This document shows positions 1-64,000 of a DNA stretch of 64,000 nt, in pieces. The position numbers and the translations under genes were made by a program. Each line of letters starts with the position of its first letter. Position 1 is the stretch's first letter. Source of the DNA: Chlorops oryzae. Taxonomy: Eukaryota > Arthropoda > Insecta > Diptera > Chloropidae. The DNA lies in NCBI GenBank assembly GCA_020466095.1, contig CM035807.1:63892650-63956649 (forward strand). The letters run 5' to 3'. The notes below the pieces were generated by a model. That model worked only from the letters and a program-made list of their open reading frames with translations, ran no database searches and was not told the DNA's origin.

Positions 1-562
1 AGCAAATCCGTCGTTTGTTAATGGAGATTTGCGCATAATTTCATTGGCTTCTCCTCGAGTTTTTAAGTTTAAATGAAAAAGCTTCTCCACCGACGAGAGA
101 CGAGCGTTGTCCGCGTACAATGCGAAAAAAAATGTCACGAAAACTGGGCCATGACACATAGTCGCCCTGAAAAATGGACGTGTCACATGGTGGCAACGTT
201 ACAGAATGACTGGCCTGCATTGAGGATTTGTTGAAAGACGACGCAGTTCGACTAGCTAGCCGTTCCTCTTCTTCACTTATCTTCCGCTTAATGCTCGCTG
301 CAGTCCTGAGATACGCATCATAGCACTGCTTGTAGGCCGCCTTGATGACATCAATCCCGACGCCATCTGTTCCCGTTTCCTGATTCTCCACAACTCGTAT
401 GCACCCCTTATGGGCCTCTTTCGTTGCGACCCATTCATCCTGCAACTCCGTTAGAATCATATCTAGCACAAATTTATCGGAGTGAGCCTCTATGTCAAAT
501 TGTTCAGTGAATTCTAACAAATTGTTCACTAACCGCATCAATTCAGTCACTGTCGTTGCCAT
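1..562 (-). pseudogene. BEL/Pao LTR-retrotransposon gag, 5' part, frameshifted, runs off left edge
   Basis: This is the N-terminal part of a BEL/Pao Gag, the particle-forming protein. Reading leftward from the ATG at 562, the first ~110 residues are helical and charged. They are followed near residues 123-142 by the family pattern (LPPCD..IFQGDYVSWPSF), which matches the conserved LPxFxGxxxxWxxF core of the DUF1759 Gag domain. Near position 110-140 the frame shifts: the family-like continuation (an SSVEKLF-type stretch, then LKTRGEA) reads in another frame to the window edge. The original ORF therefore ran past position 1, and pol must lie outside the window. The 5' LTR should lie to the right of 562, but I could not find its ends. 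Confidence 0.85.
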
Positions 563-3500
563 ATTGAATATTTATTATGACTCCGAAAAATGTAGGAACG
601 GGTGAACCTGTAAATAATGTATTGAAAACTCAGAGTGTCCGATGTTCGGAAGAGCCAGAGAAAAAAAAAATACCGTTGCGCGGGTTAACGACTGGAGGGC
701 GAATCGCGTGACAAATTTAAAAATTTTTAAAAAATACCAAAACAAATATAGAAATGTATATAAAATGTACATAAAATTTACACTTTATAAAAATACCAGA
801 AAAAAAATTTTTATATATTTTTTTTTAATTTTTAATAATACCGAAAAAGGTTGAAAAATTATAAACAATAATCTAGAAATTATAGTAATACATCATGATT
901 TGTAATAAGGAGAGCGCTAAATAAAAATTAGCAACGCGAAACACGGATATTAATAAATTCGGGACTTTAAACCGACTTGCTTCTTCTTCAGCCCGATGGT
1001 CACCTCAAGCCCGTCGATCAAAAAATTCTATTTTTAGACTTCGCGCTCTGCTTGGCTTAAAAAACGTATGACGAATCTTATTTCTAACGACGCGATCTGA
1101 TTGGCTGATGAAATCAAAGCGATCTAACACAACACGCGCTGAGGGCGATTAGGCTTTTCACGCAATTCCATTTTTAGATTTGAATTGAAGCTCGACAAGC
1201 AACGTCGATATGCTTATTTTCGTTTGATTAATGCTTTCTTCCAACCCGATGCGATGAACTACGAAACGGATTTGTAAAAAAACATTTTCTTTTTCGAAAA
1301 CACTAATTTGCAGCCGGCAAGTGGAATATGAAATGACGAATTTATTTTCGTGCCAATTAACGAAATTAAAGTGATCTTTTTTTCGATTTGATTTGATTTG
1401 CTCTTCTTTTCTTTTTTTTCAATTCTTTGCCGTTGGCAACGAGATTTTGAGTTGATTTTCAATTTGAATTTGCCACTGGGAAAATGTATATTTTGTGTTT
1501 TTGAACGTGTACTTTCTAACAAGATTTAGAAAGTTGGTCAACAGTCTTTTAAAAAAAAAAAAAAATTGCAAAATTTGTGCTTGAGCGCGACAAACGAGGG
1601 GGTTTTTATTTATTTTTTACGGGGGAAACACGACCAAAGGCAAACCCAAAAGAAAAAAAGTTGGCAGTTATGGAACTGCCGTTGGAAGTGAAAACATAGA
1701 ATGTGTATTGAAGTTTGAAATGCATAATATTTGATTTAAAATTATTAAAATCATCTGGATTTTTACATTTAATGAGACTCAGAAACAATTATAGGCATGT
1801 TATATGTAAAGTATTTTATTATTTTATTATTGAAATATATTGCTGGCTGCCAAGTTTAGCAATTAATTACACTGCTCAACACTAAATTTTCCTTTGACTT
1901 GAAACCAACTTTTTTTTTGTCGTATTTGTTCGCTGAAGCAAAATATATGCTTTAAGTTTGAAAGTTAGCTCGTTTTTTAAATATTCGCTAAGAAAGGTGC
2001 GATTTTTTTGTCAATATTTTTTAGTCGTAGTTTTATCGTTCGACCGTTTCAAAATTTAATTCATATAAAGTAAATATACAGCATATCCCATACATATGGA
2101 TGAAATCGGTTCAACAGCTTAGGAGCTATAGGGCGATAAAGGCAAATTTTAAGAAATTTTTAACAACTTTGTACAAAAACTTGATTTCAAGCATATAATT
2201 TCCGAAGAAGATTCGGTATTCAGGTTTAGGCTATCTTATGTAAATGATGGAATTTCTAAGAGCATTTCAAGACCAAAAAAGAAAATCCGATGATTGTTCA
2301 TATTTGAATTGGGAGAAAAAATGAGACGAGTTTTTTCGAAAAATATTTTATATATTTTAGTTTCATTTGATTTTTCATCCGTCGTCTCTATCATTATCCG
2401 AGGACACCGGAGATACAATATGTACAATACAATATGTTGCATGCAGTGACAATATAAGAATCACAACGTCGAGCTTTCGTTTCTATTTAGTACCCAGAAA
2501 TGCTGCTTACAGAACGATGAACCGTCCAGCGGCCAACAATGCCAACCGCCTACAACAGTTCAATTTCGGTGCTATGATTCGATGTGTTAAGGGAACGTGT
2601 CCAAACTACGTGAACCATTTTTGTACTCTTTTAGCCCATGGCCCTCAACATCCGTAGAATATTAAGTGACAATTTGTCCAAGTGTAGTACTTTCAGGACT
2701 TCAAAGGGTCTCGTATTCGACCTTCTAAAAACTTCATAGAAAAGTGCATAGCGCATTGATATCTGAGCATTTAAAATATAGTAACTTTTGGCATGACTAT
2801 GTCGCTCCACTCGCAACATTCATGCTGACATATCACACGAGGCGTCCGCATGAAAGACGGCTTGGACTTGTTCACGCCGACTATATTCTGCTGGGAACAA
2901 TTCCATTATTGAGCAGATATGACTCATGGCTGCACAGTTGGCGTTTTAACAAAAGAACATTATTTATACAGTCGTGTTGGCTTCGTTTCATTGTAATTTG
3001 GCTTTTTGCTTTATTACCCACGACTAAAAATACTCAGTGACCAATTCAAAGCAAAAAATTTTCTGTTCGAAATCAAAATAATTTAGATTAGCGGACCTGA
3101 ATCACATCACAAATTTGTTTTACAATAACATACATATATACATGTAATATAAGTTGGACCCTTTTAATTTCCCATTGGCTCTTTTTGAATCTTGCTTGGC
3201 ACTTTTATATCTTTTTAAATGCAACCGTTTGCATATTCTTTGCGCTGTTGAGAAACGAAGATTGAACTGAACCGAAGTCAAGTGAAACCAGAGCGAGTTT
3301 GAATATTCCATCGGAATATGCAATTTTAGCTATTAATATTTTGCAATAGTTTCTATGCGGAATTCGTTCAAAATATAATTGCGATTCATAAAATGAATGA
3401 TAGCTATCGAGAATTTGTTTTTAACCACTCACAATTTTTAAGAGAATATTTTTCCTTTGTCATCATAATTAAAAGAAATTCATGGAATATCAAATTGCGA

Positions 3501-3739
3501 TGTTTACGTCGACGAATCACATAAAACTTTAGGAATGGTTTCACTGAAATAACACTATATAGCCGAGATGTACCTTTACACGACCGTGACGGTAAACAAA
3601 CAAAGCATTTTGACTTAAAGATTTGTGCAAACGCGCCAAGAAGCATAAAAAAAGGAGAGCAAACCACTGACTTCACGCGCGCACTTGGAATATATATTAG
3701 GTATCAGACTATATCTTTATATATATATCGTGAATCACT
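563..3739. other. AT-rich non-coding stretch, no gene recognised
   Basis: Positions 563-900 probably contain the leader and 5' LTR of the BEL/Pao gag to the left, but no second LTR copy is present to fix the ends. The rest has homopolymer runs and short chance ORFs with no recognisable domain on either strand. Short ORFs near 2367-3040 were inspected and not assigned. Confidence 0.4.
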
Positions 3740-3872
3740 CACATTAAATTTCTTTCGCCTTTTACGAATGGGCGGAGATGCGGTGACTTCTCCACAGGCT
3801 ACGGGGGCATTTTGTTCTTTTTTTTTACGCGGCAAGAGGTCTTCAAAGGCTCGAAGGACCAAATGTTTCTTC
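3740..3872 (-). other. Open stretch ending at a splice-donor-like site; overlaps a tRNA-Tyr primer-site-like motif
   Basis: On the minus strand, 3861-3848 reads TGGTCCTTCGAGCC, which equals the complement of the 3' end of metazoan tRNA-Tyr including CCA, the form of an LTR-element primer binding site. The same strand is also open from about 3872 to 3740 in a basic frame (motifs RKKK and RKRRKK) that meets GTGAGT, a good splice-donor sequence. Either this is a retroelement leader or a small host exon; the two readings cannot be separated here. A second copy of the 14-base motif lies at 9824 on the plus strand. Confidence 0.3.
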
Positions 3873-4166
3873 CGTTACGAGATTTTGCAATAAAGAAACG
3901 CTTTTTTAAATTTAAGATAAAACAAACACAGAAGTTTATTTAAACTTTTTAGTGAACACGTCTACTTATTGAAATTGGGCTATTAAAACTTGACTGCGAG
4001 CGAGAGAGCGAATTTAAGGTGTGAGCGGAATGACCACATTGCCGCTTGGAAAGAATCCATGGAAAAGCCGCGTGGAAAGGTTCCATGGAACGGCCGTGTG
4101 GAAGATCCTCTCTGGACTTTTTCCAGGCTAAGGCTCGGCTTTAAAATCGCTGTTGGTGCGCACCTT

Positions 4167-4275
4167 TCGACGGGTCTAGATTGTCGCATAGGGGACGCGC
4201 TTTGTCGCACTGCAATCGACGGGAGTACGTCGCATATGGAGAATCTGTGTCGCAAGGTGGTCGACGGGTATAGGT
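4167..4275. repeat. Diverged 45-49 bp GC-rich tandem repeat (about 2.3 units)
   Basis: The 8-mer TCGACGGG recurs at 4167, 4216 and 4261. GTCGCA cores recur at about 4183, 4204, 4230 and 4249, two per unit. The block is much richer in G+C than its AT-rich surroundings. Its function is unknown. Confidence 0.5.
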
Positions 4276-5044
4276 CGAACCAACAGTGATCTTAAACAGG
4301 AATGATTTTGGTGTTATGCATTTATAAAATTTTTTAAAAGTTGTTTCAAATTGTCCACGACTGAATAACGAGAAATTGAAATATTAAAATATTAAACTTC
4401 GACTTTTTGCCAATATGGCTTTTACGGCTGTGGCCTCCAAGATTGGATTTAGACTTTCCAAGCTTTTGTTTTTTCATACCATAGCATAGTACCAATCTTT
4501 CCCAATCAACATGATCAGCTGCGCAATTTCTATTTTTATTTCATGGTGCAGTTGTTGATTGTAAAGTAAATAAATAGAATATGAAAAAATATTAAAGGGT
4601 TTTAAAACATAAAAGTTATAAAATTGCTAGGAACAGATTTACAAATTTGAAGCACTCTTTATCTCAAACGAAGCAGCTCCATACCTCCCTTCATTGCTTT
4701 TATTTGATTTATTGTTTGGGTTAAAACATAGTTTTTATTTAATTTTATGTTACGTTTTAACGTTATAGCTCAAAGATTACATTCCAAAATTGATAAGGCA
4801 ATACAAGGACAAATTAATTAAGTACGAATACTAAAACACGCACGGACGCATTTATTATATTAACACAGTAGTTTGTAGTTTCCTCGTAAAATACACATCC
4901 AAAATAAAAGAAACCCCATAAAAGAGTACTCAATATTGGCTCACAGCAGATGAAATTTTTAAGGGCTGTGCAGTGGGTTTTTAACTCAGCATCAATTGAA
5001 ACAATTTTTCCTATAGCTGGACGTGCCACATTTTTAAATGATTT

Positions 5045-5234
5045 TTTATTTAATTTTTTGTTTCTAATTGTTGTAATTTTGACGTCCGCCGAGCTCTAGA
5101 AGGTAACGATCAGGGTGATCCATCCAATCGGCAGCTGTTAGTTTGACAGTGCGCTGTCGTTCGGCTTCCTTAATTTGCCACTTCTTAATATCTAATTGAA
5201 CTTCTCTTGATGCTTTATCACCGCAGCCCCAAAC
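5045..5234 (-). CDS. Terminal coding exon of an unidentified host gene
   Basis: On the minus strand an acceptor with a long pyrimidine tract and TTACAG ends at 5235, and 5234-5064 then reads 56 sense codons and a TAG stop in phase 0. The peptide begins VWGCGDKASREVQLD, continues through a basic, helical KKWQIKEAERQR segment, and ends with WMDHPDRYLLELGGR and a short NYNN tail. The lack of stops, the exact acceptor phase and the composition are those of a conserved cellular protein rather than a transposon. An AATAAA polyadenylation signal lies just after the stop (5050-5045). I do not recognise the family. Upstream exons should lie at higher coordinates; no donor in the next 3 kb gave a convincing phase-0 exon, so the intron is probably long or interrupted by insertions. 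Confidence 0.65.
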
Positions 5235-6277
5235 CTGTAAAAAAAAAAAGGTGGAGAAAAAATAAGGTTGTATTGAAGTATTAAAAGGAATTTTAATTTA
5301 TGTGTAAGATTATATTGCTTTCATACACAGGCGCACATACACACTGCGAGCTGATTTATTGACCACAGATTAATAATGAACCTTTTTCCCCCATATGGAA
5401 CCGCTGGACAACAAATATCTTTTCCTCTTATAATCTGTCAATATGCTACGTGTAAATTTTTAGCGCCATATGTCATTTAGTTTTTGTTTGAAAGCCGTAT
5501 AAAGCTGACAACTTTTAACACAGGGCAGGAAAAAATCTGTTTCCTGATATATTTTTGCTGAATTGTCTTGGTCTTCTTAAAAAATAAAAATGTAAAAAAA
5601 AATCCACCAGCTCAGAATTTCAAGAAAATCAAGTACAAAATTTTTAACACCATTGCTTTTTAGCAAACCATTTTTCACAAAAGTGGATCAAACTATTTGA
5701 CATATTTTTAAGGTTTTGTATTTTTAAAACTTCGTTCTTTAATATGACACCAAAACAAACTTACATATATTTAAGTTATTTGTTTAAAGTGCTGCTCAAA
5801 GTCGGAAAATTGAAACATTTATCATTAACTTTTTTTTTTTTTACTTTTAATGGACATAGCCAATATTGAGTGATTTATTGAGCTCACTATCTCAGATTAA
5901 AGGAAAGTAAATTCTGAAAATGTATTTCAAATCTCACCATCGTCGCTTGAACCCTTGCACATTTATAAGCAGTTTTCTAAAACAACTGAGTTCGAAAATT
6001 TGTATACATAACATAACTTATGTTTGAATGAAAAATTCACTTCTTTTCTTATTTGAAAAAAATAATGAGTAAATTGATTTCAATTTCAATTTGACAACTC
6101 ACTTACCTAATTAACTTTTTTGTTTTTAATCTGCCTTCAAAACATACAATACTACTTCTTCTAAAAACCTTCGTTGCAGAAAAATAAAAAAAAAGTTCAG
6201 CTCATATACCTCTCACAGTTATAAATTGAAACCACTTTTCTTTTTGAATTCATTTTTATTTTTTTATATGTTTAAAT
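5235..6277. other. Probable intronic AT-rich DNA, nothing recognised
   Basis: Lies upstream of the terminal exon at 5064-5234 on the minus strand. It contains homopolymer runs and a consensus donor-like GTAAGT on the minus strand near 6105, but the sequence before that donor is not open in the phase the exon needs. No other feature is supported. Confidence 0.3.
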
Positions 6278-7024
6278 TAGGGATGTGCTACGAATGACAG
6301 GAGAAATAGAAGGCAAAACTATTCAAAACTAATCATACTCGCTTCATAATTCATTAAATCGCCGCAAATATCCTTAATACTCATTTTAATAAATGTTTTT
6401 TAATTAAAAAATTTTTTCTTTTCCTTGATCACTCAATCAGATTTTTCGTCAGCTGTCGTTTGACAGATGTAAGTACGAAATTGCAGTGGAAACACCCATA
6501 CTTACAGAATGTACTTAGCGCTAAGTACAGGCGGTAAGTACGCAGTGGAAATAGCCTATTAGTAGTTTATGGAAAAGGATAGACGGTCGTAGTATGAACT
6601 TCGATAATGTTTGAAATTGAAAAACATTGATGTTAGTTAGATACTAACAATCAGATTGATGTTTTTTAATTTTAAGCATTATCCAAGTTTTTATTGCGAT
6701 TGTTTTTTTTTTTTTTACCATAAACTAGATTTGGTTATTATTTTTTGTGATAAATAATTAATTTAGTTTGATGAAATTTAAAAACATCGATAATATCAAT
6801 GGTGGAATCGAATGTTTTCCAGCTCTATATTATACCAATGAACGGCGTTGACAGAAAATCATTTATTTCGGACAATCTGTTCAATTGTGGCCAGCGAAAG
6901 TACAATTTCAAACAGAGAAAAAATTTTTCAGATATCCGGCCGGATACTATGTATCCGGCTACATATTTTTACCGGATATCCGATATCCGGTTATCCGGCA
7001 AATTCACTATCCGGCACATCCCTA
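6278..7024. mobile_element. Non-autonomous hAT-type DNA transposon, 747 bp, 8-bp TSD
   Basis: The left end TAGGGATGTGCTACG and the right end, read inward as TAGGGATGTGCCGG, form an imperfect terminal inverted repeat. Both flanks carry the perfect 8-base duplication GTTTAAAT (6270-6277 and 7025-7032), the hallmark of hAT transposition. The right subterminal 100 bp is packed with ATCCGG/CCGGAT words forming overlapping palindromes, as transposase-binding subterminal repeats often do. The interior has no transposase ORF, so the copy depends on enzyme supplied in trans. An 18-base perfect palindrome centred at 6519/6520 (GTACTTAGC and its complement) lies inside. Confidence 0.85.
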
Positions 7025-7507
7025 GTTTAAATTTTTTTTTTACTTTGTAAAAAACTTAATCTTGTTTGTTTTTCTTTTAATTTTCAAATAATAACCTTAA
7101 ATGAAAGGTAATTCGTTGAAAAAAACAAAATAGAACAAATTTTTCAATAATTTTAATGAAAGTAGTTTTTTATTGAACATTTTGTAACCAATTTAATCCA
7201 GTGATTTCGTTTTCTGACTTGAAGTCAACCAAAAAGTAGCCAGACATTATTTAGGTGGTTATTATGGGTGGCAACCGAAAAAAGTTGAGTTGCCTCAGAG
7301 GCAACCGAACTATTCAGGCAACCGAACTAGAAAATGCGGAAATGCGATGGCAACTTTTTTAGTTACCTTTTCCGTGGTGCTGCCACCTGAAACTCGCGAC
7401 ATTTTTGACAGATAAATCCAGCTGTTTCGGAAAAGTTATAATCTATTATTTTTTATTTACTATAATTTATAATTTGCACAACAAAACAAAATAGACCAAA
7501 ACATTTC

Positions 7508-7657
7508 AATGTTGGATTTGCAGACGAGCAATTTGAAAATGAACGCACAGACACAGCAAAAGAATCCACAGATACTGTGAATGAAAATTTGCTCATTGAG
7601 AAGGATTTATACGCGGCAAGAATGATTCGCAAAAATATTATGCGTTCTCTTTCATAA
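7508..7657 (+). pseudogene. Harbinger transposase C-terminal remnant
   Basis: Fifty codons read open to a TAA stop. The peptide is acidic at first (GFADEQFENERTD), then ends with an ARMIRKNIMRSL helix, resembling the basic helical tail that closes HARBI1-like DDE transposases. The catalytic domain is absent, because the sequence before it is only 250 bp from the element end. Assignment rests mainly on position inside a TTA-flanked element and on the shape of the tail. Confidence 0.45.
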
Positions 7658-7897
7658 TTAAAAGAAACATTTTTTTTTTAATTTTTTAAATTTTTGTGTA
7701 AATATTTTAATTTCTTTAATAAAGCTTTAAGTTATAAAAAATAAATTAAAACAGTCTTGTGTTTTGGTTCAGGCGATATTTTCTCCAGGGCTTTTTGTTG
7801 CAATTTGCACTAAACTCTTTAGAGCTCCAGGCGTTCTTCATTTGCAGTTTTCTGATTCATATTTTTTGGACGTGACTCGGCTTCCTGTGCGTGGATT

Positions 7898-8094
7898 TCA
7901 GAGATCTGGGGTGTTATTTTTGCATCCAAAGCGGATGAATTTGAAGGGGGCTCTATATTTTCGGTTCCGAAAGCTCATCCTTCCGGTACTATTTGCCGTG
8001 TCATTTACACCATCTCCGCCACAGCTTCCTCCAATGGGCATAGAGGGGTTTCCTCCGATGACATTGAGCATACTGTCAGCCACTCTTTGTCCGT
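7898..8094 (-). pseudogene. Second Harbinger protein remnant (DNA-binding partner?)
   Basis: An open minus-strand stretch of about 65 codons begins NGQRVADSMLNVIGGNPSMP and ends with a basic run (RNRKYRAPFKFIRFG). PIF/Harbinger elements usually carry a Myb/SANT-like gene beside the transposase gene; position and opposite orientation fit that role, but no Myb signature is visible in what remains. An ATG with a GTAAGT donor-like site lies upstream on the same strand near 8333-8323. Confidence 0.35.
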
Positions 8095-8572
8095 TCTAAA
8101 CGGAGGTTCCAAGCTGTTCACCACTTCTGAAAATTATTTTCATTTGTTTTGTCGCTAATTTTTATTCGATCCGAACTTAACTCTGCCACAACCAACATCT
8201 TCTTTTTTCTCCATTAACTCCACAGTTTTTCCATTTGGAGTTTGTTCGTCACCTTAATATATCTAATAAATAAAAATAAGAAATAAGTAACTTTTTTGCA
8301 TGTTTTAAATTTTTACTTACTTTTTCTCCATTTCGTGAACTTTGTCCTAGCGCAGGCAACTAGTAAATAGCAGTTGCCTGATTTTAACAGTTCAGGCAAC
8401 TGCACTAAAAAAGCATTGCCATTCATAATTACACAAAAAATTCAAGGCAACCTTTAAGGCAACTAAAAAATCAGGTCTGTATTTTAGTTGTCATACATAA
8501 TCGCAAAATAATTGCCTTTCGTGAAAGGCAACGCAACTTTTAAAAAAGTTGCCTACCACAATAACCACCTTA

Positions 8573-9045
8573 GTTACAATGTCATGCAGGAAGGGACAAT
8601 TGACCACTGCCTAGGACATCGCCACGTTAAAATAGTGAGGTGAAGCCAAGGAAAGAAGTCGTTAATCAACCAGTTGTGCTTAATAAAAAGCTAAATTTAA
8701 AATACTTTAAAATTATTCCCCATTGAGAGATAGAACAAAGACTTAAAACGCGAACGTGAAAACACGTTTAAGTGACCGCAGCACAATAAGTAGGCGTGAA
8801 AGCGTTACGAAGTTACACTTTTCCCACTTTGGGGCACAACAGTAAGCTAAGTTGCGAATTTTAACACTGTGTGTTCAAAATTGTGGAATTTGGGTTGGTT
8901 GGGGTGGTTTGATTTAAAATTGTTTTGTTTTAATTTGCTCTATCTCTCTCGCTTTTAATAATACTGCCTGCGCAAAGACTTCAGTCGATAACTTGAAAAC
9001 TTCGCTTGGCGCCGGCGACTTTTTTGCTCTGGCAGCAAGACTTCG
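8573..9045. other. Non-coding stretch, nothing recognised
   Basis: No ORF of substance, inverted repeat or known motif was found between the Harbinger element and the 140-bp repeat. Confidence 0.3.
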
Positions 9046-9345
9046 CCACCTCCCACAGGTGGACGCAAACGTTTTTCATGTTAGTAAGTATATTCCTTAA
9101 CTAAATAAAAAATTTCAACAGATCCGCTTATGAGGGTTGAGTCCTAAATTTTGCAACTTCAATCGACTGGCAGCAGGATTTAGCCACCTCCCACAGGTGG
9201 CAGCAAATGATTTTTCGCTTAATTGTCCATTTCTCTACTACCCTGCAAAATTTCAACCGCTCCGCAAATCCCGCTTTTATGACACTTTTTTTTACCCATT
9301 GGGCATCGATTTTCGCTCCCTATTCCACCTCTCTGAGGTGGCAGA
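9028..9345. repeat. Three degenerate ~140-bp tandem units each with a CCACCT...AGGTGG hairpin
   Basis: The hairpin-forming core CCACCTCCCACAGGTGG occurs at 9046-9062 and 9184-9200, and as CCACCTCTCTGAGGTGG at 9325-9341. Spacings are 138 and 141 bp. Each core is preceded by related words (first two units: TGGCAGCA..ACTT or TGGCAGCAGGATTTAG) and followed by A/T-rich sequence with ATTTCAAC between units. Units are strongly diverged outside the cores, so the loop-stem is the conserved part. Function unknown. Confidence 0.6.
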
Positions 9346-9532
9346 AAACGATTTATGTGATGTACGAGTAGATCTCCCTATTTTAAGATACATTTCAAAT
9401 GCTCCCTTCTGAGGAGGTTAAAAGAAGTGCCTTCTCCCGAACTATAATGCTAACGCATGTTACCTAGCAATACACCCTGGTTTCTTTTTGTTTGCCGATG
9501 TCATAGGGAAATCAGGCCTTAGATATTAGCCA

Positions 9533-9640
9533 TGAGGCAGGCCTGAGTACTCAAATATGAAGTATCGTATGAATATCCCGGGATATTCATATACGATTTC
9601 TCAAACCATACTTCAAAGGTGAGTATTCAGGCCTGCCTCA
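9533..9640. repeat. 108-bp near-perfect hairpin
   Basis: The arms 9533-9553 and 9620-9640 are 21-base inverted repeats starting TGAGGCAGGCCTGA, with one mismatch. The centre 9571-9588 is an 18-base perfect palindrome (GAATATCCC and its complement), extended by CGTAT/ATACG and TGAAGTA/TACTTCA pairs. The whole segment can fold into one long cruciform or RNA stem. It lies 180 bp upstream of a tRNA-Tyr primer-site-like motif at 9824, so it may sit in an LTR. Confidence 0.75.
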
Positions 9641-9823
9641 AGGTAGGAATTCTTGTCTCAAATCTTATTATTATATATGTCTACGATGAAAACTCATAAG
9701 AAATTTCGAAAGGGCTCAGTTTTTGTCCGAGACCCTAAGCGCATTGCCGCACCCGATAATCAATTGTTTAATTTTCAAATATTGTAGCCTTATTCGCTTA
9801 CGTAAAAGGCCAAAGTTTTTTCA

Positions 9824-9848
9824 TGGTCCTTCGAGCCTACTTTGAACC
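9824..9848 (+). other. tRNA-Tyr primer binding site-like motif of a decayed LTR element
   Basis: TGGTCCTTCGAGCC (9824-9837) followed by TACTTTGAACC matches the complement of the acceptor end and T-arm of tRNA-Tyr with a small gap. It comes directly after a TTTTCA that could be an LTR end. No partner LTR or pol was found nearby, so this would be the 5' remnant of an element. The 14-base core alone could be chance, though the same core recurs at 3848-3861. Confidence 0.35.
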
Positions 9849-11277
9849 CTTAATTTATTTAAAAAAAAACAAAAAATCCTAAATTTAAAACTACAAACGC
9901 GGCGCGCAAAAAATAAAACACCAAAAAATATCCACGGAACAACAACAAGAAGAACATAATCTGGAGCAACCCAAGCAACAATGGCTATGAACATGACCGT
10001 CTCGCTTCAAGGCCAGGACGTATGGCTGCCACGGACACTTTTTAAAGTTGTCGGTAACACCCTTTAAAGCCCTTAAGCTCCAGGTACTGTATGTAATATA
10101 AATTATTTTATTTCTTTATATTGCCGAAAAAAAAGTACACACACAAACTGCATCAGAACTATTGATGCCACTAGTTTTGGTTTACTGTGTTTTTTGTTTC
10201 TTCTTTTTCTTGCCTTTTCGCAAAACCCAAGCCTCTATCAAATAAAAAAAAACAGTCCACTACATAAATATTGAAGAAATATTATAATTTTATTTTTGTA
10301 TTTTAATATATAAAAAACCCTTAAGCTTTAAAGCTTTAAAAACTTTGATTTGAGTTAGCATATATTTATTTTGTATATTGTTGCGCACGGATTTAGTTTT
10401 TTTGTTTTTAATTTCAACTCGTCCGAAACAATAGGTATATCAGCAATGACAATTTAACTTTTAAAGCTAGCTCTAGCAGTGGCGTTGGTTTTAACCCAAG
10501 TTCCGATGTAGCGTTCTCATAGAAAATTCATTGCTTTTAAATTACTTACATCCACAATTTTATTGAGCTAAAGGATTGCAGGAACGTGGAGGGATTTTTA
10601 AATCATGTAGCGAGTAAAGAATGAGTTGCCCTATCCATCGGTCTGTCAGCCTACCTCCATAAGAGTTTTTCAAATTTAGCAAGCCATTAAGAGCAACTTT
10701 CAAATTAATTTATTAAATATATAATTCATCGGGGTACATTCCCTTTTTAACGGTCGTATTCTTTAGACGGTAGCATACTTCAGCTTATAACAAAAATAAT
10801 CTTCCGAGTTCACTATAAAGCAACTAGGGAAACGATAATTCAATTTTTTTTTTCTTATATAGCACGGCTTATGGTTCCAACAGTTATGTGAAACAAATAT
10901 ATAATATAAACTTGATTTCATTTAAGATAGGGAGTGCATTTGGTTTCCAGTTCAGTGAGGATATAGATATATCTATATGTATATACGCGTACTAAAATAT
11001 AATAATTTATTTTATGCATTGGACGAAAAAAATATATGCAATGTAGTACATACGTTAACTCGATGTATGACTTGATTTAGTATATAGTCGTCGAATTCAT
11101 TTGGTGAACGGCTACGTAATCTTATTTTTTTACCACGTTGACAAAGAATTTTCGAAAAGCGCGCACTTGATGACCTTAACCTTGCAAAGAAAATTTATTA
11201 GTGGAGTATTCATCTCACCAAATTAGCAGATAATAAAGCAATAAGGAATTAATACCCTTTTTCCAATGCATTAAATT
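9849..11277. other. AT-rich non-coding stretch, nothing recognised
   Basis: May include a retroelement leader just after the primer-site-like motif at 9824, with a short ATG-started frame near 9979-10070. Otherwise only homopolymer runs and simple AT-rich sequence were seen. Confidence 0.3.
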
Positions 11278-11302
11278 TTACAAATAAATCTTCTCACACG
11301 CT

Positions 11303-11773
11303 ATGGCACTGCTGATACACGTCTTTTGTGGCTTTCGTTCGGAACAGAATGATGGCAAGTTTGGGTGGTTTGAAGCAAGCAAGCAGCCCTGCGCGGTTAC
11401 TGCATATGCACTGGGGTCTTTCTTCGGGATACGGGAGTTGATGGTTATGTTACGTGCAGCATGCCGCGCTAATCCCGCAGGGCTGCGTGGCTTTCCGGTG
11501 TCGAGCACTCAGCTAGCCTCTACCTTTCCAAAGGGGGAGTTGGGATTCAAAAAGATTATACCGGAGGCTATCGTTTTGGCCAGAATATTTGCTGGCGACT
11601 TGGAAGTCCGATTAAGGAATAAAACAAACTTTTCGAATTCTCTTTTCCTTCGTTTTTTCTGCTGCTTTGCCCTTTTCTTCGTGGCGGCGTTCTCGAACTC
11701 AAAAAATCTACTGACTTCTCTCTACGTTCTTTTTTTCCACCTTATGTTCACGGTTGCCACTTTCAAAAAATAA
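11303..11773 (+). other. Unrecognised open reading frame, 156 codons
   Basis: A long frame for this AT-rich region, rich in small and hydrophobic residues (MALLIHVFCGF at the start, LGSFFGIRELMVMLRAA near residue 37). The opposite strand is also open for 76 codons at 11278-11508, so the openness may reflect base composition rather than coding. I recognise no domain. The right part (from about 11560) could overlap the 3' LTR of the gypsy element on the minus strand. Confidence 0.2.
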
Positions 11774-12189
11774 AAACCCAAACCGTTCAGAGAAGCAGCC
11801 AAATTGGATAAAAAGACTAAAATGGGTTTAATCGAACAGCACCCTTTTCTTGGTGAATGTAAGGTCTGATTTCCTTAAAGCTCCTTTTAAGCTATCCATT
11901 ACTAGCGAATTGGAGAAATATAAGTTTTCTCTGTTGGCTATGAAGTCACTCTCTCTCCAATTGTTATTTAAGTTGCTAATAGATTGCTTCATAGGTTATA
12001 TAGTGGGCTCGCACAAAACGCTGACAAATTGTTATTTTCTGTTTTGAAAAAAAATCTTTATTAAAGCTGCTTCGTTAGGACAGTGGTCACCAAGTAACGA
12101 ACAGAAAGAGGATTTTTTTTTAAGTGAGTGTGTGGCTGGACCCACGACAAGCCGGGAAAGTAAAAAAATAAATTTGTTCTTCAAGTCTA
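11774..12189. other. Probable 3' LTR region of the minus-strand gypsy element
   Basis: It lies immediately 3' (leftward) of the integrase C-terminus at 12190, where an LTR is expected. The 5' LTR was not found to the right of 21788, so the ends cannot be set by comparison. No gene is visible. Confidence 0.3.
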
Positions 12190-12540
12190 GCAATTAATAT
12201 CGCATGCATGATAGGTTCCTTCGAAACTTCCTCTAAGATCTTCAATTTCGTACAGGGAATTGCCAACCTTTTTTCGTATGCGACACTTTAAAAATTTTGG
12301 AATAAACTTAGCAATAATACCTTTAACTGCATTGCTAAGATAGACTTCTTGACCCTATTTATAGTTTAAATTGGCCGTGCGAGTATTGTAAACTTTGGAA
12401 GCCTTTTGATGCGCCTTTTCAAGATTTAGAGCTATGCGTTCTCTGACGTTGTATAGTTTATCAGCTCTAGTAATTATGGTATCGCTGGATAACATTTCGA
12501 GCTGTTCTAGCAAGTCGTAGGCCGAACCATGTAGGCACAT
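12190..12540 (-). pseudogene. Gypsy integrase C-terminal domain (frameshifted)
   Basis: The first part (12540-12355) carries a helical linker (LEQLEMLSSDTIITRADKL) that follows the integrase core. A frameshift near 12355 leads into a basic beta-rich segment with the typical close YEIEDLRGSFEGTYHACD near 12250-12195. This domain binds DNA non-specifically in integrases. It is present only once, because the duplication breakpoint lies upstream at 12860. Confidence 0.65.
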
Positions 12541-13130
12541 ATTCTGCCCAAATAGGGCATAATAAGATGAGCATTGGATAATTTAGAAATTATTTCCATA
12601 TTCACGCGCTCTGATGCGTTGGCTTGAGGGGAGTATAGGGCCGTTTTAATATGTTTTATTCCAAATTCTGTAAGAAACTCGGCCATTTGAGCCGAGACGA
12701 ACTGTTTTCCATTGTCACTGTGTATACATTGGGGAACGCCAAAGGTGGGAAAAAGTTCATTTTGCAAATAGGAAATTACATTGCAAGTAGTAGCCGAGTT
12801 CAGAGCTTTAAGAAAAACAAACTTGTGTGAAATGGTCCAAGACAATGAAAATCACTGTATTCTTATGCTTCGACAAGGGATACGGCCCTAAAAAATCGCA
12901 ATATAGCCTTTGAAAGGGGCGTGTGGTTGGGAAGGCTTCCCCATTGGTGGTTGTGCAACCTGGTTCGATGGCTTAATAGTTTTGCAATCGTCGCATTGGC
13001 CTACAAGGGATTTCGCATCGTGTGCCATAGAAGGCCAGAAATATTTCTGCCTGACTCTGTCTAGGGTTTAAAATATCCTCCATGACAACTGGAAAGTTGG
13101 GAAGCTAAAAGGGCTTTCTCTGCAAGTTTG
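12507..13130 (-). pseudogene. Gypsy integrase zinc-binding and catalytic core, copy 1
   Basis: From right to left there is a CxxC half of the HHCC zinc finger (GQCDDC, near 13000), then YCDFLGPYP with the first catalytic Asp near 12905, and HSDNGKQF with the second catalytic Asp near 12720. The family's SPQANASERVN segment, which holds the third acidic residue, follows. Frame changes occur near 12845 and 12545. Copy 2 keeps only the part right of the tandem junction at 16983, so it has lost the core after the first Asp. Confidence 0.75.
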
Positions 13131-13159
13131 TTTCGAAACCATAGCATCCAGAGACTGCT

Positions 13160-13714
13160 TTAGTCGCTCTCTATGCCCGGCCTTAAACACACCCGCTTAA
13201 AAACGTGCTGGTCAGAAACACGCAGGTCGGGCAATTGGTCGGAATTATAATGATTATTGTTCTTAGATCTGCATACTTGTACGTCGTTAAATTCTGCAGA
13301 ATTTAGATCAACTTCTTGGTAATTTTCAGCAACATGAAATGTATCTACATCAAACCGACACAGGGTATCAGGGACTACGTTGAGTGAGCCCTTGCGGTGC
13401 TCCATTCGGAAATCAAAATCCTGTTACTTTAAACTCCATCTGGCAAGGCGTCCCGACAAATCCTTTTGGCTCATAAGCCAAGTTAGACTGGAATGGTCTG
13501 TGACTATTCTGAGTGGTAACCATTCAATGTACGCCCTTAAACGCTTTGCGCATACGACTGCCGCCAAACATTCCATCTCGGTGACTGTGTATTTTCGCTG
13601 AGCACGATTAAGTTTTTGAGAAACGAAGGAGATCGGACGTTCCAACCCTTCATCGTTAATTTGGAACAACACCCCGCCTATGCCGATCCTAGAAGCGTCA
13701 CATTGTTTAATGAA
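13160..13714 (-). pseudogene. Gypsy RNase H domain, copy 1
   Basis: The domain starts at the MITE boundary with FIKQCDASRIGIGGVL (first catalytic Asp), then TVTEMECLAAV (Glu) and IVTDHSSLTWL (Asp), the usual order for gypsy RNase H, which degrades the RNA strand during reverse transcription. An in-frame TAA near 13420 cuts it before MEHRKGSLNVVPDTLCR. The identical second copy is at 17283-17837. The rightmost codons of the open frame (13715-13789) belong to inserted elements, not to the enzyme. Confidence 0.8.
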
Positions 13715-13729
13715 CAGGGCTCGGATATA

Positions 13730-14815
13730 AAGACTGTCCCAGAAATAACTGTCCTTTTGATTTTTTTTTATTGCAAAAAAACCAATCATGTTTTTTTAAA
13801 AATTCTTTGAGTTTATTATTAAGTGAACATTACAAAATAAATAAAAATTTTAATTACACTGAAAAAAATACACTTAAAAATAATTATAAACTTTTTTATT
13901 AAGGTCCTCAATTAGGTTTTTTACCGACCTTTCGTTCACCTTAGTGTATGCCCGACACCATTTGTGTCGAAATATTTCGATGTTCTTCGCAAACGCCGGT
14001 GCAGACTCTCTGATGTAAATTTCGGTGTTGATTGTGCGATCCGTCACAAATTCCTTACTTCGAAGGCTACATTTGCAAATGGCCTGCCACACCATGTATT
14101 TCTTTGGAAATTTGGTATGTTTTTCGGTGGTAAATTTAGAGGATGCTCCACCCCTTCTAACCGCAGTATAATATCGGTGTCCAGGTAACTGCTTGAAATC
14201 CGTTTTGCAATACGTTTCATCGTCCATGATCACGCAATCAAATTTGGGCAGGTAATCGCGATACAGTTTTCGAGCCCTCCTCTTGTCTTCGGCGTCCTTT
14301 TCTTCTGACCTATCAGGTACTTTTTGTGCTTTATAGCTCCTTAGGTTGTAAAATTTTTTAATCCGTTGAACACTTGACTTCGATGTTCCCGCTTTTGGTG
14401 CCATATCACGAACCGAAGTGCCTGTATTCTGAGTAAATAGCCGCTTAACGTTCTGGGCCACCGCTTGGTTCGCTGGGCCACTTTTTCTCTTTGATCCTGG
14501 TGTTTTTGATAAAGGGGTAAGCTGTCTGTATCGTTTTATGATCCTACCGACAGTTTTTTTGCACACGCCAATTTCCTTAGCGATCTTTTTTTTACGTGGT
14601 GTTTGGATTTTCCAGGTGTTTGTAAATAATTGCTTTCCGCTTTTCTTCTTGTTGAGACAACATCTTTTTAGTAGCTCTTTTATTTTACGAATGAGTATTT
14701 TTTTTAAATCTGAAATATTAATACTTTATTTAGGTACCAAATATCCTGCTATATAGTTAACACTTTTTGATAAATAGCCTAAAAACAAAAGGACAGTTAT
14801 TTCTGGGACAGTCCT
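13730..14815 (-). mobile_element. Tc1-like DNA transposon, copy 1, internally deleted, 1086 bp
   Basis: Inverted ends of about 29 bases (both contain GACTGTCCCAGAAATAACTG) are flanked by TA (13728-13729, 14816-14817), the Tc1/mariner target. The transposase gene inside is truncated. It inserted into an AT-rich arm of the hAT MITE. Copy 2 at 17853-18939 has the same borders and differs by one extra T. Confidence 0.85.
13874..14680 (-). pseudogene. Tc1-like transposase remnant, copy 1
   Basis: The start codon region (MLSQQEEKRKAII, near 14668) is in a different frame from the body because of an A-run near 14590. The body has a helix-turn-helix segment (IGVCKKTVGRIIKRYRQL), a second helical part (TSVRDMAPKAGTSKSSVQR), and the first catalytic Asp in VIMDDETYCK. 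The second and third catalytic acids are missing: about residue 195 the sequence jumps to a basic C-terminus (KNLIEDLNKKV). It therefore cannot catalyse transposition. The family resembles the group whose proteins carry the MDDETY signature rather than classic Tc1. Confidence 0.8.
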
Positions 14816-15045
14816 TATATGCATTTATAAATTTAAAGCATACTTTATGGAGTACGAATTTTGTTCAACCCACGTAAAGTTAAGATTCAAATAGATTTTA
14901 AACTTCAATACGAACTTTTAAGGAAGGTAGAAAAGCCGTTTGAAGTTCAACTTCACTAGACTTATTCGCAAAATGTTGGTAAGAAAAGTTTTTCCCCCAT
15001 AAAGTATGCTTTAAATTTATGAATGCATATATATCCGAGCCCTGA

Positions 15046-15330
15046 TAATGAACTACCTGTTATAATCCGGCTGCGCCAGTACGGGAGCGTTCAAGAGGGC
15101 GATCTTTAACTCTTCGAAGCTTGTTCATAAAAATTTACAATTTCCTTTACGTAGGCCATCCGTTAAGAGACCTGCAAGATTAGCGAAATTTGATATAAGG
15201 GATCTATACCAGTTTCCCAAGCCGATGAATCGGCGGACTTGACGGAGGCTTTTTGGAATCGGGGAATCCCGTATGGCTACAACTTTGTCAGGATCTACGT
15301 TAACAGCCGTCGGTGTCCTTCTCGCTCCTG
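15046..15330 (-). pseudogene. Gypsy RT thumb/connection segment, copy 1
   Basis: It reads VNVDPDKVVAIRDSPIPKS, then LRQVRRFIGLGNWYRSLISNF and the close NAPVLAQPDY, the stretch that links the RT thumb to RNase H in gypsy elements. One stop falls after GNCKFL. The palm with the YxDD active site is deleted. Copy 2 lies at 19170-19454. Confidence 0.75.
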
Positions 15331-15339
15331 GTGCGGTTT

Positions 15340-15645
15340 CCCGGATGGTGATTTACTCATTTTGTGGTCACTATTCCGCGTTCGCCACACTTGTAACAAA
15401 AAACATGCCTGGTTTCTTCTGGGCAATAGATATAGGAATGTCCTACTGATAAACAATTCCAGCATTTTATTTTGGTATAATCAGGGATGGAACGTTTTGA
15501 AAGCTGAATAGCCTCGACTTGTGGGTCTTTATCTACATCTGAGTTGTCCTCTTCTGGTGTAGTCGCGTTAGTCTCGCGAACAAGCGGCTTTGTCGACCTA
15601 CTTTGAGGCAGGAAGCTTTTACTCTCCTTAAGGACCTTCTCAGCG
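15340..15645 (-). pseudogene. Gypsy Gag nucleocapsid zinc knuckles, copy 1
   Basis: A CCHC knuckle CWNCLSVGHSYIYC is followed by CYKCGERGIVTTK, the first half of a second knuckle. Gag knuckles bind and package element RNA. The reading frame then stops and the sequence continues with RT connection, showing an internal deletion of protease and RT. Copy 2 is at 19464-19769. Confidence 0.75.
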
Positions 15646-15647
15646 CT

Positions 15648-16301
15648 TCATACGAAATCCCTTAATGCATGAGTGGATTTTGCATCTGTTTTGAACAGCA
15701 TAAGTTTAAGGTTACAATGAACATTCCGCGTTAGAATGTCTATTAAAACTCTTTCGCCTAATGGTTCTTTCATTCTGAGATTCATAGAAATGATACTACA
15801 AAAAAAATCGTCAACGGACTCTTCCAAAAGTTGCTTTCGGGTGGATATTTTCATGAGAATCTCGTTATCTGTTTCCAGACTTCTAAACTCTTTTGTAATC
15901 ATCTCAACTCTCATTTCTCGCTGAGACGCGTTAACTATGTCCTGTATATGAGCGAGTAGATAGTTATTCCCTTCGGTAGTGGAGGTATTTTGACTCTGAG
16001 CCATTTAGTTAATTTCGGTGTTTCTAATTAGACTTTCCAATGTCCTTGATTCGGTAAGCGGTACTTGTGTGATACTAGGTGAAATAAGAATGAAATTATC
16101 AATATCAGGAAACCCGTGAGGTTCGCCGAATCCTCGAAAATGATCGTCACTAGACGCGTTAGGTATACCTTCTTCAGAAAAGGTTGTTATAAGAGGGGGT
16201 GAACGAATTACTAATGGCCTAACTGTGGGTGGAGCTTCAAAATCATTCTGAGGCACAGGTGGGAGGGAGTTCGAATGAAGGCTTTTGTCTCGCGTCTGCA
16301 T
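15648..16301 (-). pseudogene. Gypsy Gag N-terminal region, copy 1, one in-frame stop
   Basis: A 98-codon frame (start MQTRDKSLHSNSLPP at 16301) and a 118-codon frame (start MAQSQNTSTTEG at 16004) are in the same phase and separated by a single TAA whose next codon is ATG. The second part (ETDNEILMKISTRKQLLEESVDDFF) looks like the capsid-type Gag helices of mdg3-like elements. Another stop follows RDFV, before the knuckles. Copy 2 (19772-20425) is identical, so the stops predate the duplication. Confidence 0.7.
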
Positions 16302-16373
16302 GTTCTGTCGCGGACCAATAAAAGAACAGACAGTACAAAGGGGGGGCCGAACGACCTAGTGATAGGCGTAATA

Positions 16374-16982
16374 TTAGGTGTAGTAAAAAGAAATCCATTA
16401 TTTTTGCATTAAATTGAGGGCTTTATTTAAGATAGTTAGAATGACCCGATTTAGGTCAAATATGCGCCGTTTTGTTCGATAACTTGTTGCCATTTTAAAG
16501 GTAATTTCATTATGCCTCTCTCATAGAAGCCCTCGTTCCTATTAGCAAAAAATTGAGACAGTCGAATTTCAGAAGCCTCTCTTGAAGCGAATGTTTCACC
16601 AGCAAAATTGTTCGCCATGGACAGGAACAGATGGTAATCACTTGGTGCCAGGTCCGGACTATAAGGTGGATGCAGAAGAACCTCCCAACCAAACTCCCGG
16701 AGCTTCTGGCGAGTCACTATCGATGTGTGTGGCCTGGCGTTGTCCTGATGGAACACAATTCCTCTCCTATTGGCCAAAGCTGGCCGCTTATGGGCGATTG
16801 CTTCCTTCAGACGGTCCAATTGTTGACAGTAGAGTTCCGAGTTAAGAGTTTTGCCGTATGGGAGCAGCTCATAGTAGATAATTCCCTGCCAATCCCACCA
16901 AACACACAGCAAAACCTTCCTGGCCGTCAATCCTGGCTTGGCCACCGTTTCCGCCGGTTCACCGTGTTTCGACCACGACCGT
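16374..16982 (-). pseudogene. Mariner, truncated by the duplication junction
   Basis: It contains the left inverted end (TTAGGTGTAGTAAAAAG) and the C-terminal ~175 codons of transposase, identical to the full copy at 20498-21785, and stops at the tandem junction. The second and third catalytic Asp (FHQDNARPH, PPYSPDLAPSDYH) remain but the first and the DNA-binding half are gone. Confidence 0.9.
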
Positions 16983-17282
16983 TTCTTATGCTTCGACAAG
17001 GGATACGGCCCTAAAAAATCGCAATATAGCCTTTGAAAGGGGCGTGTGGTTGGGAAGGCTTCCCCATTGGTGGTTGTGCAACCTGGTTCGATGGCTTAAT
17101 AGTTTTGCAATCGTCGCATTGGCCTACAAGGGATTTCGCATCGTGTGCCATAGAAGGCCAGAAATATTTCTGCCTGACTCTGTCTAGGGTTTAAAATATC
17201 CTCCATGACAACTGGAAAGTTGGGAAGCTAAAAGGGCTTTCTCTGCAAGTTTGTTTCGAAACCATAGCATCCAGAGACTGCT

Positions 17283-17837
17283 TTAGTCGCTCTCTATGCC
17301 CGGCCTTAAACACACCCGCTTAAAAACGTGCTGGTCAGAAACACGCAGGTCGGGCAATTGGTCGGAATTATAATGATTATTGTTCTTAGATCTGCATACT
17401 TGTACGTCGTTAAATTCTGCAGAATTTAGATCAACTTCTTGGTAATTTTCAGCAACATGAAATGTATCTACATCAAACCGACACAGGGTATCAGGGACTA
17501 CGTTGAGTGAGCCCTTGCGGTGCTCCATTCGGAAATCAAAATCCTGTTACTTTAAACTCCATCTGGCAAGGCGTCCCGACAAATCCTTTTGGCTCATAAG
17601 CCAAGTTAGACTGGAATGGTCTGTGACTATTCTGAGTGGTAACCATTCAATGTACGCCCTTAAACGCTTTGCGCATACGACTGCCGCCAAACATTCCATC
17701 TCGGTGACTGTGTATTTTCGCTGAGCACGATTAAGTTTTTGAGAAACGAAGGAGATCGGACGTTCCAACCCTTCATCGTTAATTTGGAACAACACCCCGC
17801 CTATGCCGATCCTAGAAGCGTCACATTGTTTAATGAA
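17283..17837 (-). pseudogene. Gypsy RNase H domain, copy 2
   Basis: Identical to 13160-13714, including the in-frame TAA. It lies inside duplication unit 2, downstream of the second MITE copy. Leftward it continues into the integrase zinc-finger segment (16990-17250), which is cut by the junction at 16983. Confidence 0.8.
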
Positions 17838-19169
17838 CAGGGCTCGGATATAAAGACTGTCCCAGAAATAACTGTCCTTTTGATTTTTTTTTATTGCAAA
17901 AAAACCAATCATGTTTTTTTAAAAATTCTTTGAGTTTATTATTAAGTGAACATTACAAAATAAATAAAAATTTTAATTACACTGAAAAAAATACACTTAA
18001 AAATAATTATAAACTTTTTTATTAAGGTCCTCAATTAGGTTTTTTACCGACCTTTCGTTCACCTTAGTGTATGCCCGACACCATTTGTGTCGAAATATTT
18101 CGATGTTCTTCGCAAACGCCGGTGCAGACTCTCTGATGTAAATTTCGGTGTTGATTGTGCGATCCGTCACAAATTCCTTACTTCGAAGGCTACATTTGCA
18201 AATGGCCTGCCACACCATGTATTTCTTTGGAAATTTGGTATGTTTTTCGGTGGTAAATTTAGAGGATGCTCCACCCCTTCTAACCGCAGTATAATATCGG
18301 TGTCCAGGTAACTGCTTGAAATCCGTTTTGCAATACGTTTCATCGTCCATGATCACGCAATCAAATTTGGGCAGGTAATCGCGATACAGTTTTCGAGCCC
18401 TCCTCTTGTCTTCGGCGTCCTTTTCTTCTGACCTATCAGGTACTTTTTGTGCTTTATAGCTCCTTAGGTTGTAAAATTTTTTAATCCGTTGAACACTTGA
18501 CTTCGATGTTCCCGCTTTTGGTGCCATATCACGAACCGAAGTGCCTGTATTCTGAGTAAATAGCCGCTTAACGTTCTGGGCCACCGCTTGGTTCGCTGGG
18601 CCACTTTTTCTCTTTGATCCTGGTGTTTTTGATAAAGGGGTAAGCTGTCTGTATCGTTTTATGATCCTACCGACAGTTTTTTTTGCACACGCCAATTTCC
18701 TTAGCGATCTTTTTTTTACGTGGTGTTTGGATTTTCCAGGTGTTTGTAAATAATTGCTTTCCGCTTTTCTTCTTGTTGAGACAACATCTTTTTAGTAGCT
18801 CTTTTATTTTACGAATGAGTATTTTTTTTAAATCTGAAATATTAATACTTTATTTAGGTACCAAATATCCTGCTATATAGTTAACACTTTTTGATAAATA
18901 GCCTAAAAACAAAAGGACAGTTATTTCTGGGACAGTCCTTATATGCATTTATAAATTTAAAGCATACTTTATGGAGTACGAATTTTGTTCAACCCACGTA
19001 AAGTTAAGATTCAAATAGATTTTAAACTTCAATACGAACTTTTAAGGAAGGTAGAAAAGCCGTTTGAAGTTCAACTTCACTAGACTTATTCGCAAAATGT
19101 TGGTAAGAAAAGTTTTTCCCCCATAAAGTATGCTTTAAATTTATGAATGCATATATATCCGAGCCCTGA
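17838..19169. mobile_element. hAT-type MITE, copy 2, split by Tc1-like element
   Basis: Same arms, same Tc1 insertion and same flanking 8-bp duplication as 13715-15045. It is a copy by segmental duplication, not an independent insertion, because all junctions agree. Confidence 0.75.
17853..18939 (-). mobile_element. Tc1-like DNA transposon, copy 2
   Basis: Same as 13730-14815 apart from one extra T near 18675. It holds the transposase remnant 17997-18695, whose first codons now read from a shifted frame upstream of KKTVGRIIKRY. The second and third catalytic acids are absent as in copy 1. Confidence 0.85.
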
Positions 19170-20425
19170 TAATGAACTACCTGTTATAATCCGGCTGCGC
19201 CAGTACGGGAGCGTTCAAGAGGGCGATCTTTAACTCTTCGAAGCTTGTTCATAAAAATTTACAATTTCCTTTACGTAGGCCATCCGTTAAGAGACCTGCA
19301 AGATTAGCGAAATTTGATATAAGGGATCTATACCAGTTTCCCAAGCCGATGAATCGGCGGACTTGACGGAGGCTTTTTGGAATCGGGGAATCCCGTATGG
19401 CTACAACTTTGTCAGGATCTACGTTAACAGCCGTCGGTGTCCTTCTCGCTCCTGGTGCGGTTTCCCGGATGGTGATTTACTCATTTTGTGGTCACTATTC
19501 CGCGTTCGCCACACTTGTAACAAAAAACATGCCTGGTTTCTTCTGGGCAATAGATATAGGAATGTCCTACTGATAAACAATTCCAGCATTTTATTTTGGT
19601 ATAATCAGGGATGGAACGTTTTGAAAGCTGAATAGCCTCGACTTGTGGGTCTTTATCTACATCTGAGTTGTCCTCTTCTGGTGTAGTCGCGTTAGTCTCG
19701 CGAACAAGCGGCTTTGTCGACCTACTTTGAGGCAGGAAGCTTTTACTCTCCTTAAGGACCTTCTCAGCGCTTCATACGAAATCCCTTAATGCATGAGTGG
19801 ATTTTGCATCTGTTTTGAACAGCATAAGTTTAAGGTTACAATGAACATTCCGCGTTAGAATGTCTATTAAAACTCTTTCGCCTAATGGTTCTTTCATTCT
19901 GAGATTCATAGAAATGATACTACAAAAAAAATCGTCAACGGACTCTTCCAAAAGTTGCTTTCGGGTGGATATTTTCATGAGAATCTCGTTATCTGTTTCC
20001 AGACTTCTAAACTCTTTTGTAATCATCTCAACTCTCATTTCTCGCTGAGACGCGTTAACTATGTCCTGTATATGAGCGAGTAGATAGTTATTCCCTTCGG
20101 TAGTGGAGGTATTTTGACTCTGAGCCATTTAGTTAATTTCGGTGTTTCTAATTAGACTTTCCAATGTCCTTGATTCGGTAAGCGGTACTTGTGTGATACT
20201 AGGTGAAATAAGAATGAAATTATCAATATCAGGAAACCCGTGAGGTTCGCCGAATCCTCGAAAATGATCGTCACTAGACGCGTTAGGTATACCTTCTTCA
20301 GAAAAGGTTGTTATAAGAGGGGGTGAACGAATTACTAATGGCCTAACTGTGGGTGGAGCTTCAAAATCATTCTGAGGCACAGGTGGGAGGGAGTTCGAAT
20401 GAAGGCTTTTGTCTCGCGTCTGCAT
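19170..20425 (-). pseudogene. Gypsy gag, zinc knuckles and RT connection, copy 2
   Basis: Duplicate of 15046-16301: RT connection at 19170-19454, knuckles at 19464-19769, and Gag at 19772-20425 with the same in-frame TAA before ATG. No difference from copy 1 was seen. Confidence 0.75.
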
Positions 20426-20497
20426 GTTCTGTCGCGGACCAATAAAAGAACAGACAGTACAAAGGGGGGGCCGAACGACCTAGTGATAGGCGTAATA

Positions 20498-21785
20498 TTA
20501 GGTGTAGTAAAAAGAAATCCATTATTTTTGCATTAAATTGAGGGCTTTATTTAAGATAGTTAGAATGACCCGATTTAGGTCAAATATGCGCCGTTTTGTT
20601 CGATAACTTGTTGCCATTTTAAAGGTAATTTCATTATGCCTCTCTCATAGAAGCCCTCGTTCCTATTAGCAAAAAATTGAGACAGTCGAATTTCAGAAGC
20701 CTCTCTTGAAGCGAATGTTTCACCAGCAAAATTGTTCGCCATGGACAGGAACAGATGGTAATCACTTGGTGCCAGGTCCGGACTATAAGGTGGATGCAGA
20801 AGAACCTCCCAACCAAACTCCCGGAGCTTCTGGCGAGTCACTATCGATGTGTGTGGCCTGGCGTTGTCCTGATGGAACACAATTCCTCTCCTATTGGCCA
20901 AAGCTGGCCGCTTATGGGCGATTGCTTCCTTCAGACGGTCCAATTGTTGACAGTAGAGTTCCGAGTTAAGAGTTTTGCCGTATGGGAGCAGCTCATAGTA
21001 GATAATTCCCTGCCAATCCCACCAAACACACAGCAAAACCTTCCTGGCCGTCAATCCTGGCTTGGCCACCGTTTCCGCCGGTTCACCGTGTTTCGACCAC
21101 GACCGTTTTCGCTTGACGTTGTCGTAAGTGACCCACTTTTCATCACCAGTCACCAACCGCTTCAGAAATGGGTCGATTTTGTTGCGGTTCAGCAGCGATT
21201 CGCAGATGGAAATTCGGTCTATGAGGTTTTTTTGCGTTAACTCGTGTGGCACCCATACATCGAGCTTCTTTGTGTATCCAGCCTTATTCAAATGGTTCCA
21301 AACGGTTTTTTGTGCAATCTTTAGCTCTTTTGCAATCGAAACAGTGCTAACATGACGGTCGGACTCGATAATGTCCATGATTTTATGGACATTTTCGACA
21401 ATTGGCCTTCCAGTGCGTGGTGCATCCTTGACATCGAAGTTACCGGAACGGAATCGACGAAACCAAAATTGCGCATGATTGGCTGTTACAGTATCAGGTC
21501 CATAAACGCTATTCACATTTTCAGCCGCCTGGCTTGCGTTTTCTCCCTTATCGAAGAAAAACTGTAAAATGTAGCGAATTTTCTCTTTGCTGATGTCTAT
21601 CTTTGACAAGCTCTCAAACAAAACTGAATCAATCAATCAAAAAAGTGTCAAAAAAGCTTTTTTAGTAGGAACTGTCATCTTTCTAATGCTCCCTAGCGGA
21701 ACACGATCGGACTTATACAACGCGAGATGCATATAAATAACGCCATCTATTGGAAAAATAATGGATTTCTTTTTACTACACCTAA
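20498..21785 (-). mobile_element. Mariner element 1, 1288 bp, full length
   Basis: Perfect inverted ends of about 32 bases start TTAGGTGTAGTAAAAAG at both sides and are flanked by TA (20496-20497 and 21786-21787). It lies upstream of the gypsy gag on the same strand. The same family recurs at 57994-59281, with the same length and ends, which confirms the borders. Confidence 0.95.
20575..21636 (-). pseudogene. Mariner transposase, full-length frame lacking its ATG
   Basis: An uninterrupted frame of 353 codons encodes a D,D34D mariner transposase, which cuts and pastes the element at TA sites. It has two N-terminal helix-turn-helix motifs (ASQAAENVNSVYG; VSTVSIAKELKIAQKTVWNH), the WVPHEL linker, and catalytic Asp in VTGDEKW, FHQDNARPH and PPYSPDLAPSDYH. 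The native start is very likely the codon before DISKEKIRY. In the sister copy at 58180 this is ATG, but here it is ATA, so translation would need a non-ATG start 12 codons upstream or another codon. That single change is the only obvious defect. Confidence 0.85.
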
Positions 21786-21787
21786 TA

Positions 21788-22794
21788 TATGAATGAGGTG
21801 CAATCAGCCCGGCCATTGGGCGAGGATGTGTCCCTTAGCTGCACAAGCGGGAAACGCGAAAGGGTCCAGCTTAGCCCAGTAGGTTGGGATCCCCAAAACT
21901 TGGTAGAACGGACAAATAAATCAAAACGAAAGACAGAGAAAAAGGGGGGAAAGGTGGTCAGATTCAGAGAAGATATAGAGATTTTTATAGTTAACCGTTA
22001 CATAAAGGAGATGGAGATGAAGGTTCGGAAAAGAGCTAGAAAGTTTGTGGGGGTGTCAGCTGTCTATGCAGAAAAAATTAGAGAAAAAGATCAAGAAACC
22101 GGGCATGCTGCTTCTTGATTATACCATCGTTGTTGTGCTTCCTTTTGAAGTATACGGTGTTGTATTGCGAGTTTCATTGGTCTCTCGCACTGTTGTTGTG
22201 CTGCCGTGTTGTTGTTTGGTGTGGGATATGCCGCACTGTGTGCCGACTCCATACATTGCTTGGCCAAAAATAGAAGGAGTTGTCGTAGAGCAATGAAATT
22301 TGGCATGGTGGTTTATTTTTATAAAATTAAGAAATTTTGAAAAAATTGTAAAAATCCGACCACCCCAACCCCCACTTCCCATGTAAAGGGGGGATCCAAA
22401 TGCCGCAATTTAGGACCTACAGAAATTTAGAGCAGAGCTTAATTTCATGCTCTAAAATTGGAAAAATTTAACTTGGGTCGGCTGTCGCGCCCACTTTTTG
22501 TGCTACGCTTACTCAAAGTTGGGAGATACAGGGTTAATGAACCCCCTCCAAATCGTATAAAATTTTTAAAAAATTTTATGAATTTCAATTTAATTGTAAA
22601 ATTCAAACATGTTTTCAATAGAAAAATTTAAAAAGACCAGCCCAGCCTTGACAAAGAAAAAAAGCGAGGTGGAAAAAACAGTGAATTTCAATGTATAAAT
22701 CCCATATATTTGATACTGACGCTTACGTTATTATTGAATTGTAGAGCTTTTTTATTTGATATATTTCAAAGGAATAACTCACAATTATATCATA
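21788..22794. other. No gene recognised; right flank of the gypsy/mariner nest
   Basis: The first part (to about 21900) should be gypsy leader interrupted by the mariner. A plus-strand frame at 21789-22118, rich in Lys/Arg/Glu, has no recognisable domain. No copy of a gypsy LTR was found. Confidence 0.3.
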
Positions 22795-22811
22795 TTAGGT
22801 GTAGTAAAAAG
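22795..22811. repeat. Solitary mariner-type terminal repeat
   Basis: TTAGGTGTAGTAAAAAG preceded by TA is identical to the first 17 bases of the mariner ends at 20498 and 57994, but the next bases (ATATATAGC) differ and no mariner body follows. It is either a fragment or the end of another element with the same tip. Confidence 0.6.
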
Positions 22812-22889
22812 ATATATAGCTTATTAAGCCATATAAAACTTGTAGTTATAATGCATATATCATCTAAATTAAAAATTTTTTTTTCCTCA

Positions 22890-23345
22890 TCACTTTGAAG
22901 CCCTCCATCGTTTAAATGGAAGTCTATACGCAATATGTAGTATACATTCAAAAAATTTTATCCAACAATGGAGAGTAGACAGTCCATATTTTCCATATTT
23001 GTCTTCAAAAGGCCTTGGAATCGCATGAAAAGAGTTCATAATTTTTGGAGTAGAGCCACATAGGTAGCAGGCACTAGTTGAATTTTTCTCAGAGAGTATA
23101 TTTACCACTGCGCCGTCGATCATTGTTAAATGGAGCAAGAAGCTTACATTTACTTCGCAATCATTTATTGAAATGCTTATGCTCGTTAATTTGTCTATCT
23201 GACTTGACATATCCTTCTCAGTGGCATGAATAAGCTCTTTACACTCCTTCATAAAGAGAAATTTTACTGGACGGCACAAAGTGGGAGACGATGGCTTTTT
23301 ATTGAGCCATAATTCTTGCTTTGTTTTGCTATCGATTATCCTCAA
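22890..23345 (-). pseudogene. Fragment of an unidentified zinc-binding transposase
   Basis: A 151-codon frame has a zinc-type CYLCG motif after TMIDGAVVNILSEKNSTSA. It ends with an aromatic helical segment (GLSTLHCWIKFFECILHIAYR, residues about 123-142) and a basic tail. The layout resembles C-terminal zinc-binding regions of RAG1/Transib- or Chapaev-like DDE transposases, though I cannot name the family with certainty. The frame begins after a stop, and the catalytic part is not found upstream. The solitary TTAGGTG end at 22795 lies 80 bp after its C-terminus. Confidence 0.45.
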
Positions 23346-23882
23346 AGGTAATTATAACTAATAATGTTAAATAAGTTAAACTTGAACATTTTAGCCGTTG
23401 TGTTTGAATATACGCTTTCGAACTGTATTCAATTGTTGGTAATTAGTGCATTTCCGCCTGTATTTTGGACCTTTACGAAAACTTGTATAACTCCGAAATC
23501 GCAACGAAATTTAATATAATTTTTTGTTTTTTTTGTTTTTAGAAGATATCATAGGCAATAAAATATTACAAAAATTTGAGGAAGTCATGAGGAAGTTGAA
23601 ATTTGCATAGTTCTTGCATTTTTGCCAATATTTTTACCTATTTCACATGCATATTTTTACATTGTTCAATAGAAACATTAACAAAAACAATATAAATTAT
23701 TAAATTTTATGGTTTTTTCTTTCATACAATATATATTTTGTATAAACTTGTTTGCAAAATTTCCTGGTATTTGTTTGTATGTGTAATTAATAATTTTATA
23801 ACTTAATTTTAGTGCTCCATAACATGGGACATAACTCCGAAAACGCAACAAATTTGTTAAATTTTAATTTCTTTTTATGATA
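23346..23882. other. AT-rich non-coding stretch
   Basis: A short motif, ATAACTCCGAAA(T/A)CGCAAC, occurs twice (near 23488 and 23830), suggesting an old internal repeat. Nothing else was recognised. Confidence 0.3.
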
Positions 23883-25171
23883 ACAGGTTGGCTGACAAGT
23901 CCCCGGTCTAACAAAGAAAAACACATTTTCATCAAAATTCGGTTTTATTATTCAACATAGTTCCTTCAAGAGCGATACAACGATTATAACGACCTTCCAA
24001 TTTTTTTATACCATTTTGGTAGTACTCCTTCGGTTTTGCCTCAAAATAGGCCTCAGTTTCGGCGATCACCTCTTCATTGCAGCCAAATTTTTTCCTGCGA
24101 GCATCCTTTTGAGGTCTGAGAACAAGAAAAAGTCGCTGGGGGCCAGATCTGGAGAATACGGTGGGTGGGGAAGCAATTCGAAGCCTAATTCATGAATTTT
24201 TGCCATCGTTCTCAATGACTTGTGGCACGGTGCGTTGTCTTGGTGGAACAACACTTTTTTCTTCTTCATATGGGGCCGTTTTGCCGCGATTTTGACCTTC
24301 AAACGATCCAATAACGACATATAATAGTCACTGTTGATGGTTTTTCCCTTCTCAAGATAATCGATAAAAATTATTCCATGCCCATCCCAAAAAACAGAGG
24401 CCCCTACTTTACCAGCGGACTTTTGAGTCTTTCCACGCTTCGGAGACGGTTCACCGATCGCTGTCCACTCAGCCGACTGTCGATTGGACTCAGGAGTGTA
24501 GTGATAGAGCCATGTTTCATCCATTGTCACATATCGACGCAAAAAATCGGGTGTATTGCGAGTTAACAGCTGCAAACACCGCTCAGAATCATCAACACGT
24601 TGTTGTTTTCGGTCAAATGTGAGCTCGCGCGGCACCCATTTTGCACAGAGGTTTTTCATATCCAAATATTGATGAATGATATGACCAACACGTTCCTTTG
24701 ATATCTTTAAGGCCTCTGCTATCTCGATCAACTTCATTTTACGGTCATTCAAAATCATTTTGTGAATTTTTTGGATGTTTTCGTCGGTAACCACCTCTTT
24801 CGGGCGTCCACTGCGTTCACCGTCCTCCGTGCTCATTTCACCACGCTTGAATTTTGCATACCAATCAATTATTGTTGATTTTCCTGGGGCAGAGTCCGGA
24901 AACTCATTATCAAGCCAAGTTTTTGCTTCCACTGTATTTTTTCCCTTCAGAAAACAGTATTTTATCAAAACACGAAATTCCTTTTTTTCCATTTTTTTCA
25001 CAATAACAAAAGTTGCTTCACAAAAGACGCTCTATCTCACAAACTAATTGACTTACAGACGTCAAATTTTGACACGAATCATTTGAAGGTTGCCACTATA
25101 TAAAAATACTATGCATTTAATACTAGCGACGCCATCTATGTGTCAGACCGGGGACTTCTCAGCCAACCTGT
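23883..25171 (-). mobile_element. Himar1-like (irritans subfamily) mariner, 1289 bp
   Basis: The ends ACAGGTTGGCTGACAAGTCC and its counterpart on the right match the known Himar1-type inverted repeat nearly exactly. TA lies on both sides (23881-23882, 25172-25173). Length and coding content are those of a full element. This is a different mariner lineage from the two TTAGGTG-ended copies in the window. Confidence 0.95.
23948..24992 (-). pseudogene. Himar1-like mariner transposase, frameshifted near the C-terminus
   Basis: The ATG at 24992 opens a frame that is intact for about 300 codons. It includes the helix-turn-helix region (IIDWYAKFKRGEMSTEDGER; IAEALKISKERVGHI), WVPREL, and all three catalytic Asp of D,D34D (TMDETW, FHQDNAPCH, PPYSPDLAPSDF). 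At 24088-24093 an A run is one base short compared with Himar1-type genes, moving the last ~45 codons to another frame; a second one-base difference lies just before the normal stop near 23950. The close match to a family found across distant insects fits known horizontal spread of irritans mariners. Confidence 0.9.
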
Positions 25172-25173
25172 TA

Positions 25174-25795
25174 TCAAATCCATCTCAATATTCGTGACTC
25201 AATAGAAATGATCGGCCAGCGGCCCCAAGTCATACTCTACAACAGGTACAATCCATGCACATTCATCAAGACAGCTTTCCTAGCTGATCGTCATCTCGGT
25301 GGGTGCACTCCATCCACCCTTGCAATCCACGCACACCCTCGTTTCTTAAAATCGTCGTTTCCGCAAAGAACACCGTCAATACTACATGTGTTTCTTCACA
25401 CATCAGCAATTCCTGCGTGCAATCCACTGCTTTACCATTTCATCGAGCTTCTTATGCTCTCCAACATCGACTCAATTACACGTGATCCTACACACACATC
25501 ATAAAAGCCCAGTCTTCTTAAGCCGAGGCCCGTAATTATCAAAAACTTACATTCATAAACGTTTCTCTAAGTCGGAATATGCTCTGTGATATGTAATTAT
25601 GTTAAATTGGGTGTAAGATTTTATAAATTATTGATAGACTCCTATCCTAAAGGAGTGATCCAATAAATAATATATAATGTTAAAATAAAAAAATTAAAAA
25701 AAAAAGGTCCGAAGAAAGCAAAATGCTTTAGAAAAATGTTAGAACTAACTTTGCGATACGAAATATATTGCTTTTCCCAAAGAGAATGCTCAGCT
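25174..25795. other. No gene recognised
   Basis: C-rich word repeats (ATCCATGCAC, ATCCACGCACAC, ATCCACTGC) occur around 25250-25430. An A-rich stretch ends near 25706 (AAAAAAAAAAGG) and could be a decayed retrotransposed tail. Short plus-strand frames here look like low-complexity sequence. Confidence 0.3.
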
Positions 25796-26725
25796 ATGTC
25801 TCAGGGTTGACGCATCGAACATCGCCGTCGGTGCTGTTCTACATCAAAGGGTAACGGAAAAAAGACAGCCAAACTGGTAGCACAGAGGTTTGTTTGGCCT
25901 AACATGAAAAAGGACAATGTCATGTGGGCTAAAACTTGTATTGCGTGCCAGAAAAGTAGGGTTCATCGACCCAATAAAGCACCGCTTCAACAATACTTCA
26001 CTTCCTCGGCTCGCTTCGATCACGTTCGCGTTTTTTTCGATTTGGGTCCCAAGATTTGGAGTACCGTTAAGGGTGACTACAGATCAAGGTCGTCAATTTG
26101 AGTACACATTTGTTAAAGAATTGACATCGACCACAGAAAGCAGCAATCAAGTGCTACAAAAATCACAACTGGGTAGAGATTTCTTATCTTACTTGGTTTC
26201 CTAGTTGCAATCAAAGAAGATATTAACGCCAGTCCTTCGCAATTAGTTTACGGCTCTGGTTTACTCTTACCAGGCGAGTTTCTATAAAAAACTTTATCAA
26301 AACTCGAGGAACCTCTGACGGAATTCGTCCAGAGGATAAAAAAGTTCATAAACGAATCAGACAACGTTCCATTCAAGTGGTAAACCGTTCATCGAAAAAG
26401 GCTTGGAGACTTGTGCACAAGTTTTTGTCAGAAATCCGCCGGTCCACAAGTCCCTTCAAACGCCATACGAAGGACCCTTTCCAGTCCTTAAACGCTTTGA
26501 TAAATTTTTTAGTCGACGTCAAAGTCAAGAAATCAATCATAAGCATAGATCGCTTAAAAGCAGCGTTCACACCAGACACAACTGACTATCGATGAAGGTC
26601 AAGTAATCAATAATTTTAATCCGTCGAACATAGCACCCAGCTCTTCTACCATTATCGGAAATGCCTCGAAATCATATACCTCACGATATGGACGAAAGGT
26701 ATCCTTTCGTTTCAACCGATAGGGG
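25796..26725 (+). pseudogene. Gypsy pol remnant (RNase H start joined to integrase)
   Basis: It begins with an RNase H start (RVDASNIAVGAVLHQRV) and jumps within 20 codons to an integrase zinc-finger half (WAKTCIACQKSRVHRPNKAP, near 25930). This is followed by the catalytic segment LRVTTDQGRQFE near 26070 and the region SPSQLVYGSGLLLPGEF near 26240. Frames change many times with stops. The order and the purine tract that follows identify the 3' half of a gypsy element on the plus strand. It is a different lineage from the one at 12190-20497. Confidence 0.7.
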
Positions 26726-26731
26726 GAGTAA

Positions 26732-26944
26732 TGTGGCAGATTCAGTTCAAATTATCTTTTTGATATTCATCTAAGAAGACCGATTTCTATATAAAAAATA
26801 ATTTTCTTTATTGTAAATTTGAATAAGAATTTTCAGGGATTGAAATATATTATTTCTTTAGTAGAATTGTTTCCAAGCTGAAGTTTTCCGAAATCCTTTC
26901 AATCGCGCCTTTTTACCAGAAACAACGTTTACCACAATACAAAC
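26732..26944 (+). repeat. Probable 3' LTR of the plus-strand gypsy remnant (cut by a BEL element)
   Basis: A purine-rich tract GATAGGGGGAGTAA is followed by TGTGGCAGATTC, the expected polypurine tract/LTR start. The BEL/Pao element inserted at 26945, so the LTR may be interrupted; no matching continuation was identified after 34719. Confidence 0.45.
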
Positions 26945-27403
26945 TGTCCGTTTTTCGCCGCTGTCGCTACGCAGCCAGATCCCACCAGCGGCGAAAAAAC
27001 GGGAAAAAGGAGGGCAGCACTCCTAGCACAGCTGCTCGCGCTTTTTCCCGCCGGGCTTGACTGGCAACACCGGTCAAGTTTAAAATTATTATAAAGTCGA
27101 TTCTCAACGTGACACCTGCGTGAAAACCGTTCGTTCGAAAAACAATCCGCCAAAACGAAAAGTAAAGTACGGGCCGCGTTCGCGTGAATAGTTTAAGAAT
27201 TCGGGCGTTATTTTCTGTTTTTTTGATAAATCATCAATCAACAACAATAGCGTCACTAGCATCGGAATTCCAGCATCAGCAGAAGCAGTTGAGAGAAACA
27301 ACGTCGACCGCGACCGCAGCAGAAACACCGGCAGTTTAAGGTACGTGATCTTTGTTTACTTCCTACCGATTTCCCTTTGCCCCATTCTTTACGGGCCCAA
27401 ACA
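26945..27403 (+). repeat. 5' LTR of BEL element 1 (459 bp)
   Basis: Starts TGTCCG and ends AACA. The first 58 bases form a strong stem: 26948-26963 (CCGTTTTTCGCCGCTG) pairs with 26986-27002 with one bulge. A second, shorter stem (TGACTGGCAACACCGGTCA) lies near 27060. AAG|GTACGT near 27340 is a good splice-donor sequence inside the LTR. The primer site should start right after, at TTGGCGATCCTG, which loosely resembles the complement of a tRNA-Arg 3' end. Confidence 0.9.
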
Positions 27404-28074
27404 TTGGCGATCCTGTGTCCAGGAGTCCTGGCTTCTGGGAGAAAAAATTCCATCCAGAGCCCATTCCAGTGCACGCGGTGTGAGCCTTCCAGTGCCCTTC
27501 AAAGTTGGCTTGGAAGGTTTTTTTTTTTTTCATTCGAACTAAAGTGCCTTCTCTCTCGTGGCAAGGGGAAAACCAAAAGGTGAGCGGCAGCGGGGTGACC
27601 AGTGCATATATTTGCGTTGCTGTGTGTCTTCAGTTGATAGGCCTAACGGCGTTTGCACGTGAGCAAAGAGAAGACAAAGCAAATAAAAAGACAAGCACGT
27701 TGGTCAGCTATATCGCAGCGCTGCTACCGTTTGTTTTTTCGGTCGCTGCTTGAATTTTTCGATTTGAATTCGCAGTTGGCGTGCGAAACAAAGCGGATTT
27801 CTTTCGTATGCGAAAATTATTAGTAAGTTGCACTGGCTAGCCTTTTGAGAAATAAAGAATTGACAATTAAAATTCGACTGCTTTTTATTTGCGTATTTGC
27901 TAAATTGATTGGTGTACTAGCTAACCAATTTAAATAAAGCCTGACTTATATTCAAACAATTTGAATTTCATTGCGGCAGTAAAATTTACGTGGAAGGTTG
28001 GTTGTGAAGGTTAGTATTTGGTTGTTCAAGCGTAACAGGTAAAATTCATACATAGAGCCAAGACAATCAGCGAC
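27404..28074 (+). promoter_or_regulatory. Leader of BEL element 1 with primer site and candidate splice donor
   Basis: 671 bp between LTR and gag without long coding frames. AAAAG|GTGAGC at 27576-27585 matches a strong 5' splice site. Together with the acceptor at 33337 it would join the leader to the extra 3' ORF, as retroviral env messages are made. That pairing is inferred from sequence alone. Confidence 0.45.
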
Positions 28075-29433
28075 ATGACTTCTACCGCGAAATTGAACCA
28101 CATTGTAGGGTTATTTGAAAAATTGTGCTCATGGAATGACAGACATGAGGGGTTGAATTCTTCGCAATTTAGATTGGATGCGCATCTGGAGGACCTCGAG
28201 CTCCAGTGGAAGGATCTGTGCAAGGTTTTTGACGAAGTATGCCTAGGAAGCGGAACGGATTCAGCCGCCTACGAAAATTTATCAGCCATTATGGAGGAAT
28301 GCCGCGCTTTGTACTACGAGGCGAAAGGTTATCTTAATGAGCAATTAGAGATATTTTCGAGTCCGGCTCCGTTGTGCAGTACACACATGCCACGCGTTCG
28401 AGAAACCGAAATCGATACCAGCTTCAGAGTTCCATTGTGTGACGTAAAGGTGTTTGCCGGCGGTTATAAAGTGGCCAGCATTCCGCGATCGCTTCAAGAT
28501 CTTGTATATCCACAACTCCAGCATTGGTCCGGTCCAGCGACTCATCCACCTTCACGATAAGACGTCAGGTGCGGCCAATCAAATTGTTAGAGGATTTCCT
28601 CCAAGTGAAGGGAGGTTCGATGACGCATGGGAAGCTCTCAAGGCGCGGTATGAGAATCGACGATTGCTCATTGATAACCAACTTAAGCTTCTCTTCGACT
28701 CACCAGACATTAAAGAAGAGACAAGTGGAGCGATTTTACAACTCCTGTCCACTGTCAACGATAGCCTCGCCGTGATGAAAAGTCAAGGAGTCGTGAATTT
28801 GGTGGATCCCATTTTGGTGCATTTTTGCGCACGGCGTCTACCTGCTCAAGCCGTGCTGGACTGGGAGCATTCGCTTTCATCTCAACGGGAACCTCCTACG
28901 TGGCAACAAATGAAGGAATTCATGCAAAGACGCTTCGAGATCGCTGAACGCATTGCCAATTTCACCGCCATCAACCACTACGCCCCCTCATTGACTCCTT
29001 CTTCTACCACCTTCTTCACCTTCTTCACCATCACGCACTGCGACAGTGCCCACAATTTTTGGAAATGACGGTCGACGATCGTCATAGATTTATTACGCAA
29101 AATAAGAGATGTTATAATTGTTTAACTGCCTCCCATCGCTCGGCAAAATGTACCAGCCCCTATCGATGTGCGAAGTGTAAGAAGCGGCATCACACGCTAC
29201 TTCATGGACATGCTCCCGCGGTCTCACCGAATGATGCTTCTCCTCCGTCCTCCCAGACCCCCGGCCCGTCGACGACGAGCTCCGCTGTTGCATCATCGGC
29301 GACGTCACCGTCCCCAATTGGAGCTTCGATTTCCTCCCATCAAACCAACGCACATGTGGCTGACAGCCACACTCAGGTCCTATTGCCTACTGCCCTCGCG
29401 CACATCCTCCTCAGGGCGAGCGGTTCACTGTGA
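28075..29433 (+). pseudogene. BEL element 1 Gag (capsid plus zinc knuckles), frameshifted
   Basis: The ATG at 28075 follows a stop-rich leader. Residues 1-120 are helical. The DUF1759-type core (FRVPLCDVKVFAGGY, then KWPAFRDRFKILY) is split by a one-base shift near 28465. The capsid-like region continues (FDDAWEALKARYENRRLLI) to about 29050, where a second shift occurs. Then MTVDDRHRFI leads into zinc knuckles CYNCLTASHRSAKC and CAKCKKRHHTLLH, which bind element RNA. A Ser/Pro/Ala-rich linker follows. BEL elements usually have gag and pol in one frame, so these breaks inactivate the copy if real. Confidence 0.85.
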
Positions 29434-30110
29434 GAGTGCTCCTGGATCAGGGCTCTCAACGAACATTTATAACGGAGCGCATGCAACTGCAGCTCAAACT
29501 GCCCACCCACTCCAAAATTTGCACCGTGTCCGGCATGGGCGGGCAGTCGTCACAAACGGCGAAAAGGGAATGCGTGCTCACTCTGGCATCCCCGCGCTCC
29601 CAATTCCAAGAGGAGGTGGCGGCCGTCGTACTACCAAAATTAACAAATTGGCTGCCATCGTCACGAGCACGATATGTGGACTCCACAGAATTAGCTTCTC
29701 TGGAGTTGGCCGATCCACACTTCATGGATCCAGGGCGCATCGACATGGTCGTTGGATCGGATCTTCTCCCGAAAATCGCGCTGTCGGGACTTCGGGTCAA
29801 CATCGGAGGCAGTCTGTTGGCTCAAAACTCCGTATTCGGATGGTACCTTAGTGGCCCTATCTCTGGCGAGTCGACGCAATCGTTCGCCACATGCACTACC
29901 ATCACGGAGCCGACGGAGTCGCTTCATGATCTTCTCAAGAGCTTTTGGGAACAAGAAGAGATACCTCAGAAACTTCCGGCTTCTCCCGAGGACGAATACT
30001 GTGACAAATTGTACTCCCGAACCACCGTTCGCAACACCGATGGTAGATATGTCGTTCGATTGCCATTTAAAGAACAATTTTCTAAACTTTCTTTGCGCTT
30101 GGCGCGTCTC
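29430..30110 (+). pseudogene. BEL element 1 protease region (DUF1758) and RT start
   Basis: VLLDQGSQRTFITE carries the aspartic protease Asp in the D-Q/S-G-S form used by BEL/Pao proteases, which mature the polyprotein. The following 150 residues (ADPHFMDPGRIDMVVGSDLL, NSVFGWYLSG) match the conserved region between protease and RT. The RT N-terminus (RNTDGRYVVRLPFKEQFSKL) is in this frame until about 30100, where the frame changes. Confidence 0.8.
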
Positions 30111-32758
30111 GATCATTGGCGCTCAGGCAATATACGTGTTTGGAAAGGAGACTCCAACGACAACCCGCGATGCATGAAACTTACAACGCCGTACTACGAG
30201 AATATATCACAAGTGGTCATATGGAACCGGCCACGCCCCCTTTTGAAATCTCCCACAACGGAACCTGCTCTTCGTTTCATCTGCCTCATCACGCGGTTGT
30301 TAAACCAGAGAGTACCTCTACCAAGGTGAGAGTGGTTTTCAACGCATCCCAGAAAACCACCGCCAAGTCATCTCTGAATGATGTGCTGCACGTGGGCCCA
30401 GTTCTACAAGCCGACTTAGTTATCTTGTTGCTCAATTGGCGCACCTATCGATTCGTTTTCAACGGCGACATTGAAAAAATGTACCGCCAAATTTTGGTCC
30501 ACAAAGCGGATCGCGCATTTCAACGAATTTTGTTCCGAGATGATCCTACCGCACCGGTCAAGGATTTCGAGCTGAAGACGGTCACCTTCGGAGTGAATTG
30601 CGCACCATATTTGGCCATCCGAACCCTCTACCAGTTAGCCGACGACACTGGCGATGCGGCTCCCCGAGCTGCGTTCATTTTAAAAAATGAAAATAATGTC
30701 GATGACGTATTGTCGGGCGGCCATACGCTGGCGGACGCGCTCGAGGCCCAGGCGCAACTCTTCACCACGCTTCAGTCGGCAGGATTTCCGCTTCGGAAAA
30801 TTACCGCAAATCACAGGACATTGCTGGAAGGGATTGAGCCCACTCATTTATTAAACGCAGAATTTCTCAAGTTCGACGCCCATAGCAACGCAAAGATGCT
30901 GGGAATCCGGTGGAACGCCGTGACTGACTGCTTCTCGTATCGGTTGACGACGAGGACATCCACTTCTGAGACCAAGCGGCAGATCCTATCGGACATCGCC
31001 AAGTTATTCGATCCGGCCGGATGGCTGACGCCGATCGTGATACGAGCCAAAGTGCTTATGCAGCAGCTATGGCTGGAAGGCACTGCGTGGGATGAACGAG
31101 TCACCAGTGATGCACTAGCCAAATGGAATGCCTTCTTAGAAGATCTGCCTTTCATCGAACAGATTCAGATTCCACGGTGGCTTCAGTATGAGCCTGCCGC
31201 GAGCATTCAGCTGCACGGATTCTATGACGCGTCAGAGCGAGCGTACTGCGCTGCCATATATCTTCGAGTTGAAACACTCGATAACGCCAACACTCTTTTA
31301 TTGACCGCTAAGTCGAAGGTGGCGCCTTTACAGACGGTGAGCCTGCCACGCCTCGAATTGTGTGCCGCGGTGTTGTTGTCCAAACTGGTAAAATCCATCA
31401 ACGAACAGCTGCGAGTCCACGAGCATGACACCTTTCTATGGACTGATGCCTCAATTGTGCTGGCCTGGCTCAAGCGACCCCCTAATGCCTGGAAGACGTA
31501 CGTGGCCAACCGAGTGTCGCAGATTATCACCAACACTGGCCATCTCCCCTGGCACCATGTGAGATCGCAGGACAATCCGGCTGATTTGGGTACTAGAGGA
31601 TCCTCGGCGCAAGATCTGCAAGCGAATCACCTGTGGTGGCACGGACCGTCGTGGCTAAAGGAACCTGCTAGGGATTGGCCCCAGCCGAAGACTCCATCCG
31701 CTCCCATTCTCGAAGAACGAAAAGTGCAATCGTTCACCGCCATTATCGCACACGAAGACCTCCTCGAACGCTTCTCGTGTTTCGATCGCGCATTGCGAGT
31801 CCTAGGGTTCGCATGGCGATTCATTCAGCGAACACGAAAGGCAGCTGGCCCACCGGAATTCTCCCATGCGCTCTCTCAACGAGAACTAACAGCGGTGAAA
31901 ATTCGTCTTATCGTTGCGGAGCAGAAACGATATTATCCGGAAGAATATGAAGAGCTAAGCAATCGACGGCCCGTCCATAAGAAGAGTCAACTGCTTAGTC
32001 TTAACCCCGTGCTCGACAGCGATGGGCTGCTGCGGGTTAATGGACGGCTGGTCCATGCCGACCTCACACCCGACGAAAAACACCCGATCATCTTGCCAGC
32101 CCCCTCTACATTTTGTCGCCTTTTTTTGGATTTCATTCATCGATCTATGTTGCATGCGGGAAACCAACTTATGTTTTGGACGGTGCGACAGAACTTTTAC
32201 GTCGCGAGACTTAAGCGTAAAATCAAAAGCTGCATCAGCCGCTGCCACGCATGCACTATTCATGCCCACCGGATGAGAACACAACTGATGGCAGCTCTGC
32301 CTGCTGAACGCTCAACGCTTTCACTACCGTTTACTTCTACCGGCGTCGACTTTGCGGGTCCCTTCGACATCAAAACCTCCACCTTACGCACCGCTCCGTT
32401 TTTGAAAGGATACGTATGTGTATTCGTTTGTTTCGCCACCAAGGCCATCCACCTGGAGTTGTGTTCGGAGCTCTCAACAGCGTCCTTTCGGGCCGCATTC
32501 GATAGATTCGTCGGACGCCGCGGCCTGCCTAAATGTGTATTTTCGGACAACGGGCGCAACTTTGTCGGCGCAAAGAATGCACTTGAGGCTGAATTCGAAG
32601 AATTTATATCGAACGTTTCCACGAAAATTCGGCAACACTATACGGTTCAAGGTTTCGAATGGCATCTGATTCCACCTCATGCTCCGCATATGGGCGGGCT
32701 CTGGGAGGCGGCGGTGAAGAGTTTCCAGACTCATTTCGTGGACAGCTGGCGCCATTAA
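30110..32758 (+). pseudogene. BEL element 1 RT, RNase H and integrase, long frame
   Basis: An 880-codon frame covers RT fingers (STKVRVVFNASQKTT), the palm start (GDIEKMYRQI), and the active site, which reads NVDD instead of the usual YVDD near 30694. The thumb follows (LFDPAGWLTPIVIRAKVLMQ). RNase H has LHGFYDASERAYCAA, LPRLELCAAV and FLWTDASIVLAWL as acidic motifs, and HVRSQDNPADLGTRG. The integrase zinc finger (HAGNQLMFWTVRQNF, CHAC) and core (GVDFAGPF, FSDNGRNFVG, GGLWEAAVKSF) hold D, D and E. The frame is lost after THFVDSWRH, by one base. Confidence 0.85.
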
Positions 32759-33248
32759 ATTCTCATTTGAAGAATTTACAACACTTCTCGCACGCATCGA
32801 AGGAGTTCTCAACTCACGCCCCTTGACACCCATGTCTGAGGATCCGGAAGATCTGCTCGCATTGACACCCGGTCACTTCCTGAGAGGCGCTCCGCTGACA
32901 GCGTGGCCGGAGGATTCACAATCAGACCTACCCCTTACGACTCGCTGGGAAAAGATAAAAATCCTACACCATCGATTCGCACAACGATGGAAAATTGAAT
33001 ATCTATTGAGTCTGCACAAGCGCGAGAAGTGGAAGACTTCGCAGCCAAACCTCAAGGTCGGCGACATTGTGGTAATCATGGATGAACAGACACCCCCCTT
33101 TGAATGGAGGAAGGGCCGATAACCGCGTTGCATCCCGGAAATGATCATCTTGTACGTGTAGTCGATGTCAAAACTCAGTTCGGCATCATGACCCGACCTA
33201 TAACTAAGTTATGCGTTTTACCGACCGACCTAACAGAAACATTATGAC
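32759..33248 (+). pseudogene. BEL element 1 integrase C-terminus
   Basis: It continues integrase in two further frames: SFEEFTTLLARIEGVLNSRP near 32760, then LTPGHFLRGAPL and the DUF5641-type domain (KWKTSQPNLKVGDIVVIMDE). A one-base loss near 33120 moves the closing segment (HLVRVVDVKTQFGIMTRPI) to a third frame, ending at the TGA near 33248. This domain is the usual end of BEL/Pao pol. Confidence 0.8.
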
Positions 33249-33330
33249 TAACCGTCAATGCCCTTTTACAACCAACCTTCCCCTTTCTCGTTTCTGTAAT
33301 AGTCATGTGCTTAAAGTTATCCCTCTCATC

Positions 33331-33346
33331 GTTTCAGCCCATCATG
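33331..33346 (+). promoter_or_regulatory. Candidate 3' splice site just before the extra ORF
   Basis: A pyrimidine-rich stretch (CCCTCTCATCGTTTCAG) ends at 33337, seven bases before an ATG at 33344. The placement is that of a subgenomic-message acceptor for a retroviral third gene. No transcript evidence is available. Confidence 0.4.
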
Positions 33347-34220
33347 TGTGAAGAAGATCTGCGAGAGCGATGCCCGCTCTGCCCGCAAAACCATCGGCTG
33401 TCCCGCTGCCGCCGCTTTCGACGCCTTTCGGTGGAGGGGAGAAAGAGCTGCATCCGGCTCCACAAGCGCTGCTGGTCGTGTCTAAAAGCGGGCCATCGCG
33501 TATTGTCCGTCTCGGCAGGTGTGCAAGGTGTGTAGCGGGCTGCATAACTCGCTCATCCATGAGGAACCTAGACCAGAGTCGCCGGATGAACGGGAGGATG
33601 GTCCATGGCGCCCTAAAGTTAAACCGACACAACTGGCGTCGGGGAGTCGAGCCACCGCACGGCGACGTCGTTCGCGTCAGCGCCTCCCCATACGACGCAG
33701 CCAATCCTTGTCCGGACCCGGTCGCCTATCCGTCACCTCCGCGCCGTCACTCTGCAGCGCGTCGACGCTCCGCTGCCAATCTACGCTCGCCGTCGCCGCC
33801 ATCCACACCGCCAAGAAGAGTGACATTCTGCACCCGCTCCACCCGGATGCCACCAGGGACGCCACCGCGCCACTGCTCACCCGTGGTCCTCGCCGCTCGC
33901 CATCACTACCACGTCGCCGTTCGCCGTCGCCAGCACGTCGCCACTCTTCGTCATCATCACGACGCTGCCGTCGGGTCCCACCACATCCGCAGTCATCGCC
34001 GCCGCGCTTCCGAACCACTCGCGCTCCCCCTCGCAGTCCAGACCCACCACTGGATGCTCGAGAGACGTTTGAGGAGTTTGCACGAAGGCATCGGATCCCG
34101 GAAGCTCCCACCGAACGCTCCCAGCCCTTGTCATGGGAAGTGAAACGGCAAGTCCACGAGTGGTGCGTGGAGGCCCGAGCAGCGTTCTTAGCGGCGTGCC
34201 GGGCCCAACGTCACAACTAA
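33344..34220 (+). pseudogene. Extra 3' ORF of BEL element 1: zinc-knuckle and RS-rich protein
   Basis: Between pol and the 3' LTR, where some BEL elements carry env, lies a frame with no membrane segment. It starts MCEEDLRERC with a zinc array: CPLCPQNHRLSRC, then CWSCLKAGHRV, then CKVCSGLHNSLIH after a one-base frame change near 33510. The array has the spacing of a BEL Gag knuckle region and differs from this element's own Gag knuckles. After it come about 150 residues rich in Arg, Ser and Pro (RRSPSLPRRRSPSPARR), then a helical end (FEEFARRHRIPEAP, VKRQVHEWCVEARAAFL). It could bind RNA or be a second nucleocapsid-like protein; function is not known to me. Confidence 0.65.
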
Positions 34221-34256
34221 ACGAGCCTTAGGTTGCGTAGCGCAAGGCGGGCAGTA

Positions 34257-34714
34257 TGTCCGTTTTTCGCCGCTGTCGCTACGCAGCCAGATCCCACCAG
34301 CGGCGAAAAAACGGGAAAAAGGAGGGCAGCACTCCTAGCACAGCTGCTCGCGCTTTTTCCCGCCGGGCTTGACTGGCAACACCGGTCAAGTTTAAAATTA
34401 TTATAAAGTCGATTCTCAACGTGACACCTGCGTGAAAACCGTTCGTTCGAAAAACAATCCGCCAAAACGAAAATTAAAGTACGGGCCGCGTTCGCGTGAA
34501 TAGTTTAAGAATTCGGGCGTTATTTTCTTTTTTTTTGATAAATCATCAATCAACAACAATAGCGTCACTAGCATCGGAATTCCAGCATCAGCAGAAGCAG
34601 CGAGAGAAACAACGTCGACCGCGACCGCAGCAGAAACACCGGCAGTTTAAGGTACGTGATCTTTGTTTACTTCCTACCGATTTCCCTTTGCCCCATTCTT
34701 TACGGGCCCAAACA
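34257..34714 (+). repeat. 3' LTR of BEL element 1 (458 bp)
   Basis: Preceded by the purine tract GCAAGGCGGGCAGTA, the same tract as in BEL element 2 before 42514. It differs from the 5' LTR by two G-to-T changes and a TT/C change near the GAAGCAG motif. It ends ACA, followed by CAAAC. Confidence 0.95.
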
Positions 34715-34776
34715 CAAACAAAACAATAACTGTGATAGATTACATGCGAAAATATTTTTGATATAAATGGCGAAAT

Positions 34777-35110
34777 GCATATTTTTGAGAAAATATTTCC
34801 TTTTTTTCTTAAAAGATTCAATTCGGATAAATTGATAACAATATATTCAATAGGTTGAGAAGCTTGGTGGGAAATCAACCAAAATGTAAGAAAAGTAACA
34901 ACCACCGCGGCCAGTATGACGTTTCACTAAAAACTAAAATTTTTTTTAAAGTAAGCAAAATTTATGTTAAAAAGAAAAAAAAAGGAGTTAAATAAAACCA
35001 AAATTTGTTGCTTGGTCGACGCTCAAGGGTTTTCCAATTATAAAGAAATTTTTCCTATACCTCAAGTTTTCTTTTCCAATAAGAATTGAATTTGTAATGG
35101 TACCCCGAAA
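34777..35110 (+). repeat. Degraded 5' LTR of BEL element 2
   Basis: Aligned by eye with 42514-42921 it shows islands of identity separated by small deletions and lengthened A/T runs. It ends near AAGAATTGAATTTGTA, and TGGTACCCCGAAAATTC follows as a possible primer site. The following 500 bp leader is equally homopolymer-rich and carries no clear frame. Confidence 0.6.
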
Positions 35111-35651
35111 ATTCAAAAGAATCTTTTAAATTCGCGCGAAACGTTCAAAAATGCGTTTAAGAAAATTCTGGTTTTTTTTGTAAAACCATACGGGCGAAAG
35201 TTTTATAACGATGGCTCAATTCGGCACAGGAACTAGGTTTCCTTAATCGAGAAATTATCGCTTTCAAAAAGTGGCAAAGCCGCGCCCGGTCCGGAAGAAC
35301 TTAAAGCGCTCAAGAGCTGGCTGAATTTCATTAATCAAAAAATTCTGGCTAAAAAGAATGAGGGAAGTGACTATTTATGGAAAATTATTTACAAATGAAC
35401 GACTTGGTAATCCGGTACACAAAATAATAAGGTCTAACAAACACTTTTAATGGATCGGTGGTATTGAATTTCACATCCGGGGGCGGTTTAAAACAAGGGC
35501 AACAACCTCCAACCAAACACGAATGAAAATAACTCTAAGCAGAAAGCGGTTTTAAAAACCAAAAGGCATTAGAAGGCGTAAATGAAACAAAGTCTGCTCA
35601 AGCTCAATGGAGTCCAAAACGTACACATGTTGAAATTGGCACCAAAAATAT

Positions 35652-36822
35652 TTGCGGATTCACTCCAAAACAATACGTCCTTGGGAATCCACAACGGGCC
35701 ACATTCTCGAATATACACCAGAATTATTCTATGATATGGAGTCGAAGGTGGCATCAGTCCTAGTGGAGCTTCGACAACACATTCCAAAAGAGGATCAGGC
35801 AGCTAGACCACAAGAATCATCGAATCATCATGACAACGAGATTCTTCTGCCCAGAATTTCTGTGCCGACATTTAATGGCAACTATTTGCAGTGGATGGCC
35901 TTCAAGGATCTATATACTGAGATCGTTCACACAGCAAATATCAGCGATGCAAGAAAAATGCACTATTTAACCCAAGCTCTCGCGGGGGAACCTAAAAAAA
36001 CTAATACAGCACCTTCCAGCGATCGGAGGGAACTACACTGCGGCCTGGTCCATTTTAATAAACAGGTACGACAACCAAAGGTTGCTTGTTACAACACTGC
36101 TGAACAAGTTACTAACGCAGCCAACCACTAAGTCCGAGTCATCATCGTCCCTCAAGACATTGCACGACGTAACACATGAATGTATGCATGGCCTGGCAGC
36201 GCAACGCCTTCCGGTTCACTATTGGGATACAATTGTGGCACATATTGTTCTCAAAAAACTGGACCAGGCCACCCAAACGTCATTCGAGCAAGGCCTGGAC
36301 GACAACCGGCGATTGGTTACTCTTGAAGAAGTGTTAAAGTTTCTTGAACGCAGGTTCCAATCACTAGAAGTCCGAGGAAAAGGCGACTCGTCTTCCAAAA
36401 CAGTTGCTGCATATGTGGAGAATGACAGCAAATGTAAGGTCTGCAACAAAGACACTCATCCGATCTACCAATGTGGCAAAATTACAAGCTCAACGTGCAA
36501 AGAAAGGTGGCAGTTGGTGAATCAGCATAAGCTCTGCGCGAACTGTCTTAAACCAGGACACTCATCCAATAAATGTAAACGACAACACTGCACCAAGTGT
36601 ACCAAAAAACACAACACGTTACTTCACGCTGAAAACTCTTATCAGACAGCAAAAAGGTCAACGGAGCAGGATGGGGCTAAGCAAACTGACACAGCTCAAA
36701 ACAATAAGAACGCAAGCAAGCACCTGACGTCACCACGGCCAGCGATACAACAAAGGTTAGCCTGCTCGCCAACAGCAACGAAATCAACGAACACTACGTA
36801 TTACTTGGAACAGCCTTAATAG
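35652..36822 (+). pseudogene. BEL element 2 Gag, frameshifted
   Basis: The Gag core is clear (LPRISVPTFNGNYLQWMAFK, then DARKMHYLTQALAGEP, near 35850-35990). A frame change in an A run near 35995 follows. The second frame (36082-36819) holds the rest of Gag, ending with zinc knuckles CKVCNKDTHPIYQC, CANCLKPGHSSNKC and CTKCTKKHNTLLH, which bind RNA. The start codon is uncertain because the region before 35652 is degraded. Confidence 0.8.
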
Positions 36823-36824
36823 AT

Positions 36825-37310
36825 TTGGTAACAGCTGATGGACAACGAATTGAATGCCGAGCTCTATTAGACTCCTGCTCCCAGGTAAACCTAATTACGG
36901 AACGGCTATTAAAGAAACTAAGAGGAACTACCAGAGCCGACCCAACGTGTGTAGAGGGAGTCGGAGTAACAGAAAACACGGTTCTTCATCGCACCACAAT
37001 TCATCTGAGATCAAAATACAACAAGTTCAGTGCCACCGTAGATGCTCATGTACTTCCAAAAATCGTTCCAACCAACCGTCTCACAAGATACAAATTGACG
37101 ATTGGAACATTCCAAATGAGTTAAATCTGGCGGACCCCACTTTTTCTAGGCCAGGACGTATCGACTGCTTACTAGGAGCGGAACTTTATTTGGACCTTCT
37201 TACAAAAGGCAGGAAGAGGCTATCCGAGAATCTTCCAACACTCCAGAACACGGTTTTTGGATGGATAATTGCAGGCAGTATCACCAGTCCCCACTCCAAT
37301 ATAGCCACAT
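36825..37310 (+). pseudogene. BEL element 2 protease (DUF1758) region
   Basis: ALLDSCSQVNLITERLL is the protease active-site segment, with Asp-Ser-Cys in place of the common D-S-G. The frame changes near 37115. The conserved downstream part (LNLADPTFSRPGRIDCLLGAE and NTVFGWIIAGSI) follows in the second frame. Confidence 0.75.
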
Positions 37311-38404
37311 GTGGAGTGTGTACAACACAGGAGCTTGAGGATACTATTTCTAAATTCTGGCAGCTTGAAGACACACCGCACTCGAGCACGTCGCTTACAG
37401 AGGATGAACTACGCTGCGAATCTCACTTTGCACAACATACGACGAGGTCAAACGCGGAAATATGTAGTCAAGTTGCCTCTCAAGGAGCATCCATCAGTCT
37501 TGGGGAAGTCAAAAGCCATAGCATACAGCAGGTTCATGTCTTTGGAGAGGAGATTGACCCAAAATCCATCACTAAGAGCACAATACACGCACTTCATGAT
37601 GGAATACGAAAAATTGGGGCACATGACTGAAATCGACCCAAAGCAAGAACTTCTTACGCATTATTTCATCCCTCATCATTGTATTCTCCGACCAGAAAGT
37701 ACAACTACAAAATTAAGAGTAGTGTTTGATGCGTCTGCTAAGACGACAAATGGATTGTCACTCAACGACATCATGTACATCGGACCCACTGTCCAAAGCG
37801 AACTCTTTCCCTCCTGCTACGTTTTAGAATTCATAAATATGTTCTAAAAACAGATGTGGAAAAGATGTATCGTCAGATATGGGTCAATGAGGACGATCGG
37901 AAACTGCAGCTGATAATGTGGAGGAACAGCCCGACTGAAAATCTGAAGTACTATCAACTTAATACAGTGACATACGGAACACGGGCGGCTCCATATCTCG
38001 CAACACGCTGCTTGAATCAATTAGCCGATGAATATCAACACCAATTTCCTCTTGGGGCAGCATCACTTAAAGCAGATTTTTATGTAGATGACGGACTTTT
38101 GGGCGCAGACTCTTTGCGAGAAGCTCTGGAAATGCAGCAACAACTAATTGATGTTCTTCAAAGAGCTGGAATGCAACTCCGAAAATGGTGTGCAAACAGT
38201 CCAAAATTACTGCATGGGATTCCACAGGAGACCAAGAAATTGACCTTAATTTTTGACTCTCAAGAAACTCAAGCCACCAAAACCTTAGGTCTGACGTGGC
38301 TCCCCAAAACGGATGTTTTTTGCATAAAAACAAACCTCAAAAGAAGAACAACGACCACTAAAAGAAGCATGACCTCTGACTTGGCCCGCATTTTTGACCC
38401 ATAA
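37311..38404 (+). pseudogene. BEL element 2 reverse transcriptase
   Basis: RT begins with RKYVVKLPLKEHPSVLGKSK, then HYFIPHHCILRPEST and LRVVFDASAKTTNGLSLND. A frame change near 37850 precedes EKMYRQIWVNEDDRKLQ. The active site FYVDDGLLG near 38080 is intact, and the thumb (LARIFDP) is cut by a stop at 38402. RT copies the element RNA to DNA inside Gag particles. Confidence 0.8.
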
Positions 38405-39255
38405 GGATTGGTCGGTCGGTAGTGGTTACTGCAAAAATTTACATACAGCAATTATGGCAGCTTAAAATCGACTGGGACTCGGATCTTCCGTTGGAAATTC
38501 AACAACGATGGATGCGGTTGCAAGATGACCTGCCAGCACTGGACAATGTTAAAATTTCGCGACACGTGCTTAGTCAGCAAGGTCAGCTGAACATACAACT
38601 GCATGCTTTCGCTGATGCATCCGAGAAGGCATACGGTGCGGCAATCTACATCAGGTCTGTGCAAAAGGATAAAACGATCAAGCTGAACTTACTTTGTTCC
38701 AAGTCACGCGTGGCACCACTAAAGCAGCAAACGATTCCACGTTTTGAACTATGCGCCGCCCTGTTAGCAGCCGAGCTAATGACAAGAGTAAAAGGTGATT
38801 TGAACTACCAAAATAAGGCAAGTTACCTGTGGACAGATTCACAAATCGTGCTTTCATGGATAAACAATCATCCAGGCACGCTTCCAGTTTTTGTTGCACA
38901 CCGAATTATAAAAATTAATCAGTTGACGAGGCCAGAGCAATGGCGACACGTGCCATCCAAGCAAAACCCAGCAGATTTGCTCTCAAGAGGAATAAAACCG
39001 AGAGAATTGGCCACGTGCCATATGTGGTTCTTTGGACCATTATTCTTATATGAGCCTGAGCCTAGGTGGCCACCTCCCTTCAACAGGGAATTAGTCATTG
39101 AAAATAGTCCAGCAACGGTAGCCATAACGTCAAAACAGGCAGACTTGGCAGAGGACCCACTGGTGTATTCAATCCCATCCAGAAATTCATTTCTCTATCT
39201 CCAGAGAGTGACTGGATACGTACTGCGATTTTCAAAAAATTGCAAAAAAATCTAA
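38405..39255 (+). pseudogene. BEL element 2 RNase H and tether region
   Basis: A frame of 277 codons has LHAFADASEKAYGAAIY, FELCAALLAAEL and YLWTDSQIVLSWI as the acidic motifs, and HVPSKQNPADLLSRG. The frame changes again at about 39255 before the integrase zinc-finger region. Confidence 0.8.
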
Positions 39256-40738
39256 ACATGCTCGACCAAAAAATAAGCAACTGTCACCGGCAGAGCTAGA
39301 TGCAGCATTGAAATTAATAGTACGCCAAATTCAAACGTCCGACTTTCAAGATCTACTGAAGATCTTACGAAAAGAAGGAAAAGTACCAAACTCGAACTCC
39401 CTTAATTCTCTGGCTCCATTCTTAGATGAAGAAGGAATAATCAGAGTAGGCGGCAGATTACAAGCATCATCTCAACAATATGACACGAAGCATCAAATGA
39501 TCCTACCTGGAGATGATCCCATCACGAAATTGCTTTTAGAAAAGATGCACAAGGAGAATTATCATTGTGGACCCTCGGCACTGCTCGCGTTCGTCAAACA
39601 ACGATTTTTGGCCACTTAAAGGCAGAAGCTTGGCAAGATCAGTCGTTCAACATTGTGTAAGGTGTACGCGATCAAGGCCCGTTTTATACAAACAAGTTAT
39701 GGGGAACTTACCACCATCACGAGTCGAACCAGCGCGCCCATTTCTACACACCGGCGTAGACTATTGTGGACCTTTCCGAGTACATTTTAAAACTCGAGGA
39801 AAGGCGCCACAAAAGGCGTACATTGCCGTCTTCTGCTGCTTCTCGACTAAGGCCGTACACTTGGAACTAGTAACGGAGTTAACGACCGACGCATTTATCG
39901 GAGCTCTCAAACGATTTATTGCACGCAGGGGTTACTGCAAAACAATATTTTGCGACAATGCAACGAACTTTGTGGGAGCCAAAAACCAACTCGAGGAGCT
40001 CACCAGCAGCATCTATTCATCAAAGGCATCCGATTCCATCATACGAACCTGTAGTGAAAAAGGAATTAGCTTCCAGTTCATCCCACCAAGAGCTCCACAC
40101 TTTGGCGGTCTATGGGAAGCGGCGGTGAAGTCAACAAAAAAACTGCTGGCTCCAAAACTGCATGAAGCGACAATGACATTCGAGGAATTAAACACGGTTG
40201 TGACTGAAGTCGAAGCAATGCTTAATTCACGGCCACTAGTTCCAATGTCCTCCGATCCGAATGATCTAAGCGCACTTACTCCGGACATTTCCTCATTGGA
40301 GAGCCATTGAGGGCAAACGTTGATGCCGACACCGAACCAATGAAAACAAAGATGTCAACACGATGGGAAGAGGTCTCCAAAATTAAACACAAATTCTGGG
40401 AGCGCTGGTCAAAGGAGTATTTAGCCGAGCTGCAATTGCGACATAAATGGAAGGGCCCGACAACCATTATCAAGCCAGACACATTGGTAATTATCAAGGA
40501 GGACAATGTCCCCGTATTACAATGGCCACTGGGTCGAATAATAAATGTGTATAAGGGAGACGATGGAGCCGTACGAGTGTGCGATATTCGGACTCACAAA
40601 GGAATAATCCAGCGACCCATACACAGACTGGCGCCACTTTTTCCGGAAGACAGTAGCGAAGAAAACGTCGGAGAAGAAAGCCGAACAAAGGAAGCTCCTG
40701 AAACGTCAAAGGTCTCCTTACCGATTAGCATCCCCTAA
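39256..40738 (+). pseudogene. BEL element 2 integrase
   Basis: Zinc-binding region: GRLQASSQQYDTKHQMIL, HCGPSALLAF and CVRC across a frame change near 39610. Core: HTGVDYCGPF, FCDNATNFVGAK and HFGGLWEAAVKS give D, D and E. Another frame change near 40300 leads to the C-terminal domain (KHKFWERWSKEYLAELQLRH, DTLVIIKEDNVP, HKGIIQRPIHRLAPLFP). It inserts the cDNA into host DNA. Confidence 0.8.
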
Positions 40739-40779
40739 GTCGCCTTAAAAATGTTCACTCATTCAACAACGAAGTCATT

Positions 40780-42099
40780 CCAAACAAGGTTAGACGCATT
40801 GAACCAACCCTTCTTTTCACCCTGATAGCGCTAATCCTTTGCCTGTAATCCTGTGCAATCCAGTCAATATCACGACGTTTAGCCAGAAGCCAGGAGTATA
40901 CTTCGAGCAGCTTGGATCCGCAAGGCCTATCACCTCTAATTGGAACATGATAGTGTATTACGACCTGCAGCCATATAGAGACCAAATAGACATGCTAATT
41001 GATGGGATCAACACATTGCAAATATTGTTTGTCCAACCCAAAAACGACACAACATGCACTTTCTTCATTGAATATTTCGAAAAAATTGAAAAGCAGCTAC
41101 AGACAGAACTCAATCTGCTTTCTGTCAACAGGGCAAAAAGAGGTGCTGTAGATTTGGTCGGAAATATCGCCAATTCACTTTTTGGGGTCCTCGACTCTAA
41201 CTATGCCACTAAGATGTCGGAGACCATCACCGGCTTAAGAACAAATGACGAACATCTTGAGCACCTGCTCAAAAATCAAACTTCGTTGATAAATTCAACG
41301 ATAAACATTTTCAAAGACGAACAACTGAGAATTAAAAGCAAGTTTGATGAAATCGATCGGCAAATCGACGTTTCTAGCTGTCAGCCCCAAACGACGAGTT
41401 CGTTCCGTTGTCCAATGAGCAAGTACAGTCATGCTTAATCTCAATAACAAGCAGTGGTTGTGCCCCAATATGCAAGCCACTTACTTTAAGGCATCGACCG
41501 TCTGTCAGTGTGAACTAGACTTACTCAACAACGAGAGCGACCCCAGATGCGAACTACACTGGTCGAATGATACGATTCTTTGGCATCAACTTAAACAGCC
41601 GAATAAATGGATCTACGCGACAACGAGCAACGTTCGCTTTACGGCTGTGTGTAAATACGAAAATCAGCAATTTACACTTCAACATAGCGGCATGATCCAC
41701 TTCCGATCCGACTGCACGATCAGGCACGATCTGATAACTATACAGAGCCTCAAAAGAATTGTGACTTCATTAAACGCAAAAAATAATAAATTTGGAGAAT
41801 TAGTAGGACGAGCGCATCAATTTGATATCAACTCAACCCAAGTAACGGCGTTCACAACACAGTTTAAAGATTTAGAAATTATTCAACAACAACTAGCACT
41901 GATCAACGCATCAAGCTTTCCTAACACAACGAACGCCACACACAACCACAGCCTAATCATCAGTTACGTAGCTGTGAGCCTAACAGTTCTTCTAGCGATC
42001 ATAATAATTTCACTTGGCCGCAGACTGAAGCAAATAAAGGGATTACCACGTCAAGTGCCTATTCCAGCACCACGATCAGTTGAAGACACCGCATGCTAA
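40780..42099 (+). pseudogene. Envelope-like gene of BEL element 2, two frames
   Basis: Two frames (about 40839-41438 and 41431-42099) encode an Env-type glycoprotein. The first has several Cys and N-glycosylation-like sites, and a furin-type RAKR site about residue 102, followed by a Gly/Ala-rich hydrophobic stretch as in a fusion peptide, then a long helical region. A hydrophobic signal-like segment precedes it near 40805-40835 in a different frame. The second frame is Cys-rich and ends with one membrane-spanning segment (residues about 175-197) and a short basic tail. The layout resembles insect errantivirus/baculovirus-F-type envelopes; the gene is broken by at least two frame changes. Confidence 0.75.
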
Positions 42100-42513
42100 G
42101 AATCTGTGAATTAGCTTTGAAATATTAATTGTCACAAAATTTAAAAAAATTTCCATTAAACACTTACTACTCCATCTTCCAATGGCCTTTATTGCTAATC
42201 ATACGTTTTTGTAAATCCGCTACATGTACTGTTAACGTAAAAATGTAAACGAAGAATGAAAAATCAAGGCTTGGAATTCTTATTAGACTATAAGCATGAC
42301 TTTGATCCAACTTTTTATGCAAGCTCAGCATTGTGCAAAAAAAAACCAAAACAAAAAAAAAAAAAAAAGAAACAACAAACGCCAAAATCTGAGCTGAAGA
42401 TACGAGTGAGCAACAGAGTGAAGTTTTTTTTTTTATTCTTAATTCAAATCTCTATTCTCCCTACGAGGGTTGATCAAAATATCATTGAATTTAACAATTC
42501 AAGGCGGGCAGTA

Positions 42514-42921
42514 TGTTTGAGAAACATATTGATCACTTTGTTTTGCATTGAACAAGCATATCGAATTCGGCACTCAGAATTGCATAACAATATGATTGCA
42601 TATGAGGTTCAGACGAATGCAGTTCGCGTGGGAAACTGCATATCAGCAAAATGTAAGAAAAGCTAACAAACCACCGCGGCACATGTCACTGCACGTTGCT
42701 CACTAAATACACTAAAATTATTTTATTAGAAGTAAGCAAAATTTATGTATAAAAATGCAACTTTCTAGTCAATAAAAGGCAGTTCAATCAAAACCATTAA
42801 ATTTGAATGTTAGCTTCCGGATCGACGCTCAAGTGTGTTCGTTCCACATTAGTAACAGAATTTGGTGCCTGGATCGACGCTCAAGTGTGTTCGTTCCACA
42901 TAAGAATTGAATTCTGTACAC
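42514..42921 (+). repeat. 3' LTR of BEL element 2
   Basis: Begins TGTTTGAG after the purine tract AAGGCGGGCAGTA. It contains a short direct repeat, GGATCGACGCTCAAGTGTG, at about 42823 and 42872. The right end is set only roughly by similarity to the 5' LTR end (AAGAATTGAATT). Confidence 0.65.
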
Positions 42922-43954
42922 ATATATTAATAGTAGTAATAAGATAGTTTCTGTTTTTAATTCTTTTAAGTATATTTTTTTCAAATACGTGTTTATAGTT
43001 TCTGTTTTTTATTATTCCAAGTATAATTTTTTCAAATACGTGAAGATAGCTTGGTGTTTTTGGTAATTCAAAAACTTCATATATTTTTTATTGTAAATGC
43101 ACAATTATGGTGCATACGTAAGGCTCGTATCTGTACGGTTTTCCGCAGTATTGTACTGTTTTACGACCTCAAAAACTGTTTACTGTTTTTTCCCCTACAA
43201 CACTGTTTTATGGCTCAAATGTATTTTATTGGCCTTGAAAAAAGAGAAAAAAAGTTAAGGGAATTGTTTACTGAAAAATCAACAAAATTTTGGTTGCTAT
43301 TGGTGCAAGACCAGGTAAACATTTCATGGGGTACCTTTTCAAAATCTCTATTTTTTAGATTTTTCCTATTAACTTTCTATTAGATTTTTCTTTTTATCTG
43401 GCTGAATTATTCGGGAAGTATGTAGTGAAGATTGATAATGTTACGGCAAGCGAAGTTGCACTCCGTCTAAATGACATTGCTTTCATGAAATATACATGTG
43501 TGCCGCGAAGAGTACTGTTGTTTTTTCAACTTGATGTGCTGTTTTTTATGAATTTTTTTTAAATTACTGTTTTTTGTGTAACAACAGATACGGGCGTTAT
43601 CTATACGGTTTTATAACGCGTTAAATTCTTAGCTCTGAAGCTTCGGCGTTACAACGCGTTACTGAGAGTGCTTCGCGATTGAAGTCGAATTTTTTTGGAG
43701 AAATATATCTTGCCCTGCAGTGTGACTGAGTCCGTTCTCTGCGCCTGCCGTCTCAGTATACGGATACTTTGGAGTTTCGGCCTCATCGTAGCTCGTAGCT
43801 GGTATTTTTTCATTTTTAAACAAATACACCAAAAAAACAGTCTCAGCATCTTTCTAGTTAAATTGGAGGGAAGGCTGAAACTTTATCTTAAATCTGCTGA
43901 ATTTCACATTCTACAACAACTGACTCACGTACGTGAACAATGAAATTATCAGCT
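42922..43954. other. Non-coding stretch with weak inverted repeat, no gene recognised
   Basis: GGCTCGTATCTGTACGG near 43124 and, inverted, ACAACAGATACGGGCG near 43585 could be ends of a ~480-bp element. A 110-codon plus-strand frame (43051-43383) with the segment GLEKREKKLRELF ends beside a donor-like CAG|GTAAAC, but I recognise no family. Confidence 0.3.
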
Positions 43955-44233
43955 GTTACACAGTGGTGCCAACCTAAAGCGTCTTAGACCAAACAAACTT
44001 GCCTAGAATACTGGTTCAAATACAGGTTTGTGATCAATTTAGCAATAGGTTCCACAATCTAACCGAACAGGAGCGGTATGAATAAAACAAGGCCAACCCC
44101 ACCGGGGCGGCTCACAACAGAAAACACATTGCAATGTAACGAAATAACTCTCAATGGCAGTAATGCGGTTTCAAACACACAATGTCTCAAAGCTATAGAA
44201 GATGGCGAATAAGATGAAGACAAAGTCTGCTCT

Positions 44234-45323
44234 ATGGAGTCGAAAAATCAAACTCCTGAGTCTAAAACTGCTACACCCATAGCTTGGAAAATAGTGAATA
44301 GCACCAAAAGAGTACGAACTAGCCCTGGATCAACAGGATCCGTATCGAAACAAACTAAACTGGGCTCATATTGGCTAGCAACTCCACCTGCACGGGTCTC
44401 AAACCGATTTTCTGTTCTTTATGAGGAAAATGAATCGTCAGAGGCACAAAAACAAGCAATAGAACCTAAAAACCCCAAACCTCCACCAATATTTGTATCA
44501 GGCGTCAGCAATATACAGTCGCTACGAGATCTGCTGGAGAAGATAGCTAAAAACGAATATGAATTCAACATTCTAGCCAGAAATGAATTTAAAGTTCAAC
44601 CAAAGACTGCTGAGAAGTACACATGTATCACGAAAGCATTGGCAGAAAGAAACACGGAGTTCCACACATATAGCACATATAGCAATTGAAGAGGTCGGCC
44701 ATGAAGTGGTTAATATACACAACGTTAAGCACAGAATCACAAAACAGCCACTGCAACTTTTCTTCATTGGCCTTAAGCTAAACACCAAAAATAAAAACAT
44801 ATATAACTGCGAAAGTCTCCTCCACACAAAAATCAAATTTGAACCACCCAAGAAAAAACGAGAAATCCCACAGTGTGCAAGATGCCAGCGATATGGTCAT
44901 ACCAAGGACTTTTGCAACCGCATAGCGCGCTGTGTCAAATGCACAGGGAACCACCCCACCTCCGAATATACGTGTAGAGGAATAAATTCTGACGTAAAGT
45001 GTGTTCTCTGCGAAGAAAATCACACTGCAAACTATAAAGGATGTCAAGTGTATAAAGAAATTCAAATGAAAAGCTTTCCACCTCTTCGAAAAAAAGTAAT
45101 AGAGAATACAATAAAACTAACGAATGCCTCACGACTAGAGCCCGGAGTGTCCTACGCAGGTGTAGTTAGGAGTAAAAACAATACTCCACATCCGTTTGAT
45201 GAAAAAGCTCATCAAGCCAACAATGACATTCGCGAGCTTCAAATTATGCTTAAGTCTCTCATGAAACAAATGAGTACTATGCTAAACCTACTTACAGCTG
45301 TAGTCTCAAAAATAATAAAATGA
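44234..45323 (+). pseudogene. Jockey 1 ORF1 (Gag-like RNA-binding protein)
   Basis: The N-terminal 150 codons are low in structure, with the PPPIFVSGVSNIQSLRDLLE segment that begins the conserved domain of Jockey ORF1. The frame changes near 44690. The second frame has QCARCQRYGHTKDFC, CVKCTGNHPTSEYTC and CVLCEENHTANYKGC, three zinc knuckles that coat element RNA. The end overlaps ORF2 by ATGA at 45320-45323. Confidence 0.8.
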
Positions 45324-47977
45324 GCTTACAAATAGCAATTTGGAATGCCAATGGGCTCGCCCAACATCGAGAAGAAATATTAACATTTCTCCGAGACAAG
45401 CATATTGACATTTTACTTATATACAAAACACATTTTACTTCTAGAAGCTATTTTAAAATACCCAAATATCACACATACACAGCAAACCACCCCTCAGGTA
45501 CGGCACGGGGTGGAACGGCTGTTATAATCAAAGACGGAATCGAACAAGATGTGTTGGAAGAATTTCAGAAGCAACACTTACAGGCAACCATCATCAGTAT
45601 AAAAGACACAGGGGGCCAATTAAAATTACATCCATTTACTGCCCACCAAATCAGGCAACCGACATCAACATCTTTGTTGATTTCTTTAAAATACTTGGCT
45701 CTAGATTCATCGCAAATCGCGACTAATGAATCCTAGAGAGCGAGAGTTGTTAAAAGCGATCCTTTTGAACAACCTTAGCCACATATCCACGGGTGAGCCG
45801 ACCTACTGGCCAACGGACCGCAATAGAGTTCCTGATATTATTGATTTTTGTATATAAAAGGGCATCTTGAGCTCCACATTAAAGATAAATTCCTGCCTCG
45901 ACCTTTCATCGGACCATTCTCCGTTAATTCTTACAGTTAACGCATACATCCAGATGATTGTGAATTCACCTCAATTATACAATAGAACAACAAACTGGAA
46001 CATGTTTAGAGAGCAAATAAGAGAAAACTTAACAACTGATGTACCACTTAAGACATCCAGAGATATTGATAACTCCTTGGAGCTTTTGAACACCATAATT
46101 CAACAGGCTGCGTGGAACTCGACAAGTGAAATTTTTTATCAAAACAACTGCGGTATAGATAGCCGCATCAAAATCTTATTAACAGAAAAACGAAGACTAC
46201 GTAGGATTTGGCAACTTAGAAGAAACACCAGTGACGAAAAACGACTTAACACAGCAGCAAAAAAATTAAAGAAAACGTTAAAAGAAATAAGGAATCTTGA
46301 ACTTCAAAAGTATCTGACAAATCTTTCTCTACACGAGGCATCAAATTACTCCCTCTGGAAGGCCACAAAGCGTTCCAATCGGCCTACGATACATGTACCA
46401 CCGATTAAAACGTTAATGGCAATTGGGCTAGGACAAATGAGGAAAAAGCCAATACATTTGCAACACACCTAGAGAAGACATTCCAGCCATTCGTAAGTAA
46501 GAACTTAAGAGAAGACGAAAACAAAACCAGTTTTCTTGAAACACCTTTTCAAATGGACCTGCCAATCCCAAGATTTGTGACGAATGAAATCAAGTGGATC
46601 ATTCAAAAACATCTGAAACCTAGAAAGACACCGGGGTATGACCTGATTACGGATAAAATTCTCAAAGAAATACTTGAAATCAGATTAAAGTTTAAAACCC
46701 AACTTTTTAACGCAATCATTACATGTGAACATTTTCCTAGTCAATTGAAAGTAGCTCAAGTTATCCTCATTCCGAAGCCAGAAAAGCCGCTAGGACTAGT
46801 GACCTCTCTTAGGCCTATTAGCCTTTTGCCTATTTTGTCCAAAGTCTTCGAAAGAGCTCTGCTAAAACGACTCCGAATCCAATACTGGAGAGAAAAAACC
46901 TTATACCGCTTCATCAATTCGGCTTTCGAAAACACCACTCTACCGTGGAACAAACGCACAGAGTGTATCAATATGCCAGAACTGCCCTTGAAAAAAATCT
47001 TTATTGCACAGGTGCATTCATTGACATCAGTCAGGCCTTCGATAAAGTCTGGCACACTGGTCTACTCTTCAAGATGAAAGAGCTATTACCTCATAACTAC
47101 TACTCAGTGCTGAAATCGTATCTCTACAATAGATACTTTAGTGTAAAAATAAAAAACTTTGCAAGCAAGCTTCATCCTATCAAAGCAGGTGTTCCCCAAG
47201 GCAGTGTACTGGGGCCGATCCTGGACATTCTTTATACGTCTGATCTTCCCTTAAGTAATCACACTTATACTGCAACCTACGCCGATGATACAATCATAAT
47301 GGCGAGAAATTTCGACCCCAAAGAGGCAACTGTACAACTTCAAGAAAATCTCAGCAAAGTCAATGAGTGGCTGGATGAGTGGCGCATCAAAGCAAATGAC
47401 AGCAAGTCAGTGCAAATAACTTTTACTCTAAGAAAAGAAAACTGCCCACCAGCAACACTAAACAAGCTGACCATACTAAATATATGGGTATTCATTTCGA
47501 CCGTCGTCTTACATGGCGCCATCACATATTTACAAAGCGCAAGCAACTGGGTCTTAGGCTCAGAATGCTCTACTCATCGCGAGATAATAAAGTCTTAATT
47601 TACAAAACCATTTTGAAACCAATATGGACCTATGGAGTTGAAATTTGGGGAACCGAAGCAAAATCTCATCTTGATATGCTGCAAAGGCTTCAGTAAAAAA
47701 TACGACGAATGTGTATAAACGCGCCGTGGTATGTCTCCAACGAAATTATTTATCGTTATCTCTGTATACCCACAGTCTACGAAGAAATTCAAGCAGCGAG
47801 CAACAGATACCGAGATAGACTCACCATCCATCCAAACCCGTTAGCCGAACAACTACTACGTCAAAATCCGCATACACGAAGACTGCAAAGATTTGATACA
47901 GCCGACCTAACACATAGGTTTCATTATTTAAACACTTGTTGTAGAAAATCAAAGACTATTATCTTTCAAATTGTTTA
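45320..47977 (+). pseudogene. Jockey 1 ORF2 (endonuclease and reverse transcriptase)
   Basis: The start (LQIAIWNANGLAQHREE) is the AP-like endonuclease; its catalytic Glu is replaced by Lys at residue 36 (YKTHF where the sister element has SETHL). Frames change near 45670, 46440, 46930 and 47480. Recognisable pieces are SSDHSPL-type LSSDHSPLILTV, ILIPKPEKP, TSLRPISLLPILSK, DISQAFDKVWH, AGVPQGSVLGPI and the RT active site YADDT near 47280. A single in-frame TAA lies at 47695. The copy is inactive. Confidence 0.85.
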
Positions 47978-48220
47978 ATTTAAATTAGACTTAGTTACTT
48001 TAATACAGTTAATTCCATAGGGGATTTCTGTTCATGTTTTTATCCCCCTCATTTAATATAAATAATACTGAATATCGACTGAATTGTATAGATAGATTGT
48101 ATGTTATTTAATAAATTGAGATAAAAAAATATAAAAAAAATTCTTAGCAAAAGTGCATATACAACAAGTAATAAAGCTAAAGTCGGTCAAGCCCGACTTT
48201 GAAATACCCAGCGTCCCGAC

Positions 48221-48456
48221 TGTTGGAGCATTTAAATTAGATTCAAAAGTGCTAATGTATACACATCATTATATCCTTTGCGCTAGTTTGTAAGCACCAT
48301 AAAAATGTATATACCCTATAATACCATTCGAGTTAGTATGTCAGCATCATAAGAATTTTGGAGAATTATGAATTTCTAGAAGGCAAAGTGGAAGACGAAT
48401 AAAAAACGAGTCAGTCGTTCATAAGCTCGCAACGAAATCAAAACTCTGATATTTCA
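48221..48456 (+). repeat. 5' LTR of BEL element 3 (236 bp)
   Basis: Begins TGTTGGAGCA and ends ATTTCA. It is one base shorter than the 3' LTR and differs at around fifteen sites by eye, so the element is older than BEL element 1. Confidence 0.85.
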
Positions 48457-48459
48457 TTT

Positions 48460-48477
48460 TGGCACCCGAGCAGGGAC
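48460..48477 (+). other. Primer binding site, tRNA-Lys type
   Basis: TGGCACCCGAGCAGGGAC starts three bases after the LTR and differs at two of 18 positions from the complement of the tRNA-Lys 3' end. A second partial match, TGGCGCCCGA, is at 48531-48540. Confidence 0.65.
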
Positions 48478-48670
48478 TGTAAAAAAAATGTTTTGATTAA
48501 TTTATTAGGTTGCTTTATTTTTATCATCATTGGCGCCCGAGTTCACAAATTCTCACATCGTACACAAATACCTTCCAAAGCGGCTGGAGTCGAGTTTTAA
48601 AATTTAAAATTGTTCACCTTCGTCATTTGGAGTCGCCGCTATGTCTACGGAAAATCAAAGGAGAGTAAAG

Positions 48671-50141
48671 CCTGAGGCAAAGAGTATTTAATATATAAAG
48701 AGCCGCCAACGTTCTCTATCGTTGATTTCATTTTTCACTCATTCCCGATGCTGGCCTCCACATTACGATACACTATGCTTTGAAAACTGAAACGTTTAAA
48801 AAGCATGAAATCGGGGAAAGAAAGACAACGCGAAACGTAGCAATTCATTAAAGGATCAAAACAAAAACGAAAATCTTTCTCTCCTCAACGCATTGAGAAC
48901 CGGTTTTCATCCCTATTGTTTTTCGGCAGTCGCGCGGTTGTGCTGTTATTCTTTCAATTGCGTGCCGCACTTATGCGCATATATGAGTTTGTGTGTGCGC
49001 CAATGTACATACGTACGTTTGTATTTGGCCGTTGTGTGCCTTTGCAATATTCGGCCGCTGAAAAATTCAAAAATCGTTTTTCGCGTCGGTCGCTTATGTT
49101 GTTTTCCTGTTTCTACGTGACCAATGAAGACACTTTAGTATGGTGCTGCAGGGTGACTTGCGCTCCGCAAAATGCGAAAAATTCAAAGCCTGGTCGACTT
49201 CAGATTACCTTTTGTAACATTATGCGAAGTTTTTGTAATTTTTATTAGACCTTTTTTATATTTAAATTTTAATTACTTTCATATTTTTTCGAGCTTAGGG
49301 TCCAAGCATTTCTATTACGAAATGTCAATTTTTAACAATCGAAACAAATCTTTTTTGATTCTACTGTAATTTTACATTTGCTATTAGCAATTAGACAATC
49401 GAAAACGTCTCTTATATCTCTTTAAAATTTTTCCTCTGCTGAAATTGGTATTTTTAGCTGTAAAGAGACTTACTTAAGCTGAGGCTACATTAAAAATGAA
49501 TTTTAGAAGATTTATAAATTGCCTTTATATTGAAATTTGTTCAATGCATTGAAATACTTTTATAATGCTACCAAAATATTAGATTTAAATTTAAGAGAAA
49601 AAAATTGCTTCAGTCAATGGATAATTGAAATTTTTTTAAATCTTTTTTGTGGGTCTTCAACGCACAATGTATTTGAACCATCGAATGTAAACAAGCTCAA
49701 CCATTCCTACATACAAGCGTTCTTATGTTCATCTATACAGAATTTATTTTAACTGGCTTTTTAATATTTTTTCACGAAATAATAACATTTTAATTTTATT
49801 TACTTATAAATTTTATTATTATGAAAATAGGAAAAATTAAATTTTTCTGAAAGAATTTGATATAATCATAAATATTGCACACCGTCCTCTGCTTTAAAAC
49901 GTTTCCCTTTTTCTCTGCGCATAAGCAAACGCACAATTCATTCATTAATTGTCCGTTTACGCAAGCTTCTGGCACTCGCGTTTCGCATTGTTGTTTGCAC
50001 TCAGCATTCGCTTTGTGATGTGAGACGAAGTGGCATAGAGACAACGTGTATCGTAATAAGGAGGCCAGCATATTCAAAATGGTAAGGAAGCCGATAGAGT
50101 ACATTGGCGGCTCTTTATATACTAATACTTTTTGCCTAAGG
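48671..50141. mobile_element. Long-TIR DNA element in the BEL 3 leader, 1471 bp
   Basis: The ends are imperfect inverted repeats about 120 bp long: 48671-48790 against 50025-50141. They include TATATAAAGAGCCGCCAA (exact at 48691-48708 and 50103-50120) and GCTGGCCTCC..ATTACGATACAC. The target duplication is unclear. The interior has short frames with no transposase. Long TIRs are seen in Mutator-like and foldback elements; the family is not decided. Confidence 0.65.
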
Positions 50142-50796
50142 TAACAAGTAAAAATAATTGAACGAAGAGTATTAATTTCCTTGAGCGGCCAATTAATTGT
50201 ACTTTAACAACAAATGAAATTTATGCAATTATTTCTGAGTGAACAAGCTTGAAGCGACATACAATTCAAAAAAAAAAAAAAAAAAACAATTTAATAAGTG
50301 GATTAGAAATGCTCTTATATGTATGTTTAAAAAATGTACAATTGTATACAAGGTCCAGGTACTTGAGCACTAAGCAAAAAAAAAAAATTGGAAAATCAGG
50401 TTTTTTTTCTCCGTTATATTCGAGTCTGACGAAAGGTAAGCCAAATCGGTTGTTTTCGGGTTCCGTTATACGTTCTGTGTACCCGTTTGGTTGCTAATTT
50501 AGTTGGTTCGTGTGAATGATGCTAAAACTGATGTCAGTACAAATCAAGTGGAAATTACTGCAATTTCTCTTCTTCTCGTTCGTTTAGCACAAGTGTTGTG
50601 TTATTACCGAAAGTTGTTCAAATAAATAACTTTGAAAATTTTCTCTCTTGCAACATTTAAGCTAACATTTCACCTTAAACTTCGGATCGCAAAAATTCGT
50701 TCGCAACATTTATCAACATTAGTCGTGCAAACAGCTGGAAACACGAAATTGAAACATTGTACAGGGAAGGTATACATTTATATGCATTTATCTACA
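50142..50796. other. Rest of BEL 3 leader
   Basis: AT-rich, with a run of A at 50268-50286 and 50378-50388. No coding sequence was recognised before the gag ATG. Confidence 0.4.
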
Positions 50797-52055
50797 ATGG
50801 ATCCTAAAGTTACAAGTAAAAGCGATGAAGAACGTTTGCAAGAAATACATAATAAATTAGAAAAATTAAAAAAAATTGAGCAAAAACTATTTCATTTGAT
50901 CATGAGCAAATTCAATGTAGATTAGATATTTTAAACGCATATATATCTCAAGCAATGCACTTACAAAATGAGCTTGAAGTTTTAGAACGATCTGATGAAA
51001 GTAGAGAGGAGTTAGAGGAGATGTGTGTTGTAACAAAATCATACTTCACTGAAGTTTTAAATAAATATAAAAATCCTTCAGCTATTGAAACATCTATGAG
51101 CTTCATGGCATCCCATCAGTCTCAACTTCCAAAAATGCGGTTATCTAAATTGAGCGGAAAAAATTCGGAATTCAAAAATTTTATGAGCCTTTTTCTTAAT
51201 TTGGTTGATAAAGACGAAACATTGTCAAACATCGAGAAATTCACTCATTTGCTCTCTTGATTATCGGAGAAGGCTTTAGGTGTGGTACAAGCATTGCAAG
51301 TAAGCGAAGAAAAATTTAAGTATGCTGAAAAAAGTGTACGACAATAAGTGCCTGATTTTTTTTAAAACAATTTCAAAATTATTTGAGTTGCCGGAAATGA
51401 GTAAGCCTTCAGCGTCTGGAATACGAAAAATTATTGATACAGTATCGGCAACAAACGATTCTTTACGATCTTTAGGAGATGATAAAAGTATCTTGAATGC
51501 GGTTCTAAAACACCTGGTTCTTTTGAACATTGATTCGGAGTCGCGATTGAAGTATCCAGAAACTTTAGATTATGATAAACTTCCAATGTGGTCCGAATGT
51601 GAAGCTGGGTTAATTCGAAGGTTTCAACAATGTCAGCTGATGAAGCATCAAAACCGAAACCGGGAAACACGCAATCAAAGGGTGATAAATCGAATAATAA
51701 AACATCAGGAAAACCATCAGGTGCGTGTCTTCAAGTGACCACCGATAAGTCAACTTCATCTGTATGCATTTATTGTAAATCAAACTCCCTTCCTATATTA
51801 ACTTGTTCGTCGTTTGGTGCTCTGCCAGTGAAATCGCGATTTGATTTCGTAAAGTGAAATGTGTATAAACTGTCTTAAAAAGGGTCACACAGTAGCAAAA
51901 TGTAGCGCATCGAAGTGTCGTGTGTGCAAAAAGTCTCACAATACACCTTTAAATTTATTTTCAAACTACAGCTTCCAATTTAGCTCGTTGGTACAAATGG
52001 TTCAAGTTCATCGTAATATCTTAATCTTCCGAGCGCGTCCAGTGGTGCGGCAGGG
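50797..52055 (+). pseudogene. BEL element 3 Gag, frameshifted
   Basis: The ATG at 50797 (MDPKVTSKSDEERLQEI) is the likely start. The Gag helical region continues after a frame change near 50900 (NELEVLERSDESREELEEM), and the DUF1759 core follows (LPKMRLSKLSGKNSEFKNFM). A stop at 51260 and shifts near 51325 and 51640 break it. The knuckles are degenerate: CIYCKSNSLPILTC lacks the usual His, then CINCLKKGHTVAKC and CRVCKKSHNTPL. Confidence 0.8.
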
Positions 52056-52440
52056 GTGAACCACATATCTAAGCAATCAACTCAAGTGATTTTAGCTACT
52101 GCCCTTATCAATATCAAAGATAAATTAGGTGAATATCATTATGCCAGAGCTATTTTAGATTCGGTGTCGCAAGTCAATCTTCTATCGGGAGCCTTAGCTC
52201 AAAAACTTCGACTTAAGCGCAAGGCTGGTTGTCTAGACATCACGACTGTGAGCGATGATAGTTCTACAATCAAACAAAGTGTTCAAGCTACATTTCAATC
52301 CAGGATAACGAATTTCGAATTCGTTGGTAATTTTTGGATTGCCCGCTCCATTTCAACTCTGCATCCAAACTACGATTTGCCATATAAGCAATGAAATATA
52401 CTTGCTAATCTCGAGTTAGCAGATCCATATTTCTTTAAAG
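52056..52440 (+). pseudogene. BEL element 3 protease region
   Basis: ARAILDSVSQVNLLSGALAQ is the active-site segment, with Asp-Ser-Val where many proteases have D-S-G. The frame stops at 52394, and the conserved ELADPYFFK-type segment follows in another phase. Confidence 0.7.
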
Positions 52441-53418
52441 CACAAAAAGTAGAATTGCCAATAGGGGCGGAGCAGTTTTTCGAATTGATTTGCGTAGGTC
52501 AAATTAAAATTGGAGATAATTTACCCATTCTTCAGAAAACACTGTTGGGGTGGATTGTTTCAGGGAAAGCTAGCATCTCAGCTACTTCTCTATGTACGTC
52601 CATTTGTCCGAGCGAATCTGGCGATGAGTGCTTAGTTGATAATCTCGTTCGTAATTTTTGGGAACTAGAGAGCGTTACATATGACTCAAAAGAGAAAAAA
52701 TTAGCAACGGAACAGCAAAATTGTCAGGATCATAAGATGAAAAACGTTAGACAACTTGAATCCGGGATACTTCAAGTAAGATTTCCATTTAAAAGTGACC
52801 CTATGTCGCTAGGGCTGTCATTTGAAACAGCTAAAAGACGTTTTTTGCCATTAAAGCGACGGCATTTGAAAGATGACACTATGAAAACCCTTTATATGGA
52901 TTATATGAGGGAGTTTCGAGATTTAGGCCATATGTCTTTAGAGCCAAAAATCAATTTAAATCAACCACATTACTTTATTCCACATCAGTACGTTGTTCGG
53001 TCAGAAAGTACCACGACAAAGCTGAGAGTCGTCTTTGATGCGTCTAGCAAGAGTTCTACAGGTGTTTCTCTAAATGATATTCTTATGGTTGGGCCAACGA
53101 TTCAGGACGAGCTTTTTAAAATCCTTATTCGTTTTCGATGCAGAAGGTGCGCTATGACCGCGGATATTAAGAAAATGTATCGTCAAAATAGTAAGTGAAA
53201 GTGATAGAAAGTATCAACTTGTTCTTTGGCGCGAAATGGATGCAGAAGATATCTAAATCTTCAAGCTGAACACGGTCACATATGGAACTGCATCTGCGCC
53301 ATATCTTGTCATTAGATCCTTGCATTTCTTGAGTGATTTGTACAGTAAATCATATCCCTTTGGCGCTTCAGCTCTTAAGCAAGACTTTAACGTCGACGAT
53401 GTGCTTTCTGGAGCAAAT
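52441..53418 (+). pseudogene. BEL element 3 reverse transcriptase, 5' part, split by Jockey 2
   Basis: NLPILQKTLLGWIVSGKAS, then HYFIPHQYVVRSESTTTKLR and VFDASSKSSTGVSLND identify BEL/Pao RT. The frame changes at about 53192 after KKMYRQ. The active site reads FNVDDVLSG near 53389-53400, with Asn instead of Tyr. Seven codons later the Jockey poly-T begins. The coding sequence resumes at 59727 with the duplicated GAGCAAAT. Confidence 0.8.
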
Positions 53419-53760
53419 TTTTTTTTTTTTTTTTTTTAAACTTTGCGTGACTTTACTGAATCTTTCTTAATTTGCGAAACTAACAGTAAATATTCGAATC
53501 TTATATCTAGTACTACACATATTCTATTTATACAGAGAAAAATATAAATAGTTGCTGGTTCCAACGGGCCTCAATTTAAGAAGCTGGGCTGATGAGAGTT
53601 TAGCGCTGTTACACCGCTTACATTGTATCGAGTTTTGTGAATCCTTACGTGTGGCGTGCACGAGCGAGGTGCGCCAGACGTAGTAACGCCTTTTTTGGCT
53701 GGAACGGATACGTTCTTGCCAGTGATGAGCATTGGTCCTGTATCCTTGGATAGGTAATCA

Positions 53761-53979
53761 TCTGACTTGCACGAGCGAGGTGCATATAAGAGAGCATCGG
53801 TCTTAAGCCTCTAAGACGGTAGATGCAGACGGGTCTGACTTGCACGAGCGAGGTGCATATAAGAGTGCATCGGTCTTAAGCCTCTAAGACGGTAGATGCA
53901 GACGTATCTGACTTGCACGAGCGAGGTGCATATAAAAGAGCATCGGTCTTAAACCTCTAAGACGGTAGATGCAGACGGA
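53761..53979. repeat. Three tandem 73-bp repeats at the Jockey 2 3' end
   Basis: Each unit starts TCTGACTTGCACGAGCGAGG and ends GGTAGATGCAGACG; starts are at 53761, 53834 and 53907. A partial fourth (GCACGAGCGAGGTGCGCCAG) is at 53657. The third unit overlaps the last codons of ORF2. Units differ at only a few positions. Confidence 0.9.
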
Positions 53980-56630
53980 AGGTCCTTTCTTTTTAAACGT
54001 GTTCGACTTGTTGTGTTACTGAGGCTTCTTGCCAACTGATTCGAATGATGTCTTATCTTATCGTTGTATGATGATTTTAATCGTATGATTTCATCCTTAA
54101 TGAGTGGAATTTGTAGGTCACGGTGAATATGTTCATTACGAATATACCATGGGGCACCTGTAATGATTCTGAGAATTTTCGATTGAGCTCTTTGGATTAT
54201 TTCAATAGAGGAAGCGCAGGCATTTCCCCACAACTGAATGCCATAAGACCAAACTGGCTTTAATACACTATTGTATAAAAGAACTTTATACTCCATGTTC
54301 AGAGAAGAGCGATGGTTAATCAACCAGTGAATTTTTGATGCTTTAAGCTTTAGGTTTGTTCTCTTTGCCTCGATGTGCTTTCGCCAAGTTAATCGTTTGT
54401 CTAGATGGACTCCTAAATAAACGACACTATCAACTTGACGGATGGAAACTCCGTTTAGTTGTATAGTTGGGCTTATACCCCTTCTTAGCGTAAATGTAAT
54501 GTGTTTACATTTATCTTCGTTTACATTAATTCGCCAGGTAGAGAGCCAATTTTCAATTAATTGCATATGTTCTTGTAGGATTCTTGATGCTTCCATGGGA
54601 TCGCGGTGGCAGCTCAATAATGCTGTGTCGTCAGCAAAAGTTGACATTACAATATTATCTCTAGTGGGGATGTCGGCTGTTAGAAGAAGGTAAAGAGAGG
54701 GGCCTAATACACTGCCTTGCGGGACTCCTGCTTTAATTTCAAATTTTTCCGTTATAAATTCATTAACTCTTACTCTAAAGAATCTATTTTGGAGGTATGA
54801 TATAAGAATTTCGTGAAAATTTTGAGGGAGTAGGGACTTTATTTTAGCAATAAGACCCCCATGCCACACTTTGTCGAATGCTTGAGCGATATCTAGGAAT
54901 ATTGCAGAACAATATTCTTTTTTTTCGAAGGCGTTACGAATTTCACGAGTGATTCGATTTACCTGTTCAATAGTTCCATGTTTTTTTCTAAAGCCAAATT
55001 GATGAGCAGGGATTAAGTTATTCTCGTGGATGTATGGCGTTATTTTTATAAGAAGAGCTTTTTCAAAGAGTTTAGATAAGCAGGGGAGAAGGCTTATTGG
55101 GCGATAGGAGCTTGCTGTCGTCATATCTTTGCCGGGCTTCAGTACCATCGTGATAACCGATTCTTTCCACATCTTAGGGAAGTGTGAGAAGCGCATAATA
55201 GCATTAAAGAGTTTTGCTATAAATTTAAGAGCAATGTGTGGCAACTCCTTGATCATTTTTGGTGTTATATAGTCCCGACCGGGAGCTTTTTTCTCGCAAA
55301 AATTATCCTTAATTATGCTTTTTATATCATTGGCATTAAATGACACAGGAAAAGTTTGGTTGTTTTCTTCGAAGGGAGGAAGTCTTAGGTCATTAACTAG
55401 AGGGTTCGGAAGGAAAACTGAGCACAAGTGTTGAGCAAACACAGAAGCTTTTTCCTCGTCACTTCTTGCCCATCTTCCACTTTGATCTCTTAAAGGAGAT
55501 TCATGGTCTATGGGAGAGTTTTTTACTTTTAAAGCTCGCCACAGTGATCCTTTTGAAGAACAGTTAGGTGAAAGTTTAGAAATGAAATAAGTATTTTTCT
55601 TGTCTTGTTCTTTTTGGAGAGCGATTTTAAGTTGCGTCGTAGCTAAGTTGAGTCTGGCTTTACTTTCAGGTGACCTATTTTGTTGCCATTCACGTCTTAA
55701 TCTACGTTTTTCTCGCAAAAGCCTTTCAATATGGCTATTAGTATAATTAAAATTTCTATGGACAACGGCAGGAATTTTCGGGGTGGAATGCTCCGCCGCC
55801 GAAGCCAATATTGTATTTAAGGTAACAACCGCTTCATCAATTTGGTTTTCATTGTCTATTGAATATTCTGAGTGAATGTGTGTTGCAACATACTTTTTGT
55901 ATTTAACCCAATGTGTTTTAGAGGTTGTCAGACTGAAAGGGGGGCACGACATCCTTATGTTTTGTGAAATTTTGAATAGCAAGGGACAGTGATCTGAAGA
56001 CATTTCGTAGGTCAACGAGGTTGAAATTTGTGAATTATCAATACCTCGTGTGATGGCAAAGTCTATAAGGTCTGGTATTTTGTTATGGTCTGTTGGCCAA
56101 TACGTAGGTTGTCCTGGTGAAAGAAATCCTAAGGTACCGGATCTATTTATTAGTGTGTTATATAATTTTCTTCCCCTTGGGGAAATTAGGCGTGAGCCCC
56201 AATGGGTATGCTTTGCATTATAATCGCCTGCTGCTAAAAATCTATTTCCAAGAGTGTGAAAAAATTCTTTAAATTGATTTTCTGTTATTGTAAATCGTGG
56301 AGGGCAATATATAGCAGATAGAACTAAATTTGCACCACAGCTTTCTAAAGAAATTGAAGTTGCTTGAAAGTAAATTTTTGAGAACGGTTCGAGAGGGAAA
56401 TGTTTAATCCGGTTACGAATCAAAATACCCGTTCCCCCATGGGCTTTCCCATCAGGGTGGTTCGTTCTGTAGAATTTATAGCCTGGAATCGAGAAATTAT
56501 TTTTATCGGTAAGATGAGTTTCAGAAATAAGCATCACGTCTATAGAGTTGTTTGAAAGAAAATGTGTCAATTCCAGCTTACGCTGATTTATACCATTTGC
56601 GTTCCAAGAGGATATAATAAGTAAATTCAT
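53949..56630 (-). CDS. Jockey 2 ORF2: AP-like endonuclease and reverse transcriptase, intact
   Basis: 893 codons without interruption. Residues 1-220 are the endonuclease that nicks the target: SSWNANGINQR, LISETHL (catalytic Glu), AAGDYNAKHTHWGS (Asp/Asn) and SSDHCPLL (Asp/His). Residues about 440-720 are RT: KKAPGRDYITP, SSYRPISLLPCLSKLFEKAL, HQFGFRKKHGTIEQV, LDIAQAFDKVWHGGL, AGVPQGSVLGPSLY and the FADDTALL active site. The C-terminus holds the thumb-like VYLGVHLDKRLTWRKH and APWYIRNEHIHRDLQ segments. The start overlaps the ORF1 stop as ATGA. Length and motifs are normal for Jockey, so this copy could encode a working enzyme. The last ten codons run into the 73-bp repeats. Confidence 0.9.
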   Translation of the reverse strand: MNLLIISSWNANGINQRKLELTHFLSNNSIDVMLISETHLTDKNNFSIPGYKFYRTNHPDGKAHGGTGILIRNRIKHFPLEPFSKIYFQATSISLESCGANLVLSAIYCPPRFTITENQFKEFFHTLGNRFLAAGDYNAKHTHWGSRLISPRGRKLYNTLINRSGTLGFLSPGQPTYWPTDHNKIPDLIDFAITRGIDNSQISTSLTYEMSSDHCPLLFKISQNIRMSCPPFSLTTSKTHWVKYKKYVATHIHSEYSIDNENQIDEAVVTLNTILASAAEHSTPKIPAVVHRNFNYTNSHIERLLREKRRLRREWQQNRSPESKARLNLATTQLKIALQKEQDKKNTYFISKLSPNCSSKGSLWRALKVKNSPIDHESPLRDQSGRWARSDEEKASVFAQHLCSVFLPNPLVNDLRLPPFEENNQTFPVSFNANDIKSIIKDNFCEKKAPGRDYITPKMIKELPHIALKFIAKLFNAIMRFSHFPKMWKESVITMVLKPGKDMTTASSYRPISLLPCLSKLFEKALLIKITPYIHENNLIPAHQFGFRKKHGTIEQVNRITREIRNAFEKKEYCSAIFLDIAQAFDKVWHGGLIAKIKSLLPQNFHEILISYLQNRFFRVRVNEFITEKFEIKAGVPQGSVLGPSLYLLLTADIPTRDNIVMSTFADDTALLSCHRDPMEASRILQEHMQLIENWLSTWRINVNEDKCKHITFTLRRGISPTIQLNGVSIRQVDSVVYLGVHLDKRLTWRKHIEAKRTNLKLKASKIHWLINHRSSLNMEYKVLLYNSVLKPVWSYGIQLWGNACASSIEIIQRAQSKILRIITGAPWYIRNEHIHRDLQIPLIKDEIIRLKSSYNDKIRHHSNQLARSLSNTTSRTRLKRKDLPSASTVLEV

Positions 56631-57993
56631 TTTTGTGCGGTTAAGATTTGGAGCAACTGATTTTGTGCTCTAAGTAACTCTTGGAGTGTGTTCTGCATTT
56701 GCGACATGAATTGTGTCATACATTGCGTCAGACTGACCAACATGGTTTCGAGACCAGCGTTCTGGTGCTGGGGGACGGAATGGACACTTACGCCTGATTT
56801 AGCTACGTTTGCATAGGACATATTATTAGTCACAGGAACGCTAATTTTGTGCGGTTGCGAGGAAATAGGGGTTTGGAATACAATTTGATTTGACATTGTA
56901 CGACTAGCTTGCTTCTTTTCTAACATACGATTTTTTAATTCTTTATATACCGGACATCCCCTATAGTTTGCAGTGTGATTTCCACCGCAATTGCTGCATT
57001 TTTTCACTGTGGATTGGTCTTTGCTTTTGTCGCAGTTCGCGGAGCTATGAAATTCTCCGCAAACAACGCAGACCATACGTAGGGTGCAGTAAGACTTAGT
57101 ATGCCCATATTCTTGGCAATTAGTACATTGGACAGGGCCTGAACGTTTATGAGGTTCTTCTATTACAACTCTACGGTGAAGAAGATATTGTAATCTGTAG
57201 ATTGGATGAGACTCATTTTTTTTTAGCTTTAAGTTATCAGGACTGAGCTCTACTTTGAACATCGGCTGCGGAGTTTTGTTCCTATTGAAAATATTCATTA
57301 CATTTCTAATTTTAAAGCCCTTCGACTCTAAGGCTTGTTTGATTTCCAAAGGAGCTACATCAGATTCAATACCTTTAACAATTACGCTAAGGCCTTTGCT
57401 ACTTTTGAGCTGATACGTATAGTAGCTTTTTTTGTTATCATCAAAGTATTTGGTGACCGTTCTGTATTTATTTTCATTATAAATCTGAATTTTGGTCTCA
57501 TGAAGATTTCCTCTTGTAAGGGGAACGATGTGGTAGCTGGGTCAAGCTCGTGACCAAATTACTGGAACTACGCTCTCGAAGATAAACTGGTGGCGGTTTT
57601 GGTGTTTTTTCTCCAGCTTCCTTCGAGGAATCCGAATTCTCAGCAGTCTCTGTAGTTAGAGCCGCAAATCTATTGCCAGATAGCACGTTTGACGGGTTAG
57701 CGTCGAATTTAGTTTTATTTATTTTCGCTTTTGCCACATTTGATTTTTGTGGGCTAAGTTTCCTTTTAATTTTAATGTAGCGGTCCATACCTGTCTGCAC
57801 TGCTGGATCGCGTACGCTATTAACAGGAGCTTTTACACCGCTGTTAGCAGAAGGCGCAACTTCTGTTGTTGAACTTTCTGTTGTTGATGTTTGAGATGTT
57901 AGCGATTGAGAGGGAGAAATATTGTTTAGCGTGCGCGGTAATTCTGGCGCTTTGACTATTAAGTATGCATTTCTGGCGTTAGAGCCACTAATA
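56627..57993 (-). pseudogene. Jockey 2 ORF1 (Gag-like), main part, frameshifted
   Basis: The part next to the mariner (SGSNARNAYLIVKAPELP) continues a Ser/Thr-rich N-terminus, then KTPKPPPVYLRE. A one-base shift near 57540 moves to the frame holding the conserved domain (YFDDNKKSYYTYQLKSSKG, then IKQALESKGFKIRNVMNIF). Zinc knuckles QCTNCQEYGHTKSYC, CVVCGEFHSSANC and CSNCGGNHTANYRGC follow. The end overlaps ORF2 by four bases (ATGA). Confidence 0.85.
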
Positions 57994-59281
57994 TTAGGTG
58001 TAGTAAAAAGAAATCCATTATTTTTCCAATAGATGGCGTTATTTATCTGCATCTCGCGTTGTATAAGTCCGATCGTGTTCCGCTAGGGGGCATTAGAAAG
58101 ATGACAGTTCCTACTAAAAAAGCTTTTTTAACACTTTTTTGATTGATTGATTCAGTTTTGTTTGAGAGCTTGTCAAAGATGGACATCAGCAAAGAGAAAT
58201 TCGCTACATTTTACAGTTTTTCTTCGATAAGGGAGAAAACGCAAGCCAGGCGGCTGAAAATGTGAACAGCGTTTATGGACCTGATACTGTAACAGCCAAT
58301 CATGTGCAATTTTGGTTTCGTCGATTCCGTTCCGGTAACTTCGATGTCAAGGATGCACCACGCACTGGACAGCCAATTGTCGAAAATGTCGATAAAATCA
58401 TGGAAATTATCGAGTCCGACCGTCATGTTAGCACTGTTTCGATTGCAAAAGAGCTAAAGATTGCACAAAAAAACCGTTTGGAACCATTTGAATAAGGCTG
58501 GATACACAAAGAAGCTCGATGTATGGGTGCCACACAAGTTAACGCAAAAAAACCTCACAGACCGAATTTCCATCTGCGAATCGCTGCTGAACCGCAACAA
58601 AATCGACCCATTTCTGAAGCGGTTGGTGACTGGTGATGAAAAGTGGATCACTTACGACAACGTCAAGCGAAAACGGTCGTGGTCGAAACACGGTGAACCG
58701 GCGGAAACGGTGGCCAAGCCAGGATTGACGGCCACGAAGGTTTTGCTGTGTGTTTGGTGGGATTGGCAGGGAATTATCTACTATGAGCTGCTCCCATACG
58801 GCAAAACTCTTAACTCGGAACTCTACAGTCAACAATTGGACCGTCTGAAGGAAGCAATCGCCCATAAGCGGCCAGATTTGGCCAACAGGAGAGGAATTGT
58901 GTTCCATCAGGACAACGCCAGGCCACACACATCGATAGTGACTCGCCAGAAGCTCCGGGAGTTTGGTTGGGAGGTTCTTCTGCATCCACCTTATAGTCCG
59001 GACCTGGCACCAAGTGATTACCATCTGTTCCTGTCCATGGCGAACAATTTTGCTGGTGAAACATTCGCTTCAAGAGAGGCTTCTGAAATTCGACTGTCTC
59101 AATTTTTTGCTAATAGGAACGAAGGCTTCTATGAGAGAGGCATAATGAAATTACCTTTAAAATGGCAACAAGTTATCGAACAAAACGGCGCATATTTGAC
59201 CTAAATCGGGTCATTCTAAATATCTTAAATAAAGCCCTCAATTTAATGCAAAAATAATGGATTTCTTTTTACTACACCTAA
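57994..59281 (+). mobile_element. Mariner element 2, 1288 bp, inserted in Jockey 2 ORF1
   Basis: Same inverted ends (TTAGGTGTAGTAAAAAG) and same length as the element at 20498-21785, flanked by TA (57992-57993 and 59282-59283). It is in opposite orientation to the Jockey. Confidence 0.95.
58180..59204 (+). pseudogene. Mariner transposase with two one-base frame changes
   Basis: The ATG (MDISKEKIRY) at about 58180 is present here. One A is missing near 58199, and one A is extra in the run near 58468 between KELKIAQK and TVWNH. Otherwise it matches the 20575-21636 frame, with helix-turn-helix motifs, WVPHKL (E to K) and catalytic Asp in VTGDEKW, FHQDNARPH and PPYSPDLAPSDYH. It is inactive unless the indels are sequence errors. 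Confidence 0.9.
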
Positions 59282-59327
59282 TAGAATGCCTTCTTTCAGG
59301 TTGCGATTTTAAGGTATCACGTTGCAT
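59282..59327 (-). pseudogene. Jockey 2 ORF1, first 15 codons beyond the mariner
   Basis: An ATG at 59327 (MQRDTLKSQPERRHS) is in phase with the ORF1 sequence on the other side of the mariner insertion, counting the single TA target. It shows that the mariner hit ORF1 just after its start. Confidence 0.75.
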
Positions 59328-59726
59328 GCGTATTGTTTGCACGCTCAGTATAAGCTAAGCTTTAAGTCTGGCCTATGATAAGGCAAAGCTTAAAGCTTTT
59401 TATTTCGGTTTGTGAACCAGCTAGAAATATAATTAGAACAACTTTGGTGAAAGAATAAGGTGCAAAGAGAAAATAGATAATGTAAACAAAAAGAGATTAG
59501 GGAAAGTCGCTAAGATTATAAATCTTTCGACTTGGAAAAATAACGTCTCACCCAACGTGGCTGCAAATTCTCAGGTCCCTGGGACGGTGGACACGTGTAG
59601 AATCCCGCGAGATGGAGACGGAAATATTTAATTTATTTATTTCGTTTGTTTAGATTTTTTTTTTTAATTCCGATCGGACGAGCGCTTAAGACTTCGACTT
59701 TTCCGAACAGGGTTGCCAAGTGAACT
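59284..59726 (-). other. Jockey 2 5' UTR
   Basis: Lies between the ORF1 start (59327) and the element 5' end at 59726. Jockey elements carry an internal promoter here. No coding sequence was seen. Confidence 0.6.
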
Positions 59727-59734
59727 GAGCAAAT

Positions 59735-60160
59735 GACATCGGCGAATTAAAAATCATTCAAAGCCAAGTGTGTTTTATTTTAAATTCAGCTGGCTGTACG
59801 CTTGATAAATGGTTTACAAATCACTCTGAGTTTGCAACAGACGATGGAGAAAAATGTATCAAATTCAATTGTTCCGATTCCACCAAAACTCTGGGCACTC
59901 CGAAGAATGATAACTTCACGTTTTATTTGGACAAAACATTCCAAAATGTGAAACCAACTAAGAGGAATATACTATCAGTTTCCTCTAGATTGTTTGATCC
60001 TCTCGGACTCGTATGTCCAATTATAGTTGAAGCAAAAATCTTATTACAGGAGCTTTGGCTTCAAAAACTATATTGGGATGAATCGATTCCCATGAGTCTT
60101 GACACAAGTTGGAGAAAATTTCAAGAAGACTTAATATGCTTTCCAGACGTTCAATGAAAT
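59735..60160 (+). pseudogene. BEL element 3 RT, 3' part
   Basis: It resumes in phase after the duplicated GAGCAAAT: DIGELKIIQSQV, then FILNSAGCTLDKWFTN and the thumb (SSRLFDPLGLVCPIIVEAKI). The frame stops near 60157. Confidence 0.8.
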
Positions 60161-61130
60161 CTCAAGACAATTTTAGAACAAATTTGACATTTGAAATCCA
60201 GGCGATTTCAATTTTGTTCTGAAATCCCGAGATTTTGTCATACGTTTGGAAAGCACATAAGTCAACTTGATTTTATTTCAGTGCCAAGATTCGTAAATAC
60301 TTTGCCAGAATCAAACATCCAAATTCACGGATTTTGTGATGCGTCTAATAAAGCATACGGCTGTTGCATTTACGTCAGCTCGCAATCCGTAAGTGGCACA
60401 TCATGCCAGCTTTTAACAGCAAAATCAAGGGTTGCTCCGCTTAAAACGAAGTCCCTACGTCGTCTTGAGCTGTGCGCCGCACATTGATTGAATAGCTTGT
60501 GGAACATAGTCAAACCCTTGCTTAAAACAGGTGGAATCGAGACCGTTAATTTCTAGACTGACTCTGAGATAACGCTTCATTGAATAAAGACTCATCCATC
60601 AGCACTTACAACTTTTGTATCCAATCGAGTAGCTGATATTCAAGAAAATTCTGAGAACATTAAATGGCTACACGTTTCCTCGAAACAAAATCCAGCCGAT
60701 ATCATGTAGAGAGGTTGTAGTGCTGACGAAATCACAAAATCGATTTGGTTTAATGGGCCAGAGCATTTATTAAAGTACCAGGATGATTGGCCAATAAATA
60801 ATTATATCAATGTTCCTATGGAAATGATATCTCTGGAGAAGAAAGTCATGTTTGTTGTTATCATCTTCGAATCAGAAAGCCCATTTAATAGAGATGATAA
60901 ATGCTTATTCTTCATATCCAAAAATTATAAGAATTTTGCATACGCATATCGATTCGTCGAACGCTCATCGAACAAAAAATCGGATGAAGAAAGAATTATG
61001 CTCATGAAAAATAAATTTACAGTCCCAAGAAATAGTCTTAGAGGACATGAAAAACAGCTTATCTATGACAGAATTGTTATTGATATTAGGCTTACAGTTT
61101 CGGAAAGAAATCATGCCTTTTTTTAAATTG
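60161..61130 (+). pseudogene. BEL element 3 RNase H and tether, many stops
   Basis: IHGFCDASNKAYGCCIYV and SLRRLELCAA carry the first acidic residues. The DSEITLH segment, preceded by a stop, is the third. HVSSKQNPADIM is the conserved close. The following 400 bp is a tether region with stops and a frame change near 60980. Confidence 0.7.
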
Positions 61131-61977
61131 TAGAAATCCTACAGGAAATTCAATTCCTGTTCAGCCAAGTCTACAAAAATTAAACCCATTCATTCAATCA
61201 TTGAACATTGAAAAAAGGTCCTTCTCTCTTCTTCGAGTAGGTGGGCGGTTGTTAAATGCACGAATTCCATATGACACGAAACATCCGCTACTTTTGCCAA
61301 AAAGAAATCGCATTTCGGTCAAATATATATCCATATAAATAATTGTCATGCTGGTTCCAAAGCTCTTCTTTCAATACTTAGGCAAAAAATATGGCTCGTA
61401 AACGCTCTAGAGATTTGTTCGAAAATAGTGAGAAATTGCATTCATTGTTTCAGATTTAAGCCTAAGCTCTTGACCCAAATTATGGGTAATTTACCAGCAG
61501 ATCGCTTTCGATCGCTTCGTCCTTTTTCGATTTGTGGCGTCGACTTCTGTGGACCCGTGTATGTTTCTTCGAGAATACATGGTCGAGCTCCAACCAAAAT
61601 GTATTTAGTAGTTTTTATTTGTTTCTTTTCGAAGGCTGTTCACTTAGAGCTAGTCCAAGAATTATCAACTGATGCATTCAATTCTATTTTAAAAAGGTTC
61701 ATCGCCCGACGAGGAGCCCCTCTTCGAGTCCACTGAGACAACGCGACGAATATCGTTGAAACCAGCCGGCAATTGAAGGAACTGCAAGATGCGTTCAACA
61801 AGCAGAGCAGACCTATCTACGTATGCCGCCGAGGAGGGCGTCGAACGAGCGCCCATCTTAGGAGGTTTGTGGGAAGCGGCCGTCAAGATCGCCAAGCATC
61901 ATCTGCTTCGCACCATAGGCAATGCCAAACTGTCAGCCGAAGAACTAACTTCCGTTTTGTGCGAGGTAGAGGCGGTT
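61131..61977 (+). pseudogene. BEL element 3 integrase zinc finger and core
   Basis: Zinc-finger half: NNCHAGSKALLSIL and CIHCFRFKPK. Core: ICGVDFCGPVY has the first Asp, DNATN the second, where a TGA stop directly precedes it near 61734, and LGGLWEAAVKIAK the Glu. Frames change near 61740 and 61840. The coding sequence is interrupted at 61982 by a MITE exactly at a TTAA. Confidence 0.75.
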
Positions 61978-61981
61978 TTAA

Positions 61982-62193
61982 CTCTGCTGGTAGCTTAAGA
62001 AGGTTACACTAAATGCTTTAGGGACCATTTGGCCCGCGGTGTATTTTTCATACAAAATATATAGTCAACATATAATTTTGAGCTCTTTACTAGAAGATTG
62101 TTATGGCTGAAAGTAAATATATTTCATCAATCGCCAGATATTGACCACAAAAAATTGCATTTTGGACCAAATGGTCCTAAGGCACCAGCAGGG
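61982..62193. mobile_element. piggyBac-type MITE, 212 bp, TTAA TSD
   Basis: TTAA on both sides (61978-61981 and 62194-62197). The left end CTCTGCTGGTAGCTTAAG and the right end, inverted, CCCTGCTGGTGCCTTAGG match at most positions. Both arms carry GACCATTTGG as a subterminal inverted repeat. The integrase frame runs across without loss when one TTAA and the insert are ignored. TTAA target and CCC tip are the piggyBac pattern. Confidence 0.8.
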
Positions 62194-62634
62194 TTAAATT
62201 CCAGACCAATCGGAGCCCTCAGCAGCGATCCCAACGACACAGCGGCTCTAACACCGGGACACCTGCTAGTCGGTCAGGCTCTTCGTCCGCTGCCGCAGGA
62301 ATTCAACGAAGACGTTTCAGACAGCAAACTGACCTGTTTGCCCAAGTGTCAGCTGTTATGCGCAATCAAACAGCGGTTTTAGCGAGCATGGTACAAGGAA
62401 TACTGCCATAGTATGCAAGAGAGCAGCAAATGGGTTCACGATCAGCCCAACTTGTCAATCAACGTCCTTGTACTAGTCCACGACGACAATACTCCACCTC
62501 AAAAATGGTTAACTGGCCGCGTCGTTAAATTTATAAAAGCTCCAGATGAAAAGGTTCGAGTTGCTGAGATTCAGGCTCCTTGTGGAATTTTAAAGCGGCC
62601 TATTCACAAATTAGCGGTACTACCAATAAATTGA
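62194..62634 (+). pseudogene. BEL element 3 integrase C-terminus
   Basis: NSRPIGALSSDPNDTAALTP, then HLLVGQALRPLP and, after a TAG near 62381, the terminal domain (NVLVLVHDDNTPPQKWLTGR, CGILKRPIHKLAVLP). It ends 26 bases before the 3' LTR. Confidence 0.8.
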
Positions 62635-62660
62635 AAACAAAGGATCCAACGCGCCCAGAA

Positions 62661-62897
62661 TGTTAGAGCATTTAAAATAGATTCAGGAGTGCTAATGTAT
62701 ACACATCATTATATCCTTTGCGCTAGTTTGTAAGCACCATAAAAATGTATATACCCTATAATACCATTCGAGTTAGTATGTAAGCATCATAATAATTTTG
62801 GAGAATTATGAATTTCTAGAAGGCATAAGTGGAAGACGAATAAAAAACTAGTCAGTCGTTCATAGGCTCGCAAAGAAATCAAAACTATGATTTTTCA
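62661..62897 (+). repeat. 3' LTR of BEL element 3 (237 bp)
   Basis: Begins TGTTAGAGCA and ends TTTTCA. It is aligned along its whole length with 48221-48456. Confidence 0.85.
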
Positions 62898-62931
62898 CCA
62901 CATTATTGGCGCACTATTTTTTAACTCTCAA

Positions 62932-63656
62932 TTTGTGGGCGTAGTAGTGGGCGGGACACATTAATGTTTTTCCTACACCTTTCATTCGCCTTGGTCAACC
63001 TATGTTGCGAATTTGAAGCTCCTACGCCCTTTACTTCGGAAGATACGAAAAATCTCTATTTGTGGGCGTGGCAGTGGGCAAACCACTACATTTTTTCCTA
63101 AACTTTTCATTTTCCTTGGTCAACCTATGTTGCGAATTTGAAGCTTTTACGTCTTCTACTTCGGAAGTTACGAAAAACCTTTATTTGTGGGCGTTGCAGT
63201 GGGCGGGCAACATAAATTTTTTCCTACACCTTTCATTTTCCTTGGTCAACCTATGTTGCGAATTTGAAGCTTCTACGCCTTTTACTTCGGAAGTTACGAA
63301 ATATCTTTATTTGTGGGCGTGGCAGTGGGCGGGCCACATACATTTTTTTCCTACTCCTTTCAATTGCCTTGGTCAACCTATGTTACGAATTTGAAGCTTC
63401 CACGCCTTTTACTTCGGAAGTTTCGAAAAATCTTTATTTGTGGGCGTGGCAGTGGGCGGGCCAAATACATTTTTTCCTCCACGTTTCATTCGCCTTGGTC
63501 AACCTATGTTGCGAATTTGAAGCTTTTACGTCTTCTACTTCGGAAGTTACGAAAAATCTTTACTTGTGGGCGTTGCAGTGGGCGGGCCACATTTTTTTTT
63601 TCCTAAACCTTTCATTCGCTTTGGTCAACCTATGTTGCGAATTTGCAGCTTCTACG
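62932..63656. repeat. 126-bp tandem repeat, six units
   Basis: TTGTGGGCG marks unit starts at 62932, 63059, 63184, 63310, 63437 and 63563 (spacing 125-127). Each has GTGGGCGGGCCAC, TTGGTCAACCTATGTTGCG and ACTTCGGAAGTTACGAAAAA segments; the last unit is incomplete. Because 126 is a multiple of three, frames run across several units, but the translations are simple repeats with hydrophobic stretches and need not be protein. This is a satellite-type array directly beside the BEL 3 LTR. Confidence 0.9.
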
Positions 63657-64000
63657 CCGCACAGTGGTTCAGACTGAGGTTAGGTCGGTCAAAAATCTGT
63701 AACTTTTGAACCAATAGAGACAATCATATGGTGAAAGCCACGAGAACTGAAACCAAAGTAAAAAAAATTTTTTTTTAAATACCGTTTCAATTTTTTTTTT
63801 TCCGAACGACCTCATCCCATTGCATCGGGAAACGTGAATTTCACACAATTAGAAACATAGTAGGATGGGCATACAACATCATTTTTAGGTATTGCTCGTG
63901 TTTCGCAACAATGGAAAACATTTCTGGGTCGGAGAAAAAAGTAAATATATTAGATATATTTTAAATTTTTATGCTGTTAGTCTCTATTTCAAAATAATAT
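63657..64000. other. Non-coding right end, nothing recognised
   Basis: AT-rich sequence with poly-T/poly-A runs near 63760-63800. No feature is supported up to the window end. Confidence 0.3.

Follow-up and report, generated by a model that had tools for sequence, protein, structure and literature searches.

A probable Gag-derived, nucleocapsid-like accessory gene between the integrase and the 3' LTR of BEL/Pao elements in Chlorops oryzae

The window analysed here, a stretch of 64,000 nucleotides of Chlorops oryzae DNA, harbours a BEL/Pao retroelement in which an additional coding region, referred to as ORF2, occupies the space between the integrase and the 3' LTR. The features of this element, in window coordinates, are the following.

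26940-26944 and 34715-34719: target duplication CAAAC (5 bp), on both flanks of the element
26945..27403, + strand: 5' LTR (TGT..ACA), from the LTR pair comparison
27338..27346, + strand: splice-donor-like AAG/GTACGT in the LTR, would-be exon end 27340, conserved across copies
28036..29433, + strand: Gag of the element, frame-broken in the window copy (DUF1759 match, knuckles, homology)
28448-29065, + strand: DUF1759 within this Gag (Pfam)
around 29044-29205, + strand: knuckles of Gag's own triple Cys-His box
29364..33247, + strand: protease, reverse transcriptase, RNase H-type/Peptidase_A17 region, integrase and DUF5641, in several frames
33245-33247, + strand: pol stop TGA, end of the integrase/DUF5641 part
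33332..33337, + strand: splice-acceptor-like TTTCAG, would-be exon start 33338, conserved across copies
33344..34220, + strand: ORF2, with triple Cys-His box, GPWRP motif, basic R/S/P-rich region and predicted C-terminal helix, split over two frames in the window copy
34257..34714, + strand: 3' LTR, from the LTR pair comparison

The host of ORF2 is recognised as a BEL/Pao element by Pfam matches to DUF1759, Peptidase_A17, Integrase_H2C2 and DUF5641, obtained from the broken frames of the window copy, and by the TG..CA ends of its LTRs along with the short duplication of its target. An earlier sequence-only reading of this DNA had called the element complete; the domains, the LTR pair and the CAAAC repeats on both sides bear this out, with the qualification that gag-pol of the window copy contains several frame breaks. 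The two LTRs differ in only 4 of 459 aligned columns, which along with the intact CAAAC flanks suggests a fairly recent insertion. The same reading had also noticed that the element has Gag knuckles of its own besides those of ORF2, and the own Gag with a complete box is indeed present in an open frame in two other copies (L041 and L043). The usual description of BEL elements is that of one gag-pol ORF, to which an env is sometimes added, a statement made for Drosophila in the accessible part of PMC5408687. The neighbouring BEL element downstream (35634-42099) carries Baculo_F-type envelope frames (40803-41435 and 41419-42096) at a position equivalent to that of ORF2. Elsewhere in the window, mariner-type transposase frames and knuckle fragments repeat every ~4.12 kb from 13874 to 21636 (13874/17997, 15423/19547 and 16451/20575), a pattern that looks like a tandem duplication. 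An Rfam search over the window yielded nothing informative.

The ATG of ORF2 at 33344 lies 96 nt after the pol stop, and its stop codon at 34218-34220 lies 36 nt ahead of the 3' LTR. Small indels divide the window copy, such that the frame of this ATG holds knuckle 1 and most of knuckle 2, and the remainder of knuckle 2, all of knuckle 3 and the C-terminus are read in the frame 33486-34220; a frameshift also affects part of the Arg-rich stretch. The region had earlier been read as one frame with three Gag-type knuckles, an Arg/Ser/Pro-rich part, a helical end and no membrane segment, and this content is retained, whereas the single frame is not found in the window copy. The knuckles, CX2CX3HX4C, CX2CX4HX4C and CX2CX3HX4H, conform to the triple Cys-His box of Pao/BEL Gag (CX2CX3-4HX4C, CX2CX2-4HX4-5C, CX2-4CX3HX4H), a hallmark of this Gag according to the accessible part of PMC554778; the spacing is the same, and ORF2 can be aligned to the element's own Gag box gap-free. 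As compared to the Gag described there, ORF2 is devoid of the capsid part (no Pfam match to DUF1759 ahead of the knuckles), is a separate 3' gene, and continues into the GPWRP motif, the basic region and the helix.

The basic region of the open copy L003 (147 aa) consists of 27% R, 20% P and 18% S, with 42 K+R residues against a single D or E. The description of ORF2 as RS-rich is therefore correct for composition, but RS/SR dipeptides are not in excess of shuffled sequences (12 vs 14.1), and a classical RS domain is rejected on this account; SP/TP dipeptides do exceed the shuffles (12 vs 7.1, p 0.019). Host SR proteins, which act as NXF1 export adaptors according to the accessible part of PMC4782049, likewise combine an RNA-binding part with an Arg/Ser-rich part, whereas ORF2 has no RRM match, no RS dipeptides above composition and no homology to them. 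A single-sequence prediction for the ORF2 end (window 33984-34217) suggests a long helix at residues 51-76, with block means of 96-98 pLDDT.

The box of ORF2 matches the Gag of its own element (36% over 64 aa, E 2e-12; 26 of 65 residues identical, without a gap) as well as that of the next BEL element (33% over 69 aa), so that the earlier suggestion of a captured piece of another Gag holds as regards the Gag origin of the box. A tree of 58 boxes groups all seven boxes from ORF2 in one clade (98/94) and unites the Gag boxes of family A (that of the window copy) with those of family B in another (99/93). A recent copy of the own Gag box is ruled out by the 26/65 identity and these separate clades. 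In view of the single supported clade, ORF2 probably goes back to one gain that preceded the split of the families. A joint clade of the ORF2 boxes with the A and B Gag boxes is not rejected (p-AU 0.27), which makes an old duplication of the element's own Gag possible; the tree rests on 65 columns and resolves little more, and ORF2 is unplaced in a smaller box tree. Between families A and B, 36 of 65 residues are identical in the Gag boxes and 31 to 33 in the ORF2 boxes. A piece of the element's own Gag found 67 proteins in the protein database at E <=0.001, the organism-named ones being from insects and a springtail. ORF2 itself gave no informative relatives in that database, where low-complexity words may have crowded out true ones, no Pfam match above cut-off and no PDB profile match, one of these searches returning just two knuckle matches, both weak (E 0.05 and 0.07). 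Viral contigs offered nothing informative with the window ORF2 frame, the RT-integrase piece or the ORF2 alignment.

The host genome (G000, 442 Mb) contains at least 45 matches to the family, the best 40 of 75 candidates having been scored, and 40 loci including that of the window were taken. ORF2 is open from the ATG to the same stop in 12 of these 40 copies and broken in 28, the window copy among them. The open frames measure 295 aa (n=9), 311 aa (n=2) or 319 aa (n=1), the last having lost two knuckle ligands. This length variation includes in-frame 8-residue units, e.g. RRRSPSPA; in L013, L015 and L021 the Arg-rich region is enlarged by in-frame 24-bp units of this type, with the box length fixed. 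In ORF2, indel lengths tallied copy by copy are multiples of three for 22 of 30 insertions, as compared to 14 of 40 deletions. L002, L003 and L004 (G000:C3, 74.64-74.66 Mb) have identical ORF2 sequences and are spread over both strands within ~20 kb, a cluster that probably reflects local duplication; a family B ORF2 (L081) sits 1.3 kb from one of them.

A genome search with one open ORF2 protein returned at least 149 matches (best 133 of 3885 candidates scored), and among the matches listed 45 are divergent (36-43% identity), 20 of them with a stop-free frame of 282 codons. Forty of the 45 were fetched, 20 with long and 20 with short flanks, and all belong to sister families of ORF2: 36 loci to family B, two to C and two to D. 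Together with the absence of Pfam and PDB matches, this leaves no trace of the host-gene fragment that the sequence-only reading had considered, and the open copies in family A and the sister loci speak against its other concern, an ORF2 present only as decayed sequence. Family B has an open ORF2 in 22 of 36 loci, a count biased upward as 16 of the 20 short-flank loci were chosen for a stop-free frame; L091, pooled with family B but a member of family D, is outside the alignment and the open count. In a family-by-family alignment, ORF2 of B is 39% identical to that of A and 46-47% to those of C and D. Across five ORF2 proteins 41 columns are invariant, mainly in the box and the following GPW[RQ]P motif, and the middle and end of the sister proteins are not confidently alignable to family A.

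Linkage of ORF2 to the integrase is close. The integrase tail ends directly ahead of the ORF in 18 of 20 long-flank sister loci, the exceptions being the two family C copies. A search with the integrase tail gave at least 42 matches (best 40 of 233 candidates scored), and among the matches listed ORF2 follows within 700 nt in 41 of 42 and lies 5.6 kb away in the remaining one; a copy devoid of ORF2, for which the earlier reading had advised looking, is thus absent among these 42. Between families A and B, identity of the integrase tail amounts to 75-81% over 300 aa in four of five comparable cases and to 80% over 196 in the fifth. The two family C loci, L055 and L064 (1277-1690), show a frame like the N-terminal Gag of a sister element (cf. 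L068) directly before ORF2, with no integrase tail found, as if they were an internally deleted, non-autonomous derivative retaining ORF2. L060 (1102-2202) joins a family D-like integrase tail (VDVKTQFGIITRPITKLCLLPVEL) to an ORF2 of family B and is possibly a recombinant.

Retroelement copies decay neutrally after insertion. The ratio among private variants is hence expected to be neutral, and variants shared by many copies are expected to represent the active lineage. With L003 as reference and 39 other copies, private variants are 295 changing to 108 silent, as compared to 45 to 44 for those in at least four copies (p 7e-5, a guide rather than an exact level as copies share descent, which applies to all p values of this test). 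The wrong frames give no shift (+2, p 0.52) or a shift in the opposite direction (+1, p 0.018). With L006 as reference, 35 rows (near-identical L002, L004, L030 and L039 dropped) and stops counted as changes, the ratios are 345:122 for private and 41:36 for widely shared variants (p 0.0004), with p 0.019 for the box and p 0.003 for the C-terminus; the Arg-rich region alone displays no significant constraint (p 0.2), and the wrong frames give p 0.099 and 0.89. The integrase tail, taken as positive control, reaches p 9e-10 (wrong frames p 0.31 and, in the opposite direction, 0.003), and LTR pseudo-frames range from p 0.26 to 1. The check for purifying selection advised in the sequence-only reading thus turned out positive: shared variants are less often amino-acid-changing than private ones, in the ORF2 frame only.

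In family A, seven pairwise comparisons over the whole ORF give dN/dS values of 0.37-1.20 on few changes, which counts against the explanation preferred below. The box region shows dN/dS of 0.13-0.33 within family B, and its silent sites are near saturation between families. In family B the variant test shifts the same way as in family A, but reaches significance neither over the whole ORF (p 0.16) nor in the box (p 0.18); the box attains p 0.015 only when all variants in at least two copies are pooled. Homology to Gag, frame-specific constraint and presence in sister families place ORF2 beyond chance, and by these comparisons it is a separate gene under constraint and not junk.

A pyrimidine-rich stretch ending in TTTCAG directly precedes the ORF2 ATG. 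The acceptor CAG is present in 33 of the 36 copies of the family and, across four families, in 18 of 21 loci, the distance from CAG to ATG varying between loci; L003, one of the three non-CAG loci in the latter set, still has the AG. The acceptor G is lost in 2 of 36 copies and in one sister locus, an observation that counts against the explanation preferred below. Among the sister loci, 17 of 20 were counted for the acceptor, the donor and box dN/dS, as L050, L053 and L060 failed the start pattern. LTR conservation was computed from 33 of 40 loci with the anchor, leaving 30 rows after removal of near-identical L002, L004, L030 and L039. Of the 30 rows, 24 carry the donor window AAGGTACGTG unchanged; its mean conservation is 0.92, as compared to 0.76 and 0.75 for the adjoining 30-nt stretches. 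However, 89 of the 450 windows in the LTR equal or exceed it in conservation, with the maximum close to the start of the LTR, which again weighs against the preferred explanation. The first ~60 nt of the LTR (26945-27005 and 34257-34317) are its most conserved part across copies, with 10-nt windows up to 0.987, exceeding the donor-like site. Beyond the ORF, AGGTACG[TG] occurs in 13 of 17 sister loci with different flanks. The window LTR has no ATG before the donor, which would make the ORF2 ATG the first one in a spliced message, and the last 190-282 nt before the donor are free of ATG in 26 of 30 copies; in the unspliced leader there is another donor-like site, as well as one ATG ahead of that of gag. 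The retention of donor- and acceptor-like sites while their flanks drift suggests that ORF2 is expressed from a spliced message.

These observations are best explained, with a probability of about 0.75, if ORF2 encodes a lineage-specific, Gag-derived, nucleocapsid-like accessory protein of BEL/Pao that binds the RNA of its element, in agreement with the second nucleocapsid-like or RNA-related accessory protein proposed earlier. The nucleocapsid box of Gag with its three zinc knuckles would have been duplicated or captured once, inserted between the integrase and the 3' LTR, and fused with a long basic stretch rich in R, S and P and with a helix at the C-terminus. A subgenomic mRNA would be spliced from the LTR leader to just ahead of the ORF2 ATG, and its product, probably nuclear, would bind the element's RNA through the knuckles and the basic region, with the helix serving self-association or a partner. 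Among the titles and abstract openings covered by the literature searches, no description of such an ORF was found.

An element with working splice sites in its RNA must still export the full-length RNA. This need, along with the precedent of CERV from Cer1 of C. elegans, makes an escort that takes unspliced genomic RNA from the nucleus to the cytoplasm the preferred yet unproven job within the accessory-protein reading, at a likelihood somewhat short of even. A second nucleocapsid for packaging or reverse transcription is nearly as likely, regulation of how strongly the element is expressed or how many copies it makes would be a minor prospect, and some other role accounts for the rest. CERV, according to the accessible part of PMC10309623, arises from a spliced mRNA, needs Cys-loop residues and a phosphorylated serine, and is a large protein of three structured domains resembling no known retroviral protein. 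ORF2 is similar in being an extra LTR-element protein with a Cys-rich, RNA-binding-like part, its splicing being presumed, and in a possible importance of Ser/Pro phosphorylation, in that its SP/TP excess fits phosphorylation control as in CERV and proves nothing; it differs in being short, built on a Gag box and known from sequence alone. Short accessory ORFs that are conserved also occur in other LTR elements of insects, namely Drosophila MDG1 with sORF1, which is subnuclear, and sORF2, a membrane protein (PMC11952523), but these lie upstream of gag in unspliced RNA, with no knuckles mentioned in the accessible part of that source.

The strongest rival holds that the product enters the particle and aids RNA packaging or reverse transcription rather than nuclear export. 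A complete Gag-type triple Cys-His box beside a strongly basic tail is what such a protein would possess, whereas a separate, probably spliced gene devoid of a capsid part suggests a job away from Gag, and this rival is considered rather unlikely. A Gag-derived factor lowering the element's own activity, by analogy with p22 of yeast Ty1, is distinctly less probable: the Gag derivation and the retention of ORF2 by copies under constraint would suit it, but p22 is a truncated Gag produced from within gag, and ORF2 is a separate gene with new domains. The Gag origin of the box and the 28 broken copies, the window's included, could be reconciled with a captured Gag fragment carried along without function, a reading that appears already largely refuted by the frame-specific constraint, the open frames of sister families at 39% identity and the low box dN/dS of family B, and is left with very little probability; junk is rejected likewise, the linkage to the integrase among the matches listed adding to the constraint and the sister families. 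An envelope or cell-entry gene would sit between integrase and 3' LTR, as in roo (PMC5408687, accessible part) and in the next BEL element, and insect errantivirus env is made from a spliced message (PMC12992720, accessible part), but ORF2, unlike the roo-type envelope, has neither a membrane segment (maximum 19-residue hydropathy 0.38, copy L003) nor a Baculo_F match, so that this reading is refuted as far as sequence goes and retains practically no probability.

With the Gag-derived accessory protein as the preferred reading, a constrained extra gene in four families of one genome indicates that nucleocapsid modules are able to evolve into accessory genes in their own right. A bolder proposition, put forward tentatively and with confidence clearly below even, is that this BEL/Pao lineage has turned a second nucleocapsid box into a spliced regulatory gene acting in the nucleus on unspliced genomic RNA. 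If true, these elements would count as 'complex' in the way that lentiviruses do, having a regulator that arose from their own Gag independently of Rev, Rex and CERV. The high copy number makes this reading of ORF2 testable with host RNA, and the ORF2 families would offer a natural system for how splicing LTR elements still export their full-length RNA from the nucleus.
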